Of a stretch of DNA of 64,000 nt, positions 1-64,000 are shown piece by piece. The translations under genes and the position numbers were made by a program. The stretch covers positions 290,001-354,000 of the forward strand of contig NZ_CP053562.1 in NCBI RefSeq assembly GCF_002085925.2. The letters run 5' to 3'. The stretch is from Thioclava electrotropha. GTDB taxonomy: Bacteria > Pseudomonadota > Alphaproteobacteria > Rhodobacterales > Rhodobacteraceae. Positions within the stretch are counted from its first letter, which is position 1. Each line of letters opens with the position of its first letter. Under the pieces are notes generated by a model. That model had not been told where the DNA came from and made no database searches. It saw only the letters and a list, made by a program, of their open reading frames with translations.

Positions 1-1826
<1,826 letters not shown>

Positions 1827-1953
1827 CCGGTAGAAGCCAGACCTCTGGCATCCGATCAAACAGCATGCATTAATTTAGTGTAGAACGCTCCGCGCCAGCG
1901 CAATGCTGGAGGCGGCAAGCGCCGCATGACTTGAACTTCATCGCTTCTTCCTC

Positions 1954-2072
1954 GGTTTGGTGGTCATAGCACGAGCAAAACACCCGGCTCCATTCCGAAC
2001 CCGGCCGTTAAGTGCCGTCGCGCCAATGGTACTGCGTCTTAAGACGTGGGAGAGTAGGTCACCGCCAAACCT
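1954..2072 (+). rRNA. 5S ribosomal RNA
   Basis: A segment of about 119 nt starts GGTTTGGTGGTCATAGC and ends ACCGCCAAACC. The two ends pair as the 5S helix I, and the middle carries the conserved CCATTCCGAACCCGG segment. The flanks (ATCGCTTCTTC before, GAAGCGAT after) extend the stem and look like a processing helix. It follows 23S with the spacing usual in an rrn operon. Confidence 0.93.
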
Positions 2073-2202
2073 AGAAAGAAGCGATAAAACTTCATCTCTC
2101 AAACAACGATGACAAACAAAATCCCGATCGCAAAAACATAAAGCCCTCGGGAAACAAACGCGGGATCGAGCACCCCGCAATCGCTACAAACTCTCCTCGA
2201 GA

Positions 2203-2255
2203 GTTTGCCTAACGCGATCGCCTCGTCAGGCTCATAACCTGACATAAAGGCAAAC
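2203..2255 (+). repeat. Hairpin containing a copy of the fMet anticodon arm
   Basis: Positions 2222-2242 are an exact 21-base copy of the tRNA-fMet anticodon arm at 2289-2309. The copy sits inside a perfect 8-bp outer stem, GTTTGCCT (2203-2210) with AGGCAAAC (2248-2255). It lies between 5S and the real tRNA and would be in the same transcript. It is not a complete tRNA because there is no acceptor or T arm. It may be a relic of an earlier tRNA duplication or insertion. Confidence 0.6.
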
Positions 2256-2265
2256 GCTCAACGGA

Positions 2266-2342
<77 letters not shown>

Positions 2343-2533
2343 AACAAACTACAGTTACATCAATACGTTAAACGCCGCCTTAGGGCGGTGTCTTGCGTTG
2401 TGCTCAGCCCCGTGGAAGCAATGTGGAAGCAAGCGACGCCTAATAGGAGCGCTTGCAAACGAGCAACAGTTGAAGTCTCCTATGGTCATACGGCACAGGT
2501 ATTGCGCAGCACATAAATTGGTCCGGTAGCCAC

Positions 2534-3043
2534 ATGACGTCACCTGAAGTTCTTGACCTCCTTGAGCGCTTTCAGACTACGATTGTCGGCGTCGTGGGCT
2601 TCTTTGGCGTAATTGGCACGCTGATCGCGAATGCACGAATTTCCAGAGTCGAGCAACGCCGGCAGATAGTCACGAAGCGCAGGACATTGCGTAGGATTTT
2701 GGCTGCCGAGTTCCGCAATTACTCACGCGCGTTGAAGGAAAATGTCGAAGCTCCTTCTCCCGAAGGCGGAGTGTTCTCGGTCGGCAAGATTCGGAGACTT
2801 CTGTCAGACAGTTTGAATGCGGATCTAGGGCTTTTGGAAAATGATGAACTTGATGTCGTGATCAATGCGCTCATCAGCCTAGATGGCTTCAATCACTATC
2901 TTGAAAACCTTGCTCAACAAAATTTGGAAACTCGTTTCCTCTTTCCTGAGGAAGTGTTGCCGCATTTTCGCAGCGGTGCCGGTAGAATGGCGGAGGCGCT
3001 CGACCTTGCTATTGATGCGTTGGAATCGTTCGATGAGCGCTGA
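2534..3043 (+). CDS. Small membrane-anchored protein of unknown function
   Basis: The protein has 169 residues. One hydrophobic segment at about residues 14-32 (TTIVGVVGFFGVIGTLIANA) is followed by a strongly basic stretch (RRQIVTKRRTLRR), which predicts an N-terminal membrane anchor with a cytosolic body. The rest is mostly charged and probably helical. No family is recognised. It is the first gene after the tRNA in island A, stands alone on the plus strand and has a lower GC than the chromosomal genes. Its start follows no strong Shine-Dalgarno, so the exact start is less sure than the frame. Confidence 0.62.
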   Translation: MTSPEVLDLLERFQTTIVGVVGFFGVIGTLIANARISRVEQRRQIVTKRRTLRRILAAEFRNYSRALKENVEAPSPEGGVFSVGKIRRLLSDSLNADLGLLENDELDVVINALISLDGFNHYLENLAQQNLETRFLFPEEVLPHFRSGAGRMAEALDLAIDALESFDER

Positions 3044-3603
3044 ATGGACAATCGGCCCACAACATGGTTTCATCTTCGATGAAGTGGAGGGCTGAACACA
3101 GCTCGATGTGGCTTGGCGAATGACTACTGATTGTCACGGATGAAATGAAAATTTCGCAGCTTAAGGGCGCCCGATAGGTCGCTTGGCTCGTCTTGATGGT
3201 CACCTCGGAAAGTCCGTTACAAGCCAAAGCTGATCATTGGCGAACGCGGACGGCCGCGATCGCCCGCCCCGCTACGCGAAATGATAACTCCGCGGGTCGG
3301 GCGATTTCGAACCTTGCACTGATCGGCGTAAAGACCAACCGAGTTCCGATTCTAACTTAGCGAAAGTCCTTGGCAGGTTGATGCCCCTTAAGCCATTGTA
3401 AGGTGCCCACTCAGCCGCTTGGGTCAGCTTGCCACTCGGTTGAGTTGCCATATCGGTTAGGGCGGACTAGCCTAACGAAACGCGTCGCAGGTTGCGCAGC
3501 CTATACTGCGTGTGATGCAAAAGGCGGAGATCGTAATCGTAATGAAACTGGCAATAGGCCGTCCTCAGAGTTTGTTCGGACGATTTTAAATTAAGGAAGA
3601 ATT
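3044..3603. other. Gene-poor gap with one long imperfect stem
   Basis: No convincing gene is seen in these 560 bases. A 14-bp stem with one mismatch, ATCGCCCGCCCCGC (3259-3272) with GCGGGTCGGGCGAT (3292-3305), encloses a 19-nt loop. It has no U-tract, so it is not a standard terminator. A 63-codon open frame at 3403-3594 has no start signal or recognisable content. Confidence 0.4.
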
Positions 3604-4308
3604 ATGCGCTCGTTGATCATCATTCTGTCCATTTGCGCACTAATCGTCCTAGGGCTCTTCGCTTTTGTCGCGTGTCAGCTCCACCCTGACGGAATCGAGC
3701 TGGAGATCGCGAAGGCGCTCCTTAATCTCCTAACGGTTGTTATAGTTACGCAAGCTGGAGCCATCGTTTATTCCCGCTACGAGCAGAAGAAACGAAAGGA
3801 TGAATTAAGTGATTCCGCGAGAATGAGGATTCTAGACTCTTTGACTTTAGTATTTGGGGAAATTAAGAGGCTCCGAAGAAAAATCCGTTCGAGGCTCCTG
3901 TTTTTGGACAACGGAGCCGCAGTAACGCGGGATGCTATTTCGCTAGAAGTATATGATTCCTCATTAAACGAGATAAACGCAATGCAAATTACTCTGGAAG
4001 CCGTCGCGAAAGATGTTGAGAACATGGAGAATTTGTTCTCAAAGCCTAGGAAGGTCTTCGACGCGGTTTCTCAGATGGAGGCTTACCTAAATACAATGGT
4101 CGACGAATGGGAGCACAACTCTGTGAAGTTCGACGACCATACTTCTAAAGTCGATATTGCAGAGTTTCCGAAACTCGCCGACTTTTTAGGGGAGTATAAA
4201 TCTTCTCAATTTAGAAAAGAATTTGTGCACAAATATTACTCCGCAGCGGATTATATGCGTGCAGATTTGATGGATGGCCGGAGCACCGCGTGGAAGCTGA
4301 AGAATTAG
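3604..4308 (+). CDS. Two-helix membrane protein with long cytosolic helical domain, unknown
   Basis: The protein has 234 residues. The first 27 residues form a hydrophobic segment (IIILSICALIVLGLFAFVAC) and a second spans about 38-58 (AKALLNLLTVVIVTQAGAIV). A charged segment (YEQKKRKDE) follows, then about 170 residues that look helical or coiled-coil. It starts at ATG after AAGGAAGAATT, a fair ribosome site. The AT-rich codon use is unlike the chromosomal genes and supports horizontal acquisition. No enzymatic motif is visible. A short two-helix N-terminus with a helical body is also the layout of membrane-disrupting or signalling cargo in defence loci, but that is only a resemblance. Confidence 0.65.
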   Translation: MRSLIIILSICALIVLGLFAFVACQLHPDGIELEIAKALLNLLTVVIVTQAGAIVYSRYEQKKRKDELSDSARMRILDSLTLVFGEIKRLRRKIRSRLLFLDNGAAVTRDAISLEVYDSSLNEINAMQITLEAVAKDVENMENLFSKPRKVFDAVSQMEAYLNTMVDEWEHNSVKFDDHTSKVDIAEFPKLADFLGEYKSSQFRKEFVHKYYSAADYMRADLMDGRSTAWKLKN

Positions 4309-4582
4309 ACGTCTCGAAAACGGGAGGCCACATAATTAAATTTTTGGGACGAATCTCATGGATGTAAAGTCCGTAATTTTTCCAAGGCGCTCCATCTCAT
4401 TTGAACTCGGAATAGCAATTGGTGCTGTCTCTCGACAGGTTTGCGGTAGGAGCTGACAATTTTGGTCCAAGGCTATGTGGTCAGCAGCTCGCAGCCCGTA
4501 TCGGCCACTCACACGGGGACGCTGCGGCTAGCCGCTCGCAGCGAGATAAAAGTCCTTAGGGACCCTGCAATCTTTACCCTAA

Positions 4583-5053
4583 ATGATCATTAGTGTAGTT
4601 TTGGATTTTGGCCCCGGCGAGGACAGTGAATTGACTGACGCGCAGCAAAAAACGGACCCAACGTCGAGCGCTACATCTGATACGCAAAATGCATGTGCTT
4701 CGTCCAAGTCGACGGAGCATCCGCCGATCAGCAAAGAGCTGCATAGCCAGATTCAAAGCGTCATTGACGGAAATAATCGGACGGAATTCTTGTTGATGGG
4801 CGGCACAAGTGTTCTTTTCCTACTTGGAGCTGTCGCCGTTGTTTTTGCGCTTGTGAACGGCGAGTATATTTGGACTCTTCCCTCGGCCGGGATATCGGCG
4901 TTCCTTTACTGGCCGTATCTAAGAATTGAGAAACTTCGAAATCGGAACATAGCCCTGGCGTCCGCAGCAGCACTAATATCAAACCTCCCGCCAGCAGAGG
5001 CCGCTATGGAAATTCAGAAGTTGATTGAAAAGCTTTTTCAGGAGGGACGCTGA
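4583..5053 (+). CDS. Two-transmembrane protein, possibly TRADD-N-associated membrane domain type
   Basis: The protein has 156 residues. A polar N-terminus of about 60 residues is followed by two hydrophobic helices at about 70-90 (LLMGGTSVLFLLGAVAVVFA) and 97-113 (LPSAGISAFLYWPYLRI), then a conserved-looking amphipathic tail (LRNRN, then AAALISNLPPAEAAMEIQKL). This order resembles the two-helix domain found beside TRADD-N modules in bacteria; the assignment is from memory of the family and is tentative. The stop at 5053 is 1 base before the next start, and GGAGGGA at 5041-5047 serves the next gene, so the two are surely co-transcribed. Confidence 0.6.
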   Translation: MIISVVLDFGPGEDSELTDAQQKTDPTSSATSDTQNACASSKSTEHPPISKELHSQIQSVIDGNNRTEFLLMGGTSVLFLLGAVAVVFALVNGEYIWTLPSAGISAFLYWPYLRIEKLRNRNIALASAAALISNLPPAEAAMEIQKLIEKLFQEGR

Positions 5054-5054
5054 A

Positions 5055-5840
5055 ATGGCGGCGGAGGACGATAAAACAAAGGCGCTTCTGGAGAAAATGC
5101 TGACAGATCTTTATAGTGCAGCATCCGCTGAAGACGCTGAATTTTCGGAGAAACACGGTGGTTCTTATCTTGAGGCAGAAGATAGGCAGTTTCTCGGTAA
5201 GATTACCAAAAGTAGTTTCGATACTGACTCGATTCTTAACAAGTATGGCCCCTATGGTAGTAAATATAGCAGCACAAGCATATTCAATCCCTACTGCCCT
5301 TACGGCGGGCAATACGGCCGCTTCAGTCCTGAAAATCCATATACGACAACACCGCCCAAGCTGATCATCAGAAACATAGAGATCGGAAAGGTGTCTGAGA
5401 ACAGGTTTGTTGCAGACAGGATACCGCTTAGCTCTTTTCTCAATAGTCTCAAATATGACATCGACCAATTGCTTCTAGGAAATGTCTCCCGGAGCGATAT
5501 CACTGCTCTCGCGCAGAGTGGCGGCACGTACATACAAGCGGCTGACGGTGTGTTTCTCGGGAACTTGAATCCGAACGAGTTTGATGCGAAATCGCTATTC
5601 AATAGGTTTGGCGAGTATGGGAATAAGTACAGCTCAACGTCTATATTCAATAAGTATTCAGAATACGGCGGTCCATTCTCTAACCTCAGTCCCTACAACC
5701 CGCGGAGCGTTAACCCACCAGAAATCATCTCTGGTGGGAAACGAGTTGCGTACTTGACTGTCAATCAATCGCTTTCGCCGCGAGTTGGCCCAGATGAAGT
5801 GCTTTCCTGGGCTCAGGCGCATGTTCAAAAAACCTATTAG
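5055..5840 (+). CDS. Protein with duplicated Tyr/Gly/Ser-rich repeat domain, unknown
   Basis: The protein has 261 residues from the ATG at 5055, chosen because GGAGGGA lies 7 bases upstream and the previous gene stops at 5053. It contains two copies of a domain of about 70 residues. Copy 1 is near residues 35-105 and copy 2 near 156-226. Each runs GGxYLxAxDxxFLG, then FDxxS, then KYSSTSIFNxY, then YGGxF/Y, SPxNP and PPxII. Copy 2 is followed by AYLTVN. Similar YGxKYSS...SPxNPxxxPPxI stretches occur in uncharacterised bacterial proteins; no function is known to me. There is no signal peptide or membrane helix. The tight coupling to the two-helix protein suggests a functional pair. Confidence 0.72.
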   Translation: MAAEDDKTKALLEKMLTDLYSAASAEDAEFSEKHGGSYLEAEDRQFLGKITKSSFDTDSILNKYGPYGSKYSSTSIFNPYCPYGGQYGRFSPENPYTTTPPKLIIRNIEIGKVSENRFVADRIPLSSFLNSLKYDIDQLLLGNVSRSDITALAQSGGTYIQAADGVFLGNLNPNEFDAKSLFNRFGEYGNKYSSTSIFNKYSEYGGPFSNLSPYNPRSVNPPEIISGGKRVAYLTVNQSLSPRVGPDEVLSWAQAHVQKTY

Positions 5841-6066
5841 GGTTTATGCTGACGTTGCAATGGGCCGCGAGTTATCTACGCAAAGCTGACGGACGCGCCC
5901 AAAAATAGCATCTCGGCTTCGTGCGACTGTCTGTCGGATCGGGCCAAGTGGCGACCAGTAGGAGGCTGCTCTGCGATGAGCTTCATTGGCGGTGTTTGCA
6001 ATGCCTGCAGATTTAGCATGACGAGCGCACGAGTAAGCCGTGGCGAACGGTCGATTAAGCCGGTTC

Positions 6067-7215
6067 CTAAGTCCAACGATATTTCCCACCCGCCTTCTGC
6101 AACCGCTCTTCCAGCGTCTTCGGGTGCTCTTCGCTATACCAGCGCAGGGCTTCCGTGTGTCTCTCCATGAAATCATAGAACTCATCCGGCGCAACTCCCG
6201 AAACCGCGGCGCGGGTGACGAACAGGCCCAGAAGCTGCCGATCCAGCTCCCGAATCTTCGCGGTGCGGTTGGCAAGGATCACATCCGAGGGAAGGACGCC
6301 GCAGCAATAGACGGTGAGGTCATTGCCGATGGTGTCTTCAAAGAGCCGCCACAGTTGGTGTACGGGCCACCGGGCGCGGTTGCTGTCACTGGTAGGGATG
6401 CAGTACCGCAGGCGCTGCAAGGCATCGTGGTAGGCGTCTCCGAGTCTTTCCCGCAGATCGGCCCATGAGTGCATCTCGAACCGGCCCCGGAGCTGTTTTG
6501 AACCAAGCCGCAGCTCGAATCGCCAGACTTGGCTTGCGAGACGATCGGAGAGGTCCAAAGGTTCTTGCCCGCAGGATGTCCGTTCCGCGTTCCAGATGGC
6601 CAGCCAACCATCCTTCGCCTTCTGGATGACTTCTGTTCGCTTGTCGTAGATCGCGAGCTGCCGGTTATCGACGTTGCCCGCCCGTAGTCCCGTGACGCGG
6701 CTTCCAGTGGCCTGCGTCACGGTCTCCTCTGGCCCTGTGTATTCTGTCACCTTCGTTCCCGGTGGAGCCACAAGCGCGATCCGCTCTGGCTCGAACCAAG
6801 GGGCGAGCAGATCCACGGCAAAGTCCACACGCGAGACACGGAGCTGGTGTTCGCCATAAGGAATGGCAAGCGCGTCCATCACTTGTCGAAAATGTCGCTC
6901 GGCGTGGTCTAGTCCGCCGGTGGCCAACCCAAGGGCGCGGAAGTCCACGGTAACGCCGGGATTGTTGGGAATGCGGTCGGCGGGGTCTTGGAACATCCAG
7001 ATCGCGCCAAGCTCCCCGGTGTTCGCGTTTAGCGTCCGTCCACCCTTTTGCGTCACGGACAAAGTTACATCGCCAAAACGAAGCTCAATATCGTACCCGT
7101 GTTCTTTGGCTTGGGATTTCGCGAGCACCAGTTCTCGACGTAGCTCCGGGGTGATTTCAGCCTGTAGAGTGAATCTGAGACCGTCGAAGCCGCTATGTAG
7201 GATCTGTGCTTTCAT
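6067..7215 (-). CDS. Rep_trans-type replication initiation protein / MobT-like relaxase
   Basis: The protein has 382 residues. The family signature is visible as VDFRALGLATGG, then SRVDFAVDLL (metal-binding or strand motif), the tyrosine motif LAIYDKRTEV, and WRFELRLGSKQLRG in the middle. Proteins of this kind (Rep_trans, PF02486) nick one strand at an origin and either start rolling-circle replication or process DNA for transfer. It is the last gene of the minus-strand block of island A. This suggests the element replicates after excision or is mobilised. A G/C-rich hairpin region lies directly upstream (7242-7330). The start at 7215 gives ATGAAAGCACAG with a weak ribosome site. Confidence 0.8.
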   Translation of the reverse strand: MKAQILHSGFDGLRFTLQAEITPELRRELVLAKSQAKEHGYDIELRFGDVTLSVTQKGGRTLNANTGELGAIWMFQDPADRIPNNPGVTVDFRALGLATGGLDHAERHFRQVMDALAIPYGEHQLRVSRVDFAVDLLAPWFEPERIALVAPPGTKVTEYTGPEETVTQATGSRVTGLRAGNVDNRQLAIYDKRTEVIQKAKDGWLAIWNAERTSCGQEPLDLSDRLASQVWRFELRLGSKQLRGRFEMHSWADLRERLGDAYHDALQRLRYCIPTSDSNRARWPVHQLWRLFEDTIGNDLTVYCCGVLPSDVILANRTAKIRELDRQLLGLFVTRAAVSGVAPDEFYDFMERHTEALRWYSEEHPKTLEERLQKAGGKYRWT

Positions 7216-7241
7216 TTGCTCTGGTCTACGCTGTCGTATTC

Positions 7242-7345
7242 GTGGAGGGGGGTGTTACAAGACCCCCCTTTCGCCAGGCTTCCAAACGTTTTGAAGGCGC
7301 TTCGCGCCTGGAGGACGCCCGCCTGGCGGCGGACAGTCCCCCAGG
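7242..7345. promoter_or_regulatory. Hairpin-rich segment upstream of rep, candidate origin
   Basis: A perfect 6-bp stem, GGGGGG (7247-7252) with CCCCCC (7263-7268), encloses the loop TGTTACAAGA. A GGCGC-TTC-GCGCC hairpin follows near 7296-7308, then a CGCCCGCCTGGCGGCGG run. Rep_trans initiators usually nick in a hairpin close to their gene, so this is a reasonable candidate for the nick site. A transcript-level role is equally possible. Confidence 0.35.
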
Positions 7346-7408
7346 AGCGAAGCACTGCAAGCCGTGGCTGCTCCCGGGTTCGTCGGTGTTCCCCTGGAAC
7401 CCACATGC

Positions 7409-7648
7409 TCATAAGAACTTTGTGGGATCTGGGTCGAAGACGGTTATCCGAAGTGTCACTGAGATCACTAAATCTCCCGACCCGTTTTCGAGGTTTGCGT
7501 CTCGGTTGTGCGTTACGGCGAAGGCGCTCCCACCGACGAGGTTGGTGATTACCAGTCCAGCATCATCGGCATGAGCGCAGACGTTGGAGTCGAAGTAGTC
7601 GACAAGGAATTCGCTTAAGGAGCGAGGGGGCGGTGGGGGACTAAACAT
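7409..7648 (-). CDS. Small hypothetical protein of island A
   Basis: A 79-residue frame starts at the ATG at 7648, inside the last codons of the upstream HTH gene (stop at 7641-7643), which indicates translational coupling. It has a proline run (SPPPPPRS) and then a mixed sequence with no recognised motif. It lies between the HTH gene and rep in one minus-strand transcript. The function is unknown. Confidence 0.45.
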   Translation of the reverse strand: MFSPPPPPRSLSEFLVDYFDSNVCAHADDAGLVITNLVGGSAFAVTHNRDANLENGSGDLVISVTLRITVFDPDPTKFL

Positions 7649-7886
7649 CGTGCCCCCCACCTATGCTGGCTTCGGTCGAATGTTTGGCCAGCTTGCTTTC
7701 GACCCAGGCGTTAAGATCGCGCCTGCGGTATCGGATCGACCGGGGTGACACCTTCACGTAAAGGGGGCCACCTCCGCGTGTGCGCCAGTTTTGTAGCGCG
7801 CGCATTGTGTAGCCGAGAAAATCGGCAGCATCCCGTTCGGTGATGAGCCGGTCGAGATAGTCGGCATCGGGTGCAGTCGGTTTCAT
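7641..7886 (-). CDS. Helix-turn-helix DNA-binding protein (AlpA/excisionase-like)
   Basis: The protein has 81 residues from the ATG at 7886, preceded by AAAGGACTGCG. The core LITERDAADFLGYTMRALQNW, then RTRGGGPLYVKVSPRSIRYRR and DLNAWVESKL, is the winged-helix HTH_17 pattern of AlpA and excisionase proteins. In integrative elements such proteins control integrase expression or direct excision. It lies between the integrase-side gene and rep, fitting that role. A longer in-frame start at 7979 has no ribosome site and is less likely. Confidence 0.8.
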   Translation of the reverse strand: MKPTAPDADYLDRLITERDAADFLGYTMRALQNWRTRGGGPLYVKVSPRSIRYRRRDLNAWVESKLAKHSTEASIGGGHDV

Positions 7887-7975
7887 CGCAGTCCTTTCAT
7901 CGGTTGAGTTGATGAACCGATGCTTGCGACCGTGGTTTGCGCTAAGCAATTGCTGATAAATAGAAAAACACTTTA

Positions 7976-8782
7976 TCACTTTTTCCGCGAAGGCGTTTCG
8001 CGGCGAATGCGGATGATATGTTTGCGAATGGCGGAATCGCCGAGGCCTTTATCCGTGGTTTGACCAGTATGCTCTTTGACGCGCTCGCGGATCTCGTAAA
8101 TGAGTTCTTTCTCTGGGAGACCGTCTCTGACACTCAGCTCGAAATACGCTTGCTCGATCTGGGCCCGATAAGAAGGCCTACCGAGTCTCTCGGGCTCGGA
8201 TTGTGACGAGTTCGCACCCGACGTTGCAGGTATTCCGAGCGCCTTACGGTGTTCGTCAGAAGGAGGGAATGTCTTTAACGCCGGAAGTGTCTCAACGTCG
8301 TAGGAATGGTCTTTCACTAGCCAGGACGAGTGCGGCATAAGAACTCTGACATCGGCAAAGATGAAGCCGGAGCCCGTTAGCTCAGCTTTGTCCCAGTCGA
8401 AGGTGCCGTGCTTCCAAGATTCCTTTGGGATCAACACGGGATTGTCGTCCGCGGACCTGGGCAAGAAATATCCAATCGCGTCAGCTAATCCGACGCTTAA
8501 TTCCCAAACGAAACTTATGCGCATCGCGTCCAAGGGATCAATCTGGCGTCTCAGACGCAGTCGGACATAACGCGCGGTATTTCGAAGCGTGAAGATGTGA
8601 AAGCCGTTTTGCTTAAACTGTTTCCGCACCACATCGAGCAGAGACATAAAGCGCCAGTCGTCTGTACGGTTTCGGCTCGTTTCGTAGGCGCGAAAACCTT
8701 CTGAGAGTGGAAGCACGCCCCAATCGAAATGGCGCTCTTGCCCCTTGCCGATTGTCATTTTTCCTTCAACATCAGGCACCAT
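7976..8782 (-). CDS. Hypothetical protein co-transcribed with the integrase
   Basis: The protein has 268 residues with no family I recognise. It is charged and has no signal peptide or membrane helix. The C-terminal 70 residues, from GRPSYRAQIEQAYFEL to IRKHIIRIRRETPSRKK, look like a basic helical DNA-binding tail. Its start overlaps the end of the integrase gene by 11 bases, so it is translated from the same mRNA. The position suggests a role in element maintenance, such as a directionality or replication accessory factor. That is inference from context only. Confidence 0.65.
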   Translation of the reverse strand: MVPDVEGKMTIGKGQERHFDWGVLPLSEGFRAYETSRNRTDDWRFMSLLDVVRKQFKQNGFHIFTLRNTARYVRLRLRRQIDPLDAMRISFVWELSVGLADAIGYFLPRSADDNPVLIPKESWKHGTFDWDKAELTGSGFIFADVRVLMPHSSWLVKDHSYDVETLPALKTFPPSDEHRKALGIPATSGANSSQSEPERLGRPSYRAQIEQAYFELSVRDGLPEKELIYEIRERVKEHTGQTTDKGLGDSAIRKHIIRIRRETPSRKK

Positions 8783-9929
8783 TCATTGCTCCGCTCAACA
8801 TCGCCGCATTCCGTTCAGCTGCTTGCATCACAGGGTCATCCGCCAGATGGGCGTAACGCATAGTCGTCTGTATCTGCGTATGTCCAAGCAGCTTTCCGAC
8901 CATCTGGATTGGCATGCCATTTGCAACAGCGTTCGAGGCGTAAGTATGGCGCAGATCGTGGATGCGCACGTCTTCGAGGCCTGCGGATTTTCGAATGCGA
9001 CGCCATGGTTTTTGGAGATCGGTGACGCGCTGACCGGCTAGGGCACCTGCGATCACAAACGGATTTCCGTCGCGACGCGGCAAACGCTCAAGAACGGCCT
9101 GTGCTGCTGGCGGCAAAGGAATTCGTCGCGCACCGGTCTTGCTGTCGGGCAGCTCGAGGTATCGACCACTCACGAAAGACCATTTCAGCGTTTGTATCTC
9201 GCTCAATCGGCATCCTGTTAGGATCAGCAGACGGAAAGCCGCGACGACGAAGACGGTTTCGGTGCCCTCGGCCTCACATGCAGTCAGCGTCTCGCCTAGT
9301 CGAAGCAGTTCAATTTTGCTTAGAAAGCGTTCTCGTTTCTCTTCCCGATACTTGGGCACGTGGCGACAAGGGTTCGACCCGTCTGGCCGCAACCCCCAGA
9401 CCTCGCAGAGCGTAAATAACTTAGACAGAACGCCGAGCGTTCGGTTTGCCTGATAGGGGCGCGCCCGATTCGCGTGATGCAGCTTGGCAATGTCAGCGCG
9501 GTTAACGTCGATGATTTTGTGGTTGCCCATTGCGGGGTAGGCAAACAGCTCTAGCGCACGTCGATACTCCCGCGCAGTGGAGGGCTTGCAGTGCACCGCA
9601 ACATGCTCATGAAGAAAACGCTCACCGACACTAGAGAGCGTAGGAGCACCACGATGTTGGGCGATCACTTCGGCGGGGTTCTTGCCAGCGGCGACAGAGC
9701 CGAGCAACTCTCTGGCTTTCCTGCGCGCCTCGTCTACGGTAATCGCGCCATGCTGGCCGATAGCGATCCGTCTCGTCCGCCCGCCACTGCGATATTGCAC
9801 CAGATATGAACGCCGCCCGCTGGGAAGTACCCGGACACCGAAGCCATTTACCTCGCTGTCAAAGCTGATGTAGTCCCTTTCCAGCACGGGCAGCGTCTCA
9901 ACCACACGCTTGGTCAATTTCGGCATCGG
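8772..9929 (-). CDS. Tyrosine site-specific integrase of island A
   Basis: The protein has 385 residues from the ATG at 9929 (MPKLTKR); an in-frame start 7 codons upstream is possible. Residues 1-80 form the arm-binding domain of the DUF4102/P4-type integrases (FGVRVLPSGRRSYLVQYR, then DEARRKARELL). The core-binding domain follows, then the catalytic domain with Arg in LTGCRLSEIQTL, HDLRHTYAS, the GHTQIQTTMRYAHL box and its nucleophile Tyr. The gene ends point away from the attachment copy at 10114-10158, 185 bases upstream. It integrates the element at tRNA-fMet. Confidence 0.93.
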   Translation of the reverse strand, partial: PMPKLTKRVVETLPVLERDYISFDSEVNGFGVRVLPSGRRSYLVQYRSGGRTRRIAIGQHGAITVDEARRKARELLGSVAAGKNPAEVIAQHRGAPTLSSVGERFLHEHVAVHCKPSTAREYRRALELFAYPAMGNHKIIDVNRADIAKLHHANRARPYQANRTLGVLSKLFTLCEVWGLRPDGSNPCRHVPKYREEKRERFLSKIELLRLGETLTACEAEGTETVFVVAAFRLLILTGCRLSEIQTLKWSFVSGRYLELPDSKTGARRIPLPPAAQAVLERLPRRDGNPFVIAGALAGQRVTDLQKPWRRIRKSAGLEDVRIHDLRHTYASNAVANGMPIQMVGKLLGHTQIQTTMRYAHLADDPVMQAAERNAAMLSGAMNGA

Positions 9930-10113
9930 TAGTGTCTCCCATCGAGCCACCTAACTGTTTCCATGGAAGCGCTATGGAAGCACGAGGCAGCGAAAACGAT
10001 GCCTTAGTGATGAGTCATGAGCGTAGTTGTTGTCCAGAATAAAATATCTGAATCAATGGCTTGGCGGGCTGTGGCGTCGAGCGAAGCAATCTGGCGAAAA
10101 GGTCGTGCACAAA

Positions 10114-10158
10114 CTCATAACCTGAAGGTCGTAGGTTCAAATCCTACTCCCGCAACCA
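10114..10158 (+). repeat. Attachment site copy 2 (3' half of tRNA-fMet)
   Basis: This is an exact 45-base copy of tRNA-fMet from the anticodon loop to CCA. The sequence to its left is unrelated to tRNA, so it is not a functional tRNA. It is the right end of island A and the left end of island B, and it encodes the C-terminus of the serine recombinase on the other strand. Confidence 0.92.
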
Positions 10159-11755
10159 CTTCTACCGAACTTGGATCAAGACGCTGCGCAGCTTCGGGCT
10201 GGGCAAGTCCAATGAGCGCCGTGATGGCGCCCTCGAGTTCGACTGTAACCTTCTCTCCATCGACATGTATTGTCACCGAACTGATGAGACCTCGGATGGT
10301 CTCAAGCGCCGCCGTGCGGATTGCAGGGTCGGAAAGCGTCTGTGCGAGGTCCGTAACCTTGCGTCGATAAATCTCGCTCAGCCCCGGGTGAAGACGCACC
10401 GGAGAAGGTTGGGGCGCTGTCAGTTCTGCCTCGACGATGATCTTGCGCGCTTCCAGGTCTTCGAGCTTCGCCATGAGCCCGGCCGTGCGCAGGCCGTCAG
10501 CAATGGCGTCGTAGAGACCTTCCAACCGACGAGTGAGCTGTGCGAGTTCAGCCTCATGGCGCGCGCGTTTGGCGGTCTCCTCCGAGCGCCCAGCATTCAC
10601 CTCTTCTCCGTAGGCAGCAATGAAGGCGGCGACCGCTCTGGGCTGCATCAAGCGCTCGCGGAGCAGGTCGAGAACAAGGGCCTCAAGCTCTCCGCGCTTG
10701 AACGAGCGGCGCTGCGTGCAGGTGCCGAGCTTGCGTGCCGCCGAGCAGGCGAGGTAATCCTTGCCCACGGCCGCGAAGCCACCTCCGCAGCAGCCGCAGC
10801 GCAGAAGACCCGTCAGCAAATGGACCTTGCGCTTCTTCTCCCAGAACCTTGTTGCTCGGATCGCCTGTACTCGGGGCTCGGCATCGATCTCGCCCTGCCG
10901 ACGCTTCACCGCTTCCCAGAGGTTGTCGTCGATAATCCGCAGATCCGGGACCTCATTGATGATCCATTCCTGCGGCGGATTGCGCCGTGAGACGCGTTTA
11001 CCGGTCTCGGGATCCTTCATGTAGCGCAGCCTGTTCCAGACGAGGCGCCCGATATAGAGCTCGTTATTGAGAAGCCCCGTGCCCCGGATCCGATGGCCAC
11101 GGATGGCGGTATCACGCCAGAGCGCGCCACGCGGGCCGGGGACATGGTCCGCGTTCAGGCGCTTGGCGATGGCTTTGGGCGAATGACCTTCGCTGAACTC
11201 CTTGAAAATGCGCTTGATGATCTCGGCCTCAGTGGGGTTGATCGTTCTCTCTCCCGTAACCGGCAGGCCGTCTGGCCCGAGGCGGCGCACCACGTCATAG
11301 CCATAGCTATTGCCGCCACCGGAATGCCCGCTTTCAACACGGCCGCGCAGGCCGCGGCGGGTTTTGGCTGCAAGATCCTTGAGGAAGAGCTGGTTCATCG
11401 TGCCCTTGAGGCCCACATGCAGCTCGGTGACCTCGCCCTCCGCAAGCGTCACGATCTTCACCCCATGAAACGTGAGCCTTTTGTAGAGCGTCGCGACATC
11501 GGCCTGGTCGCGGCTGAGGCGATCGAGGGCTTCGGCGAGCACGATGTCGAAGGCCCCGCGGCCCGCTTGCTCCAAGAGGCTTTGCAGCCCCGGGCGCAGA
11601 ATGGTCGCGCCCGAAAGCGCCATATCGGAAAATACCTCGCTCACCGTCCAGTCGTCGCGTGCGGCGCGTTCCTGGCACAGGCGAACCTGGTCTTCGATCG
11701 AGGCTTCGCGCTGCATCTGGGTTGAGAAACGGGCGTAAATGGCAACTCGGGTCAT
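10115..11755 (-). CDS. Large serine recombinase
   Basis: The protein has 546 residues. The N-terminal resolvase domain starts VAIYARFST with nucleophile Ser11 and includes EALDRLSRDQADVA. The Recombinase domain follows (about 150-270, with YGYDVVRR and GPRGALWRDTAIRGH), then a zinc ribbon near 315-345 (CGCCGGGFAAVGKDYLAC and a later GTC) and a coiled-coil. It cuts and rejoins DNA through a phosphoserine link. The last 13 or so residues (VAGVGFEPTTFRL) are read from the tRNA-derived attachment repeat. The start overlaps the stop of the upstream tyrosine recombinase gene (ATGA, 11752-11755), so the three recombinases form one operon. Confidence 0.92.
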   Translation of the reverse strand: MTRVAIYARFSTQMQREASIEDQVRLCQERAARDDWTVSEVFSDMALSGATILRPGLQSLLEQAGRGAFDIVLAEALDRLSRDQADVATLYKRLTFHGVKIVTLAEGEVTELHVGLKGTMNQLFLKDLAAKTRRGLRGRVESGHSGGGNSYGYDVVRRLGPDGLPVTGERTINPTEAEIIKRIFKEFSEGHSPKAIAKRLNADHVPGPRGALWRDTAIRGHRIRGTGLLNNELYIGRLVWNRLRYMKDPETGKRVSRRNPPQEWIINEVPDLRIIDDNLWEAVKRRQGEIDAEPRVQAIRATRFWEKKRKVHLLTGLLRCGCCGGGFAAVGKDYLACSAARKLGTCTQRRSFKRGELEALVLDLLRERLMQPRAVAAFIAAYGEEVNAGRSEETAKRARHEAELAQLTRRLEGLYDAIADGLRTAGLMAKLEDLEARKIIVEAELTAPQPSPVRLHPGLSEIYRRKVTDLAQTLSDPAIRTAALETIRGLISSVTIHVDGEKVTVELEGAITALIGLAQPEAAQRLDPSSVEVVAGVGFEPTTFRL

Positions 11756-12795
11756 GATTTGCCTCCCTTCAGGCTTTTGACGAGTGCAGCGTAATCGCGG
11801 CCGGCCTCGATAGTCTGGGCATGAATGTAATGGCGTTCTGCCGTCTTGAACCCTGAATGCGCCAAGACCGGGCGGATCAGACGCGCTGCATCGGGCGAGA
11901 GCCGCGCCAGCGTCGTCGCCGCGGCATCGCGGAAGAAATGCGGCGGGATCCGTTTGCCGGTGAGCTGTAGGGTGAGATCGCCGATACGGGATCCCAGATA
12001 GTTCTCCTCCGGAATCTCACCCTTCTTGCCCACCCAGAGTCGGGCATGGTCCTGATTGCCGCGCGCCATCAGGTAGGGGCGGACATCTTCGATATAGCGT
12101 CGCAGGACGGGCTCGACCTGCCATGGGACGGAGGCTTCCCAAGCTACGCCCGTTTTGGTCATCTCCTCGGAAAGCGAAATGGTGATCTCGTCATTCATGA
12201 CGAGAACCGATTGGCCGAGCGTGAGCTCACAGAAGGACCGACGGCGCATCGGCATCAGGGCCAGCAGCGCGATCATCGTTCCATCGCGACGTCGCTTCAT
12301 CGCCTCGAGCGGAGTCTCCGCTGCGTCGGCGAGCGGCCCCGCGTGGTGCAGGCCTGCCTCAAGCAGCACTCTTGTGGAGACGATGCGGCCACGCTTGCGT
12401 GTAGGTTCGCCGCGACCGGCCTCAAGCTTCAGGGCCCCGCGCAAGCGGCGATGCATGACCCAGTCCGCATCTGGTGCAGCGGCGCTGAGGACACGAATGA
12501 CACCGTCGACAAACATCAACCGGGTCATTGGCGCGGTATGCGCCAAATCCGCGAGCCAGGCTTGAAGGCGCGGCAGGGAGGCACGTTCTGCAGGCGGCAG
12601 CCTCAAGGCATCGCGTTCTGTGCGGGAGAGCCACCCCAGCCAGCGGCCATATCTTATGCCCAGTGTCTCGAGGGAGCTCGCGCGCAGATGCGCGAGTGCG
12701 CCATGATCGTCGAGAGGCCCGCCTTGCGCGCGCAGCGTGGCCCACATGACCCGATCTGCTTCGGGCCAGTCTTCGATGGGAAGAATGAGGCTCAT
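11752..12795 (-). CDS. Tyrosine recombinase (second of the trio)
   Basis: The protein has 347 residues. The catalytic signature is visible as Arg in LALMPMRRRSFCEL, HFFRDAAATTLA and the HSGFKTAERHYIHA box with the Tyr. The N-terminal half lacks an obvious arm-binding domain. It overlaps its neighbours on both sides by 4 bases (ATGA at 12792-12795 and at 11752-11755). Trios of co-transcribed tyrosine recombinases are known as RIT elements; here the third member is a serine recombinase. The protein probably acts with its neighbours in one recombination complex. Confidence 0.85.
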   Translation of the reverse strand: MSLILPIEDWPEADRVMWATLRAQGGPLDDHGALAHLRASSLETLGIRYGRWLGWLSRTERDALRLPPAERASLPRLQAWLADLAHTAPMTRLMFVDGVIRVLSAAAPDADWVMHRRLRGALKLEAGRGEPTRKRGRIVSTRVLLEAGLHHAGPLADAAETPLEAMKRRRDGTMIALLALMPMRRRSFCELTLGQSVLVMNDEITISLSEEMTKTGVAWEASVPWQVEPVLRRYIEDVRPYLMARGNQDHARLWVGKKGEIPEENYLGSRIGDLTLQLTGKRIPPHFFRDAAATTLARLSPDAARLIRPVLAHSGFKTAERHYIHAQTIEAGRDYAALVKSLKGGKS

Positions 12796-14495
12796 TTGCG
12801 AGGGCCTTTCTTGCGGCCGACGAGTTCGGCGAAGGCCTTTGTCGCTGCCTTGTTCTCAAGGCCGGAATACATGTTGATGGTATGGCTCACCTCGGAATGG
12901 CCAAGGAGGCGGCGGGCGGCCTCATAGGATCCGGGGCTGGCATCGAGCCAGTTCATGACCGCGAAATGGCGGAAGAGATGCGCATTCATCTCTACGCCCG
13001 TCTCCTTGCGGATCCGCTTTTTGATCCTCTCTGAAAGTTGGTTCGGGTCGACGGAGTTGGAGCCGTCGCGGCGCGGGAAAATCCACGGCGTACCTTTGGG
13101 ACATAACTCCGGCGCACGGGTTGCAAGATGCTTCTCGATCATGAGGACGACCTCGCGCGGAAGCTCGAACTCGAGCGGTTGGCCGTTCTTCACCTCGTCC
13201 TCGGTCAGCACGAGAAATACGCGGCCATCGCCGGGACGTTGCAGGTGCTGCTCGAGGTGGATCCCCGCCAGGTTCCGGATCCGGATCGGGCAGTAAAGAA
13301 GGATCGCGATCGCGAGGGCATCTTCGCGAGCCAAAGCACGCTGATAGGAACGCGCTCCCGTGCGCGGCGACTGGTTGAATAGGTGTTCGGGAAGGTTGAG
13401 GAGACGTTGCGCCCGGCGTTCATCCTGCAGTACGCGCAGGCGGTCCCGGTTCTTGCGGGTGATCCCCCGCTGCGGGCTGGTTGCCACCTTGCCCGCGAGC
13501 CCTTTGAGACGCTTCTGCACGTCCTCCGACTGGCCGGTGATTTTGCCCAAGTTGCGCAGCAAAGCGGCAACTTCGCTAATCATCTTCGTTGTCGAGTTCT
13601 CCGTGCGCGACAGCATTTGACGCAAACCACGTTCCGCCATCGTCGGGTCGAGAAGGACGTCGAGGCTGGTCAGCGTCTCAGGCGAAACGCCGGAATGCAC
13701 GAGCTCGGAGGCAAAGCGGATGAGTTGGCGGCGGTATTGCTTGAGGGTGACCGGGCGCAGAGCCCGTGTGCGGCCGTCACTTGCAAGAGGGTCAGGGGTC
13801 GCGAGCCGTGCCATAAGTGCGTCGAGATCCGCGATGAAACTCTGGGGCAGGGCCGCTTCATCAAGCTTGATGACGTTCTGGCGCGAGGGGAGAGACAAGG
13901 TGATGCGGGGCCACTCGGGGATGCGTTTGACCGCTAGGTTCCAACCGTTCACAGCCGCGCGGTAAGGAACTTCGGGGTTCTTGCTGATCTCGTTGTGGAT
14001 CAGCGCCTCAAGATAGGCGTCCGCGTCCTCGCCGGATACGTTCGCAGGGAGGGTGCCCCGGTTGCTCAGGAAAAACACGAAGCGGCGAAGTGCCAGCGGC
14101 AGGGTGGGATCCTTGGCTTCAAGCACGATCTGCCACAGGTGTTGCCATTCTCCGATCAAATCGTAGATGCGGCTAGAACGGCGTTCCAAGATACCGACAT
14201 GCGCCATCGCGGCGCGCGCGTCACTCACGGCATTCTGCCAGCTCTTGGAGGTGAGGTTGAGGGACGCCGGGGTGATCTTTGCGAGCCGGGGTTGCAGCCA
14301 GCGTCCGAAGCAGGGGACGTCCTGAGGCAGACGGCCAAGCGCTTTGGCGACGCGGCTAAGGCCGGAGATCATATCGCGGCGGCGGATCCCGGAGAGGTCC
14401 TCGGCAGCCTCCAACATCGTGATCAGGTCGGAGAACATCGGCGTGCCTTCGGGAATGAAGGCGAGGTCGAGCTTTTTTTGGTTCTGCATGTTCAT
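12792..14495 (-). CDS. Tyrosine recombinase, large (first of the trio)
   Basis: The protein has 567 residues, longer than usual for tyrosine recombinases because of an N-terminal helical region of about 350 residues. The catalytic domain shows Arg in YCPIRIRNLAGI, HLFRHFAVMNWL and GHSEVSHTINMYSGL with the Tyr. It starts at the ATG at 14495 and is the promoter-proximal gene of the three-recombinase operon. A 9-bp inverted repeat lies upstream (14556-14614). Confidence 0.87.
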   Translation of the reverse strand: MNMQNQKKLDLAFIPEGTPMFSDLITMLEAAEDLSGIRRRDMISGLSRVAKALGRLPQDVPCFGRWLQPRLAKITPASLNLTSKSWQNAVSDARAAMAHVGILERRSSRIYDLIGEWQHLWQIVLEAKDPTLPLALRRFVFFLSNRGTLPANVSGEDADAYLEALIHNEISKNPEVPYRAAVNGWNLAVKRIPEWPRITLSLPSRQNVIKLDEAALPQSFIADLDALMARLATPDPLASDGRTRALRPVTLKQYRRQLIRFASELVHSGVSPETLTSLDVLLDPTMAERGLRQMLSRTENSTTKMISEVAALLRNLGKITGQSEDVQKRLKGLAGKVATSPQRGITRKNRDRLRVLQDERRAQRLLNLPEHLFNQSPRTGARSYQRALAREDALAIAILLYCPIRIRNLAGIHLEQHLQRPGDGRVFLVLTEDEVKNGQPLEFELPREVVLMIEKHLATRAPELCPKGTPWIFPRRDGSNSVDPNQLSERIKKRIRKETGVEMNAHLFRHFAVMNWLDASPGSYEAARRLLGHSEVSHTINMYSGLENKAATKAFAELVGRKKGPRK

Positions 14496-14555
14496 CGGGG
14501 ACGCTTCCTCTGGTCAGCTATGGTCTCGGGTGGACAGGGCAGGACAGAGCGCCCG

Positions 14556-14614
14556 ATTCGGGAAAAGGATAACACGATTAGTCCGCAACTAGCGGGGTGG
14601 GCCTATTCCCGAAT
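14556..14614. promoter_or_regulatory. Inverted repeat upstream of the recombinase trio
   Basis: ATTCGGGAA (14556-14564) and TTCCCGAAT (14606-14614) form a perfect 9-bp inverted repeat spaced by 41 bases. It lies 60 to 120 bases upstream of the trio and could be an operator or a recombinase binding site. The function is not shown by the sequence. Confidence 0.35.
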
Positions 14615-14660
14615 GTCCCCTAAGGTGTTGACATAAATGGACATTGGTGGGCGTCGGTGG

Positions 14661-14870
14661 CTACCAGCGCGACACTGCGCGGTAGGCCGCGTGGGCCGCA
14701 GGATCGATGCGCAAAAGACGCCCGCCGGGGCCCACGCGCACCACTTCCAAGAGGCCCGCCGCGATCGCGCGGCGCACCGTCTTCTCCGAGCAATGGTCGA
14801 GCTCAGCGACCTCGCGCACCGTCAGCAAGGCGCGGGGGCGGTCAGTCTTCTTCGGGGTGGGTTGCTGCAT
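14661..14870 (-). CDS. Helix-turn-helix protein, excisionase-like
   Basis: The protein has 69 residues from the ATG at 14870, with AAGGAG 8 to 13 bases upstream. LLTVREVAELDHCSEKTVRRA, then IAAGLLEVVRVGPGGRLLRI, is a clear HTH_17 (MerR-like) winged helix. The gene sits just upstream of the recombinase operon on the same strand, so it may set recombination direction or repress the recombinases. An alternative start at 14951 gives an Arg/Trp-rich leader and is unlikely. Confidence 0.8.
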   Translation of the reverse strand: MQQPTPKKTDRPRALLTVREVAELDHCSEKTVRRAIAAGLLEVVRVGPGGRLLRIDPAAHAAYRAVSRW

Positions 14871-15015
14871 CGGGCTGCTCCTTCGTTGCAGGAGCGTTCG
14901 CCGCCAGATCACACGCCACGTGCTGCGCCAACAGGCGAACGAGTTGCCCAAGGGCAGCCTCGATCTGCATCTCGGCAGCGTCGTCTTGAACGGAGGGGGC
15001 GGGAACGCGGGTCAT
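14842..15015 (-). CDS. Small hypothetical protein upstream of the HTH gene
   Basis: A 57-residue frame starts at the ATG at 15015. The middle is a plausible helix (EAALGQLVRLLAQHVA) with an acidic tail, and it overlaps the start of the HTH gene by 29 bases. This arrangement suggests coupling. No family is recognised, and its small size keeps the call uncertain. Confidence 0.45.
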   Translation of the reverse strand: MTRVPAPSVQDDAAEMQIEAALGQLVRLLAQHVACDLAANAPATKEQPDAATHPEED

Positions 15016-15290
15016 GCCATGAGCATGCATGACCAGGTACGGGGGGAACCAAGTGCATTGATTGCACCCGATTAGCTCTGATGGCGCGATCTCTTTGAGT
15101 CAGAGCAAATGCACTGACTCTGCTGATCAGATCGCAGAATGTTCAGCTAGATGTCCGGCGGCATTCTCGCCGTATGCCTGCAGTTTACGTCCTGTTCTTG
15201 GAGGGGAATGTAGCGGATTGGTGACGACGCCTTCCGCGGCTCTCCAGTTCGATCGCATTGCAGTGACGAGACGACTAGACGAACCAATCT

Positions 15291-16079
15291 CTACTTTTTA
15301 TGGGACTTCGAGGAGAGGTCACCTCGCATCTCGAAGCGGCGTCTAACCAATTCAATGTCGCTCTTCAGGGTGTGAACGCTCGCCACTCTCCCGCCCTCTG
15401 AGACCATCTCAATTACATCCTTGACCAGCTCTATCAAACGACCGCCCCGTTGGTTCTTCGTCAACGAGCTATCCGTCGTGTAGGTCAGCGGCCAGCCAGC
15501 ATCTTGCGCCACGTAGCAGCATGATTCCACAACATGTAGCCTTCGATTGTCCTGTTCCTTGCGACGATCATCCGGCTGCAAGATGCGTCGTGCCTCGTCC
15601 AGACTGACATAGGTCACGCTATCGGTTCGCGTCTTAGCAGCTTCCTGATGGTTCACTGCGGCCTTCGATGCATCCGCCTCTTCCACCACCACGACCCTGA
15701 AGCCGAAACTGTCGAATAAGGCATTGGCCTCGACGGCGCTAAGTTCCGTATCGCGATTGCGCTTTGCGAGTTTGCGATCATGCAACCGACGTTCAACAGT
15801 CGCTCGGCTGATCGTGAAAAAACTCAGACGCGTATCGATATCAAGGGAATACCCGAGCAGTAGTGAAAGTTCGCGCGCCTGCTCCATGGAAAGTCTGTGT
15901 CGATCGGACAGAGCCACTATCTGTCCCTCATCGAGCGCGCCCTTGTCCCCATAGTCATCAAGTTTGAAGGGAGTCGCGCCTGCGGAAACGTTATCTCGGT
16001 GCGGGTAAATCGCATAGTCTTCGGATGAGCGGATTGACCCGGCGCCTGCCTGATGGGCTTTCTCGTTTTGCTTCCCCAT
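15291..16079 (-). CDS. Hypothetical protein of island B
   Basis: The protein has 262 residues from the ATG at 16079, with AAGGAGCG 8 to 15 bases upstream; a frame extension to 16238 lacks such a site. It is charged and soluble. The middle (GQIVALSDRHRLSMEQARELSL, in part) reads like a helix-turn-helix, and the segment FTISRATVERRLHDRKL looks like a second one, so a DNA-binding maintenance role is conceivable. The C-terminal third has no recognised motif. It stands alone between the HTH genes and the polysaccharide cargo. Confidence 0.65.
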   Translation of the reverse strand: MGKQNEKAHQAGAGSIRSSEDYAIYPHRDNVSAGATPFKLDDYGDKGALDEGQIVALSDRHRLSMEQARELSLLLGYSLDIDTRLSFFTISRATVERRLHDRKLAKRNRDTELSAVEANALFDSFGFRVVVVEEADASKAAVNHQEAAKTRTDSVTYVSLDEARRILQPDDRRKEQDNRRLHVVESCCYVAQDAGWPLTYTTDSSLTKNQRGGRLIELVKDVIEMVSEGGRVASVHTLKSDIELVRRRFEMRGDLSSKSHKK

Positions 16080-16935
16080 AAAAATCGCTCCTTCCTTGGT
16101 CGCTGCCTCAGACGCCGTACTGTCGCTTATTAACTGAAGTGCGATCGCCGCGCCGGTGTTCGGCATCTGCCGAACGCTCGAACGTCCCACTAACCCTCTT
16201 TCCGACGATCTTACGGTGCAATCGATGCACTTGGCCATCGCGATCCTCCTTGGGGGACAAGTGCCTGCGCCCTCGTAAGAGGCGGCGCAGGTGCACCCGG
16301 TTTACACCCGATCCTCTTCCTCGCGCCTGCGAATATCAAAGAGGGTTGGCCACGGTCTGTCCGCGCACCGGCCACAAAGCGCAGGCTATGATCCGGGGAC
16401 TACCCCACCCCGCGCCAAGTCGGCTCCTTCTGGACTGGCGCAGAAACGCGATAATGAAACCCACCGGCCGGTGAAATCGAGGCTAAGGCGCGATATGACG
16501 GATCGGGGACCGCACCAAAGGTGCGGGGCGGGAGAAAAGCCCGCGGGGAAGCGGCTGGCCTCCGAAAAAAGGCATCGCGCAGATACGGATCAGGAAGCGA
16601 AGGGCCTTCCCCCGCAGGTCGGGGGGAAGGAACGGGGCCGGATATTGCCCGATGCGAAGATAGCTGGTTCAGTTAGAGTGGCAGTCGCTTTTCCTGCTAC
16701 CAAGACGAACACCTTAATTGGGAACACAGCGGAGGTCAGAAACTCCGATGTCCGGCGGTCCAAAAACGTACGCAAAGCACAAGCGCCGAAATCGCCAGTT
16801 CGGGGCAGTGCAAAATTCGACAGTAGAGCATTGGGCGCTGCTGCAGTAGCTTAATCATGCCGAGGTGAGCAAGAATCGGTTGAAAACTCTATTCACAATG
16901 GGGTAACGCCGGCGCCTCGATGCAGGAGGAATCAA
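16080..16935. other. Long intergenic region with hairpins
   Basis: I see no supported gene in about 850 bases. A basic 187-codon open frame on the plus strand (16291-16854) has no ribosome site or recognisable domain. Two compact hairpins are present: CCGCACC-AAA-GGTGCGG (16510-16526) and CCTTCCCCC with GGGGGAAGG (16605-16630). AGGAGGA at 16924-16930 is the ribosome site of the next gene. The region probably holds the divergent promoters. Confidence 0.4.
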
Positions 16936-17778
16936 GTGACTGTTACTAGAAGTAAGGAGACCGCGGATTTTTTCGGTGCGATCTCAAATGATGTCTGGCT
17001 TGAACCAGAGCCTCGAAAAAAGTGGTATTATCCGTTCGTGGCCCCCTTGTCGACGCGGTATCGCAAGAAGTTAAGGCGAGCGCGAACTCCGCTCGCGGAC
17101 ATGATAGTGCTTGATCACATGGCCTCTGTGGAGCGCCCGAATGTTGTCTTCACAAAAAATTCGAAAGCCGCTTGCACGTCGATTTCTCATGCTATTTTTA
17201 AGCTGACCACGGGATTGCAATACCAAGGATTGATCCATCAAGAGGCTGAGGTTCTTACGCAAGGGCGCGAACACTGGGATACTAACATCGCTCGACTAGC
17301 CTCGCCCTCCTTCAAGTCTTTTACCTTCGTTCGCCACCCTGTAGACAGAATTGAGTCTGCATTCCGAGATTTTGTAACCGAGCGACGTAACCCTTCCCAT
17401 TTTTACCATATTGAAAAGTTAAGGAGATTTGGATGCGTTGAAGGTCGAAGTGAGCGCGATAACTTTGCTGCATTTCTGGAATACGTTCAAGCCTGTCATG
17501 AAACATGTAGGCTTCGGACTGACAGGCATTGGCGGCGTCAAGTCGACAATATAGGCTGGGGACATTTTCAATATGACTACATAGGCAAGGTCGAAACGCT
17601 TGCCGAGGACCTCAAGGCTATTCTTATTATGGCGGGGGTAGACCAAGGTGCCGCCGAGCGTGTGAGCGCGCTTCGTAAGAACTCATCTCGAACGTCTAAA
17701 CGTATCGCTACCCCATCCCAGATTTCGACGATTAGGTCATTGTATGCTGAAGACTTCGAAGCCTTCGGTTACGATTGA
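16936..17778 (+). CDS. Sulfotransferase family protein
   Basis: The protein has 280 residues. It starts at GTG 16936, fixed by AGGAGGA at 16924-16930. TKNSKAACTSISHAIFKL is the 5'-phosphosulfate loop and FVRHPVDRIESAFRDF the 3'-phosphate site of the Sulfotransfer_2 family, which moves sulfate from PAPS to carbohydrate hydroxyls. It is AT-rich relative to the chromosome and 24 bases upstream of a glycosyltransferase gene, so it probably sulfates a surface glycan. The acceptor cannot be told from sequence. Confidence 0.82.
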   Translation: MTVTRSKETADFFGAISNDVWLEPEPRKKWYYPFVAPLSTRYRKKLRRARTPLADMIVLDHMASVERPNVVFTKNSKAACTSISHAIFKLTTGLQYQGLIHQEAEVLTQGREHWDTNIARLASPSFKSFTFVRHPVDRIESAFRDFVTERRNPSHFYHIEKLRRFGCVEGRSERDNFAAFLEYVQACHETCRLRTDRHWRRQVDNIGWGHFQYDYIGKVETLAEDLKAILIMAGVDQGAAERVSALRKNSSRTSKRIATPSQISTIRSLYAEDFEAFGYD

Positions 17779-17802
17779 AATTTCATCGGAGGAGGCTTCG
17801 TA

Positions 17803-18780
17803 ATGCTTTCAATTGTCTCGCTTATGAAAGAAGATTTTGAGGACGTGGCGCATTTTATAGAATATCATCTCAACCTAGGTTTTGGCGACGTGTTGGTATT
17901 TTATGATGGAGCTGATGTAGAATCTCTTAGGGATTTCCTTAGGTCAAGGGTGGGCAGTAGAGATTATACTATTTTTTCTATTCAGGAAATCCCCGAGATT
18001 CGGCCTCACTTAGGGCCACCTAAAGTATTTGAGGCCGTTCAAAATTCTGTGCATCAATTTGCATGTCGGGTGGCCAAGAACCCTTGGTTGATTACGTTGG
18101 ATGCGGACGAGTTCCTTTTTGGGGCTGGGCTGGACGCAAAATTTCTTTCCGCTCTTTCTGAAGGTGTCCTTTCGATCAGATTGCCTGTGGCTGAGGCCGT
18201 ATGGCTTCCTTGTGATGACCAATGGTCTAGGTGGAGCTCGACCGGTTTCAGAACTCCATTTCGTTTCAGGTCTCCACGAAAGCTCCCTAAGTTACTTCGC
18301 AAGTTGATCCCGCTAATCGCTTATGGCCAGGATAAATATTTTTTTACGGACAATGTTACAGGGCACGGCGAGGGCAGGCACGTCTTTCGCGCCGCAGGTG
18401 CATTCGACTATATTGGCCCACATCATGCAGAAGTCGCAGGAAAAGATGTTTCCATTCTTGTTAATAAGTTGGCCTCTCCTCCCCCTGAAGTTAAAATACT
18501 ACATTATGATGCGATTAGCTTTGAAAGGTGGCGTGAGAAAATACGTCGTAGGGTTTCCGGAGAAATTAAATCAAATAACGTGCGCCTAGATCGTAGAATG
18601 ATGTTCGATGAATTTTCAGCTTGCGACGCGGGTGCTGAAAACTCTACGATCGAAAATCAGAAGCGGCTGTTCCGGAGATTGAACTGCCTGAGTTGGCGGC
18701 AATACTTGATTTTGAGAATTTTTCACAGCTGCTTTCGTGCGGATCCGTTTGAAAAATCGTTGGATCTACCCTCCAACTAA
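17803..18780 (+). CDS. Glycosyltransferase family 2-like (Glyco_tranf_2_4)
   Basis: The protein has 325 residues, starting after GGAGGAGGCTTCGTA. The N-terminus LSIVSLMKEDFEDVAHFIEY, then HLNLGFGDVLVFYDGA, is typical of the PF13704 group, and LITLDADEFLF supplies the metal-binding D-x-D. The second half is basic and ends in an interfacial segment. It probably transfers a sugar from a nucleotide donor onto a cell-surface glycan. It forms an operon with the sulfotransferase before it and shares its low GC. Confidence 0.82.
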   Translation: MLSIVSLMKEDFEDVAHFIEYHLNLGFGDVLVFYDGADVESLRDFLRSRVGSRDYTIFSIQEIPEIRPHLGPPKVFEAVQNSVHQFACRVAKNPWLITLDADEFLFGAGLDAKFLSALSEGVLSIRLPVAEAVWLPCDDQWSRWSSTGFRTPFRFRSPRKLPKLLRKLIPLIAYGQDKYFFTDNVTGHGEGRHVFRAAGAFDYIGPHHAEVAGKDVSILVNKLASPPPEVKILHYDAISFERWREKIRRRVSGEIKSNNVRLDRRMMFDEFSACDAGAENSTIENQKRLFRRLNCLSWRQYLILRIFHSCFRADPFEKSLDLPSN

Positions 18781-18867
18781 ATTTTCATCCAGCCGCGACC
18801 GGACACCAATGGTGTTCCTATGCCTGCTAACTGCGGGCCGCTCGAAGCTCGAGTTTTAGGGCTGCGA

Positions 18868-19629
18868 TCATGACAGACGTCTTGCGGTAATCTTTAGCCA
18901 TTTTTTTTTCCAATAGCTGCTCTCAAGATATTTCCATCCGTATTTTAGATTTCGCTTTTGCCTCTTGGCCAAAGTGTTTCGCGTGACACCAAGCGACGAC
19001 GGGACTTGTTCTGCCGTCGGGTGGTCGACGAGGCGGGGCACTGTACAATAGGGGCCGAGTGGACGTAAGTCACAGGGCCAGTCTGCGGGGCATCGCAAAG
19101 GTAAAGCCTGCTCTAAAATGAATGAAGCTGCTTGCTGGTTGATCGCATAGCCAGTCGTTAGGAACGCATTTCGATATAAATGCCAAAGCTCGCAGCTTTC
19201 GAGCTTTGTCGAGGTTGCGCCCACTCGCCGCACACGTGCGTTAAGATGATCGAGTTGGATGAGCGGAGCGTGCTCGTAGCCTTTCTCCTTCAAGAATAGC
19301 GCGAAAGCGCTTCCGATAATGGCATCATCTTCAAGGATAATCGCACCAGGAAGATTTTCTTCCATGATTTTCCGATAAACTGCGAGATGTGATAGAGCAC
19401 AGGCATATTCACCATCGCTCATCGGGCGGCCGAAATATAGCTCGGTGCCGGGGCGGTCGACCTGGTTTTCGTAAGCTGCTGGCAATCCGGAGCGGCCGTC
19501 GATTGCGTCGAAGAATTTGAACGACAAACCAAGCGCTTCGAGTTGCTTCGAGACCATTGCTCGGCGCTCGGCGGCATCCTGCAGGGAGATGACCAAGATA
19601 GGCCAATCAGGTTCATTTGCTGTCGACAT
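18868..19629 (-). CDS. Glycosyltransferase family 25
   Basis: The protein has 253 residues. Family 25 hallmarks are visible: WPILVISLQDAAERRA at the N-terminus, FFDAIDGR, GEYACALSHLAVYRKI, then the ILEDDAII metal motif. These enzymes add galactose or related sugars to LPS cores or glycoproteins. The C-terminal end is basic (KRQKRNLKYGWKYL), as in membrane-associated members. It is convergent with the sulfotransferase/glycosyltransferase pair and is followed upstream by another glycosyltransferase. Confidence 0.88.
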   Translation of the reverse strand: MSTANEPDWPILVISLQDAAERRAMVSKQLEALGLSFKFFDAIDGRSGLPAAYENQVDRPGTELYFGRPMSDGEYACALSHLAVYRKIMEENLPGAIILEDDAIIGSAFALFLKEKGYEHAPLIQLDHLNARVRRVGATSTKLESCELWHLYRNAFLTTGYAINQQAASFILEQALPLRCPADWPCDLRPLGPYCTVPRLVDHPTAEQVPSSLGVTRNTLAKRQKRNLKYGWKYLESSYWKKKWLKITARRLS

Positions 19630-19756
19630 TGCTCAAATTTTCTAGGTCTGGATTACGAAGTTAGCATAGACATGTCGATTTGCTCGACGCTATCCACGTT
19701 CTTGCAGGGGCAGTGAGGGGCGTCAATGTTACGGCCGGCGCGAGGAAGCTACCTTC

Positions 19757-20839
19757 CTACTCGAACCGTTTTTGCGCCCGGCTTCTCCAGAGGAGCAGCC
19801 CAGCCAGTTTCCCCAATCGGCCTCGTCTGATCAGTGAATTGCGCACGCGGTCATCGATGCGGATGGTAGTGCTGCTCAACATCTTCGAACATGTCCGATA
19901 CGCTTGCTTTGCTGTCTCGACATCGGCGCTGCGCACGAGCTGTTTGAAGAGAACGCGCAGATGGCGCCCCATGAAATAGTAGAACGAGCTTTGAAACCGG
20001 CGTGACAGGCTGTCACCTTCCTTCTCGAACTCGTCAGCGAGCGTAACTAGCGCGAAGCATTTATCTTCGGTGTTCTTTACGGCTTTTGAACCGATCAAAC
20101 TTCCGCGGTGCTTTCGATGCAAAATCCAAGTTTCTGCCACATGGAAGAAGCTCTCCGCGCGCGATGCAAGCAACGGCATGACAAGCAGATCTTCGTAGAT
20201 CCTGCCGATCGGAAACGTCAAAGTATCCCCATATAGAGATCGCCGGTGTATCTTCGACCAGGGATGAAGAGCGCCAGTTTCAAAGAGACCGGAAAGCGCC
20301 GTCGAACGATCGTCAATCAGGACATTCGACGGCCCTGTGAACGTCGCTTTGTGAGCCCTTTTCGAGAGCCCGGTCGGCTCATTCGAAAAAGTTGCGTAGT
20401 CGCACATGATATAGTCAGGTTTGACACGGCTTACGATATCAAGAAGATCGACCATGATGCCGGGTGCTATTAAATCATCGGCATCGATAAACCAAATATA
20501 GTCGCCCTTCGCCTGCGAAATTAGACTGTTTCTGGCGGCACTCACACCGCTGGAAACATCATGTTCGATGACCGAAACCGTCTCTGAAAAGCGAGAACGA
20601 AAGTCTTCAATTATCTTTCTTGAACCGTCCTTGGAGGCATCATCGAGAACGATAAGCTCGATCGATGCGGCCGCATTTTCGGGCAGCTCACGGATATTGG
20701 CGAATATGCTGCCGAGACACTTCGCTAAGTATGGTTCGGCGTTGTGAGCAGGCACCAGAATGCTTAACCATTTTGACTGATGTTCCACGTCATGAACTGA
20801 GGAGTTGGATGATGCTTCCATCACGCGCGCAACTCTCAT
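19757..20839 (-). CDS. Glycosyltransferase family 2
   Basis: The protein has 360 residues. A GT-A fold is shown by LSILVPAHNAEPYLAKCL, IELIVLDDASKDGSRKI, GVSAARNSLISQAKGDY and the IWFIDADDLI metal site, all in the first 150 residues. The last 200 residues are of the variable acceptor-binding type. It lies on the same strand as the GT25 gene 127 bases downstream. The product is probably a surface polysaccharide; the linkage is unknown. An alternative start at the seventh codon is possible. Confidence 0.87.
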   Translation of the reverse strand: MRVARVMEASSNSSVHDVEHQSKWLSILVPAHNAEPYLAKCLGSIFANIRELPENAAASIELIVLDDASKDGSRKIIEDFRSRFSETVSVIEHDVSSGVSAARNSLISQAKGDYIWFIDADDLIAPGIMVDLLDIVSRVKPDYIMCDYATFSNEPTGLSKRAHKATFTGPSNVLIDDRSTALSGLFETGALHPWSKIHRRSLYGDTLTFPIGRIYEDLLVMPLLASRAESFFHVAETWILHRKHRGSLIGSKAVKNTEDKCFALVTLADEFEKEGDSLSRRFQSSFYYFMGRHLRVLFKQLVRSADVETAKQAYRTCSKMLSSTTIRIDDRVRNSLIRRGRLGKLAGLLLWRSRAQKRFE

Positions 20840-20879
20840 GAGAATTTGGCGAATGAGGGATTTATAGTGTCGACCAAGC

Positions 20880-21701
20880 TCATTGAACCAAAGACGCTAA
20901 CTTCAAGGGGAGGCGCCTAATGCCCCTTACAGGCCTCCCGAGCGTATGAAAAAGTTCAGGATTTTGCATCACTACGCCGCTCATGATCGTTTCTTCATCA
21001 TGAACATACCCGTCTCCTGCTCTCTTCGCGAGTTCTTCAAGAAAGAGGGCGTTAACCTTCGGCCAGAGGTCAATGGATGCAGAGAGGAAGCTTGCGTTCA
21101 GCGGCAAGGGTGCACCATGGAAAAACATTGGGCTGGCATAGTGTGCAACCCTGTCTTTTGGCCACGACTGACGCAGGAAATTCCAATTCGTTCGGCTGCC
21201 TTTGAACTTCGCAATTGAAGCATCCACCCAAGCGACGCTCTTTACGCCAACGGGTGCCGAACGGGAAAATTCGGCGAGAAGAGGGATTTTGGACGTCCAA
21301 ATAGCCACCATAGACCGGAACGCGTCTGCGCCAGACAGTAAATAGTCGCGTTTCAGGTGCATTGACATTTTCTCGCGAGCGGGCGTGTCATCATGGTGCT
21401 TGCCTTCCGATACTAAGCGCTCACAGGTTGAAATTATCGGCAAGACGGCGTCGAACGTCGGAAGGTCTGAAATGCGGACTCTGGTTTTGGAGGCTTCAAT
21501 GCCATATTTTTCAGCCTCTGCTGCGAAACTTTCGGCGATCCCTTTCCCGTCGTAGAAAAGATGCAAGCGCCTTCCACGCAGAAGCCTCATGGATTCTGGT
21601 AATAATTTATTATAGTGTTCCAAATTTCGTTTTTGGTTGTTTTCAATTGGCCAGAAGCCCATGCAGTACATAGTTTTCTTATTCTCTTTTATTTCCGGCA
21701 T
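20880..21701 (-). CDS. Putative glycan-synthesis protein, HtrL/YibB-like
   Basis: The protein has 273 residues from the ATG at 21701; a TTG five codons earlier is possible. YCMGFWPIENNQKRNLEHYN at the start, LHLFYDG, and SVAWVDASIAKFK in the middle resemble the HtrL/YibB group found in LPS and glycan loci. The resemblance is weak, so this is a tentative call. There is no membrane helix. It is upstream of the two minus-strand glycosyltransferase genes and probably in the same transcript. Confidence 0.5.
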   Translation of the reverse strand: MPEIKENKKTMYCMGFWPIENNQKRNLEHYNKLLPESMRLLRGRRLHLFYDGKGIAESFAAEAEKYGIEASKTRVRISDLPTFDAVLPIISTCERLVSEGKHHDDTPAREKMSMHLKRDYLLSGADAFRSMVAIWTSKIPLLAEFSRSAPVGVKSVAWVDASIAKFKGSRTNWNFLRQSWPKDRVAHYASPMFFHGAPLPLNASFLSASIDLWPKVNALFLEELAKRAGDGYVHDEETIMSGVVMQNPELFHTLGRPVRGIRRLPLKLASLVQ

Positions 21702-21716
21702 CTTTGCTTCGTCCAA

Positions 21717-22055
21717 CTATATTGGAGAGATTTTTTGAATTTAGTTTTTATTGCGCGGAGCGGGGGCGGCTTGCGCGCTTCCAGCATTGATGCGTAAACT
21801 TAAAATTTTCCAACTGAACTTAACTTGAAGGTTTTATGCCGCGTTTTTTTGCGTTTCATGTCCGCTTCCTCTTGCCGACTCGTTTAGCCATTATCAGGGT
21901 GCGTGATGGTACCTTCGATGAGATGCTCTGACTAGCTCACCTGCCAGTGTAGTCCGAACTGACATTTAGTGCATGAACGATCGTGGGTCCATCGGATCTG
22001 CGTTCATCCTGAACAACACTGTCAAGTTGGTTTGAGGGCATGATGACATAGTCCA
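21717..22055. other. AT-rich spacer before the IS graveyard
   Basis: I see no gene here. The segment 21717-21870 is AT-rich and probably holds the promoter of the minus-strand glycan genes. The remainder leads into transposase remnants. Confidence 0.4.
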
Positions 22056-22059
22056 ACGT

Positions 22060-22860
22060 CCGGGGCCGCTTCAGGAGCGTCGCGACAACCAAGACAAACA
22101 CAGCCGGAAGGTTGGGGGCGTCGGGAGGATGTGTTCGCAGCTACAGAGGTCCGCGAAGAGAGTGTCGCCAAAGGAGCCCTTCAGCGGACTGCGTGACAGG
22201 TGCCCGTCGGTTTTCATGCGACCGATCTCCACTTCGATCGCGCTACGGCGGCGAACGACTGAGATCGGTATTGGCGTCAGGCCGCGGCGAGTGTCGCTGG
22301 TCAGCGGGTCGCCACCATGTCATGGTCGCGATAGCCGAAGTCGGCCACAGCCAGTTGAGGGCTATGGTCTGTCTGGCTTTCCGCCTGATCCAAGGCCTTT
22401 GCCAGAGTGTGGCCATCGGAGGGGGCGCTTGGGGCGCATCCCTCTCGATCACGAAGCCCTATCGATCGTCAAGGCAATGCTGCCCTTTGTGCAGAATTTG
22501 TAGCGCACCTGCCCCTTGCCCTTTGAGGTGTAGTCCACTTCGGGCTAATGCAGGGCGTGATCTTTCCTTTGCTTTTCAAAGGCTGCTGCAGTAGCCGCGA
22601 GACCTGCGCGAGCTTGCCGGTGATCTGATCACAGAAGGCCCCTGGGGGTGTCCCTAGGATGGGGCCGCAGATCCCTTCGGAACCGGCCGATGTAATTCTT
22701 CGGCTTTTCTAGGCGCCTCGCGCATGCGCTTGGTAGGCGCCTCGCGCATGCGCTTGGATCGTTCCGCGCGTGTGTTGCGGTCTACCTGAGGCGCAAGCCG
22801 CGGAGCGAGGTGGGCTTAGGATTTCCGCAGGTCCATTCCAGCCTACTGTGTCAGAGCAAC
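22060..22860 (-). pseudogene. Degenerate IS5-family transposase (remnant 1)
   Basis: Read on the minus strand in changing frames, the segment gives KRMREAP, then KGQVRYKFCTKGSIALTID, DHSPQLAVADFGYRDHDM, and RRRSAIEVEIGRMKTDGHL, then SPLKGSFGDTLFADL. These are the successive blocks of IS5-family transposases. Stops and frameshifts interrupt every frame, so it is dead. A 24-bp tandem duplication lies within it at 22710-22757. Confidence 0.75.
22710..22757. repeat. Tandem duplication, 2 x 24 bp
   Basis: TAGGCGCCTCGCGCATGCGC plus TTGG occurs twice head to tail (22710-22733 and 22734-22757) without mismatch. Being a multiple of three, it duplicates eight codons of the decayed transposase. It looks like a recent replication slippage. 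Confidence 0.9.
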
Positions 22861-22889
22861 CGTCTGGGTACCTGCTCGCTCGTAGAAGG

Positions 22890-23275
22890 CGAGAAGTCGC
22901 CCAAGCTCGGTTTGCTCATATAAAGCTATAGGGAGGATGTCCTCTCCTGCATGAACTTCCCGTCCGAGCGCTGGGCCCAGATCCCACCTATGAACCCGCT
23001 CAAGCGGGTGAACAGGGGGTTTAAGCGCAGGTCAGGTTTTATCTGCATTTTCCCGAATGACGAGGCGATCACCCGGCTCGTCGGCGCCTTGATGCTCGAA
23101 ATCAACGATGAGTGGACGGTCGCGCGGAGATACGTGTGTCTTGAAGCACTTGCGCGCAGTACCGACAATTCCGACGTCTGGATGTCCTCGTGGCTACCTG
23201 ATCAAGCCCGGACCTTTCCGAAGGTTGACACGCCTACACCACTCGGTGGGGCTATATTGCGTCGAGGTTAGTTAT
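22890..23275 (+). pseudogene. IS256-family transposase C-terminal fragment
   Basis: The plus-strand frame reads EDVLSCMNFPSERWAQI, NPLKRVNRGFKRRSG, IFPNDEAITRLVGALML and NDEWTVARRYVCLEALA. This is the C-terminal end of Mutator-type (IS256) transposases. The N-terminal two thirds with the first catalytic Asp residues are missing, so it is a remnant. It is flanked on both sides by IS5-type remnants on the other strand. Confidence 0.85.
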
Positions 23276-23285
23276 CTCCTGCTAG

Positions 23286-23815
23286 GGTGAGATCTGATCG
23301 AGCGATTCCGACAGCATAGTGGCATCGCCAATGCCACTTCTGGTGCTCTCGACGGCTCGGATCTCCTGCGGTTTCTCATCGACGCCAAGGTGGATATTGC
23401 ACCAGACCTGCTGTTTTGGGGCAACATGCTTGCAGGTATTCCGCTCGGCTTATCTCTTGACCTTGATGTCCGCGCTGTCGACCAGCGGATGAAAGCCCCT
23501 TGGGGTCGCGATACGGGATAGTCACGGCTAGGGTCTCCTGCCGGCGAGACGGTGTGCTGAAGTTGACGCCACCCAGTGCACGCCGTTCAATTTGAGGAAG
23601 CTCTCCACAAACCCGGCGGTCTGCCGCAGCGCCATGCTGGACAAGACTTTCGTTTAAAGGCACGTCTGGATGGTGGCGTCACTGTAGATCTACTGACGGC
23701 CACGCTTGCCTGTCGATAGGGTAACCCAATTAATCTGGGGGTCCAACGAGATCGTCAGCGAGCCCCGGCGCATGAGCGCTTCGTTGTCGGCTGGCCAATT
23801 CCTCATCGTATGGCC
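23286..23815 (-). pseudogene. Degenerate IS5-family transposase (remnant 2)
   Basis: The minus strand reads RNWPADNEALMRRGSLTISL, GKRGRQ, then after frame changes FSTPSRRQETLAVTIPYR, and further on HLGVDEKPQEIRAVE and IGDATMLSESLDQI. These follow the order of an IS5-family transposase of the RNWPxYNEALxRRGSL type. It is distinct in sequence from remnant 1. Several frameshifts and a missing C-terminus make it a pseudogene. Confidence 0.85.
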
Positions 23816-24050
23816 CAGCGATGTGGGGCTATCCTACCACGCTGGATACACACTATGCACCCCAAGACTAATCTACGCAACAAAGCTGCTCTCCTTTGGG
23901 AGGGCGTTGCAACCCCACCTTGATTGGCACATTGATGCCATCGCGGGACAGTTATATCATCAGAGTTGGTGAAGGTGGTCCAGCCGGTCAAGACCATTGA
24001 CCGTGCTAGGCAACTTTGATAACGGGACGCAACTTGATAAAAGTAAACCA

Positions 24051-24767
24051 ATGGCAATTGTTTCACATCGAGCGCGGCTGCTTTATATCTCTGTGCCCAA
24101 AGTTGCGTGTACGAGCATTAAGTCGGCGTTCTGGGCGCTTGAGCATCCCGAAGAAGAGCGCCCCTCGATTTTGCGTAAGAGCTTGACTAAGCTGGGTCTC
24201 AGAAAGCCGGCCCGTGTCCCCGGCATCCATCAACGCTCAGGATATGAAACTCTGAGCTTTGCACGTGTGAAGCTGCCGCCAGAGGGTTATTCCAAGGTCG
24301 TGGTGGTTCGTGATCCGTTGTCAAGATTGATTTCAGCTTGGCGCGACAAGGTTACGGTAGAGAACTTCCGGCGACGCAATGGTGAAATACATGAGCTACA
24401 AAATGCATTGCTGCCTCTAAATCCTACCTTCTCCGAATTTGTCCATAATTATGACAAATACCGAAAGTGCTCTCGGCCAGCACGAGTACACACAGAACTT
24501 TTGAGCTACCATATCGGACATGACTTGCAGTGGTATGACCGAGTGTTCAAGCTGGAGGACCTGAGCGCCTTCACTCAATATGTATCCAATCGTCTCGGTG
24601 AGCATTTTGATTTGAGGCGTTTGAATGAAAGTGCATCATTAAATCGAGAATTTAAAATTGAAGATGAAGACGTTGCGATACTGCGTGATCTTTTGGCGGC
24701 CGACTACGAGCTACTGGGCAATTGCTACATTTTCGACGAGTCAGTTGCCCGGCTAAGGTCCGCGTGA
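24051..24767 (+). CDS. Sulfotransferase family protein (second copy type)
   Basis: The protein has 238 residues from the ATG at 24051; an in-frame TTG at 23997 would add 18. LYISVPKVACTSIKSAFWAL is the 5'-phosphosulfate loop and VVVVRDPLSRLISAWRDKV the 3'-phosphate site of Sulfotransfer_2. It is distinct from the sulfotransferase at 16936 (different length and only motif-level similarity). It survives intact amid decayed IS elements, suggesting selection or recent arrival. It is probably another PAPS-dependent glycan sulfotransferase. Confidence 0.8.
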   Translation: MAIVSHRARLLYISVPKVACTSIKSAFWALEHPEEERPSILRKSLTKLGLRKPARVPGIHQRSGYETLSFARVKLPPEGYSKVVVVRDPLSRLISAWRDKVTVENFRRRNGEIHELQNALLPLNPTFSEFVHNYDKYRKCSRPARVHTELLSYHIGHDLQWYDRVFKLEDLSAFTQYVSNRLGEHFDLRRLNESASLNREFKIEDEDVAILRDLLAADYELLGNCYIFDESVARLRSA

Positions 24768-24772
24768 ATAGA

Positions 24773-24876
24773 AATAGATGTGGTGGTTGCCGTCCTCTCC
24801 AGGCAGCATCGCGATGTGTCAAAATCGTGCTGCTGTAAGCAACGAAACGGAGAGGACGGCAACCACCACATCTATT
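24773..24876. repeat. 104-bp palindromic element (MITE-like)
   Basis: The 28 bases at 24773-24800 are a perfect inverted repeat of 24849-24876, around a 48-base centre that has its own GCAGCA/TGCTGC stem. TA dinucleotides sit near both outer ends, as expected for a mariner/IS630-type miniature element. There is no coding capacity. It lies 5 bases after the sulfotransferase stop and at the end of the small minus-strand gene, so it could also act as a bidirectional transcript end. Confidence 0.8.
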
Positions 24877-25088
24877 CAGTCAGAGCACTTGGGGCCGATA
24901 GCCTCCCCAGCGATTTCGCGCGCTCGATGAGGTTCCGCGATGATCGCTTCAAGTGCAACACGATAGTCTGCTGCCTGTTTCGCCATAGTGTCATTGGAAA
25001 GGGCTTCCCAAGCGAAGTCAGCCTCTGCTTCAAGTTCTTCAATCAATCCGCTTGCAATCCAGTCTGCAACGACCATCCGAATGCTCAT
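24876..25088 (-). CDS. Small hypothetical protein
   Basis: A 70-residue frame is acidic and Ala/Glu-rich (LIEELEAEADFAWEALSND), predicted helical, with no recognised family. Its stop abuts the palindromic element. A weak GAGG precedes the ATG. It could be a small orphan gene or chance. Confidence 0.4.
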   Translation of the reverse strand: MSIRMVVADWIASGLIEELEAEADFAWEALSNDTMAKQAADYRVALEAIIAEPHRAREIAGEAIGPKCSD

Positions 25089-25184
25089 GGGGGCCTCAGA
25101 AGTTTTCCCGCGTGTTTTTTTTGAGATAGCATAGAGGCATTAGAAAATATAGGCTACTGTACATATTAATAGGGCATTTTCACC

Positions 25185-25475
25185 TCGCGCAGGTTGCCGT
25201 CGCCATGCCGGCGCTGGCAACGATCTAGACATGAGCGAGACCCATTGCGTTCAGGGGCCCATGAACCACGGTTAGCAGGTCATCGAGAGACACCGGCAGC
25301 GCATTATCCAACGCTTGGGCGACAGCCTTAAGGGCCCGCGTCCGCGTCGTTTACAAATCGCGTGCTGTCTGTCTGCGATCATGCGCGCTATCACGCTTGC
25401 GTCATTTCCACACCGTCTGTTCGGCGATCGCCATCGCGACGAGCCAGCAGGAACGCAAGGGCCGAGATCTCCCAA
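25185..25475 (-). pseudogene. IS481-family transposase N-terminal remnant
   Basis: The minus-strand frames read AIAEQTVWK (stop) RKRDSA, then ALDNALPVSLDDLLTVVHGP, then after a frameshift GSRSCLDRCQRRHGDGNL. This is the N-terminal HTH region of IS481 transposases. The catalytic DDE part is absent. It is the last decayed element before the right end of island B. Confidence 0.7.
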
Positions 25476-25614
25476 ATAATCTGACGATGGACAGGTCGCG
25501 AGGGCTGTAGCGCGCCACGGAACTCAGTCCAATTCAGCTCTTTGGTAAATTTGTCGTCGGCGCTCTTGCCGCCTTAGCTGAACTCAGAGATCGTTCGGTC
25601 AAGGCCAATGCGCC

Positions 25615-25632
25615 CTCCCGCAACCAAACAAA
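25615..25632 (+). repeat. Attachment site copy 3 (short)
   Basis: CTCCCGCAACCAAACAAA is identical to 2331-2348, the end of tRNA-fMet plus six bases downstream. It marks the right border of the tandem island array. Only 12 of these bases are shared with copy 2. Confidence 0.75.
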
Positions 25633-25708
25633 TACCCAGAAATTACAGTCTGATCACGCCCAAAAGGGCGCGTTATGTATTCGTGCATCGTCATCAGGCG
25701 CGCCAATG

Positions 25709-25734
25709 AAAAAGGCGGCCATGAGCCGCCCTTT
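25709..25734 (-). terminator. Intrinsic terminator of the NCS1/hydrolase operon
   Basis: On the minus strand a GGCGGC-TCATG-GCCGCC stem is followed by five U residues. It lies 28 bases after the hydrolase stop codon. Confidence 0.85.
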
Positions 25735-25761
25735 CCGATATCCGCAAAGCTTCGGCTCGGT

Positions 25762-26781
25762 TCACGAGGCCAGAAGCTCTTTCAGCTTGTCGTCGATGAA
25801 TTTGACGTCGTCGGGGTTCGTCCCGGGGCCGCCAGCGAAATGGCCCCAGATCGACGGAACCGGGACGAACTCGGCGTTGGGCATGTTGGCGACTTCGATC
25901 TCGCTGTCTTCCGGCGGGAAATAGAGGTCGGTCTGGCCGGGCATGACATAGGCTTTCGCCTTGATCGCGCCGAGCGCCGCTTTGTAATCGCCGTTATACA
26001 GCTCGTTCGCGCTGATATCGCCATTCTGCCAGGTCCAGGCCATGGTCAGCAGGTTGTTGGCGTCTTTCGGCAGGAAGAACCCTTCCCAGAAGCCGATCAG
26101 GAAATCCTCGAGCGAGGCGTAGCCGAGGGTCTTCAGGTCGAGCTCTTCCCGATAGAAGCTCTGTGAGAAGCCCCAGCCTGCATAGACGCGGCCAACCGCG
26201 CGCAGGCCTTTTTCGGGCTTAGAGGTGTAGCGCCCGTTTTCCCACGCGGCGTCGGCCCGCAGCGCCGCCTTCACCCCTTCGAGGAAGACATAGTTGTGGC
26301 GGGAGCATTTCGCCGACCCGCAGAACGGGGCGATCAGATCCATCATCTCGGGATACATCGCCCCCCAGTGGAATGTCTGCAGCGCGCCCATCGACCAGCC
26401 GGTCACCATGCGGATGTTCTCGATGCCGAACTTCTCGGTCACCAGACGATGCTGCGCCTTGACGTTGTCGTAGGCGGTCACGTTCGGGAAACGGTCCGCG
26501 TTATAGGGCTCCGGCGTGTTCGAGGGCGAGGTGGAGAGCCCGTTGCCGAACATGTTCGGAATGATGATGAAGTATTTCTCGGGGTCGAGCGCCATGCCGG
26601 GCCCGATCAGCCATTCGTTGTCGTAATGCTGCCCGGAATACCACGTCGGGTAGACGATCACGTTGTCCTTGGCCGCGTTCAGCTTGCCGAAGGTCTTGTA
26701 GGCGAGACGGGCGTTGGGCACGGCGAGGCCGCATTGGAACTCGAAGGTGCCAAGCTCGAAGATTTCATAATCAAGGGTCAT
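25762..26781 (-). CDS. Alpha/beta hydrolase, homoserine O-acetyltransferase-like
   Basis: The protein has 339 residues. It has an alpha/beta-hydrolase fold of the MetX-like group: FELGTFEFQCGLAVPNARLA at the N-terminus, the nucleophile elbow GWSMGALQ with Ser, Asp in GQTDLYFPPEDSE and His near the end in IWGHFAGGP. Many such proteins are hydrolases of small amides or esters rather than true methionine enzymes. The gene follows the NCS1 transporter by 67 bases with an 11-bp intercistronic hairpin. The upstream ANTAR-type leader would put it under AmiR, which suggests a role in amide or related nitrogen-compound use rather than methionine synthesis. Confidence 0.82.
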   Translation of the reverse strand: MTLDYEIFELGTFEFQCGLAVPNARLAYKTFGKLNAAKDNVIVYPTWYSGQHYDNEWLIGPGMALDPEKYFIIIPNMFGNGLSTSPSNTPEPYNADRFPNVTAYDNVKAQHRLVTEKFGIENIRMVTGWSMGALQTFHWGAMYPEMMDLIAPFCGSAKCSRHNYVFLEGVKAALRADAAWENGRYTSKPEKGLRAVGRVYAGWGFSQSFYREELDLKTLGYASLEDFLIGFWEGFFLPKDANNLLTMAWTWQNGDISANELYNGDYKAALGAIKAKAYVMPGQTDLYFPPEDSEIEVANMPNAEFVPVPSIWGHFAGGPGTNPDDVKFIDDKLKELLAS

Positions 26782-26802
26782 GGTTTTTCCTCATGTCAAA
26801 GT

Positions 26803-26832
26803 GGAGCGACGCCCTATCTCAGGCGACGCTCC
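26803..26832 (-). promoter_or_regulatory. Intercistronic hairpin between transporter and hydrolase
   Basis: GGAGCGACGCC (26803-26813) and GGCGACGCTCC (26822-26832) form a perfect 11-bp stem with an 8-base loop and no U-tract. It sits between two co-oriented genes and probably stabilises or processes the mRNA. Confidence 0.65.
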
Positions 26833-26848
26833 GGAAGATCGTTACGGA

Positions 26849-28180
26849 TCAGGCGGTCGCGGTTTTCCCGCTCAACGTGGAGATCAGATAGTAAGCAACG
26901 CCGCCGACAAGTCCGGCCGAGATGGCGGTCGACAGATGGGGCAGATACCACTCGACGACGAAGGCCACCGCGGAGCCACAGGCCCAGGCGATGAAGGCCG
27001 TCCAGCGCCAGTCGCGGTCGATCTCGGAGTTCTTGCGCACGAGGAACTGGTCCACGAGGATGATCGCACCGATCGGCGGCACGAGGATGCCCAGCAGGGA
27101 CAGCCACTCGATGAAGAAAGCCCAGACATTGGTGGCCGCGATGACGATGCCGATGGCCCCGAGGATCACTGCGAAAAGACGCATGTGGCTGCGCAGGATG
27201 CGCGACCAGCCGGTGGCGGCGTTATAGAGGCAGTGGGCACAGACCGAGCCGAGGTTCACGTAGAGGAACAGGAAGGCGAGGACGCTCAGCCAGGTCATCT
27301 GCATGTTGTTCATATAGCCGAACATGTTGTCGGTGCCGAAGGGGTTGGCATCCGGAACGGCCAGGGCTGCGGTCATGATGCCGCCGACCAGCATCGCGGC
27401 GAGGTTGGCGAAGGGGAAGGCGCTGAAGGTCGCGACCCAGGAGCTTTTCGTGTCCTTGGCCCAACGGTTGAAGTCGGCGCTCACGGTGCCGGCGTCGATG
27501 AAGAGCGCGATGACCACGGTCAGGCCGACGCCCATCGACATCGTCGCGACGCCATTATTGCCCGGGTAGGACATGATCGCGTCCCAGCTGGTCGTCGAAG
27601 CCGCGTCGCCGACGACGAAGAGGCCCAGAATGACGAAAAGCGGCACCGAGATCATGCCGATCAGGTGCAGGCCTTTAACGCCCACGAAGGTGACGCCGAT
27701 ATAAAGCGCACCGGCGATGAGCGTCATGACGACGTAGTTCAGGTCATAGGTGGAGCTGACGAGCGCGCCGGTGATGCCGGTTTGCACCGCGTACCAACCA
27801 AGTAGAAGCGTCGAGAGCAGGCCGGAGGCGAAGACATAGCCCTTGCGGCCGAAGACGATGCTGGCGAGCAGGGCGAAGTTCATCCCTTTCGTCGCACCGA
27901 GCTGCCCGAGCAGACCGACATAGACCAGCATGATCAGGTTGCCGATGATCATCGCCGTCAGCGCGGAGCTGAACCCCATGCCGAGCACGAGGATCGAGCC
28001 GGTCATCGCGCCGGTGATGATCATCGGGAAACCCATCCAGACCATCGTGACGGAGAACATGCTCCGCCGGGCTTTTGCCGGGACCGGTTCATGTTCGTAT
28101 TCATCGCCGAGCGCGTGATCGATCTCTTCTTCGATATGTTCGAGCGCCTCTGGCTCGAGATGCTTTTCCGTCGTGGTCAT
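26849..28180 (-). CDS. NCS1-family transporter (cytosine permease-like)
   Basis: The protein has 443 residues from the ATG at 28180, preceded by GAGGAAC; the longer frame to 28462 runs through the leader. An acidic N-terminus of about 45 residues is followed by about 12 hydrophobic helices. ITGAMTGSILVLGMGFSSAL, in TM1, and DQFLVRKNSEIDRDWRW-like loops fit the cytosine permease/nucleobase-cation-symport-1 family, which imports nucleobases, hydantoins or related compounds with Na+ or H+. The substrate is not shown. The transcript starts behind a terminator controlled by a candidate ANTAR element. Confidence 0.87.
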   Translation of the reverse strand: MTTTEKHLEPEALEHIEEEIDHALGDEYEHEPVPAKARRSMFSVTMVWMGFPMIITGAMTGSILVLGMGFSSALTAMIIGNLIMLVYVGLLGQLGATKGMNFALLASIVFGRKGYVFASGLLSTLLLGWYAVQTGITGALVSSTYDLNYVVMTLIAGALYIGVTFVGVKGLHLIGMISVPLFVILGLFVVGDAASTTSWDAIMSYPGNNGVATMSMGVGLTVVIALFIDAGTVSADFNRWAKDTKSSWVATFSAFPFANLAAMLVGGIMTAALAVPDANPFGTDNMFGYMNNMQMTWLSVLAFLFLYVNLGSVCAHCLYNAATGWSRILRSHMRLFAVILGAIGIVIAATNVWAFFIEWLSLLGILVPPIGAIILVDQFLVRKNSEIDRDWRWTAFIAWACGSAVAFVVEWYLPHLSTAISAGLVGGVAYYLISTLSGKTATA

Positions 28181-28437
28181 GATGTTCCTCGTTGTTGGAC
28201 TGTTTCTGATGTTCTTGTTTTTGCAGGCATGCGAAGGCCGGGCGCTTGCCGTGGGCAAACGCTGACGAAAGTCTCGCCGGGGCGGAGTGGATAAGGGGTC
28301 GATCAGTTCGGCAGCTTGATCCTGCCGTCGTTTGTGACCGGTTATACTGATCTCAGAGTAATTGGGCGCGTGCGCCAATCGGGTTAGGGCTCTGTGGTCT
28401 CTCCATTTGGGGCGGCAAATCGCCGGGCCGAAAACGC

Positions 28438-28481
28438 AAAAGCCCCTCACGAATCCATTCACATGGTTCGTAAGGGGCTTT
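28438..28481 (-). terminator. Regulated intrinsic terminator before the NCS1 operon
   Basis: On the minus strand a stem of about 17 bp (AAAGCCCCTTACGAACC with GGATTCGTGAGGGGCTTT, one bulge) encloses ATGTGAAT and ends in UUUU. Its 5' strand contains the GCC that closes the second ANTAR hairpin, so both cannot form together. Confidence 0.8.
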
Positions 28482-28513
28482 CATTGCCAGATGCGGCGCT
28501 CTTCGTTGAACGC
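28476..28513 (-). promoter_or_regulatory. Candidate ANTAR RNA element (NCS1 operon)
   Basis: Read on the minus strand, hairpin P1 is GCGTTC-AACGAA-GAGCGC (28513 to 28496), a six-base loop with A1 and G4. Seven bases later, hairpin P2 is GGC-AATGAAA-GCC (28488 to 28476), again with A1 and G4. This is the dual-hairpin pattern bound by ANTAR-domain proteins. P2 overlaps the terminator stem. AmiR, encoded 1.4 kb away, is the obvious partner. Confidence 0.78.
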
Positions 28514-28740
28514 TACGTCAACACGATGGCGTGATTCGTTTCAATATGCAAATGTTTTGATGTAACGATGTAAGGCGCTGAAAATAATGCGGAAAAAATT
28601 TCATCGCATGATTTCAGATGCGTTTTGCAATGCGTCGATCTTGCCGCGACGTCAGTCATTTGCTATTCGATTCGTATGTGACCGTTCCCCCGGACTCCGC
28701 ATTCGCGGGAGTTCTCGTTGAAAGATATGGAACCGTATTA

Positions 28741-29904
28741 ATGGCTTTTGACAACGAGCCGGTCGCAGTTGGCCTCCTTTTTTCCCAAACCGGTGTAACG
28801 TCGGTGATCGAGCGCACGCAGCGTCAGGCTGCGCTGCTGGCTATCGAAGAAATCAACAATGCAGGCGGTATCGATGGTCGTGAACTTCTGATCGAAGACA
28901 GCGACCCGGCTTCCGATCCGTTGCGCTTCAAGAGCGAGGCGGAGCGCCTCATCGATGTTGGCGCAAAGACCATCTTCGGCTGCTACATGTCCTCCGCGCG
29001 CAAGGCCGTCTTGCCCGTGGTCGAGCAACGCCGCGCGCTGCTGTTCTACCCCACGCTCTACGAAGGGTTCGAGTTTTCGAGCAGCTGCGTCTATTCGGGC
29101 GCTGCCCCGAACCAGAACTCGCGTTGGCTGGCGGATTATCTCACGCAGACCTATGGCGACCGGTTTGTCTTCGTCGGGTCGAACTACGTTTTCCCCTATG
29201 AATCCAATCGGATCATGCGGGATTTGCTGATGCATCGCGGGGCGAAGGTCGTCGATGAAATCTACATCCCCCTGCGCCATAACGAGGAATATATCGAGCG
29301 GGCGATCTCGCGCATCAAGGCTGCGGGGCCTGCGGTCGTATTCTCCACGGTCGTGGGCGAAGGGTCGGTCCGCTTCTACCAAGCCTATGACCGCGCGGGC
29401 TTCGATCGCAGCAAGCAGCCCATCGCCAGCCTGACCTCGGGCGAGCCCGAGCTGCTGGCGGTCGGCAAGGATGCGTCGATCGGCAACGTGACGGCCGCGC
29501 CCTATTTCAGCGTGCTCGATACCGAGGCGAACCGTCGCTTCGTCACGGCCTATGCGCGCCGGTTCGGGCCGGATCAGCCGATTTCGGCAGGGACGGAAGC
29601 CGCCTATTTCCAAGTCTATCTCTTCGCGGAAGCCGTGCGCCGGTCCGGGGCGACCGATCGCGATAGCGTCTTGCGCACCTTGCCGAATTTCAGCTTCGAG
29701 GCGCCGCAGGGCCCCGTGCAGGTCGAAGGGGACACCCATCACACGAGCCTCTGGCCCCGGGTTGCCGTCGTCGGCGAAAGCGGGGCTTTCGAGATCGTGC
29801 GCGAAGCGCAGGCACCGGTGCGGCCCGACCCTTATCTCGTTGAATATGATGAAGACTTGCAGATGACGTCTCCGCAATTCGGAGCCGGAGGGGGCGGAAG
29901 CTGA
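28741..29904 (+). CDS. amiC: Amide sensor AmiC
   Basis: The protein has 387 residues from the ATG at 28741; Pseudomonas AmiC is 385. It has a periplasmic-binding-protein fold of type I (Peripla_BP_6) without a signal peptide, so it stays in the cytosol. PVAVGLLFSQTGVTSVIERT and SSARKAVLPVVEQRRALLFY, then PTLYEGFE, match the AmiC/UrtA group. In Pseudomonas AmiC holds AmiR inactive and releases it when acetamide binds. The stop overlaps the start of amiR (TGATG at 29902-29906), as in that system. An upstream in-frame start at 28618 is not supported by a ribosome site. Confidence 0.92.
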   Translation: MAFDNEPVAVGLLFSQTGVTSVIERTQRQAALLAIEEINNAGGIDGRELLIEDSDPASDPLRFKSEAERLIDVGAKTIFGCYMSSARKAVLPVVEQRRALLFYPTLYEGFEFSSSCVYSGAAPNQNSRWLADYLTQTYGDRFVFVGSNYVFPYESNRIMRDLLMHRGAKVVDEIYIPLRHNEEYIERAISRIKAAGPAVVFSTVVGEGSVRFYQAYDRAGFDRSKQPIASLTSGEPELLAVGKDASIGNVTAAPYFSVLDTEANRRFVTAYARRFGPDQPISAGTEAAYFQVYLFAEAVRRSGATDRDSVLRTLPNFSFEAPQGPVQVEGDTHHTSLWPRVAVVGESGAFEIVREAQAPVRPDPYLVEYDEDLQMTSPQFGAGGGGS

Positions 29905-30512
29905 TGCCCCGGCTGCGTCTCAAGGATTTGCGCGACCTCTCGGTCATCGTCGTCCACCCGCCGGACGCAGATGGCAAGGCGCTCATGGATCAGCTCAAAC
30001 GCATCGGCTGCCGCGCGGAACTGATGTGGCCCCCCGCCAAGGCGCTGCCGAGCGGGACGGATGTCGTTTTCGCAGGCGTCTTCTTCGAGAGCCAGAGTGC
30101 CCTGAGCAGCATGCTGCGGAAGTCCGAGAAACCCGGTCCGACGGTGATCGGCATCGTGAATTACGAGAACCCGGCGATGATCGAACTGGTGCTCGACATC
30201 AACGCATTCGCGGTGATTTCGAAGCCGGTCCGGACTTTCGGTATGCTGACAAATCTTGTCGTCGCACGCTCCAATTGGATGCAGGCGGCGGATTTCCACG
30301 ACAAGATCGGCAAGCTCGAAAAGAAGATTTCCGGTCAGAAGAAGATCTCGAAGGCGAAGTCTATCCTCATGGAAATGCACAAGATTTCCGAGAGGGAAGC
30401 CTATGGCACCATTCGTGCGCAGGCGATGGGTAAGCGGATTTCCGTAGAGGAAATGGCGGTCGCGATCATCAACGCAAACGAATTGTTGTCATCAAGACCG
30501 GATGATGTATAG
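29904..30512 (+). CDS. amiR: Transcription antitermination regulator AmiR (ANTAR)
   Basis: The protein has 202 residues. The N-terminal pseudo-receiver domain (LRDLSVIVVHPPDADGKALM to about residue 120) is followed by a coiled-coil (DKIGKLEKKISGQKKISKAK) and a C-terminal ANTAR domain, SILMEMHKISEREAYGTI, RAQAMGKRISVEEMAVAII. It lacks an ordinary phospho-acceptor context, as AmiR does, and is controlled by AmiC binding. ANTAR proteins bind paired hairpins in leader RNA and stop terminator formation. The leaders at 30521-30598 and 28438-28513 carry such hairpins. Confidence 0.93.
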   Translation: MPRLRLKDLRDLSVIVVHPPDADGKALMDQLKRIGCRAELMWPPAKALPSGTDVVFAGVFFESQSALSSMLRKSEKPGPTVIGIVNYENPAMIELVLDINAFAVISKPVRTFGMLTNLVVARSNWMQAADFHDKIGKLEKKISGQKKISKAKSILMEMHKISEREAYGTIRAQAMGKRISVEEMAVAIINANELLSSRPDDV

Positions 30513-30520
30513 TCGAATCA

Positions 30521-30562
30521 GATCGATGGCCAATGATGTCCATCGGTTCGGCACAGAAAGCC
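30521..30562 (+). promoter_or_regulatory. Candidate ANTAR RNA element (amide operon leader)
   Basis: Hairpin P1 pairs CGATGGCC (30524-30531) with GTCCATCG (30538-30545), one mismatch, around the hexaloop AATGAT with A1 and G4. The stem can extend by three further pairs. Hairpin P2, GGC-ACAGAAA-GCC (30550-30562), again has A1 and G4 in the loop. P2 overlaps the first strand of the terminator at 30560-30592. It begins 8 bases after the amiR stop. Confidence 0.85.
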
Positions 30563-30598
30563 CGCTGAAGACACTGTAGTGTCTTCGCGGGCTTTTTT
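30560..30598 (+). terminator. Regulated intrinsic terminator before the amide operon
   Basis: GCCCGC (30560-30565) pairs with GCGGGC (30587-30592), and GAAGACAC with GTGTCTTC, around TGTA, with one bulged T. Six U residues follow (30593-30598). It lies between amiR and the transporter operon and would be disrupted when AmiR stabilises P2. Confidence 0.92.
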
Positions 30599-30863
30599 GG
30601 TTTTCAGGATGGTGCAAAGGCCGCGCCATCGCTGCGGGCGTACCAGAGCGCACGCAACCCCGCCCTCGTGGCGGCGCTGAATGGCAACGATGCCAATCGC
30701 TCCGAACACCCGGAGCCCCCTTCGCCAAAATGATCCGGACCCCCGCGGTCCGGTCACGGCACCTCACACAATCGGTCACATACCAAACGCTCGTGCACGG
30801 GAGTCCTCCCTGCGCATTTACGGCCTGAAAAATCAAAACAAAACCTCAACACGGGAGACAGAA
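30599..30863. other. Leader between terminator and the binding-protein gene
   Basis: The 265 bases after the terminator hold no convincing gene, although the downstream reading frame stays open back to 30681. ACGGGAGACAGAA before the ATG at 30864 is the ribosome site. A second promoter here cannot be excluded. Confidence 0.5.
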
Positions 30864-32114
30864 ATGAAAACGAACCGGAGAAACTTCCTAAAACACACGA
30901 CCGCTTTCGGCGCCGCAGCCGCCCTCGGCCCGTCGATGATCGGGAGCCCCGCGCGCGCCTCGGGTGAAATCGAAGTGGGCGTCCTGTTCTCGCTGACCGG
31001 CGGCCTTTCGATCATCGAGAAATCGCTCGCCGATGCCACGATGATGGCGATCGACGAGATCAACGCCGCAGGCGGCGTGAACGGGATGATGATCAAGCCG
31101 ATCCTCGAAGACGGCGCATCCGACCCGAAGACCTATAACGAGAAGGCCTCGAAGCTGGTGATCCGCGATCGCCTGCAGACCGTGTTCGGCTCTTACACAT
31201 CGGCGAGCCGCAAGGCCGTTCTGCCGGTCTTCGAAAAGCGCAACAGCCTCTACTTCTACCCGACCTATTACGAAGGCTTCGAGTGCTCCAAGAACGTGGT
31301 CTACACGGGCGCGGTGCCGAACCAGCAGCTGTCGAACTTCATCCCGTGGATCACCAACACGCTCGGCAAGAAGAAGTTCTTCATCGTCGGCTCGAACTAC
31401 ATCTACCCGCGCGAGATGGCGAAAGTGTCGAAGATCCTCATCGAGCAGAATGGCGGCGAGTGGGTCGCGGACGAATATCTCGAGCTCGGCCATTCCGAAT
31501 GGGGCGCGATGGTCTCCAAGATCAAGGAAAGCGGCTGCGACGTGGTTCTGTCGAATGTCGTGGGCGACTCGGTCGTGGCCTTCTACCGCGAGTTCAAGAA
31601 CCAGGGCCTGACCCACGACAAACTGCCGATCTGCGCGACCGTCACCTCGGAAATCGAGATCGCCGCGATGGGTCCGGAATTCGCCGAAGGCAGCTACACC
31701 TCCTTCCCGTATTTCCAGGCCATCGACACCGATCGCAACCGCGATTTCATCGAGCGCTACCGCAAATATGTCAACGATCCCAAGGCTGTGACGCACCACG
31801 CGCTCGAGAGCAGCTACTTCCAGGTCTATCTTTGGAAGCAGGCGGTCGAGAAGGCTGGCGACATCTCGGCAGATGCGGTGCGCGAAGGCATCAAGGGTCA
31901 GGTCTTCGAGGCCCCGAACGGCACCGTCACCGTCGATCCGGAAAACCTGCACACCTACCTCACGCCGCGCATCGCGCAGTGGGGCGCCGATGGTCAGGGC
32001 ACGATCGTCAACGCCTATGACGCACCGACCAAGCCGCTGCCCTACGTCGCTTACGGCGAGACGGCAGAGAACCTGTTCTGCACCGGCGCCGGTCTCGACA
32101 CCACCAAGCTGTGA
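30864..32114 (+). CDS. Urea/short-chain amide ABC transporter, substrate-binding protein
   Basis: The protein has 416 residues from the ATG at 30864. A twin-arginine signal (TNRRNFLKHTTAFGAAAA, ending near ARA) precedes a Peripla_BP_6 domain with GEIEVGVLFSLTGGLSIIEK and SASRKAVLPVFEKRNSLYFY, then PTYYEGFE. It is the UrtA/FmdD type. It closely resembles AmiC, so sensor and transporter protein probably bind the same kind of ligand. The Tat signal means export in folded form. A 9-bp hairpin follows the gene (32123-32148), as often seen after binding-protein genes to keep their mRNA in excess. Confidence 0.9.
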   Translation: MKTNRRNFLKHTTAFGAAAALGPSMIGSPARASGEIEVGVLFSLTGGLSIIEKSLADATMMAIDEINAAGGVNGMMIKPILEDGASDPKTYNEKASKLVIRDRLQTVFGSYTSASRKAVLPVFEKRNSLYFYPTYYEGFECSKNVVYTGAVPNQQLSNFIPWITNTLGKKKFFIVGSNYIYPREMAKVSKILIEQNGGEWVADEYLELGHSEWGAMVSKIKESGCDVVLSNVVGDSVVAFYREFKNQGLTHDKLPICATVTSEIEIAAMGPEFAEGSYTSFPYFQAIDTDRNRDFIERYRKYVNDPKAVTHHALESSYFQVYLWKQAVEKAGDISADAVREGIKGQVFEAPNGTVTVDPENLHTYLTPRIAQWGADGQGTIVNAYDAPTKPLPYVAYGETAENLFCTGAGLDTTKL

Positions 32115-32122
32115 CGCAAACC

Positions 32123-32148
32123 GGGCACCGGGCTGATGTCCGGTGCCC
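32123..32148 (+). promoter_or_regulatory. Hairpin after the binding-protein gene
   Basis: GGGCACCGG (32123-32131) and CCGGTGCCC (32140-32148) form a perfect 9-bp stem with an 8-base loop and no U-tract. It probably protects the upstream mRNA 3' end. Confidence 0.65.
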
Positions 32149-32171
32149 ATCCGAGCGAGGCGGAATTCCCT

Positions 32172-33065
32172 ATGTCTGACATCATCTTCATCGGCCTGTC
32201 CCTGTCTTCGATCCTGCTGCTGATCGCGCTTGGCCTGTCGATCACCTACGGCGCGATGGGCGTCATCAACATGGCGCATGGCGAGCTCGTCATGATCGGG
32301 GCCTATACGGCGGTGCTCGCCGGGCTCCATCTCGGGCTCAACCTGTTCTTCGCGCTGCCTCTGGCCTTCGTGACCTCCGGGCTCGTGGGGCTCGTGATCG
32401 AGCGATTGGTGATCCGAAGGCTCTACGGACGGATCATCGACACGCTGCTCGCGACATGGGGCGTGGCGATCCTGCTGCAACAGCTGATCCGCCTCGAATT
32501 CGGCCTGAGCTTCTTCGGTATCCATATCGACGGTCTCGGCCCGGGCCTGCAGAACATGACGGTTCCGGCCTTCCTCACCCAGCCGATCGACGTGGCGGGC
32601 ATGACGATCCAGCCCTATCGCACCTTCATCATCGTCGTGACGCTGATGCTCGCGGGTCTGACCTGGTGGCTGATGTATCGCACCCCGATGGGCGTTCAGG
32701 TGCGCGCGATCATGCGCAATCCCCAGATTGCGGCGGCCTGCGGTATCGACGTGCGCCGCGTCTCGGCGCTGACCTTCGCCTATGGCTCGGGCCTTGCCGG
32801 GATCGCCGGTGTGCTGCTCGCAGGCTTCAAGACGGTCATGCCCGAGATGGGCGCGTCCGTCGTGGTCGATGGCTTCCTCGTCGTCGTGGTCGGAGGGGTC
32901 GGCAGCCTTCTCGGAACGATCCTCGCTGCGGGCATTCTCGGACAGATCAACGGCATCGTCGCCTTGGCGTCCAACGACATCATCGCCCGCGCCGTCGTCT
33001 TCGCGGTGGTCATCGCCCTGATCCTGTGGCGCCCGCGCGGCCTGTTCTCCTTCAAGTCGAGGTAA
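32172..33065 (+). CDS. Branched-chain/urea-type ABC permease 1 (UrtB-like)
   Basis: The protein has 297 residues from the ATG at 32172. It has about eight membrane helices of the LivH/UrtB family, with LGLSITYGAMGVINMAHGEL at the start and the cytosolic EAA-type loop around RNPQIAAACGIDVRRVSALT. ATWGVAILLQQLIR is typical of UrtB. It forms the membrane channel with the next gene. The genes are closely spaced (3 bases to the next start). Confidence 0.92.
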   Translation: MSDIIFIGLSLSSILLLIALGLSITYGAMGVINMAHGELVMIGAYTAVLAGLHLGLNLFFALPLAFVTSGLVGLVIERLVIRRLYGRIIDTLLATWGVAILLQQLIRLEFGLSFFGIHIDGLGPGLQNMTVPAFLTQPIDVAGMTIQPYRTFIIVVTLMLAGLTWWLMYRTPMGVQVRAIMRNPQIAAACGIDVRRVSALTFAYGSGLAGIAGVLLAGFKTVMPEMGASVVVDGFLVVVVGGVGSLLGTILAAGILGQINGIVALASNDIIARAVVFAVVIALILWRPRGLFSFKSR

Positions 33066-33068
33066 GCG

Positions 33069-34241
33069 ATGTCCAGCGAAACGTCCTCCACACTTCCCAG
33101 CTCCACGAGCCGTCTTCAGAGTCATGCCGACTGGGCCGTCTATGCCGTCTTCATCGTGATGGTTCTCGGCGCGCCCCTGGTGATCGACGATGTGTTCTGG
33201 CTCAACCGCATCGCCAAATATCTCGTCTTCGGCATGCTCGGCATCGCGATCGCGCTGTCCTGGGGCTATGCCGGGATCCTCAATCTGGGGCAGGGGCTCT
33301 TCTTCGGCCTCGGCGCCTATATGACGGCGATGTCGCTCAAGCTGATGAGCGCCACGAGCCTCCAGCAGGGCTCCGACAAGCCGGTGCCGGACTTCATGCT
33401 CTGGAACGCAGAGCCCGGGGCCGTCACCGATCTGTGCTGCATCAACAAGGGCTCGTTCCTCTGGATTCCGTTCCAGTCGCAATGGTTCGGCATGGCGATG
33501 TCGATCGTGATCCCGCTGATCGTCGCCTTCGTGCTGTCCTCGTCGATCTTCCGGCTGCGCGTCTCGGGCGTCTATGTCGCGATCATCACGCTGGCGCTCG
33601 TGCTTCTGGTGCGGCTGCTACTCATCGACGCGCAGCCAATCACCAACGGGTTCAACGGGCTGACCGATCTGGGCTGGCTGACCATCGGCGGGTTCGAATT
33701 CGACCCCTATATGGTCGAGACCTATTACGTGGTCGCCGTCTCGCTCACGGTGGTCTTGCTGTTGGGCCGCTGGCTGGTCTCGACACGGGCCGGGCTGATC
33801 TTGCAGTCGACGCGCGATGATCCGACCCGGGCACGCTATCTCGGCTACGACGTCGCGGCCTATCAGATCTTCTTCTTCACGATCTCTGCCGGGATCGCGG
33901 GCTTCGCGGGGCTCCTCTATGTGGTCGCCGCCGAATTCGCCTCGCCGAGTTTCATGGATATCGGCTTCTCGATCTCGATGGTCGTCTGGGCCGCGGTCGG
34001 CGGGCGCAACTCGCTGCTCGGCGCCTGTATCGGGGCGATCCTGATCAACACGGTCGAGGCCACCGTCAGCGAGACCGAAATCTTCAAGGAAGCCTGGAAG
34101 CTGATCATCGGCGGGATCTTCGTCCTCGTCGTTCTCTACCTGCCGAACGGGCTTGCGGGCATCGCGCGCGATCTTCTGGGGCGGTTCGAACGCCGCCGGA
34201 AGGGCACGCCCGCAGAGCCGGCCCCGAAAGCCGCGGAATAG
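33069..34241 (+). CDS. Branched-chain/urea-type ABC permease 2 (UrtC-like)
   Basis: The protein has 390 residues. It is a LivM/UrtC-type permease with ALSWGYAGILNLGQGLFFGL, YMTAMSLKLM and the loop RDDPTRARYLGYDVAAYQIF. A loop near residues 95-130 contains DLCCINKGSFLW, an insertion usual in UrtC proteins. The C-terminus is basic. It pairs with the UrtB-like permease; the UrtD-like gene starts 11 bases after its stop. Confidence 0.92.
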   Translation: MSSETSSTLPSSTSRLQSHADWAVYAVFIVMVLGAPLVIDDVFWLNRIAKYLVFGMLGIAIALSWGYAGILNLGQGLFFGLGAYMTAMSLKLMSATSLQQGSDKPVPDFMLWNAEPGAVTDLCCINKGSFLWIPFQSQWFGMAMSIVIPLIVAFVLSSSIFRLRVSGVYVAIITLALVLLVRLLLIDAQPITNGFNGLTDLGWLTIGGFEFDPYMVETYYVVAVSLTVVLLLGRWLVSTRAGLILQSTRDDPTRARYLGYDVAAYQIFFFTISAGIAGFAGLLYVVAAEFASPSFMDIGFSISMVVWAAVGGRNSLLGACIGAILINTVEATVSETEIFKEAWKLIIGGIFVLVVLYLPNGLAGIARDLLGRFERRRKGTPAEPAPKAAE

Positions 34242-34252
34242 GAGGGACGGAC

Positions 34253-34999
34253 ATGAATGAAGCACTCACGATCGACGGGCTGACGGTGGATTTCGGCGGG
34301 TTCAAAGCCGTGGACGGGTTCACCACCGTGGTTCAGAAGGGCGAGTTGCGGGTCATCCTCGGCCCCAACGGCGCCGGGAAGACCACGCTGATGGATCTCG
34401 TCAGCGGCAAGACCGCTTCCACCCAAGGCAGCGTCCATCTCTTTGGCGAGAACATCACCAACCGCCCCGAGCACATCATCGCGCGGCACGGGATCGGGCG
34501 GAAATTCCAGATCCCGAGCGTCTTCCGCGATCTGACCGTGCGGCAGAACCTCGAAGTCGCGGCCTCGGGAGAACCCGGCGTATTCCGCAACCTTCGCCTG
34601 CACATGGTGGCGGAGGACCGGGCGCGGGTCGAGGACGTGATCGCGATGACGCGGCTCGAGCCGGTGCTCGATACGGTCGCGGGTGAGTTGTCCCACGGCC
34701 AGATGCAATGGCTGGAACTGGGGATGCTGATCACGCAACAGGCGAAGGTCATCCTTCTCGATGAACCCACTGCGGGCATGACCCATGCGGAGACCTTCCG
34801 CACCGCCGAAATCATCAACGAAATGAAGGGCAGCCACACGATCCTCGTGGTCGAGCACGACATGGCTTTCGTGCGCAAGATCGCCGAGCGGATCACGGTC
34901 ATGCAAATGGGCAAGCTGCTCGCGGAGGGCCCGATGGAAAAGATCGAGACCGATCCAAAGGTGCGCGAAGCCTATCTCGGTTCGGGAGGGATTCACTGA
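34253..34999 (+). CDS. ABC transporter ATPase (UrtD-like)
   Basis: The protein has 248 residues. Walker A is GPNGAGKTTLMDLV, the signature ELSHGQMQWLELGMLI and Walker B VILLDEPTAGMT. SHGQ instead of SGGQ and DEPTAGMT are characteristic of UrtD. The overlap of its stop with the next ATG (TGATG, 34997-35001) shows translational coupling. Confidence 0.93.
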   Translation: MNEALTIDGLTVDFGGFKAVDGFTTVVQKGELRVILGPNGAGKTTLMDLVSGKTASTQGSVHLFGENITNRPEHIIARHGIGRKFQIPSVFRDLTVRQNLEVAASGEPGVFRNLRLHMVAEDRARVEDVIAMTRLEPVLDTVAGELSHGQMQWLELGMLITQQAKVILLDEPTAGMTHAETFRTAEIINEMKGSHTILVVEHDMAFVRKIAERITVMQMGKLLAEGPMEKIETDPKVREAYLGSGGIH

Positions 35000-35691
35000 T
35001 GCTTTCTCTGAGCAATCTCAACAGCTTCTACGGCCGCAGCCAGGCGTTACACGACGTCTCGATGAGCGCGCCGAGCGGCACGATCCTCGCCGTTCTGGGC
35101 CGCAACGGCGTGGGCAAGACCACGCTTCTGCGCTCCATCCTCGGGCTGACCGACCGCCAGAGCGGCGACGTCGTGCTCGACGGGCAGAACATCTCGGCTG
35201 ATGCGACCTACCGGCGCGCGCGGGCGGGGATCGCCTATGTGCCGCAGGGCCGGATGATCATCCCCGATTTCACGATCCGCGAGAACATCCTGATGGGCGG
35301 TTTCGCGGCACAGGGCCCGCGCGCCATTCCCGAAATCGTCCCGAAGATCTTCCCCTATCTGATGGAAAATCTCGACCGGCCCGGCGGCGTGCTTTCGGGC
35401 GGTCAGCAACAGCAGCTTGCCATCGCCCGCGCGCTCGCAAGCGGCCCCAAGGTCCTCCTGATGGACGAGCCGACCGAGGGCATCCAGCCCAATATCGTCG
35501 AGCAGATCGAGGACATCATCATCCGCCTCAATGCCGAACTCGGACTGACGATCCTCCTTGTCGAGCAGAACGTGAAATTCGCGCGACGTGCCGCGCAGAA
35601 CTTCACGATGCTCGAGAACGGTCGCGTCGTGGCCGATGGCGCGATCGCGGATCTCACCGAGGAAACGGTCACCAAACACATGGCGATCTGA
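34999..35691 (+). CDS. ABC transporter ATPase (UrtE-like)
   Basis: The protein has 230 residues. Walker A is GRNGVGKTTLLRS, the signature LSGGQQQQLAIARAL and Walker B VLLMDEPTEGIQPNIVEQIE. The last phrase is the hallmark of UrtE-type ATPases of urea and short-amide transporters. It ends the five-gene transporter set, and the amidase gene follows after a hairpin. Confidence 0.93.
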   Translation: MLSLSNLNSFYGRSQALHDVSMSAPSGTILAVLGRNGVGKTTLLRSILGLTDRQSGDVVLDGQNISADATYRRARAGIAYVPQGRMIIPDFTIRENILMGGFAAQGPRAIPEIVPKIFPYLMENLDRPGGVLSGGQQQQLAIARALASGPKVLLMDEPTEGIQPNIVEQIEDIIIRLNAELGLTILLVEQNVKFARRAAQNFTMLENGRVVADGAIADLTEETVTKHMAI

Positions 35692-35703
35692 CCCCATAAA
35701 CCC

Positions 35704-35728
35704 GCCTTCCCGGATCAACCGGAAAGGC
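35704..35728 (+). promoter_or_regulatory. Hairpin upstream of amiE
   Basis: GCCTTCCCGG (35704-35713) pairs with CCGGAAAGGC (35719-35728) with one mismatch around ATCAA. It lies between the transporter genes and amiE and has no U-tract. It is a candidate mRNA processing or stabilising element. Confidence 0.55.
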
Positions 35729-35762
35729 ATTCGACAACTCCACCAACAGCAGAGGTAACAAC

Positions 35763-36806
35763 ATGTATCATGGAGATATTTCGAGCAGCGCCGATACCGT
35801 GGGCGTCGCCGTCGTCAACTACAAGATGCCGCGTCTTCACACGAAGGCCGAGGTTCTCGAGAACTGCCACAAGATCGCCGACATGGTGAAAGGCATGAAG
35901 AAGGGTCTGCCGGGCATGGATCTGGTGATCTTCCCCGAATACTCGACACACGGCATCATGTATGACGAGACCGAGATGTACGAGACCGCCTCGTCGGTGC
36001 CGGGCGAAGAGACTGAAATCTTCGCCGCCGCCTGCCGCGAAGCCAATGTCTGGGGCGTGTTCTCGCTGACCGGCGAGCGCCACGAAGAGCACCCGAAGAA
36101 AGCGCCCTACAACACGCTCATCTTGATGAACAACGAGGGCGAAATCGTTCAGAAATACCGCAAGATCATGCCCTGGGTTCCGATCGAGGGCTGGTATCCG
36201 GGCAACTGTACCTATGTCTCGGAAGGCCCGAAGGGCATGAAGATGAGCCTCATCATCTGTGATGACGGCAACTACCCCGAAATCTGGCGCGACTGCGCGA
36301 TGAAGGGTGCCGAGCTGATCATCCGCTGCCAGGGCTACATGTATCCGGCCAAGGACCAGCAGGTGATCATGGCCAAGGCGATGGCCTGGGCGAACAACTC
36401 CTATGTCGCGGTCGCGAATGCGGCAGGCTTCGACGGCGTCTATTCCTATTTCGGCCACTCGGCCATCGTCGGCTTCGACGGCCGCACGCTGGGCGAATGC
36501 GGCGAAGAGGAATACGGCATCCAGTACGGTCAGCTCTCGGTCTCCGCGATCCGCGATGCGCGCAAGAACATGCAGAGCCAGAACCACCTCTTCAAGCTCG
36601 TGCACCGTGGCTATACCGGCATGATCAACTCGGGTGACGACACCAACGGCCTCGCCGAGTGCCCCTACGACTTCTACACCAAATGGGCGGAAGATCCGGA
36701 AGGCACGCGCGAGATGGTCGAGGCGATGACCCGCTCGACCGTCGGTACCGAGGAATGCCCGATCGACGGTATCCCCAACGAAAAGTCCGACCCCACTCAC
36801 CGGTGA
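35763..36806 (+). CDS. amiE: Aliphatic amidase
   Basis: The protein has 347 residues; the Pseudomonas enzyme has 346. It hydrolyses short-chain amides such as acetamide and propionamide to the acid and ammonia. The nitrilase-fold catalytic triad falls at the same numbers as in the known enzyme: Glu59 in LVIFPEYST, Lys134 in KYRKIMPW and Cys166 in [13 protein letters not shown]. It is closer to the aliphatic amidase than to formamidase by length and C-terminus ([17 protein letters not shown]). It lies between two stem-loops, which may raise its expression over the transporter genes. It follows GCAGAGGTAACAAC. Confidence 0.95.
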
Positions 36807-36819
36807 GGCAGGCGAGCAG

Positions 36820-36843
36820 GGCCGGCGGAGACATCCGCCGGCC
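36820..36843 (+). promoter_or_regulatory. Hairpin after amiE
   Basis: GGCCGGCGGA (36820-36829) and TCCGCCGGCC (36834-36843) form a perfect 10-bp stem with the loop GACA and no U-tract. It lies 14 bases after the amidase stop. It probably protects amiE mRNA and lowers expression of the AAA+/VWA genes behind it. Confidence 0.65.
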
Positions 36844-36864
36844 AATCAAACGCGAGGATCTTCT

Positions 36865-37662
36865 ATGACGATCGATCAGTACCGGCTTGAGGAAGAGCCG
36901 ACCTACCACCCGAGCGGCGACGAGGTGGCCTTCTACGAATCCGCCTATGCGGCGCGCTTGCCGGTGATGCTCAAGGGGCCGACCGGTTGCGGCAAGACCC
37001 GCTTCGTCGAGCATATGGCATGGCGTCTGGGCAAGCCGCTCATCACGGTGTCCTGCCACGAGGACATGACCGCCTCGGATCTTGTCGGGCGCTTCCTGCT
37101 CGGCCCCGAAGGCACCCATTGGCAGGATGGGCCGCTCACGATGGCGGTGCGTCACGGCGCGATCTGCTATCTCGACGAGGTGGTCGAGGCGCGTCAGGAC
37201 ACGACGGTGGTGATCCATTCGCTGACCGATGATCGCCGGATTCTGCCGCTCGAGAAGAAGGGCGAACTCGTCCATGCGCATCCCGATTTCCAGCTCGTGA
37301 TCTCCTACAATCCCGGCTACCAGAGCGTTCTCAAAGACCTCAAGGAATCCACGAAGCAACGCTTCAGCGCGGTCGATTTCACCTATCCGATGGCCTCGGT
37401 CGAGGCTTCCATCGTGGCGTCCGAGGCGGATATCGCCGCCGACATCGCCGACAAGCTTGTGAAGATCGCCGAGAAGTCGCGGCATCTGCGCGGGCAGGGG
37501 CTCGAGGAAGGGGCGTCCACGCGGATGCTCATCCATGCCGGTCGCCTCATAAAGACGGGCATGACGCTGACCGACGCCTGCAAACATGCGATCATCGTTC
37601 CCATCACGGATGACCCGGATATGCGCGGTGCGCTCGATGCGGTCGTCGATGCCTGTGCCTGA
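36865..37662 (+). CDS. MoxR-type AAA+ ATPase (NorQ/CbbQ/AmiB-like)
   Basis: The protein has 265 residues. Walker A is [17 protein letters not shown], Walker [12 protein letters not shown], and sensor 1 [10 protein letters not shown], as in the NorQ/CbbQ/GvpN group. These ATPases work with a VWA partner to activate metal or multimeric enzymes. In Pseudomonas amiB, an ATPase gene, lies right after amiE; this gene is in the same place. The VWA gene at 37649/37667 follows directly. Confidence 0.9.
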
Positions 37663-37666
37663 CAGC

Positions 37667-39898
37667 ATGAATGTCGAAGCCACCCCTGACCTGCCGGGCG
37701 CGATCCGCAGCGCCTTCTCGGCGCCCGAGATAGCCGACTGGCTGCGGGCGCGCGAACGGCTTCGGGGCGCGGGATACGGGCGGACGGTCCCCCGCGCCTA
37801 TGAGCGCAGTTCGCTGGCTCTTGCGCCGAAACTCGGGGCGGGGCCGACGATCGCCTTGGCAAAGCTCGTGTCCCATGTCGCGATCCGGGTCTCGCCCCGC
37901 GCGGCGGAGCGCGTCTGCACTGCGGCGGACACGGTCGCGCAGAGATACGAGCCGGAGGAGTTCACGGCGTGGCTCGCGCTGATGACGCGGATCACCACGC
38001 AAGCGCCGGAGTCCGTGTATCCCTTTCTCGATAATTTGGAACGGCTTGTTGGGCGGCTCTCCGAACAGGCGCTCGAGGACTGGGTGGCGACCGGATTGCG
38101 TCTGGCGGGGCGCGATGCCGACAAGCGAAGCGCCTATTTCTCCTTGCAGACCGCCGAGGCGCAGCGCGCGCTTGAACACGAAAGCGGAGAGCAAAGCTTC
38201 TACGATCACGAGCGCCGGTTGCGGGCCTATCTCACGGCGATTTCCGGCGCGACCCCGCCGCTGCGCGTCGCGCCCACGGGCATGGGAGAGAAAGCCGCGC
38301 GGCGGGTGTCCTTCGCGGGCAATGTCATTCTCGTGCCGCCCAGCTTGCCCGGCTATCGCGGCGAGACGGAGCCCCTGTTCCGCGCCGCGCTCGCCCATAT
38401 CGGGGCGCATATCAACTTCACCAAAACCCGTTTCGAAATCGGGCAGCTCAAGCCGCTTCAGATGGCGGTCGTGTCTCTGATCGAGGATGCGCGGGTCGAG
38501 GAACTGGCGGCGCAGGAAATGCCCGGGTTGCGCAGGCTCTGGCAAGGCTTTCACGTCGCCCAACCCGGCGGGCTACCGACCGCGCCCAGCCTGTTCGCAC
38601 GGCTGGCGCGGGCGCTGATCGATCCCGATTTCGACGATCCCGACGGGTGGGTTCAGAAAGGCCGCCGGATGTTCATGGAGGCGCGCGAGCGCTGGGCCGA
38701 TCCGGCGATCAGCCGCGAGATCGGCAATCTGCTGGGCAACGATCTCGGGCAGCTTCGCGTGCAGTTCAACGCGAAGGATTACGTGGTTCAGCCCGCCTAT
38801 CGCGACGACAATCTCGGTCTGTGGGCCCTCGACGAACCGCCCCCGGAAGAGGCGCAGACCCTCGAAGTTCAGGTCGATACCGTGCAGCTGCGTCGCTCCG
38901 AGCCGACCCCGGGTGCGGTCAAGCAATCGCAACAGCAGGAGCAGACCGAAAGCGACAGGGTCGAGAAGGTCGCCCCCGTGACCGAGGACGCCGAGGAGGG
39001 GCGGGCGGTCGCCTCCTATCCCGAATACGACTACGAGATCGGTCGGGAACGCGCGAATTGGACGGTGGTCAAGGAATACCCCGCGACGCCGGGCAATCGC
39101 CGCTTCTGGCAGGAGTTGCAGGACGCGCAGGGGCCGCTTCTGTCGCGCATCACCGGTCTTGTGCGCTCGGCGCAGATCGGGCGCGCGCGCCGGGAGAAAC
39201 GGCAGGCGGAGGGAGAAGTGCTCGATCTCGACGCCTGTATCGAGGCGGCGACGGCCCTGCGGGCGGGCGAGTTTCCCGATCATCGCCTCTACGAGCGGCA
39301 GGCCCCGCCGACGCGCGATCTCGCGGTCAGCCTGCTCCTTGATATCTCGCAATCGACCGCCGATCTCGTCCCCGGAACGCAGCATCGCATTCTGGACATG
39401 GAGCGCGATGCGACGGCGGTTCTCGCCCATGCGATGAACGAAATCGGCGACCCTTTCGCGATCAACGCTTTCTGCTCGGCCGGGCGCGAAGACGTGCGCG
39501 TCGTTGCGGTGAAGCGGTTCTCCGACGCGTTGGATGAAGAGACGGGTTCGGCGCTGTCGGGCCTGAAGCCGGGCTATTCGACGCGGCTCGGGGCCGCCCT
39601 GCGCCATGCCGGGAAGGACCTCGCGCAGGTGCCGCGGCATCGTCGCCTGCTGCTGTTGATCACCGACGGCGAGCCCTCGGATATCGACTCGCCCGACCCG
39701 GACTATCTTGTCCGCGACGCGCAGCGCGCCGTTCGCAGCCTGAGCGCGCTGGGGATCGATGTCTTCTGCGTGGGGCTCGGGCCGCGAAACAAGGAGCAGG
39801 AGGCCGCGATTTTCGGGCGCAACGGGTTCATCCAGATCGACGAGCTGAGCACGCTGCCGGACAAGCTTTTGTCGCTCTATCTCCGGCTGACCCGGTAA
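37667..39898 (+). CDS. VWA-domain protein (NorD/CbbO-like)
   Basis: The protein has 743 residues from the ATG at 37667; an ATG at 37649 overlapping the previous gene is also possible. The first 450 residues are Ala/Arg-rich helical repeats. The C-terminal von Willebrand A domain has the metal site DISQSTADL (DxSxS) and LLLITDGEPSDID. This is the architecture of NorD and CbbO, which partner NorQ/CbbQ-type ATPases. Here it probably helps assemble or activate the amidase or the transporter. A bidirectional terminator follows. Confidence 0.9.
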   Translation: MNVEATPDLPGAIRSAFSAPEIADWLRARERLRGAGYGRTVPRAYERSSLALAPKLGAGPTIALAKLVSHVAIRVSPRAAERVCTAADTVAQRYEPEEFTAWLALMTRITTQAPESVYPFLDNLERLVGRLSEQALEDWVATGLRLAGRDADKRSAYFSLQTAEAQRALEHESGEQSFYDHERRLRAYLTAISGATPPLRVAPTGMGEKAARRVSFAGNVILVPPSLPGYRGETEPLFRAALAHIGAHINFTKTRFEIGQLKPLQMAVVSLIEDARVEELAAQEMPGLRRLWQGFHVAQPGGLPTAPSLFARLARALIDPDFDDPDGWVQKGRRMFMEARERWADPAISREIGNLLGNDLGQLRVQFNAKDYVVQPAYRDDNLGLWALDEPPPEEAQTLEVQVDTVQLRRSEPTPGAVKQSQQQEQTESDRVEKVAPVTEDAEEGRAVASYPEYDYEIGRERANWTVVKEYPATPGNRRFWQELQDAQGPLLSRITGLVRSAQIGRARREKRQAEGEVLDLDACIEAATALRAGEFPDHRLYERQAPPTRDLAVSLLLDISQSTADLVPGTQHRILDMERDATAVLAHAMNEIGDPFAINAFCSAGREDVRVVAVKRFSDALDEETGSALSGLKPGYSTRLGAALRHAGKDLAQVPRHRRLLLLITDGEPSDIDSPDPDYLVRDAQRAVRSLSALGIDVFCVGLGPRNKEQEAAIFGRNGFIQIDELSTLPDKLLSLYLRLTR

Positions 39899-39934
39899 CG
39901 GGGCGCTGACCCCGGCGCTTCTGAGAGCATATGA

Positions 39935-39962
39935 AAAAGGCCCGCATCGCTGCGGGCCTTTT
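39935..39962. terminator. Bidirectional terminator
   Basis: AAAAGGCCCGCA-TCGC-TGCGGGCCTTTT (39935-39962) is a perfect 12-bp stem with U-runs in both orientations. It separates the amide operon (plus) from the RNA helicase gene (minus). Confidence 0.95.
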
Positions 39963-39976
39963 GCAAAATCATACCA

Positions 39977-41899
39977 TCACTTGCGCGGCTTCTTCGGGCC
40001 GCCGGGCTTGGGCTTCCCGCCTTTGCCCGGATGCGGCCCTTTGCCGGGGCCCGCATATTTCGCGCGGGGCTTCTTACCCTTCGGGGCAGCACCGCCTTCG
40101 GGCTTGGGCTTGCGTTTCTTCGGCGGGATGTCCGCGAGGGCTGCGAACACGGCCTCGTCGTCGGGGCTCCAACCGCTCGTCTTCGCACTCTCTTCCGGGG
40201 CGTCGTCGCGCGGTGCCTTGGGCGGGCCCTTGCGATGGGGCGCCTTGTTTGGGCGCTCGCCACGGTCGCCGCGTTCCGGTTTGCCATGCGGCTTGTCGGC
40301 GCGGCGCTTTTTCGGGGGCGGTCCGAAATCAGGTTCACCGTTCAGGGCGCGGGCCTTGATCTCATCGGAGAGCTCGCCATCGGGACCAAGCGAGGCCGCG
40401 AATTTCGCGACGCTCTTCTCGGCGATCTCAACGAAGGTCTCGTCATCGCGCACGCGGATCGCACCGATCGACGATTTGTCGAGATCGGCATGGCGGCGCA
40501 GCAAGGGCAGCAGCCAGCGCGGCTCGGCCCGGTCATTGCGCCCGACCGAGAGCGTGAACCAACGGCTCGGGCCGAATTCCTGGCGCTCGGACTGGCCCTT
40601 GGTGTCGGGCGGCAGCAGATCCTCGGGCGGGGCGTTGCGCGATTGCTGCAGCCGCAGGAAAGCGGCGGCGACAGCCTCGGCCCCGTGCCGGTCGAGCAGC
40701 TTGCGCGCAAACGCTGCCTGATCCTCGCTGACCGGCTCGCGCCAATCGGGATCGGTCAGCAGACGTTCTTCATCGCGCGCAATGATCGACTCGGCCGACG
40801 GCGGCACGCTCCATTCGGCGTTGATCTTCGCGAATTTCAGCAGACGCTCGGCACGTTTGACCATGCGCGGGGGCACGATCAGCGCGGACATCCCCTTGCG
40901 CCCGGCGCGGCCCGTCCGGCCCGAACGGTGCAGCAGGCTTTCGGGGTTTTGCGGCAGATCGGCATGGATGACGAGGCTCAGGTTCGGCAGGTCGATGCCG
41001 CGCGCGGCCACATCGGTCGCCACGCAGACCCGTGCCCGCCCGTCGCGCATCGCCTGCAGGGCGTGGCTGCGTTCGGCTTGGCTCAGTTCACCCGACAGCG
41101 TCACGACCGAGAGGCCGCGATTGCCGAGACGCGCGCTGAGATGGTTCACCGCCGCGCGGGTGTTGGCGAAAACGATGGCGCTTTCGTCATGGTGATAGCG
41201 CAGCAGGTTGAAGATCGCATGATCGCTATCCGAGGCCGCAACCTTCAGTGCCTTGTAGGCGATGTCGGAGTGCTGCTGCGCGGTGTTGATCGTCGAAATG
41301 CGCTGCGCGTCGTTCTGGAACTGCTCGGCCAGCTTCGCGATCATCGGCGAAACGGTGGCCGAGAACAGCAGCGTGCGCCGCTCTTCCGTGGCGGAGCCGA
41401 GGATGAATTCGAGGTCTTCGCGGAAGCCCAGATCGAGCATCTCGTCGGCCTCGTCGAGCACGACCGCGCGGATGTCGCTCAGATCGAGCGCGCCGCGGCG
41501 GATATGGTCACTCAGGCGACCGGGCGTGCCGACCACGATATGCGTGCCGCGTTCGAGGGCGCGGCGTTCCTGCCGCGGGTCCATGCCGCCGACGCAGGAG
41601 CTGACGATGGCGCCGGTCTTGGCGTAGAGCCAGCGCAATTCCTGCATGACCTGAAAGGCGAGTTCCCGCGTGGGGGCCACGACGAGTGCAAGCGGCGTGC
41701 CAGCCGGGCCGAAGCTTTCGGCCTCGCCCAACAGGGTCGGGGCGATCGCGAGACCGAAGCCGACCGTTTTACCCGAGCCGGTCTGGGCAGAGACCAGCAG
41801 GTCCTTGCCCTCCAGCGCGGGATCGGTCACCGCGTCCTGCACGGGAGTGAGAGTGTCGTAGCCGCGCTCGGCGAGCGCTGCGGAAAGGGAGGGGATCAT
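39977..41899 (-). CDS. DEAD-box ATP-dependent RNA helicase (DeaD-like)
   Basis: The protein has 640 residues from the ATG at 41899; a TTG 15 bases upstream is possible. The helicase motifs are in order: Q-motif TPVQDAV, AQTGSGKT, PTRELAFQ, VLDEADEMLD, SAT, VATDVAARGID and HRSGRTGRAG. A C-terminal DbpA-like RNA-binding domain (near residues 455-525) is followed by a long Lys/Pro/Gly-rich tail. It unwinds RNA in ribosome assembly and mRNA decay, notably in the cold. It is a typical housekeeping gene. Confidence 0.93.
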   Translation of the reverse strand: MIPSLSAALAERGYDTLTPVQDAVTDPALEGKDLLVSAQTGSGKTVGFGLAIAPTLLGEAESFGPAGTPLALVVAPTRELAFQVMQELRWLYAKTGAIVSSCVGGMDPRQERRALERGTHIVVGTPGRLSDHIRRGALDLSDIRAVVLDEADEMLDLGFREDLEFILGSATEERRTLLFSATVSPMIAKLAEQFQNDAQRISTINTAQQHSDIAYKALKVAASDSDHAIFNLLRYHHDESAIVFANTRAAVNHLSARLGNRGLSVVTLSGELSQAERSHALQAMRDGRARVCVATDVAARGIDLPNLSLVIHADLPQNPESLLHRSGRTGRAGRKGMSALIVPPRMVKRAERLLKFAKINAEWSVPPSAESIIARDEERLLTDPDWREPVSEDQAAFARKLLDRHGAEAVAAAFLRLQQSRNAPPEDLLPPDTKGQSERQEFGPSRWFTLSVGRNDRAEPRWLLPLLRRHADLDKSSIGAIRVRDDETFVEIAEKSVAKFAASLGPDGELSDEIKARALNGEPDFGPPPKKRRADKPHGKPERGDRGERPNKAPHRKGPPKAPRDDAPEESAKTSGWSPDDEAVFAALADIPPKKRKPKPEGGAAPKGKKPRAKYAGPGKGPHPGKGGKPKPGGPKKPRK

Positions 41900-42041
41900 C
41901 GGAAAGTCGTCCAAGCAATGACGTAAGGGACGGGCCGCTCTGCTCTGGCAGCCCGTGCGGAAGGCGCCTGCATAACGGTCCCTGCGGCAAATGTATATTG
42001 CCTATTTGGGGAATCCGCCCGTTATGGGCAATAATTCTTGG

Positions 42042-43070
42042 TCAGGCGAGGACTTGCAGCACCACCGCCGAGGCGTAGATCGCGACCAGCAGGAGGCTCT
42101 CGATCCCGATCCGGGCCGGCCCGTCCTTCTGGCGCAGGATCAACCCGCCGAGCAGCACGCCCGTCATCATCAGTCCCGTCGCGAGCCAGTAGAGGTCCGA
42201 CATCGAGACCGCGTGATACAGCGAGCCGTCGCGATAGGCCCCGTCCGAGAAGACGAGGAATAGCGTGTCGAAGGTGTTGCCGCCGATGATCCCGCCAATG
42301 GCCAGTTGCAGCGCGCCGCGACGGACAGCCGTCAGCGTCGTCACCAGCTCGGGCAGCGAGGTCACGACCGCCGTCAGCAGCGCGCCCACCAGCGAGGAGC
42401 TGAGACTGAAGCGGGTGACGAATTCCTGCCCGGCCTGCGAAATGACCCAACCGCTGAGGCCCATGATGACGACGAGGCCCATGAAGACGATGATCGGCCC
42501 GCGCGGCGAGCGGTTCGCTTCCTCCTCGTCTTCGGGTTCGTCACGGCGCGTCTCGCGGGTTTCGACCGGTTTCCACATTGGGGTTTCCGAAACCTGGGTC
42601 GCGAGTTTCGTGCCGCCGAGATAGGCGAGGAACAGCACCACCGAGGCCGGGCTGATCCCCCAGATCGAGATGTCGGGTGCAGCGGTCGCGGCGAGCGGGA
42701 TCGATAGCAGCACGATCAGCATCACCGCCTGAAAGAGGTTCGCAGGCTCTGCCGCGGAATGTTCGAGATTGGCGCGCCTGTGCAGCATGTCGGCGAGCGC
42801 CAGAAAGAAGGTCTGCGCGGCGATCCCGCCCACCGCGTTGGAAAAGGCGAAACTCGCATCGCCCTGTGCGGCGACCGAGACCGAGACGACGATCCCCGAC
42901 AGCGACGTCGCGGCCCCCAGCACGATCCCGCCCGCCAGCGCCTCGCCCATCCGCGTGCGATCCGCGATCACATCGGCCAGCCCGGTCGCCTTGATGGAGG
43001 AGATGACGACGATCAGTCCGGCGATGGCAAATACGCCGAGCAGAAGCGGGGTCGAAAGAGAGGCGATCAT
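42042..43070 (-). CDS. Sodium/calcium exchanger family membrane protein
   Basis: The protein has 342 residues from the ATG at 43070 with CGGAG in front; the frame open to 43205 has no site. About ten helices occur in two halves. The alpha repeats are seen as GAATSLSGIVVSVSVAAQGD and TSLPELVTTLTAVRRGALQL, then IGGIIGGNTFDTL. An acidic hydrophilic loop (ETRRDEPEDEEEANRS) lies in the middle. It is probably a Ca2+/cation antiporter; the transported ion is inferred. Confidence 0.8.
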   Translation of the reverse strand: MIASLSTPLLLGVFAIAGLIVVISSIKATGLADVIADRTRMGEALAGGIVLGAATSLSGIVVSVSVAAQGDASFAFSNAVGGIAAQTFFLALADMLHRRANLEHSAAEPANLFQAVMLIVLLSIPLAATAAPDISIWGISPASVVLFLAYLGGTKLATQVSETPMWKPVETRETRRDEPEDEEEANRSPRGPIIVFMGLVVIMGLSGWVISQAGQEFVTRFSLSSSLVGALLTAVVTSLPELVTTLTAVRRGALQLAIGGIIGGNTFDTLFLVFSDGAYRDGSLYHAVSMSDLYWLATGLMMTGVLLGGLILRQKDGPARIGIESLLLVAIYASAVVLQVLA

Positions 43071-43226
43071 GAAGGCTCCGGGGTCGCTGTTCGAAAGGCA
43101 ACCGCGCTGCGCGCTCACGGTTCCGTTAAGAGGGCGGCGGCTGGGCGCCTCTGCAAAGGGCTGGGGAGTCGACATGCCCGAAAGAGACGTTAGGGTCGGC
43201 GCCAATCAGCGCGCGGGAGGACAAGC

Positions 43227-44663
43227 ATGTTTATCGGATTGGATCTGGGCACATCGGGGCTGAAGGGGCTCTTGATCGACGAGGCGCAGCGCGTGGTCGC
43301 CGAGGCGACGCATCCGCTCACCGTCTCGCGCCCGCAGGAGGGCTGGTCGGAACAGGATCCCGCCGAATGGATCGCGGCGATGGAGGCGGTGCTCGGCGCG
43401 CTCGCGCAGCACGATCTGTCGGCGGTGCGCGGGATCGGGCTTTCGGGGCATATGCACGGCGCGACGCTGCTCGATGCGCAGGACGCGGTGCTGCGGCCCT
43501 GCATCCTGTGGAACGACACCCGCGCCTATCGCGAGGCGGCGGCGCTCGACGCGGATCCGCAATTCCGCGAGATCAGCGGCAATATCGTCTTCCCCGGCTT
43601 TACTGCGCCGAAACTTGTCTGGCTCGCCAAGCACGAGCCGGAGCGTTTCGCGAAAGTGGCGAAAGTGCTGTTGCCGAAGGACTACCTGCGGCTCTGGCTG
43701 ACCGGAGAGCATGTCTCGGAGATGTCGGACGCCGCCGGGACGAGCTGGTTCGACACCGGCGCGCGCGACTGGTCGGATGCGCTGCTTGCGGCCACCGGGA
43801 TGCGGCGCGAGCAGATGCCGCGCCTCGTCGAGGGCTCGGACGTCTCCGGCACGCTGCGCCCGCAGATCGCGGCACGCTTTGGCCTCTCTGACACCGTCGT
43901 CGTTGCGGGCGGCGGGGGCGACAACGCGGCTTCGGGCGTGGGCGTCGGCGTCGTGGCGGCGGGACAGGCCTTCGTCTCGCTCGGCACCTCGGGGGTGCTG
44001 TTCGCCGCCGATGACGGCTATCGCCCCGATGCGGCGAGCGCGGTGCATAGCTTCTGTCACGCCCTGCCGCAGACATGGCACCAGATGGGGGTGGTGCTGG
44101 CCGCGACCGACGCGCTGAACTGGTATGCGCGGCTTCTGGAGAGCGACGCCAAGCAACTGACCGAGGGCCTCGGCCCGCTGCAGGCGCCGGGCAAGGCGCG
44201 GTTCCTGCCCTATCTCGGCGGCGAGCGCACGCCGCTCAACGATGCGGCGATCCGCGGCGCGTTCATCGGGCTTGAGCACGCAACCGATCGCGCCGCGACC
44301 ACGCGGGCCGTGCTCGAGGGGGTGAGCTTCGCGCTGCGCGATTGCCGCGATGCGCTGGCGGGAACTGGCACCCGGATCGAGACGCTGCTCGGCGTCGGGG
44401 GCGGCACGCGCTCGCGCTATTGGTGCGAGGCGATCGCGACCGCGCTCGACACGCCAGTGGCCCTGCCGGTGGCGGGCGATTATGGCGGCGCGTTCGGGGC
44501 GGCAAGGCTTGGGATGATGGCCGCGACGGGCGGCGGGTTGGACATCGCGGCGCCGCCGGAGATCGCCGCGACGATCGAGCCGGTCTCCGCGTTGCGCGAG
44601 GCGTTCGACGAAGGGTACGAGCGCTACCGTCAGGCCGGCGCTGCGCTGCGGGGTTTGACCTGA
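43227..44663 (+). CDS. xylB: Xylulokinase
   Basis: The protein has 478 residues of the FGGY kinase family. The N-terminal MFIGLDLGTSGLKGLLIDEA is the ATP-phosphate motif, and SGHMHGATLLDAQDAVLRPC, then ILWNDTRA, is typical of xylulokinases. It phosphorylates D-xylulose for entry into the pentose phosphate pathway. No xylA or xylose transporter is in the window; its convergent neighbour is an aldose epimerase, which fits sugar use. Confidence 0.9.
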   Translation: MFIGLDLGTSGLKGLLIDEAQRVVAEATHPLTVSRPQEGWSEQDPAEWIAAMEAVLGALAQHDLSAVRGIGLSGHMHGATLLDAQDAVLRPCILWNDTRAYREAAALDADPQFREISGNIVFPGFTAPKLVWLAKHEPERFAKVAKVLLPKDYLRLWLTGEHVSEMSDAAGTSWFDTGARDWSDALLAATGMRREQMPRLVEGSDVSGTLRPQIAARFGLSDTVVVAGGGGDNAASGVGVGVVAAGQAFVSLGTSGVLFAADDGYRPDAASAVHSFCHALPQTWHQMGVVLAATDALNWYARLLESDAKQLTEGLGPLQAPGKARFLPYLGGERTPLNDAAIRGAFIGLEHATDRAATTRAVLEGVSFALRDCRDALAGTGTRIETLLGVGGGTRSRYWCEAIATALDTPVALPVAGDYGGAFGAARLGMMAATGGGLDIAAPPEIAATIEPVSALREAFDEGYERYRQAGAALRGLT

Positions 44664-44674
44664 TCTACCTCGGG

Positions 44675-44697
44675 CCGCGCCGTGGCGATCGGCGCGG
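44675..44697. terminator. Candidate hairpin between convergent xylB and galM
   Basis: CCGCGCCG (44675-44682) pairs with CGGCGCGG (44690-44697) around TGGCGAT, in the 45-base gap between convergent genes. There is no U-tract, so termination efficiency is uncertain. Confidence 0.45.
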
Positions 44698-44708
44698 CGT
44701 CGCGGAGA

Positions 44709-45632
44709 TCAGCTCGAGAATTGCAGACGGATCCGGTTCACATATTCCACGCCCGGTCGCAGGATCGTCGAGGGGAACTCGGGGTGATTGGGCGCATCGG
44801 GCCAAGCTTGCGGCTCCAGGCAGATCGCGTTGAAGCTGTCGCCGGACGGCGCGGTGTAGACCTGCAATCCGGGCTGGTTGCTCAGCATGGTCATGCTGCG
44901 TCCGGAGGCCGGATCGCTCAGCACCGCCACCTCGCGCATCCCGCCGGAGCCGACGCAGAAATTGTGATCGAAGCCCGCGCCATCGGGCCCCAGCGCCGGG
45001 GCCGGTTCGCGGAAATCGAAGCGTGTGCCAGCCACGTCGCGCGGCCCGCCTACGGGGAGTTTCTCGCCATCAACCTCGAGAACCTGTTTTGCATTGAGCT
45101 TCAGTCGGTGGTCGGCGATCGAGCCGCCGCCCGCGAGATTGAAATACCCATGCGAGGTCAGAGACACCGGGCAAGCGCGATCACAGCACGCGCGGTAAGT
45201 GATGCTCAAAGTTTCTGGGTCCGATACCGCGAAGCTCACCTCCGCGACGAGATTTCCGGGGAAGCCCTGATCGCCATCCGGGCTTTCGAGCCGCAGTGTC
45301 GCCGCGTTGATCCAATGCGCGACAACGGTCCAGTCGCATTGGTCGAACCCCTTGCCACCGCCGTGAAGGCAGTTCCCACCTTCGTTCGCATCTAGCTGGA
45401 ACTGCTCGCCATCGAGCGTGAATTGCGCTCCGGCGATGCGGTTGGCATAGCGCCCGATCGTCGCCCCGTGGAAATCGCGTGTCTTCTGTTTCGGGTCGGG
45501 GCCGATGAGAAGCTCGACCGGACCGTCGTCGCTTGGCAGCACAACGCTTGTCAGTCGCGCGCCCTTTGGATCGATGCGCACCAGCATCCCTGATGCAAGC
45601 CCGATCTCCAGTTCTGATTCGTGATCGAACAT
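44709..45632 (-). CDS. galM: Aldose 1-epimerase
   Basis: The protein has 307 residues. TIGRYANRIAGAQFTLDGEQ at the start and the motifs LHGGGKGFDQCDW, SLTSHGYFNLAG and DHNFCVG give the catalytic His and Glu region of galactose mutarotases. It interconverts alpha and beta anomers of hexoses or pentoses. It faces xylB, so both may serve one sugar pathway. There is no signal peptide, so it is cytosolic. Confidence 0.9.
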   Translation of the reverse strand: MFDHESELEIGLASGMLVRIDPKGARLTSVVLPSDDGPVELLIGPDPKQKTRDFHGATIGRYANRIAGAQFTLDGEQFQLDANEGGNCLHGGGKGFDQCDWTVVAHWINAATLRLESPDGDQGFPGNLVAEVSFAVSDPETLSITYRACCDRACPVSLTSHGYFNLAGGGSIADHRLKLNAKQVLEVDGEKLPVGGPRDVAGTRFDFREPAPALGPDGAGFDHNFCVGSGGMREVAVLSDPASGRSMTMLSNQPGLQVYTAPSGDSFNAICLEPQAWPDAPNHPEFPSTILRPGVEYVNRIRLQFSS

Positions 45633-45946
45633 GCTGTGTCCTGTCCGTTTCTCGACGAGGCTAACCTAGCGTAACCCTCTCTTCACGTTATGACTTTAAT
45701 CTCGATCAATACCTGAGGCGAGTTAGCTACATCGCCACTTTCAGCGCTTTGGGCGCGGGCCGCACATCCCGAGCCACATCATACCCAACGCAATTGTTCC
45801 TTAAAAGTTTCGTGATGAGCACGCGGAATCTTGTGTGCAGAGGTATTCATGCTCGATTTTGCGCGAAAATTCATTATATCTGGCAATAACGAAAGTTAAC
45901 GCGCCTTTTGGTGCACAAGCGACAGGCGCTAGCGGGAGTACGCAAA
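45633..45946. other. Intergenic region between galM and glpD
   Basis: I see no gene in 314 bases. It is AT-rich towards 45800-45900 and must carry the divergent promoters of galM and glpD. GGGAG at 45934-45938 is the glpD ribosome site. Confidence 0.5.
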
Positions 45947-47506
45947 ATGCCACAAGCAGTAGATCTCTTCGTGATCGGCGGCGGGGTGAACGGCTGCGGG
46001 ATCGCGCGCGACGCGGCCGGACGGGGCCTGCGGGTGCGTCTGGCCGAGATGGGCGACCTAGCGCAGGCGACCTCTTCGGCCTCCACCAAGCTGTTCCATG
46101 GCGGGCTGCGCTATCTCGAATATCTCGAGATCAAACTGGTCCGCGAGGCGCTGTCCGAGCGCGAAGTGCTGATCCGCGCAATGCCGCATATCTCATGGCC
46201 GATGCGCTTCGTGCTGCCCTATAGCGCCGATATGCGTTTCGAGAGCGATACACCGGTCTCGAAAATGCTCTCCACCGTCATGCCGTGGATGAAGGGCAAG
46301 CGCCCGTCGTGGATGATCCGCTCGGGGCTGTTCCTCTATGACCATCTGGGCGGGCAGGGACTGCTGCCGGGCACCACGCGGCTCGACCTGCGCAACGCCC
46401 CGGAGGGCGCGCCGCTGAAGGACAGCTTCACCCACGCCTTTGAGTATTCCGATGGCTGGGTGCAGGATGCGCGGCTCGTCGTGCTCAATGCCCGCGACGC
46501 CGAGGCCCATGGCGCGGACATTCGCGTGCAGACCAAGGTGGTCGAGGCGCATCGCGACGGCGGCCATTGGGTGATCGTGACCGAAGGCCCGAATGGGCGC
46601 GAGGAACATATGGCCCGCGCCGTGGTCAATGCAGGTGGCCCGTGGGTCGAGCAGATTCTGAAAGGCACGATGGGCAGCGCCAGCCGCGAGCATATCCGCC
46701 TCGTGCGCGGCAGCCATATCGTGACGCGCAAGCTCTACGATCACGACAAATGCTACTTCTTCCAAGGCGCGGACGGGCGGATCATCTTCGCGATCCCCTA
46801 TGAGCAGGACTTCACTCTGATCGGCACGACCGAGGCTGCCCATGAGGACTCGCCGCTCGCCGCCGAATGCACCGAGGCCGAGCGCGATTACCTGTGCGAT
46901 TTCGCGTCCGAATATTTCAAGGAAGAGGTCACGCCCGACGATGTCGTCTGGACCTATTCCGGCGTGCGCCCGCTCTATGAAGACGGCGCGAGTTCGGCCA
47001 CGGCGGCGACGCGCGAATATGTTCTCTCGCTCGATGCGCCGAGCGGGCAACCGGCAGCCCTGCATGTCTTCGGCGGCAAGATCACGACCTATCGTCGTCT
47101 GGCCGAAGACGCGCTGGGCAAGCTGCGCCCGCATCTCCCGGGCATGGGCGGTCAATGGACGAAAGGCGCGCGCCTGCCGGGCGGCGATTTCGCCCCCGAG
47201 GAGGTCGGCACCAAGATCGCCAAGCTCTCGCAGGATTACCCCTTCGTGAATCGCAAATGGGCCGAGCGGATGATCCGCCATTACGGCACCGAGTCCTGGG
47301 ACATCTTCGGCGATGCCAAGGCGCTGGGCGATCTGGGCCGCGATTTCGGCGGCACGCTGACCGAGGCCGAGCTGCGCTGGCTCGTCGAGAAGGAGTGGGC
47401 GCGCAAGGTCGAGGACGTGATCTGGCGGCGCACCAAGCTGGGCTTGCGGCTCGATGCCGATCAGGTCAACTCTGTCGCCGCGTGGCTGGAGGAGCACGCA
47501 GCCTGA
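45947..47506 (+). CDS. glpD: Glycerol-3-phosphate dehydrogenase (FAD)
   Basis: The protein has 519 residues from the ATG at 45947. The dinucleotide-binding GGGVNGCGIARDAAGRG motif is near residue 10, and SSASTKLFHGGLRYLEYLE is the conserved glpD stretch after it. It oxidises glycerol 3-phosphate to dihydroxyacetone phosphate at the inner membrane and feeds electrons to quinone. glpK starts 22 bases downstream, giving an operon for glycerol use. No glpF or glpR is in the window. Confidence 0.95.
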   Translation: MPQAVDLFVIGGGVNGCGIARDAAGRGLRVRLAEMGDLAQATSSASTKLFHGGLRYLEYLEIKLVREALSEREVLIRAMPHISWPMRFVLPYSADMRFESDTPVSKMLSTVMPWMKGKRPSWMIRSGLFLYDHLGGQGLLPGTTRLDLRNAPEGAPLKDSFTHAFEYSDGWVQDARLVVLNARDAEAHGADIRVQTKVVEAHRDGGHWVIVTEGPNGREEHMARAVVNAGGPWVEQILKGTMGSASREHIRLVRGSHIVTRKLYDHDKCYFFQGADGRIIFAIPYEQDFTLIGTTEAAHEDSPLAAECTEAERDYLCDFASEYFKEEVTPDDVVWTYSGVRPLYEDGASSATAATREYVLSLDAPSGQPAALHVFGGKITTYRRLAEDALGKLRPHLPGMGGQWTKGARLPGGDFAPEEVGTKIAKLSQDYPFVNRKWAERMIRHYGTESWDIFGDAKALGDLGRDFGGTLTEAELRWLVEKEWARKVEDVIWRRTKLGLRLDADQVNSVAAWLEEHAA

Positions 47507-47527
47507 GGCGCGAAACGGGAGGAAACC

Positions 47528-49018
47528 ATGACCTATATTCTTGCAATCGACCAAGGCACCACGTCTTCGCGCGCGATCGTCTTTGACGCTGCGCTGCGCC
47601 CCGTGGCGAGCGCGCAGCAGGAATTCACGCAGCATTTCCCGCATTCCGGCTGGGTCGAGCATGATGCCGAGGAAATCTGGGACAGCGTGCTGGCGACCGT
47701 GCGCGGCGCGATCGAGAAGGCCGGGATTGCGGCCTCCGACATCTCCGGGATCGGCATCACCAACCAGCGCGAGACGACGCTGGTCTGGGATCGCGAGAGC
47801 GGAAAGCCGATCCATAATGCCATCGTCTGGCAGGACCGCCGCACCGCCGAATTTTGTCGCGCGCTGCGCGAGGACGGGTTCGAGGACACCGTGACCGCGC
47901 GCACCGGGCTCATTGTGGATCCCTATTTCTCGGCTACGAAACTGCGTTGGCTTCTGGAGAATGTCGACGGCGCGCGGGAGAAGGCCGAAGCGGGCAAGCT
48001 CGCCTTCGGGACCATCGATAGCTGGCTGATCTGGAAACTGACGGGCGGCGCGTCGCATGTGACGGATGCCACGAATGCCGCGCGCACGATGCTCTACGAT
48101 ATCGCCAAGGGCCGCTGGTCGACGACCATCGCCGCCAAGCTCGGCGTGCCGATGGAGATGCTGCCCGAGGTCAAGGATTGCGCCGCCGAGTTCGGCGTGA
48201 CGCAAGCGGACCTCTTCGGCGCGGAAATCCCGATCCTCGGCGTCGCGGGCGACCAGCAGGCCGCCACCGTGGGGCAGGCCTGCTTCAAGCCGGGCATGCT
48301 GAAATCGACCTATGGCACGGGCTGCTTTGCACTGCTCAATACCGGCGATCAGATGGTGCGGTCCGAGAATCGCCTGCTGACGACCATCGCCTATCAGCTC
48401 GACGGCAAGGTCACCTACGCGCTCGAAGGCTCGATCTTCGTCGCGGGGGCGGTGGTGCAATGGCTGCGCGACGGGCTGAAGATCATCGAAGCCGCCGATC
48501 AGACCCAGGCGCTGGCCGAGCAGTCCGACCCCGAGCAGGACGTGATCATCGTGCCCGCCTTCACCGGCCTCGGCGCGCCTTACTGGAACCCCGATTGCCG
48601 CGGCGCGGTCTTCGGCCTGACCCGCAGCTCCGGCCCGGCCGAGTTCGCCCGCGCGGCGCTGGAATCGGTGGGGTTCCAGACCCGCGACCTCTTGGAGGCG
48701 ATGCAGGCGGATTGGTCCGATGACGCCCGCCCGACCCTGCGCGTCGATGGCGGCATGACGGCCTCGGACTGGGCGATGCAGTTCCTGTCGGACATCCTCG
48801 GCGCGCCTGTCGACCGGCCCGAAGTGTTGGAAACAACGGCGCTCGGCGCGGCATGGCTCGCGGGCTACAAGGCGGGGATTTATCCCGAGCCGGAAGAGTT
48901 CGCGAAGGGCTGGGCGCTCGATCGCAACTTCGCCCCCGAGATGGACGAGGCCAAGCGCGAAGCCCGTTACGCCGAGTGGAAAAAGGCGGTCGCTGCGGCG
49001 ATCTCGATCACTCAGTAG
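47528..49018 (+). CDS. glpK: Glycerol kinase
   Basis: The protein has 496 residues, preceded by [26 protein letters not shown] and [20 protein letters not shown], then [11 protein letters not shown], are the FGGY glycerol kinase signatures. [14 protein letters not shown] marks the glycerol-kinase type rather than xylulokinase. It makes glycerol 3-phosphate for glpD. The stop overlaps the convergent secreted-protein gene by 7 bases. Confidence 0.96.
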
Positions 49019-49440
49019 CAGCCCGAGTGATCTTCGCCCCAGCCGGCGATATAGATCACAGACGGGGTGCGCCCGTAGCCGCAGACGAAGACATAGACGC
49101 CGAAGGGCTGCCCCGCGCGCACCATTTGCGTGAAGCTGCCCCGCGTATCGCCGCCCGCCTCGACCATCGCGGGAATACGCGCCCGCGTGGCGCGATCCGC
49201 GAAGACCGGATCAGACTCGTCGCGCGCATCCCTTAGCCCGAAGCGATGAAAATTCGCCCGATCCTGCTGCAAGGCCGCACCAAGAGAGCTCAGAGCCACG
49301 CGCCTCGAATTCCGCATGTCCTGCGGGCCGATGAAGGCGGAGTAGGCCGCAATCTGAGTCCAGTCCTGTGCGGCTGACAGGCCGGGAAATCCAATAAGCG
49401 GCAGGGTGGTGGTGGCGATAAGACGAAGTAATTGGCGCAT
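49012..49440 (-). CDS. Secreted small hypothetical protein
   Basis: The protein has 142 residues with a signal peptide of about 24 residues ([18 protein letters not shown], cleavage after SAA). The mature part has two cysteines near the C-terminus ([12 protein letters not shown] and HSGCY) that could form a disulfide in the periplasm. No family is recognised. It is convergent with glpK. Confidence 0.6.
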
Positions 49441-49636
49441 GGGAGGGCCTCCGGGCAGAGCGGAAAGGGCAGGGTACGCAATGTCTTGATGCCCGAAATC
49501 ATGCCAAGGGCCCTCAAATCGCGCAACGATTCTATGCCCCGCCTGCCAAGCCCTCTCCGACGCCGAGAGAGGGCTTTCCCTTTCGCGCGTTTTGCTCTTT
49601 CTTGTCCCGATCCGACCCGAAGACAGGAGCCACCTA

Positions 49637-51052
49637 ATGACCCGCTACCCCCGCGACCTGCGCGGCTACGGCCGCACGACCCCCGATCCGCATTGGCCGG
49701 GCGAGGCGCGCGTGGCGATCTCGATGGTGCTCAATTTCGAAGAGGGCGGCGAGAACAACGTCCTGCATGGCGACGCGGCCTCCGAGGCGTTCCTGTCCGA
49801 TATCGCGGGCGCCGCGCAATGGCCCGGCCAGCGGCACTGGAACATGGAGTCGATCTACGAATACGGCGCGCGCGCGGGTTTCTGGCGGCTGCACCGTCTG
49901 TTCACCGGGCTGAACGTGCCGCTGACGATCTACGGCGTCGCGACCGCGCTGGCTCGCGCCCCCGAACAGGTCGCCGCGATGAAAGAGGCAGGCTGGGAAA
50001 TCGCCTCGCACGGCCTCAAATGGGTCGAGCACAAGGACATGGCGGAAGACGAAGAGCGCCGCCAGATCGCCGAGGCCATCCGCCTGCACACCGAGGTCGT
50101 CGGAGAACGCCCGCGCGGCTGGTATACCGGGCGCTGCTCGGCCAACACGGTCCGGCTGACCGCCGAAGAGGGCGGGTTCGACTGGATTTCCGACACTTAT
50201 GACGACGATCTGCCCTATTGGCTCGAGGTCGGCACCCGAGATCAGCTCGTGATCCCCTACACGTTGGAAGCCAATGACATGCGCTTCGCCACCGCGCCGG
50301 GCTATATCGAGGGCGAGCAGTTCTTCCAGTATCTCAAGGACAGCTTCGATACGCTCTATGCCGAAGGGCTGGAGGGCGCCCCGAAGATGTTCTCGGTCGG
50401 CCTGCATAACCGCCTGATCGGGCGGCCCGGCAAAGTCGCGGGGCTGAAACGGTTCCTCGATTACGCGCTCTCGCATGAGGGCGTGTGGTTCGCGACCCGG
50501 GGAGAGATTGCCGCGCATTGGACTGCGAGCCACCCGCATACCCGCCGCGAACGCCCGAGCCAGATGAGCCGGGAGCGTTTCGTCGAAGCCTTCGGCGGCA
50601 TCTACGAACATTCGCCCTGGATCGCGCAGCGTGCCTTCGATCTGGAACTCGGCCCGGCGCATGATTGCCTCGAGGGCGTGGCCTCGGCGCTGGCCCGTAT
50701 CTTCCGCTCGGCGTCGGAGGCCGAACGCCTCGGCGTGCTGACCGCGCACCCCGATCTCGCGGGTAAACTCGCCCAGGCCAAGCGCCTCACCGCTGAGAGT
50801 ACCTCCGAGCAGGCCAGCGCCGGGCTCGATGAGCTGACCGATGAAGAGCGCGCCACATTCGAGGCTCTCAACGCCGCCTATACCGAAAAATTCGGTTTCC
50901 CCTTCATCATTGCGGTAAAAGACAATATCAAGGCGTCAATCCTCCACGCCTTCCGCCGCCGGCTTGACCAAGACCGCGAGACGGAATTCCGTGAGGCCTG
51001 CAAGCAGGTCGAGCGGATCGCGTGGCATCGCCTGAACGCCATGGACCTTTGA
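49637..51052 (+). CDS. puuE: Allantoinase PuuE fused to OHCU decarboxylase UraD
   Basis: The protein has 471 residues from the ATG at 49637 (AGGAG upstream). Residues 1 to about 300 form a polysaccharide-deacetylase-type allantoinase, with GEARVAISMVLNFEEGGENN, then WNMESIYEYGARAGFWRLHR and EIASHGLKWVEH. Residues from about 310 are a UraD domain, FVEAFGGIYEHSPWIAQRAF, HPDLAGKL and FPFIIAVKDN. It therefore joins two successive steps of urate to allantoate breakdown in one polypeptide. The next gene starts within its stop codon (51052). Confidence 0.93.
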   Translation: MTRYPRDLRGYGRTTPDPHWPGEARVAISMVLNFEEGGENNVLHGDAASEAFLSDIAGAAQWPGQRHWNMESIYEYGARAGFWRLHRLFTGLNVPLTIYGVATALARAPEQVAAMKEAGWEIASHGLKWVEHKDMAEDEERRQIAEAIRLHTEVVGERPRGWYTGRCSANTVRLTAEEGGFDWISDTYDDDLPYWLEVGTRDQLVIPYTLEANDMRFATAPGYIEGEQFFQYLKDSFDTLYAEGLEGAPKMFSVGLHNRLIGRPGKVAGLKRFLDYALSHEGVWFATRGEIAAHWTASHPHTRRERPSQMSRERFVEAFGGIYEHSPWIAQRAFDLELGPAHDCLEGVASALARIFRSASEAERLGVLTAHPDLAGKLAQAKRLTAESTSEQASAGLDELTDEERATFEALNAAYTEKFGFPFIIAVKDNIKASILHAFRRRLDQDRETEFREACKQVERIAWHRLNAMDL

Positions 51053-51885
51053 TGGAATACACCTATTACGCCCCGACGGGCGGTTTGCCCGATCAGAACC
51101 AGCGCGCCCGCGAGCGCGCGCAATTCAACACCTCCTACGCGGTGATTCCGCGCGGGGTGCTGTCCGACATCACCATCTCGCTGCTGCCCGGCTGGGAAAA
51201 CACTCGCGCCTGGGTACTCGCCCGTCCGCTCTCCGGCTTCGCCGAGACCTTCGCCGAACTGGTCGTCGAAGTCGCGCCGGGCGGCGGCTCTGACAATCCC
51301 GAACCCGACCCCGAGGGCCAGAGCGTGATCTTCGTGCTCGCCGGTCACATCCGCCTCGTGATCGAGGGCGTCGGCCATGAGCTGGACGCGGGTGGCTACG
51401 CCTATCTCGCGCCGGGCGCACAATGGTCGGTCGCCAATGATCAGGACACGCCCGGCACCTTCGTCTGGGTCCGCAAACGGTATGAGCGCGTGCCGGGCAT
51501 CGACGCGCCGGAAAGCTTCGTCACCGCCGATCAGGACAAGCCGCCGCTCGAGATGCCTAATACCTCGGGCTACTGGTCGACCTCGCGCTTCGTCGATCCG
51601 AACGATCTGCGCCACGACATGCACGTCAATATCGTGACCTTCATGCCGGGCGGCACCATCCCCTTCGCGGAAACCCATGTCATGGAGCATGGCATCTTCG
51701 TGCTGCAGGGCCGGGGCGTCTACCTGCTCAATCAGGACTGGATCGAGGTGGAAGAGGGCGATTTCATGTGGCTGCGCGCCTTCTGCCCGCAAGCCTGCTA
51801 CGCCGCGGGCCGCCGCCCGTTCCGCTACCTGCTCTACAAGGATGTGAACCGCCACCCGAAGCTCGGCTCGCCCATCTCGGGCTGA
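51052..51885 (+). CDS. (S)-ureidoglycine aminohydrolase (bicupin)
   Basis: The protein has 277 residues. Two cupin domains are visible: residues about 60-130 (EGQSVIFVLAGHIRLVIEGV) and 190-265 (FAETHVMEHGIFVLQGRGVY). The second holds the His, Glu and His that bind Mn2+. It converts ureidoglycine to ureidoglycolate and ammonia. It is coupled to the puuE-uraD gene by a TGATG overlap and followed by allA, giving a continuous ureide pathway. Confidence 0.9.
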   Translation: MEYTYYAPTGGLPDQNQRARERAQFNTSYAVIPRGVLSDITISLLPGWENTRAWVLARPLSGFAETFAELVVEVAPGGGSDNPEPDPEGQSVIFVLAGHIRLVIEGVGHELDAGGYAYLAPGAQWSVANDQDTPGTFVWVRKRYERVPGIDAPESFVTADQDKPPLEMPNTSGYWSTSRFVDPNDLRHDMHVNIVTFMPGGTIPFAETHVMEHGIFVLQGRGVYLLNQDWIEVEEGDFMWLRAFCPQACYAAGRRPFRYLLYKDVNRHPKLGSPISG

Positions 51886-51903
51886 TCCCCTTTCGGCTTG
51901 GTT

Positions 51904-51937
51904 GAAATATCCCGGGGGTGAGGGGGCAGCGCCCCCT
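51904..51937. repeat. Rhodobacteraceae-type intergenic repeat, copy 1
   Basis: GAAATATCCCGGGGGTGAGG runs into the hairpin GGGGGC-AG-CGCCCCC. The same two blocks occur at 57031-57051 and 57124-57139. It sits between two genes of one pathway and may end or process the transcript. Confidence 0.75.
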
Positions 51938-51965
51938 CTCTTCCGCCCAAACCCAGAGGCACGCC

Positions 51966-52454
51966 ATGCAGATCAAAGCCGAACCGCTGACACCCGAGGC
52001 TTTTGCCCCGTTCGGCGATGTGCTCGACTCCTCCGGCGACCCCGACAAGATCATCAATGCGGGGCTCTGCGGGCGCTATCACGACCGCGCGCAGCTCGAT
52101 TTCGGGGCGGAGACGGGCGGTCGCGCCGGCATTTCGATCTTCAAGGCAGAACCGCGCGCGCTGCCCTATCTCTGCGATCTGCTGGAGCGGCACCCCGAAG
52201 GCTCGCAGGCTTTCATTCCGATGAGCGCGGACCCGTTCCTCGTGATCGTCGCCCCCGATGCGGACGGCAAGCCCGGTACGCCGCGCGCGTTTCTCACCAA
52301 TGGTGCGCAGGGGATCAACTTCCATCGCGGCACCTGGCACGGGGTGCTGACGCCGCTCGCAGCGCCCGGTCTCTTCGCCGTGGTCGACCGGATCGGCGAG
52401 AGCGCGAACCTCGAAGAGCATCCTCTGGACACCCCCTTCACCGTCACCGCCTGA
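51966..52454 (+). CDS. allA: Ureidoglycolate lyase
   Basis: The protein has 162 residues from the ATG at 51966. IKAEPLTPEAFAPFGDVLDS and NFHRGTWHGVLTPL are the AllA family start and active-site regions. It splits ureidoglycolate into glyoxylate and urea, the last step of the pathway encoded by the two genes upstream. The alcohol dehydrogenase gene follows after 76 bases. Confidence 0.93.
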   Translation: MQIKAEPLTPEAFAPFGDVLDSSGDPDKIINAGLCGRYHDRAQLDFGAETGGRAGISIFKAEPRALPYLCDLLERHPEGSQAFIPMSADPFLVIVAPDADGKPGTPRAFLTNGAQGINFHRGTWHGVLTPLAAPGLFAVVDRIGESANLEEHPLDTPFTVTA

Positions 52455-52530
52455 CCCTTCGTCAAAGGGGCATGGACACTTCCGCGGAACTTTCCCAAGC
52501 TGCGCCAAATCGTTTTGGGGAGGAGCAAGA

Positions 52531-53658
52531 ATGAAAACGCGGATCGCACTTCTGCGCGAAATGGGCAAAGCGCGCCCTTATTCCGACAGCAAGCCGCTGG
52601 AGATCGTCGAGGCCGAGCTGGACGACCCCGGCCCGGGTGAGCTGCTCATCAAGATGTCGGCTGCGGGCCTGTGCCACTCGGACCTGTCCGTCATCAACGG
52701 CGATCGCCCGCGCGATATGCCCGTGGCGCTGGGCCATGAGGCGGCAGGCGTGGTCGAGGCGGTCGGGCCGTATGTCACCCGCTTCGCACCGGGCGATCAC
52801 GTCGTTCTCGTCTTCGCGCCGTCCTGCGGCCATTGCGTGCCCTGCGCGGAAGGGCGGCCTGCGCTTTGCGAGCCTGCCGCCGTCGCGGCGGGTAAGGGCA
52901 GCCTGATCACCGGATCGAAACGCATCTCGGTCGCCGGCGAGCATGTGAACCACCATATCGGCGTGTCGGCCTTCTCGGATTACGCAGTCGTCTCCGAGGC
53001 CTCCTGCGTGAAGATCGACAAATCGATCCCGCTCGACCAGGCGGCCCTTCTGGGCTGCGCGGTGCTGACCGGCGTCGGCGCGGTGCTGAACTCGGGCGGG
53101 CTGAAGACCGGCCAAAGTTGCGCGATCATCGGGCTTGGCGGCGTCGGTCTTGCGGGGCTGCTGGGCGCGGTTGCGGCGGGCGCGCGCACCATCGTCGCCG
53201 TCGATCTTGCAGAGGATAAACGCGACCTCGCGCTGAAACTGGGTGCGACCCACGCGATCGATCCGACCGAAGAAGGCGCAGTGCAAAAGCTGCGCGACCT
53301 CACCGGCGGCGGCGTCGACCTGGCTGTCGAGCTGGCAGGCGCGGCCCCGGCGCTGCAATTCGCCTATGCCATCACCCGGCGCGGCGGTACGACCGTCACC
53401 GCTGGCCTGCCCAACCCGCAGGCGGAGTTCAAGATTCCCGCCGTGTCGCTGACCGCGAATGAGCACGCGCTGAAAGGCTCTTACATGGGCTCCTGTGTGC
53501 CGGTCCGCGACATCCCGCGTTTCGCGCAGATGATGGTGCAGGGGCAACTGCCGATCCCGGACCTGATGACCCATCGCCTCAAGCTCGAAGACATCAACGA
53601 GGGGTTCGAGAGGCTCGCGGCGGGCGAGGCGATCCGGCAGGTCATCGTCTTCGACTAA
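52531..53658 (+). CDS. Zinc-dependent alcohol dehydrogenase
   Basis: The protein has 375 residues of the medium-chain family. The catalytic zinc ligands are in LCHSDLSVINGDRPRD and GHEAAG, the structural zinc loop is SCGHCVPCAEGRPALC, and the NAD site is IIGLGGVGLAGLLG. The layout is nearer to class III and aryl-alcohol types than to ethanol-specific enzymes; the substrate is not known. It ends in a 4-base overlap with the convergent LysR gene. Confidence 0.87.
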   Translation: MKTRIALLREMGKARPYSDSKPLEIVEAELDDPGPGELLIKMSAAGLCHSDLSVINGDRPRDMPVALGHEAAGVVEAVGPYVTRFAPGDHVVLVFAPSCGHCVPCAEGRPALCEPAAVAAGKGSLITGSKRISVAGEHVNHHIGVSAFSDYAVVSEASCVKIDKSIPLDQAALLGCAVLTGVGAVLNSGGLKTGQSCAIIGLGGVGLAGLLGAVAAGARTIVAVDLAEDKRDLALKLGATHAIDPTEEGAVQKLRDLTGGGVDLAVELAGAAPALQFAYAITRRGGTTVTAGLPNPQAEFKIPAVSLTANEHALKGSYMGSCVPVRDIPRFAQMMVQGQLPIPDLMTHRLKLEDINEGFERLAAGEAIRQVIVFD

Positions 53659-54545
53659 GCGCCGATCTCGGCCCGCAACCAATCGCGGAAGGCGCTGACA
53701 TGCGGCGCCTCCCGCGCGCGCTCCGGCAGGATCAGCGCGTAATTCTCGCCGGTGGCAAACCGGCGCGGCGTCGCCTGCACCAGCCGTCCCGAGGCCAGCG
53801 CCCCTTCGGCGATGATCGCGGGCACCAGCCCCAGCCCCATCCCCGCGCTCGCCGCATCGAGGATCATGTCGAAATGATCGAACCGCGCGCCGCGCAGGAT
53901 ATGCCGCGCATCGCGCCCGCTCTCGCGAAACCAGTCGAGCCAGAGCGTCGGGCGCGTCGATTGCTGCAACAGCGGCAGGGCCAGCAGCGCGTCATCCTCC
54001 AACGCCGCCCGCCCCGCCATCAGGTTCGGCGCGGCCACGACGATCAACTCCTCCGCCACCAGATTTTCGACCTCCGCCCCTGCCGGTTCATGCCTTGAGC
54101 GCATGATCGCCAGATCGAAGGGCTCATGCTCTAACTCCACGGGCAAGAGCCGCGCGCTCAGATCGAGGCTCACCTCCGGCTGCGCGGCTTCGAAGCCCGC
54201 CAGCCGCGGGATCAACCACGAGCGCGCAAAGCTCGGCAGCACCGCCATGCGCAGCACCGCCCGCGCGCCGCCGAAAGCCATTGCTCCCATCGCGGCGCGG
54301 TCGATCTGGCCCAGAATTTCCTCTGCCTGCGCCAGAAAAACCTGACCCGCAGGGGATAGAGACAGCCGCTTGCGCACCCGGTCGAACAGCGCCACGCCCA
54401 GCCGCTCTTCCAACGTCCCGAGCGAGCGCGACACCGCCGATTGCGTCAGGTTCAACTCCGCCGCCGCCCGTGTCGTCGTGCCCAAGCGCGCACAGGCGGC
54501 GAAGGCCTGCAGCTCGTTGATCGTCGGGGTATAGCTCTTGCGCAT
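53655..54545 (-). CDS. LysR-type regulator, probably of gcdH
   Basis: The protein has 296 residues. The N-terminal HTH is [20 protein letters not shown], then [20 protein letters not shown]. The C-terminal part is the usual effector-binding domain. It is divergent from the glutaryl-CoA dehydrogenase gene, 134 bases away, an arrangement typical of a LysR regulator of gcdH (GcdR type). The effector is not known; glutarate or glutaryl-CoA is the natural guess. Confidence 0.87.
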
Positions 54546-54679
54546 GGTCGCGAGGGTGCTCCGCTGTGGTTCGCTGGATCATGCGCAAAACTCATCATCT
54601 TCGCAAATTTAATCGTTTGCGCCGCGCGCCCCGATGCCTAGAGTCCGACGCAACCAAAGATAGCCTCCGAGGAGCCGCC

Positions 54680-55900
54680 ATGACCGACCGCCCCACGCTC
54701 AAAGCCAAGGATGCCCCCGATCTGGGCAAGTTCACCTGGGACGACGCGCTGCGTCTGGAAACCCAGCTGAGCGAAGACGAGCGGATGCTGCGCGATGCGG
54801 CCCGCGCCTATGCGCAGGACAAGCTGCAGCCTCGCGTGATCGAGGCCTTCGAGAATGAGACCACGGACCCTTCGATCTTCCGCGAGATGGGCGAGATGGG
54901 GCTCTTGGGTGCGACCATCCCCGAGGAATATGGCGGGATCGGCGCGGGCTATGTGTCCTACGGTCTGATCGCGCGCGAGATCGAGCGGGTCGATAGCGGT
55001 TACCGCTCGATGATGTCGGTGCAATCCAGCCTCGTGATGTATCCGATCTACGCCTATGGCTCGGAGGAGCAGCGACAGAAATACCTGCCGAAGCTGGCCT
55101 CGGGCGAGTGGATCGGCTGTTTCGGCCTGACCGAACCCGATGCGGGCTCGGACCCGGCGGGAATGAAGACCCGCGCCGAGAAGACCGACGGCGGCTACCG
55201 CCTCACCGGCTCGAAAATGTGGATCACCAACTCGCCGATCGCGGATGTCTTCGTCGTCTGGGCGAAGTCCGAGGCCCATGGCGGCAAGATCCGCGGCTTC
55301 GTGCTGGAGAAGGGCATGAAGGGGCTGAGCGCGCCGAAGGTCGGCCAGAAACTGTCGCTCCGCGCTTCGATCACCGGTGAGATCGTCATGGACGGCGTCG
55401 AGGTTGGCGAAGACGCGCTGCTGCCGCATGTCGAGGGGCTGAAAGGTCCGTTCGGCTGCCTCAACCGCGCACGCTACGGTATCGCCTGGGGCGTGATGGG
55501 CTCGGCCGAGTTCTGCTGGCACGCCGCGCGCCAATACGGGCTCGACCGCAAGCAGTTCAACAAGCCGCTGGCGCAGACGCAGCTGTTCCAGAAGAAGCTC
55601 GCCGATATGCAGACCGAGATCACGCTGGGCCTGCAAGCCGCGCTGCAGGTGGGCCGCCTGATGGACGAGGCCGACGCCGCGCCCGAGATGATCTCGCTCA
55701 TCAAGCGCAACAATTGCGGGAAGGCGCTGGATATCGCGCGGATGTCCCGCGACATGCATGGTGGCAACGGGATCTCGGGCGAGTTTCAGGTGATCCGCCA
55801 CATGGTCAACCTCGAGACGGTGAACACCTACGAGGGCACCCATGACGTCCACGCGCTGATCCTGGGACGTGCGCAGACGGGCCTGCAGGCCTTCTTCTAA
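54680..55900 (+). CDS. gcdH: Glutaryl-CoA dehydrogenase
   Basis: The protein has 406 residues from the ATG at 54680, after CCGAGGAGCC. Acyl-CoA dehydrogenase features are [34 protein letters not shown] and the catalytic Glu in [20 protein letters not shown]. The last phrase is typical of GcdH. It oxidises and decarboxylates glutaryl-CoA to crotonyl-CoA in lysine and tryptophan breakdown. The CoA-transferase frame starts in its stop codon (55900). Confidence 0.93.
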
Positions 55901-57014
55901 TGGCCCCGCTCGAAGGTGTGAAAGTCGTCGAGCTGGCGCGCATTCTGGCCGGTCCCTGGGCCGGTCAGGTGCTGGCCGATCTCGGCGCCGAGGTGATCAA
56001 GGTCGAAGCGCCCGAGGGCGACGATACGCGTCGCTGGGGCCCTCCCTTCATCGCCCGCGAAGGCGATGGGCCGGAGGGGCGCTCTGCCGCCTATTTCCAC
56101 GCAACCAATCGTGGGAAGATTTCGGTCGTGGCCGATTTTCGCACCGAGGAGGGCCAGAAGATCGTGCGCGATCTGGTCAAGGACGCCGATGTGGTGATCG
56201 AGAACTTCAAGCTCGGCGGGCTCAAGAAATACGGGCTCGATTACGAGAGCCTTTCGGCGATCAATCCGCGTCTCGTCTATTGCTCTATCACCGGTTTCGG
56301 GCAGGATGGCCCTTATGCCAGCCGCGCGGGCTATGACTTCCTGATCCAGGGCATGGCGGGCTGGATGGACCTGACCGGCGACCCGCAAGGCCAGCCGCAA
56401 AAGGTGGGCGTCGCCTTCGCGGACATCTTCACCGGGCTTTACGCGGTGATCGGCATTCAGGCGGCGCTGGCCGCGCGGGCGCGCACCGGGCGCGGGCAGT
56501 TGGTCGATATGGCGCTTCTGGATTGCGCGGTGGGCGTGCTCGCCAATCAGGGGATGAACTTCCTCGCGACCGGCAATGCGCCGCATCGCTTGGTAATGCC
56601 CATCCCAACATCGCGCCTTACGAGGTGGTCAGCGCCAAGGATGGCGACCTGATCCTCGCGGTCGGCAATGACGGGCAGTTCAAGCGGCTGTGCGAGGTGC
56701 TGGGCCTCGATCTTGCGACCAATCCAGACTTCGCCACGAACGAAGCCCGCGTGGCCAATCGCGCGGCAATGCGCGAAACGCTCCTGCCTACGCTCGCGCA
56801 ATGGCCGCGCGCTGATCTGCTCGCGGCGCTCGAGAAGGCGACCGTCCCCGCGGGCCCGATCAACTCCGTCGATCAGGTCTTCGCCGACCCGCAGGTTGAG
56901 GCGCGGGGGATGCGGATCGAGGCCGAGGGCATCCCCGGCATCCGCACGCCGATCCGCTTCTCGGACACGCCGCTTGCCGATCCGAAACCGGCCCCGAAGC
57001 TAAAGGCCGACTAG
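55900..57014 (+). pseudogene. CaiB/BaiF CoA-transferase, frameshifted
   Basis: The first frame (55900-56652) encodes the family start LEGVKVVELARILAGPWAGQ, RPSK-like and KVEAPEGDDTRRWG regions up to FLATGNAPHRL. The rest, NAHPNIAPYEVVSAKDGDLI to PKPAPKLKAD, continues in another frame to 57014. A single missing base near 56588-56593 explains both. In full length it would be about 370 residues and would pass CoA from succinyl-CoA to glutarate, fitting the gcdH neighbour. It is either a real inactivation or a sequencing error. Confidence 0.88.
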
Positions 57015-57030
57015 CCTCTTCCTCTTGGCG

Positions 57031-57139
57031 GAAATATCCCGGGGGGTGAGGCGGGATCAGCGGCCTTCCAGTGGAAGGACGCCCCGCCGAACGCCCGAAG
57101 CGCAAGCGAAGGGCCGTCAGCGCGGGGGCAGCGCCCCCT
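57031..57139. repeat. Rhodobacteraceae-type intergenic repeat, copy 2
   Basis: GAAATATCCCGGGGGGTGAG at 57031-57050 and the hairpin GGGGGC-AG-CGCCCCC at 57124-57139 match the copy at 51904-51937. About 70 bases lie between the two blocks here. It is between convergent genes and could serve as a terminator. Confidence 0.75.
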
Positions 57140-57175
57140 CCCAACTTCAGTTTTGCACGCCAGCGCGCGCGGGCG

Positions 57176-57781
57176 TCACCCGTTACAAGCCAGCGTCAGA
57201 GCGATCGGGATATTGTCCGGCCCGCCATGCACATCCGGTTGATTGACCGACACGTTCGGCACGCAGGTCGCGCCGTCGGCCAGCCCCCGGATCACCACCG
57301 GGTCGGATTTCACCGGCACCAGTCCGGTCAGGTTCTCGGGGTCATACATCTCGATGCGCAGATCGTTCGGGTTCTCGGCCTGGGGCAGGGCGAGCGCGAA
57401 GGCCATCGTGACGGCCCCATCCTTCACCGTCGCCTGAAAACCGTAGATTTGCGGGTCGGGCAGTTGCTCGGCCCCTTTCCAGAACCGGGTGTAGAAGAAC
57501 GAGCCTTCCGAATTCTGCTTCGCCGCATCTTGCAGCGGCGCAAGCTCGTCTCCGGTGAAGGCTCCGTCGCCATTTTTGTCGAAGGTCTGGATCAGCCAGT
57601 CGGAAACGGTCGGATCGAAAGTCCAGCTTTCGCCGATATGGGTGACGTTCCCGCTCTCCATGCCGACGAGCAGGCGGATCAGGATTTCGTCTTCCGGGTG
57701 CGCTGCGGCCAATCCCGGCGCGAGCCCGATCAGGGCGGTGAGGGCAAAAGCGGCGCGGCGCAGGGCGGCAAGGCGGATCAT
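57176..57781 (-). CDS. DUF1007-type secreted protein with EF-hand-like loop
   Basis: The protein has 201 residues from the ATG at 57781, which overlaps the stop of the previous gene (ATGA). A signal peptide (LRRAAFALTALIGLAPGLAA) is followed by HPEDEILIRLLVGM, typical of DUF1007. DKNGDGAFTGDEL reads as a calcium-binding loop. Such proteins are found beside HupE/UreJ and nickel/cobalt transport genes and are thought to handle metal in the periplasm. That role is inferred here from the neighbours. Confidence 0.82.
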   Translation of the reverse strand: MIRLAALRRAAFALTALIGLAPGLAAAHPEDEILIRLLVGMESGNVTHIGESWTFDPTVSDWLIQTFDKNGDGAFTGDELAPLQDAAKQNSEGSFFYTRFWKGAEQLPDPQIYGFQATVKDGAVTMAFALALPQAENPNDLRIEMYDPENLTGLVPVKSDPVVIRGLADGATCVPNVSVNQPDVHGGPDNIPIALTLACNG

Positions 57782-58578
57782 GGCTGGAAATCCGGTTTCT
57801 TGCTGCCCGGCGGGGTGGCGGGCGGTGGCGCGCCGAAGCTGGGGAAAGCGTCGGCCTCGGGCACGGCGGCATCCGCGGCGGGCGCGTTCTCGGAGGCATC
57901 GGTCGAGGGATCGGCATTCTTTGGTTTCAGCTTGCCGCCCATCAGCGCGACCCCGCCATAAAGCAGCCCGATGGCGATCAGCCAGCTGCCGACGATCCGA
58001 CCCGCGATCTCGAACCAGTGCGCCTGCCAGCTGCGCAGCACCAGATAGACCGCACCGATCAGCCAGACGCCCAGCCCAACCCCAGCCAGGAAGACCCACG
58101 GTTTGCCGCCATAGCTCGGATCGGACAGCTTCACCGAGAGCGCATACATCACCCCCAGAACAAAGCCCGCAGGCACGATCAGCGCGGGCCGCGACCACCG
58201 CCCCAGCGCGAGCGTCGCGCCAATGGCGATGGCCGAGATCGGCATGGTCAGGAAGTGATGTGTGATCGCGCCGGGGAGTTGTTGCAACGCGGCCATCAGC
58301 TCGATGCGGAAGGTGAAGCCGAGCGCGATCCCGATGGCCCAAAGGAGCGCCGCAATCAGCGCCGCGCGCCGCCCGACCAAGGCCAGCGCGATCCCGAAGC
58401 CAAACAGAGGGAACAGCCGCTCGATCGCGACCGCGTCGCGTATCAGCCATGCGCCGGTCTCGCCGCGGTCCGCGGGCGGGACCACCGCCAGCACGATCAG
58501 GGCCGTCAGCCCGGCCAGCACCCAGAGGTGACGCAGCCAGCCGAGGCCGGAACGGTTATGCGATAAATCAATGGCCAA
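57778..58578 (-). CDS. Multi-pass membrane protein of the hupE cluster
   Basis: The protein has 266 residues with about seven hydrophobic helices between residues 15 and 205, then a Pro/Ala-rich tail (EADAFPSFGAPPPATPPGSK). The repeated short helices and a His pair in GAITHHFLTMP suggest a metal or proton pathway, but I do not recognise a family. It overlaps hupE upstream by 11 bases and the DUF1007 gene downstream by 4. Confidence 0.75.
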   Translation of the reverse strand: MAIDLSHNRSGLGWLRHLWVLAGLTALIVLAVVPPADRGETGAWLIRDAVAIERLFPLFGFGIALALVGRRAALIAALLWAIGIALGFTFRIELMAALQQLPGAITHHFLTMPISAIAIGATLALGRWSRPALIVPAGFVLGVMYALSVKLSDPSYGGKPWVFLAGVGLGVWLIGAVYLVLRSWQAHWFEIAGRIVGSWLIAIGLLYGGVALMGGKLKPKNADPSTDASENAPAADAAVPEADAFPSFGAPPPATPPGSKKPDFQP

Positions 58579-59215
58579 AGAGGCTTAGCCCACCTTGCAG
58601 GAACCCGAGCTGAGATTGCAGGTAACCTAGCGCCAATGCAAGGAAGCCGAGCCCGACCACTGCGATGATCGCACCCAGCCCGCGCGAGAGTTGCCCGCCC
58701 CGGATCGGCTCGAGGATGAGACCAACGCCGACGCCGATCACGTGGATCATCCCGGTCGCCAGGACGAAGCCGATCGCAAAATCGGCCGGGTCGGCGGCCA
58801 GCGGCAGTTCCGCGCCATGCGCATAGCCGTGATAGAGCGCGAAGACCGAGATGATCGCCAGCGCGACCCATTCGTAGGGTTTCCACCCGGCGGCGATGGC
58901 GAGGCCAAGCACCACGATCGACAGCGCGATCCCGATCTCGATCCCCGGCAGCGGCAGGCCGAGAATGCCGATCACGCCGCCCACGACCATGATCAGCGGG
59001 AAGGTCATCGGCAATTGCCAGACCTGTCGCCCGCCCATCTGCGCGCCCCAAAGACCCACGGCGAACATCGCGAGGAAATGGTCATATCCCGAGAGCGGAT
59101 GCTCGAACCCCGCGGTGAACCCGCCCGAGCCGGTCGCGGTGATATGGGCGGCGGCCACCTGCGGCAGCATCAGGGCGACGAGGCCCGCGAGGGCGGCAAG
59201 GCGGCGATGGATCAT
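58568..59215 (-). CDS. HupE/UreJ-family membrane protein
   Basis: The protein has 215 residues from the ATG at 59215. A signal-like N-terminus (ALAGLVALMLPQVAA, then AHITA) is followed by GFEHPLSGYDHFLAMFAVGL, the HupE/UreJ family motif with its His and Asp. A second His motif is FALYHGYAHGAELP. Members are nickel or cobalt permeases linked to hydrogenase, urease or B12. No such enzyme is in the window. It is the first gene of a three-gene operon. Confidence 0.87.
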   Translation of the reverse strand: MIHRRLAALAGLVALMLPQVAAAHITATGSGGFTAGFEHPLSGYDHFLAMFAVGLWGAQMGGRQVWQLPMTFPLIMVVGGVIGILGLPLPGIEIGIALSIVVLGLAIAAGWKPYEWVALAIISVFALYHGYAHGAELPLAADPADFAIGFVLATGMIHVIGVGVGLILEPIRGGQLSRGLGAIIAVVGLGFLALALGYLQSQLGFLQGGLSLFGH

Positions 59216-59333
59216 GCGATGGTTCTCTGTCCCGTGATTGTTGGGCGGCATCTTCCGGATCGGGAGGCGAAACTCAAGGCGGCAAATGGCTCACCGTGTC
59301 TCACCATCGATTGAAGGGGCCGGGCGCGCGCGC

Positions 59334-61241
59334 TCAGCCCGCGCCGAGCAGCGCGGAAATCTGATAGGTCGCGAAGGCCGCGAGATAGGCCAGCGCGAAC
59401 ATGTAGACCACGGCGACCCACATCCATTTCGCCGAACCTGCCTCGCGCCGGATCACCGCCAGCGTGGAGATGCATTGCGGCGCGAAGATATACCATGCGA
59501 GCAGCGCCAGCGCGGTGCCGAGGCTCCATTGATCGGAGAGCGTGTGGATCAGCCCGTTCTCGCCGCCTACCGCGTAGACCGTCGCGAGCCCGGCTACGGC
59601 GACTTCGCGCGCGGCCATGCCCGGCACCAGCGCCACCGCGATATGCCAGTCGAAGCCTAGCGGATGCAGGATCGGGGCGACGAAATGGCCGATGATCGCG
59701 GCGAAGGAGTAGTTGATTGCGGGCTCCGTCGCGCCTTCTGGGGCCATCGGGAAAGTCGACAGGAACCAGATCACGACCATCGCCCAGAAGATCACCGTGC
59801 CCGCGCGGCGCAGGAAGACCCGCGCACGCTGGTAAAGCCCTAGCGCGATATTGCGCAGGATCGGCGTTTTGTAGTCGGGCAGGTCGAGCATCAGCGGGGC
59901 CGACCGCTCTTCGCGTGCGAAAAGGTAGCGCGCGACGAAAGCCACCGCGAGGACCGAGAAGACGCCCGCCGCATAAAGGCCGAACATCACCAGTCCTTGC
60001 AGGCTCAGCCCGCCGAGAACCTTGGTGTTCGGGATGAAGGCCGCGATGATCAGCGTATAGACCGGAATGCGCGCCGAGCAGGTCATCAGCGGCGCCACGA
60101 GGATCGTCGTCAGCCGGTCGCGTTTGTTGTCGATCACCCGCGCCGCCATGATCCCGGGGATCGCGCAGGCGAAGCTCGACAGAAGCGGGATGAAGGCGCG
60201 CCCGTTCAGCCCCGCGCGGCCCATGATCCGGTCCATCAGGAAGGCGGCTCGCGCCATGTAGCCGAAATCTTCCAGCAGCAGGATGAAGAGGAAGGTGAAC
60301 AGGATCTGCGGCAGGAAAATGATGACCGAGCCGATGCCCGCGATCAGCCCGTCCGCGATGAAGCTCTGGATCAGCCCGTCCGGCAGTAGCTGCGTCACCG
60401 CCGCACCAACGGAGGTAAACGCCCAGTCGATCGCGTCCATGAACGGCGCGGCCCAGGAAAAGACCGCCTGAAACATCACGAAGAGGATCGCGAGCAGGAT
60501 GATCGGCCCGGCGATCGGGTGCAGCACGACGCGGTCGATCTTGGCAGAGGCCGTGTCCGGCTCTGGCGGCTGGATCACGTGGGTCTTCACCAGCCGTTCG
60601 GCCTCGCGCATCGAGACCCGCATGTCATGGGTGCTCGGCACGGCCCAGCTTGACTGTTGCGGTGCGTCGAGACCGGCTTCCAGCATCGGGTCCACGGCGG
60701 ACCACAGCTCGTCCAGCCCGCCACGGCGCACGGCGGTGGCCGGGATCACCGGGATGCCAAGTTCTTCGCTCAGCGCGACATGGTCGATCTGCAAGCCGCG
60801 ATGGCGCGCGATATCGATCATGTTGAGGATCATCACGATCGGCAGGCCGATCTTCTTCAGCTCCGAAACCAGACGCAGCGCGCCGCGCAGGTTGGTCGCG
60901 TCGCCCACCGCGAGGATCATGTCGGGGACACGCTCGCCCGGGCGCTGGCCCAGCAGCACGTCGCGGGTCACTTCCTCATCGGGGGAGCGGGCGCGCAAGG
61001 AATGGGTGCCGGGCAGGTCGATCAGTGCGAACTTGCGCCCCGCAGGCGTGGTGGCCACGCCGACTTTGCGCTCCACGGTCACGCCGGAATAATTGCCGAC
61101 CTTCTGCGTCGCGCCGGTCATCGCGTTGAACAGCGCCGTCTTGCCGCAATTGGGCGCACCGACAAGCGCCGCCTCGATCGGCTGGGCGTCGGGGTCGGTC
61201 TGGGCTGCTTTGGGCTGGTTTATGGCAGGTGCCGACGTCAT
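59334..61241 (-). CDS. feoB: Ferrous iron transporter FeoB
   Basis: The protein has 635 residues, shorter than the 770 typical of Escherichia. The N-terminal G protein shows G1 GAPNCGKTALFN, GVTVERK, G3 DLPGTHSL and G4 NMID. The gate regions of the membrane part are seen in ARAAFLMDRIMGRAGLNGRA and SSFACAIPGIMAARVI. It imports Fe2+. The start overlaps the end of feoA (61238-61241). An Irr-type box lies upstream of feoA. Confidence 0.95.
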   Translation of the reverse strand: MTSAPAINQPKAAQTDPDAQPIEAALVGAPNCGKTALFNAMTGATQKVGNYSGVTVERKVGVATTPAGRKFALIDLPGTHSLRARSPDEEVTRDVLLGQRPGERVPDMILAVGDATNLRGALRLVSELKKIGLPIVMILNMIDIARHRGLQIDHVALSEELGIPVIPATAVRRGGLDELWSAVDPMLEAGLDAPQQSSWAVPSTHDMRVSMREAERLVKTHVIQPPEPDTASAKIDRVVLHPIAGPIILLAILFVMFQAVFSWAAPFMDAIDWAFTSVGAAVTQLLPDGLIQSFIADGLIAGIGSVIIFLPQILFTFLFILLLEDFGYMARAAFLMDRIMGRAGLNGRAFIPLLSSFACAIPGIMAARVIDNKRDRLTTILVAPLMTCSARIPVYTLIIAAFIPNTKVLGGLSLQGLVMFGLYAAGVFSVLAVAFVARYLFAREERSAPLMLDLPDYKTPILRNIALGLYQRARVFLRRAGTVIFWAMVVIWFLSTFPMAPEGATEPAINYSFAAIIGHFVAPILHPLGFDWHIAVALVPGMAAREVAVAGLATVYAVGGENGLIHTLSDQWSLGTALALLAWYIFAPQCISTLAVIRREAGSAKWMWVAVVYMFALAYLAAFATYQISALLGAG

Positions 61242-61525
61242 TCCGCGAGGATGGCCATCGCCTCGGCACGCCGCAGAGCGACGGTGGTGTCGTTCACGCG
61301 CACCGCGATCGGATCGCGCCCGAACGGACCTTCGTGAAGGATGTGGACCGAAGCGCCCTCGATGAAGCCAAGCTCCAGCAGGCGCAGTTCCAACTCGTCC
61401 GCGTCATAGCCGTCATTCCCGGCGAGCGGGCAGACCGATACCAGAGTGCCCCGGAACCCACGACGGCACTGGCCAAGCGGCAGCGCGCATTTGCAGGTTT
61501 CGTTCTCGATAGGGCTGGCCTTCAT
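61238..61525 (-). CDS. feoA: Ferrous iron transport protein FeoA
   Basis: The protein has 95 residues. The SH3-like core runs GNDGYDADELELRLLELGFI and FGRDPIAVRVNDTTVALRRA, then EAMAILAE. The N-terminus has an extra Cys-rich stretch (ETCKCALPLGQC) not usual in FeoA, which might bind iron or zinc. It supports FeoB. The 4-base overlap with feoB shows coupling. Confidence 0.9.
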   Translation of the reverse strand: MKASPIENETCKCALPLGQCRRGFRGTLVSVCPLAGNDGYDADELELRLLELGFIEGASVHILHEGPFGRDPIAVRVNDTTVALRRAEAMAILAE

Positions 61526-61655
61526 GAGGGCACCTCCGTGATGGGTCGCGAGTTGGTCTTCGCTTCCTACAGATTGGAGATAGTCTGGAAATTGATCTCT
61601 GACAAATGAAGTCTGGTATTTTCCCGCCTTCGTGATCGATTATTTTAGTCAGGAA

Positions 61656-61672
61656 TTTAGAAGGACTCTAAA
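61656..61672. promoter_or_regulatory. Candidate Irr/ICE iron-control box
   Basis: TTTAGAAGGACTCTAAA matches the alphaproteobacterial Irr box TTTAGAA-N3-TTCTAAA with one mismatch. The palindrome extends to AATTTAGA with TCTAAATT (61654-61674). It lies 131 bases upstream of the feoA start, in the intergenic region shared only with the end of hlyD. Confidence 0.75.
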
Positions 61673-61714
61673 TTATTAGATAAGTGTCTGAAATCGTTTA
61701 GGTGACTAAGAAAA

Positions 61715-61739
61715 GCGCCGCCCCCTTGGGAGCGACGCC
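61715..61739 (-). terminator. Terminator of the type I secretion operon
   Basis: On the minus strand GCGTCGCTCCC pairs with GGGGGCGGCGC (two G-U pairs) and is followed by TTTTCTT. It lies about 30 bases after the adaptor gene stop. Confidence 0.8.
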
Positions 61740-61769
61740 TTCAGGCCGGTTTTCCGCCGGATCGACCCC

Positions 61770-63122
61770 TCAATGCTCGCGGAAAGCGCGGTTCATCGAA
61801 TCCACCACCGGTTTCGCGATGTATTGGGCGAAGGTTCGCGACGCGGTCTGGATCATCACTTCGACCGGCATCCCGGGCATCGGCGCGAAGCCCGGCACGC
61901 GGCGCAACTCCGAGGCGGGCAGGCGGATGCGCGCGATATAGACCTCGCGCGGATGTTCGCCCGAGCGTTCCACGATCGCGTCGGCGGAGATGTAATAGAC
62001 CTCCCCGATCAGGATCGGCGTCGTACGCTGGTTGAGCGCCGACAGCCGCACCGAGGCCTCCTGTCCGACCTTGATCGCGTCGATATCGGTCCGTGCGATC
62101 ATCGTCTCGATGATCAGCGGCGCTTCCGAGGGCAAGATCTCGGCGATCACCTTGCCCGCTTCGATCACGCCGCCCGCGCCGGAATAGTTCAGCCGCACCA
62201 CGGTGCCCGACACGGGGCTGTCGATCACGACGCGCTTCAGGATGGAGGTCGCCTTGCGCTCTTGTTCGCGCACGGAATCCAGCTCCGCTTGCACGGTCTC
62301 CAGCTCGTCGAGCGCGGCCTGCTTGTGGGTTTCGATCGTCTGCGTGGTCTGCGCCTGATATTTCGCGCGCATCTCCTCGCTCTCGCCGATCTCCGCCTTG
62401 AGGCGTCCGATCTGCCCCTCCGCATCGGCCAGAGCACGCAGCAGGGCGTTCAATTCGGTCCGCCGGATCAGACCGCTCTCGTAGAGTTTCGCCTTGCTCT
62501 CATGGTCCTGGGCCAGCAGGTCGCGCTGGGCCTCCGTGGCGGTCAGCTGCGCGCGATAGCCTTCCGCGCGGCTTTCCATGGCGGCGATATTGCGGGCCAG
62601 AAGGTCCAGCTCGCTCTGCACTTTCGCCCTCGTCACCTCGAAGGCGAGGCGCTGCGAGTCCATCATCGCGGCGATCTCCGCATCGCGCCGGGCCTCCTGA
62701 AGCCATTCCGGGAAGACCAATTCGCGCCAGCCGTCATATTCGGCCTGAATACGAGCCTCCATCGAGGTCAGTCGCGCACGGCGCAGAAACAGCGCGCGTT
62801 CATTGGCCAGAGCCGAGGTCTCGTCGAGGCGCAGGAGCGGTTGCCCCGCCGTGACGAAATCGCCCTCGGAGACGTTGATCTCCTTGATGATCCCGCCTTC
62901 GAGGTGCTGGATCATCTTGTTGCGGCCCGTGGCCACGAACGAACCGGGCGCCATCACGGCCGCCGCGAGCGGTGCGCTGAAGGCCCAGACACCGAAGCCT
63001 CCGAAGGCCATCGCGAAGATCGTCAGGCCGACGATGACGAGCGTCTTGATGTTGCGCGGGACCTCGGTCGACCAGTCGCGGGTCTCGGCAGATTGAATCG
63101 GGTTGGTCAGAAGGAGTGTCAT
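61770..63122 (-). CDS. Type I secretion membrane-fusion protein (HlyD family)
   Basis: The protein has 450 residues. One transmembrane helix near 28-50 (LVIVGLTIFAMAFGGFGVW) is followed by a lipoyl/barrel half (MIQHLEGGIIKEINVSEGDF), a long coiled-coil (about 105-290) and the closing half (VVIDSPVSGTVVRLNYSGAG). This is the PrsE/HlyD layout that joins the ABC exporter to the outer-membrane channel. Its start overlaps the exporter gene stop by 4 bases. The secreted substrate is not in the window. Confidence 0.93.
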   Translation of the reverse strand: MTLLLTNPIQSAETRDWSTEVPRNIKTLVIVGLTIFAMAFGGFGVWAFSAPLAAAVMAPGSFVATGRNKMIQHLEGGIIKEINVSEGDFVTAGQPLLRLDETSALANERALFLRRARLTSMEARIQAEYDGWRELVFPEWLQEARRDAEIAAMMDSQRLAFEVTRAKVQSELDLLARNIAAMESRAEGYRAQLTATEAQRDLLAQDHESKAKLYESGLIRRTELNALLRALADAEGQIGRLKAEIGESEEMRAKYQAQTTQTIETHKQAALDELETVQAELDSVREQERKATSILKRVVIDSPVSGTVVRLNYSGAGGVIEAGKVIAEILPSEAPLIIETMIARTDIDAIKVGQEASVRLSALNQRTTPILIGEVYYISADAIVERSGEHPREVYIARIRLPASELRRVPGFAPMPGMPVEVMIQTASRTFAQYIAKPVVDSMNRAFREH

Positions 63123-64000
63123 GCCGGCGCTCCTTGCATGGGTGCGTTGGCGGTGGTGGTGGGTTGGGCCGCTGCGCGCTGTTGCTGGACCTGTTGAGTC
63201 TTGGCCTGCTTGCGTCGCTCCAGTTCCGCCAGCATCTGATCGCGCCAGCCGAACATCGCTATATTGCCGTCATTGAGTAGCATGATCTTGTCGACCGCGC
63301 TGAGCAGCGAGGGTTTCTGCGTGACCACGACCACCGTGATCCCGTTCGCCTTCGCATGGCCGAGCGCGCGCACGAGAGCCGCATCGCCTTGGGTGTCGAG
63401 GTTCGAGTTCGGCTCGTCCAGCACCACGAATTTCGGATCGCCGAAGAAGGCGCGGGCCAGACCGATCCGCTGTTTCTGCCCGCCCGAGAGCGGCGAGCCG
63501 TCGGAGGCCACGACCGTCTCGTAACCCTGCGGCAGCGAGGCGATCATCTCATGCACATCGGCGAGCGCGGCGGCGCGGTGGATCGCGGCGTCGCTCGCAT
63601 CCTCGCGCATCCGGGCGATGTTCTGCTTGATCGTGCCCGGGAAGAGCTGCACGTCCTGCGGCAGGTAGCCGATGCATTCCCCGAATTGCCGCGGGTCCCA
63701 GTTGCGGATGTCCATCAGATCCAGCCGCACAGCGCCCGAGGTCGGCAGGACCGATCCCACCAGCATCTTGCCGAGCGTCGTCTTGCCCGCGCCCGAATTG
63801 CCGATGATCGCCAGCTGATCGCCCGGCGCGAGCGAGAAGGTCAGCGCGTTCAGCACGACATGTTTGGTGCCCTGCGGGACATAGAGAAGACGCTCGATAT
63901 CGAGCCGCCCCTCGACCTTGGGCAGGCGCAGCTTGTCGTTACGGGTCTTGGCCGAGGCCAGAAGCTGACCGACCCGGTCATAGGCGCCGCGTGCAAGCAG
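63119..64000 (-). CDS. Type I secretion ABC exporter ATPase, C-terminal part
   Basis: The gene continues beyond the right edge. The visible part, about 293 codons, contains Walker A IGNSGAGKTTLGKM, the Q-loop GYLPQDVQLFPGTI, the signature SPLSGGQKQRIGLARAF and Walker B FVVLDEPNSNLD. This is the PrsD/HlyB-type permease-ATPase. The C-terminus is Gln/Ala-rich (QQQRAAAQPTTTANAP). It forms an operon with the adaptor gene. The membrane part lies outside the window. Confidence 0.92.
   Translation of the reverse strand: MLARGAYDRVGQLLASAKTRNDKLRLPKVEGRLDIERLLYVPQGTKHVVLNALTFSLAPGDQLAIIGNSGAGKTTLGKMLVGSVLPTSGAVRLDLMDIRNWDPRQFGECIGYLPQDVQLFPGTIKQNIARMREDASDAAIHRAAALADVHEMIASLPQGYETVVASDGSPLSGGQKQRIGLARAFFGDPKFVVLDEPNSNLDTQGDAALVRALGHAKANGITVVVVTQKPSLLSAVDKIMLLNDGNIAMFGWRDQMLAELERRKQAKTQQVQQQRAAAQPTTTANAPMQGAPA

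Follow-up and report, generated by a model that had tools for sequence, protein, structure and literature searches.

AmiR is one of the founding ANTAR proteins. According to the available part of PMC3369931, binding of amide makes AmiC free AmiR in Pseudomonas aeruginosa, and in the published model the freed ANTAR protein holds two successive leader hairpins, P1 and P2, and the terminator is prevented (PMC3369931 and PMC3369936, each as far as its available part goes). Section 10 of PMC3369931 describes AmiR as acting on a single locus and EutV as one ANTAR protein with several targets, one of which lies outside the eut locus. The same section defines P2 by its stems and by A1 and G4 (A at the first and G at the fourth loop position), and the methods of that paper, in the part available, specify hexanucleotide loops. 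Here we describe a candidate ANTAR antitermination leader in a stretch of 64,000 nucleotides of Thioclava electrotropha DNA, called the window, in which positions are given unless stated otherwise. From its sequence and its comparison across genomes, we consider it highly probable that the minus-strand element at 28513-28438 is the amide-responsive leader of an operon encoding an NCS1 transporter and a MetX-like hydrolase and that it is read by the neighboring AmiR.

Anatomy of two leaders and the genes around them

The NCS1 leader was read directly from the minus strand. P1, GCGTTC-AACGAA-GAGCGC at 28513-28496, has a 6-bp stem and a hexaloop with A1 and G4, and thus the form that Ramesh et al. 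2012 give for P1 of an ANTAR leader (a stem of at least 3 bp and a six-base loop with A1 and G4). A linker of 7 nt, CGCATCT at 28495-28489, leads to P2, GGC-AATGAAA-GCC at 28488-28476, which has the 3-bp stem that is the least allowed for P2 and keeps A1 and G4 in a loop of 7 nt. Direct reading and folding indicated an intrinsic terminator hairpin of 18 pairs, AAGCCCCTTACGAACCAT-GTGA-ATGGATTCGTGAGGGGCTT, at 28480-28440, after which TTTT was read at 28441-28438; the U-tract is short and consists of four T, GCG, and four T. The 3′ strand of P2 (28478-28476) is part of the terminator 5′ arm, and P2 and the terminator foot are therefore mutually exclusive. The leader is noncoding, lies upstream of the NCS1 start codon (ATG, 28180), and has the right orientation for a terminator overlapping P2, such that the overlapping terminator falls outside coding sequence as expected of an ANTAR leader. 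Predicted folding energies were −7.4 kcal/mol for P1, −2.2 kcal/mol for P2, and −28.9 kcal/mol for the terminator. Relative to 200 shuffles, the terminator with its tail had a z score of −8.9 and the full 80 nt one of −7.5, and the stretch from 28520 to 28480, containing P1 and P2 without its 3′ strand, was of ordinary stability (z = −0.87, equaled by 41 of 200 shuffles). We conclude that a preliminary description of this DNA was accurate both in placing P1, a seven-base spacer, and P2 on the minus strand (28513-28476) and in reporting a strong terminator whose first strand holds the closing GCC of P2.

The gene behind the leader (26849..28180, minus strand), preceded by GAGGAAC, encodes a cytosine-permease-like NCS1 transporter of 443 aa. 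Its match to PF02133 (77.4 bits against a cut-off of 23.5; E value of 1.3e-21) places it in the NCS1 family, it aligns with the solved cytosine permease 7qoa (6.1e-29), and the protein is 100% identical in two Thioclava records. The carrier fell under the cut-off of the PRK11017 cytosine permease model and, because it also fell below those of the NCBIfam cytosine permease and ncs1 models, no substrate was assigned. The operon's second gene (25762..26781, minus strand) encodes a MetX-like alpha/beta hydrolase of 339 aa from the PRK07581 family, with 564 bits against NF005757 (cut-off of 332). Its score against the equivalog model of the homoserine O-acetyltransferase MetX lay below the cut-off (TIGR01392, 143 bits against 500). 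The nearest solved structures were 5e4y (256 bits) and 5d6o (246 bits), with the next at only 84 bits; both were deposited under homoserine O-acetyltransferase, and we take them to be the ester hydrolases MekB and CgHle. MekB was not named in the literature searched for relatives of the hydrolase.

Divergent from the NCS1 and hydrolase genes are the amide genes, namely, amiC, amiR, a leader, a urt-like ABC transporter, and amiE. The amiC gene (28618..29904, plus strand) encodes an amide-sensor-like binding protein (PF13433, 6e-125). The frame at 28618 may be open too far upstream, with a possible start at ATG 28741 (MAFDNEPVAVG); when AmiC was compared with relatives by tblastn, several alignments started at residues 24 to 49, and those to loci L009 and L077 started at residue 1. 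The proposed reader is encoded by amiR (29904..30512, plus strand) and has an AmiR_N and an ANTAR domain (PF21332, 2.1e-41; PF03861, 2e-13); residues 6 to 188 of 202 align with the P. aeruginosa AmiR structure 1qo0 (1.6e-28). Profile matches define the amide operon at 30864..36806 on the plus strand, with urt-like ABC transporter genes and the aliphatic amidase gene amiE (35763-36806, plus strand; PRK13286 aliphatic amidase, 719 bits). On the same strand after amiE are genes for a CbbQ/NorQ-like ATPase and a VWA-domain protein (36865-39898). Elsewhere in the window, the tRNA gene at 2266-2339 has a second copy of its 3′ part near 10114, with a spacing of 7,816 bases and beside a tyrosine-recombinase-like open reading frame at 8772-9950 (labeled from reading of the frame); the interval from 2298 to 10160 looks like an element integrated in the tRNA gene.

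A first element, implied when the preliminary description called the NCS1 element the second, was located in front of the amide operon at 30521-30598 on the plus strand. Scanning and folding indicated a P1 with a C.T mismatch at 30521-30547 and a P2, GGC-ACAGAAA-GCC, at 30550-30562, and folding indicated a terminator that extends to about 30598. The P2 loop is 7 nt, not 6, in both leaders of the genome, and in the window, L010, L011, and L077 alike, both leaders show the form GGC-AnnGAAA-GCC; in NCS1 leaders that the strict scanner found beyond the Thioclava/Pseudodonghicola group, the P2 loop has six bases. The pattern GGCANNGAAAGCC matched the genome 10 times, and only the matches in the NCS1 and amide leaders run into an overlapping terminator. 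Amide-leader P1 stems, of Thioclava and of distant genomes, are often mismatched (C.T or C.C) below the loop-closing C-G pair, and the P1 stem was unbroken in 25 of the 29 NCS1 leaders found by scanner.

Both leaders also carry the motif GAATCA, which precedes P1 by approximately 20 nt in the NCS1 leader (28532-28558, minus strand) and immediately in the amide leader (30515-30520, plus strand). AAAA.ATTTGCA followed by CGAATCA is common to roseobacter NCS1 leaders, and GAATC occurred at most 70 nt from P1 in 16 of 37 leaders, compared to 0.10 per shuffled leader. GAATCA is perhaps a transcript start or part of a promoter. A promoter scan returned one sigma-70-type site for the amide leader, on the plus strand, and none for the NCS1 leader.

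We propose that the NCS1 leader works as an amide-dependent switch, with AmiR as the presumed RNA-binding protein, amide as the presumed signal, and read-through as the predicted response. Without amide, AmiC would hold AmiR, the terminator would form, and transcription would halt before NCS1. With amide, AmiR would be freed from AmiC, by analogy with P. aeruginosa, and would bind the loops of the nascent P1 and P2. Bound AmiR would stabilize P2, which would take AAGCC from the foot of the terminator (five basal pairs, AAGCC/GGCTT). The terminator would then be shortened and moved off the U-tract, and polymerase would proceed into the NCS1 and hydrolase genes. If AmiR does read the NCS1 leader, the amide operon and the divergent NCS1-hydrolase operon are both under its control.

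Conservation and placement of the element in relatives

Elements were sought with scanners whose thresholds were not preset: the strict scanner was written after inspection of the window element and an exploratory scan, and the extended scanner was devised after amide leaders had been viewed. On both strands of the window, the strict scanner reported one site, the NCS1 leader, and the extended scanner reported two, the NCS1 leader and the amide leader. A scan of genome contigs led to 82 confirmed stretches, and the best 80 of these contained 77 distinct NCS1 loci. A strict element was present within 700 nt upstream of NCS1 in 16 of these 77 loci, compared to 2 of 1,540 dinucleotide shuffles, and the 16 represent 14 distinct elements, the window's own among them. 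Relaxing P1 added one locus (3 of 1,540 shuffles), and the extended scanner found an element upstream of NCS1 in 29 of the 77 loci from those best 80 stretches (5 of 1,540 shuffles). Across the complete loci, 27 strict sites were found in 1,872,164 strand-bases, 16 of which were NCS1 leaders, 8 of which lay right behind amiR before urtA, and 3 of which lay elsewhere. The eight amide leaders constitute an unplanned positive control.

Presence of the element differed with the position of NCS1. Among the 77 loci of the 80 best stretches, the hydrolase gene was downstream of NCS1 in 74 (it was absent from L034, L047, and L053), and in 36 NCS1 immediately followed amiE in the same orientation. In the other 41 loci, NCS1 was divergent from the amide genes, far off, or at the head of the run NCS1-hydrolase-amiC-amiR-urtA, as in Mesorhizobium. 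Neither the strict nor the extended scanner detected an element before NCS1 in any of the 36 loci with amiE directly upstream, and an element was detected in 29 of the 41 loci without it (16 strict and 13 extended). For the remaining 12 of the 41, negative by both scanners, L015 was caught by the relaxed scanner, and inspection by eye indicated a terminator and element-like hairpins with unusual loops in L016, L019, L020, L034, L035, L063, L079, and L080. No element-like hairpins were detected before NCS1 in L026, L033, and L051, either by the scanners or by eye. The L026 genome had no ANTAR match, the sole such case among 32 genomes examined; the L033 genome had three and the L051 genome one, and these matches in genomes with an element-less NCS1 are not explained by a reading in which AmiR acts on NCS1.

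The leaders of the relatives were not uniform. P2 loops lacked G4 in L012-L014, L017, L022-L024, and others of the Mesorhizobium/Stappia type, and G4 in P2 is therefore not universal among the leaders called homologous. L012, L013, L014, and L017 had the P2 loop AGTTAG, AGTTAA, or AGTTGA and a P1 in the mismatch form. The order element-NCS1-hydrolase-amiC-amiR-element-urtA on a single strand was observed in L023, L024, L027, L035, L050, L078, L079, and L080; in L035, L079, and L080, the element before NCS1 was recognized only by eye and by the covariance model R1 described below. Where an element precedes NCS1-hydrolase-amiC-amiR, AmiR would boost its own synthesis.

The preliminary description had named covariation in orthologous loci as a test of both hairpins. 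P1 was aligned in 19 rows chosen for pairing, namely, the window and 18 of the 30 loci in which at least one scanner detected an element. The alignment excludes L008 and L009, which duplicate the window; L039, which duplicates L038; the close copies L027, L036, L050, and L078; the mismatched P1 of L012-L014 and L017; and L015. In these pairing-selected rows 94 of 95 cells were paired, and 34 of the 95 were altered on both sides, compared to 10.0 in shuffles, with none of 500 shuffles reaching 34. The covariation score was 0.98 versus 0.20 in shuffles and was likewise equaled by none of 500, and no slid version of the alignment matched either quantity. Further pair types reached a count attained by 9 of 500 shuffles; the number of pairs with two-sided change (4 of 5) was matched in 426 of 500 shuffles and alone carries no information. 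The closing C-G pair, A1, and G4 were invariant in the 19 rows. We conclude that the P1 structure, in rows selected for pairing, is kept through two-sided changes in relatives, distant genera among them, as expected of an ANTAR leader, and that the P2 stem, GGC/GCC, hardly varies and permits no judgment on covariation.

A conservation footprint that does not depend on a pairing-based choice of rows was obtained by aligning the entire leader of the window, L010, L011, and L077. Identical columns in these four leaders made up 13 of 18 in P1, 11 of 13 in P2, and 11 of 14 and 12 of 17 in the terminator arms. Identity was lower elsewhere: the linker had 0 of 7 identical columns, the terminator loop 3 of 14, and the downstream part of the leader 76 of 241. 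Variation within P2 was confined to loop positions 2 and 3.

Model-based searches gave a mixed result. Rfam (15) returned no match at the NCS1 or amide leader of the window up to an E value of 10. The covariance-model search that the preliminary description had also suggested was conducted with R1, built from 16 NCS1 leaders that do not belong to the Thioclava group, and it succeeded on some leaders absent from training and failed on both leaders of the window, where its best match lay elsewhere (14.5 bits, E value of 0.71). In a further test on 28 loci with E values up to 1, R1 found 5 of 14 scanner-recognized amide leaders (L126, 34.0 bits; L117, 29.4; L035, 28.6; L079, 28.5; L080, 28.2) and missed those of L116 (the window's own), L010, L011, L077, L118-L121, and L123. 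It also found 4 of 17 untrained NCS1 leaders (L080, 28.7 bits; L079, 21.6; L035, 20.9; L063, 20.8). Other matches were to its own training leaders L021 and L028 (L128:207-246 and L129:318-357), to urtA-side elements on the minus strand of L015 (20.1 bits) and L016 (19.8 bits), and to a position just behind a second amiR-like gene (L013:10671, 22.5 bits); matches of 19 to 21 bits at L128:19169, L124:4774, and L010:985 were probably due to chance. A simpler pattern of P2 plus terminator in its seven-base form matched only the two leaders in the T. electrotropha genome (control, none), and its six-base form had 0 matches (control, 2). The seven-base pattern matched 218 of 292 genomes of the order, and the first 25 listed rows of that scan held 35 matches versus 27 in the control; one or two matches per genome are therefore expected by chance, and uniqueness in the own genome lends weak support.

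These results bear on whether the NCS1 element is a switch in present use. The terminator might be a plain attenuator or boundary terminator and both hairpins might be chance; a strong terminator would by itself keep its arms conserved, the segment comprising P1 and the 5′ portion of P2 has ordinary stability, and the model built on distant leaders misses the window's NCS1 leader. We regard such a coincidence as very improbable, however, as a strict site was so rare in shuffled sequence, P1 and the variable P2-loop positions behave as expected of an ANTAR element, and the element is missing from all 36 loci in which amiE is directly upstream. The same failure of the model, together with a P2 that departs from six nucleotides, could instead mark the element as a relic of an ancestral joint operon, with regulation lost in Thioclava. 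Decay of this kind is hard to reconcile with P1, P2, and the terminator arms being kept while the linker, terminator loop, and flanks drift, or with the identical P2 deviation of the T. electrotropha amide leader, and we give the relic very little credence.

Candidate ANTAR proteins for the NCS1 leader

If the NCS1 element is an ANTAR antitermination leader, as we propose, the genome must encode an ANTAR protein, and two were found: the AmiR of the window and a second AmiR-like protein that likewise has AmiR_N and ANTAR domains. The second AmiC-like/AmiR-like pair lies at about 1986600-1988300 of the genome (G000:C1; L115 10604-12312), beside a Dpp/Opp-type ABC transporter (labeled from sequences). 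Among 292 genomes of the order, NCS1 was detected at E values up to 1e-60 in 5, T. electrotropha included, and these were the 5 top AmiR_N scorers of the 292, with the two genes no more than about 10 kb apart on one contig. The probability that 5 of 5 NCS1 genomes fall among the 16 genomes with AmiR_N above 100 bits is 2.6e-7. Moreover, the genomes of L018, L030, L037, L040, and L047, each with a strict NCS1 leader, had a single ANTAR match each, which in all five was the AmiR of the amiC-amiR-urtA cluster; the cluster is on another contig than NCS1 in these genomes, and the assemblies may be incomplete. The available part of the EutV-RNA structure paper names 11 residues as RNA contacts (PMC8934654). 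When these contacts were mapped by our own alignment, AmiR kept 8 of the 11 (K143, K147, K149, E160, Y164, R168, M172, and R175) and differed at 142, 173, and 177 (Q, G, and S). The EutV chain is numbered with an offset of two, and all eleven EutV residues fit once this offset is applied.

A switch at the NCS1 leader could also be read by the second AmiR-like protein, or by both proteins, which we consider unlikely. The second protein exists with the same two domains, and genomes with more than one ANTAR match were frequent (14 of 19 searched). In the five leader-bearing genomes, however, the AmiR of the amide cluster was the sole ANTAR protein found, and in T. electrotropha the window AmiR is encoded adjacent to the NCS1 leader and its own amide leader shares the 7-nt P2 loop. 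Moreover, the 19.9 kb around the second AmiR-like protein contained no strict site, and a lone extended match there looks like chance. That the window AmiR acts on the NCS1 operon as well as on the amide operon had been claimed in the preliminary description, and the genomic tests, which were mostly favorable (footprint, P1 covariation, enrichment, co-occurrence of NCS1 with AmiR, and the five single-ANTAR genomes), support AmiR as the probable reader.

The putative AmiR regulon and described ANTAR systems

An element precedes both operons here and in many relatives, and the amide sensor therefore probably turns on the two in concert. More broadly, and with moderate confidence, we suggest that Alphaproteobacteria share a two-branch AmiR regulon in which an ABC transporter and amidase form one branch and the NCS1 carrier and the MetX-like, probably ester, hydrolase form a second uptake-and-hydrolysis branch for an amide-related compound. 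The second branch would be kept under AmiR by its position behind amiE, by a leader of its own if separated, or, in the Mesorhizobium type, by heading the NCS1-hydrolase-amiC-amiR run, with AmiR raising its own expression. If this is right, AmiR runs a small regulon whose conservation spans Rhodobacterales, Rhizobiales, and Acetobacteraceae and that points to an uncharacterized carrier/hydrolase pair in amide use. The two leaders of T. electrotropha, with P1 with and without a mismatch and P2 of the seven-base form in both, make a natural test set for the reading range of ANTAR proteins.

The preliminary description knew of no AmiR target of this kind, and we likewise found none described in the literature searched (PMC3369931, PMC8934654, PMC7496416, PMC6759348, PMC8164766, and PMC3369936, in their available parts; the supplementary tables of PMC3369931, on 1,902 genomes, are outside this scope). 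The available part of PMC3369931 lists urea transporters among the genes behind its hits, and these could include urt-like amide operons. The NCS1-hydrolase leader thus appears, as judged from sequence comparison, to be a new and conserved target of a known mechanism, ANTAR antitermination.

Among described systems, the NasT regulon of Bradyrhizobium diazoefficiens resembles the present one in that an ANTAR protein of an alphaproteobacterium serves several leaders (PMC6759348, available part). It differs in its nitrate signal and in targets such as nap, nos, and nirA, and neither an NCS1 carrier nor an amide gene is named among the NasT targets in the available part of that paper. The eut leaders read by EutV in Enterococcus faecalis share P1 and P2 with A1 and G4 and a P2 that overlaps the terminator (PMC3369931, available part). 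EutV, unlike AmiR here, is a phosphorylated receiver protein that responds to ethanolamine, and its leaders have hexaloops in both hairpins. Closest is the AmiR/amiE leader of P. aeruginosa, which shares the AmiR family, an AmiC-like partner, an amidase operon, and a dual-hairpin leader with a terminator (PMC3369931 and PMC3369936, available parts). Unlike the P. aeruginosa system, that of T. electrotropha includes a second operon, divergently oriented, that encodes an NCS1 carrier and a hydrolase and has an element of its own, and the P2 loop is 7 nt long.
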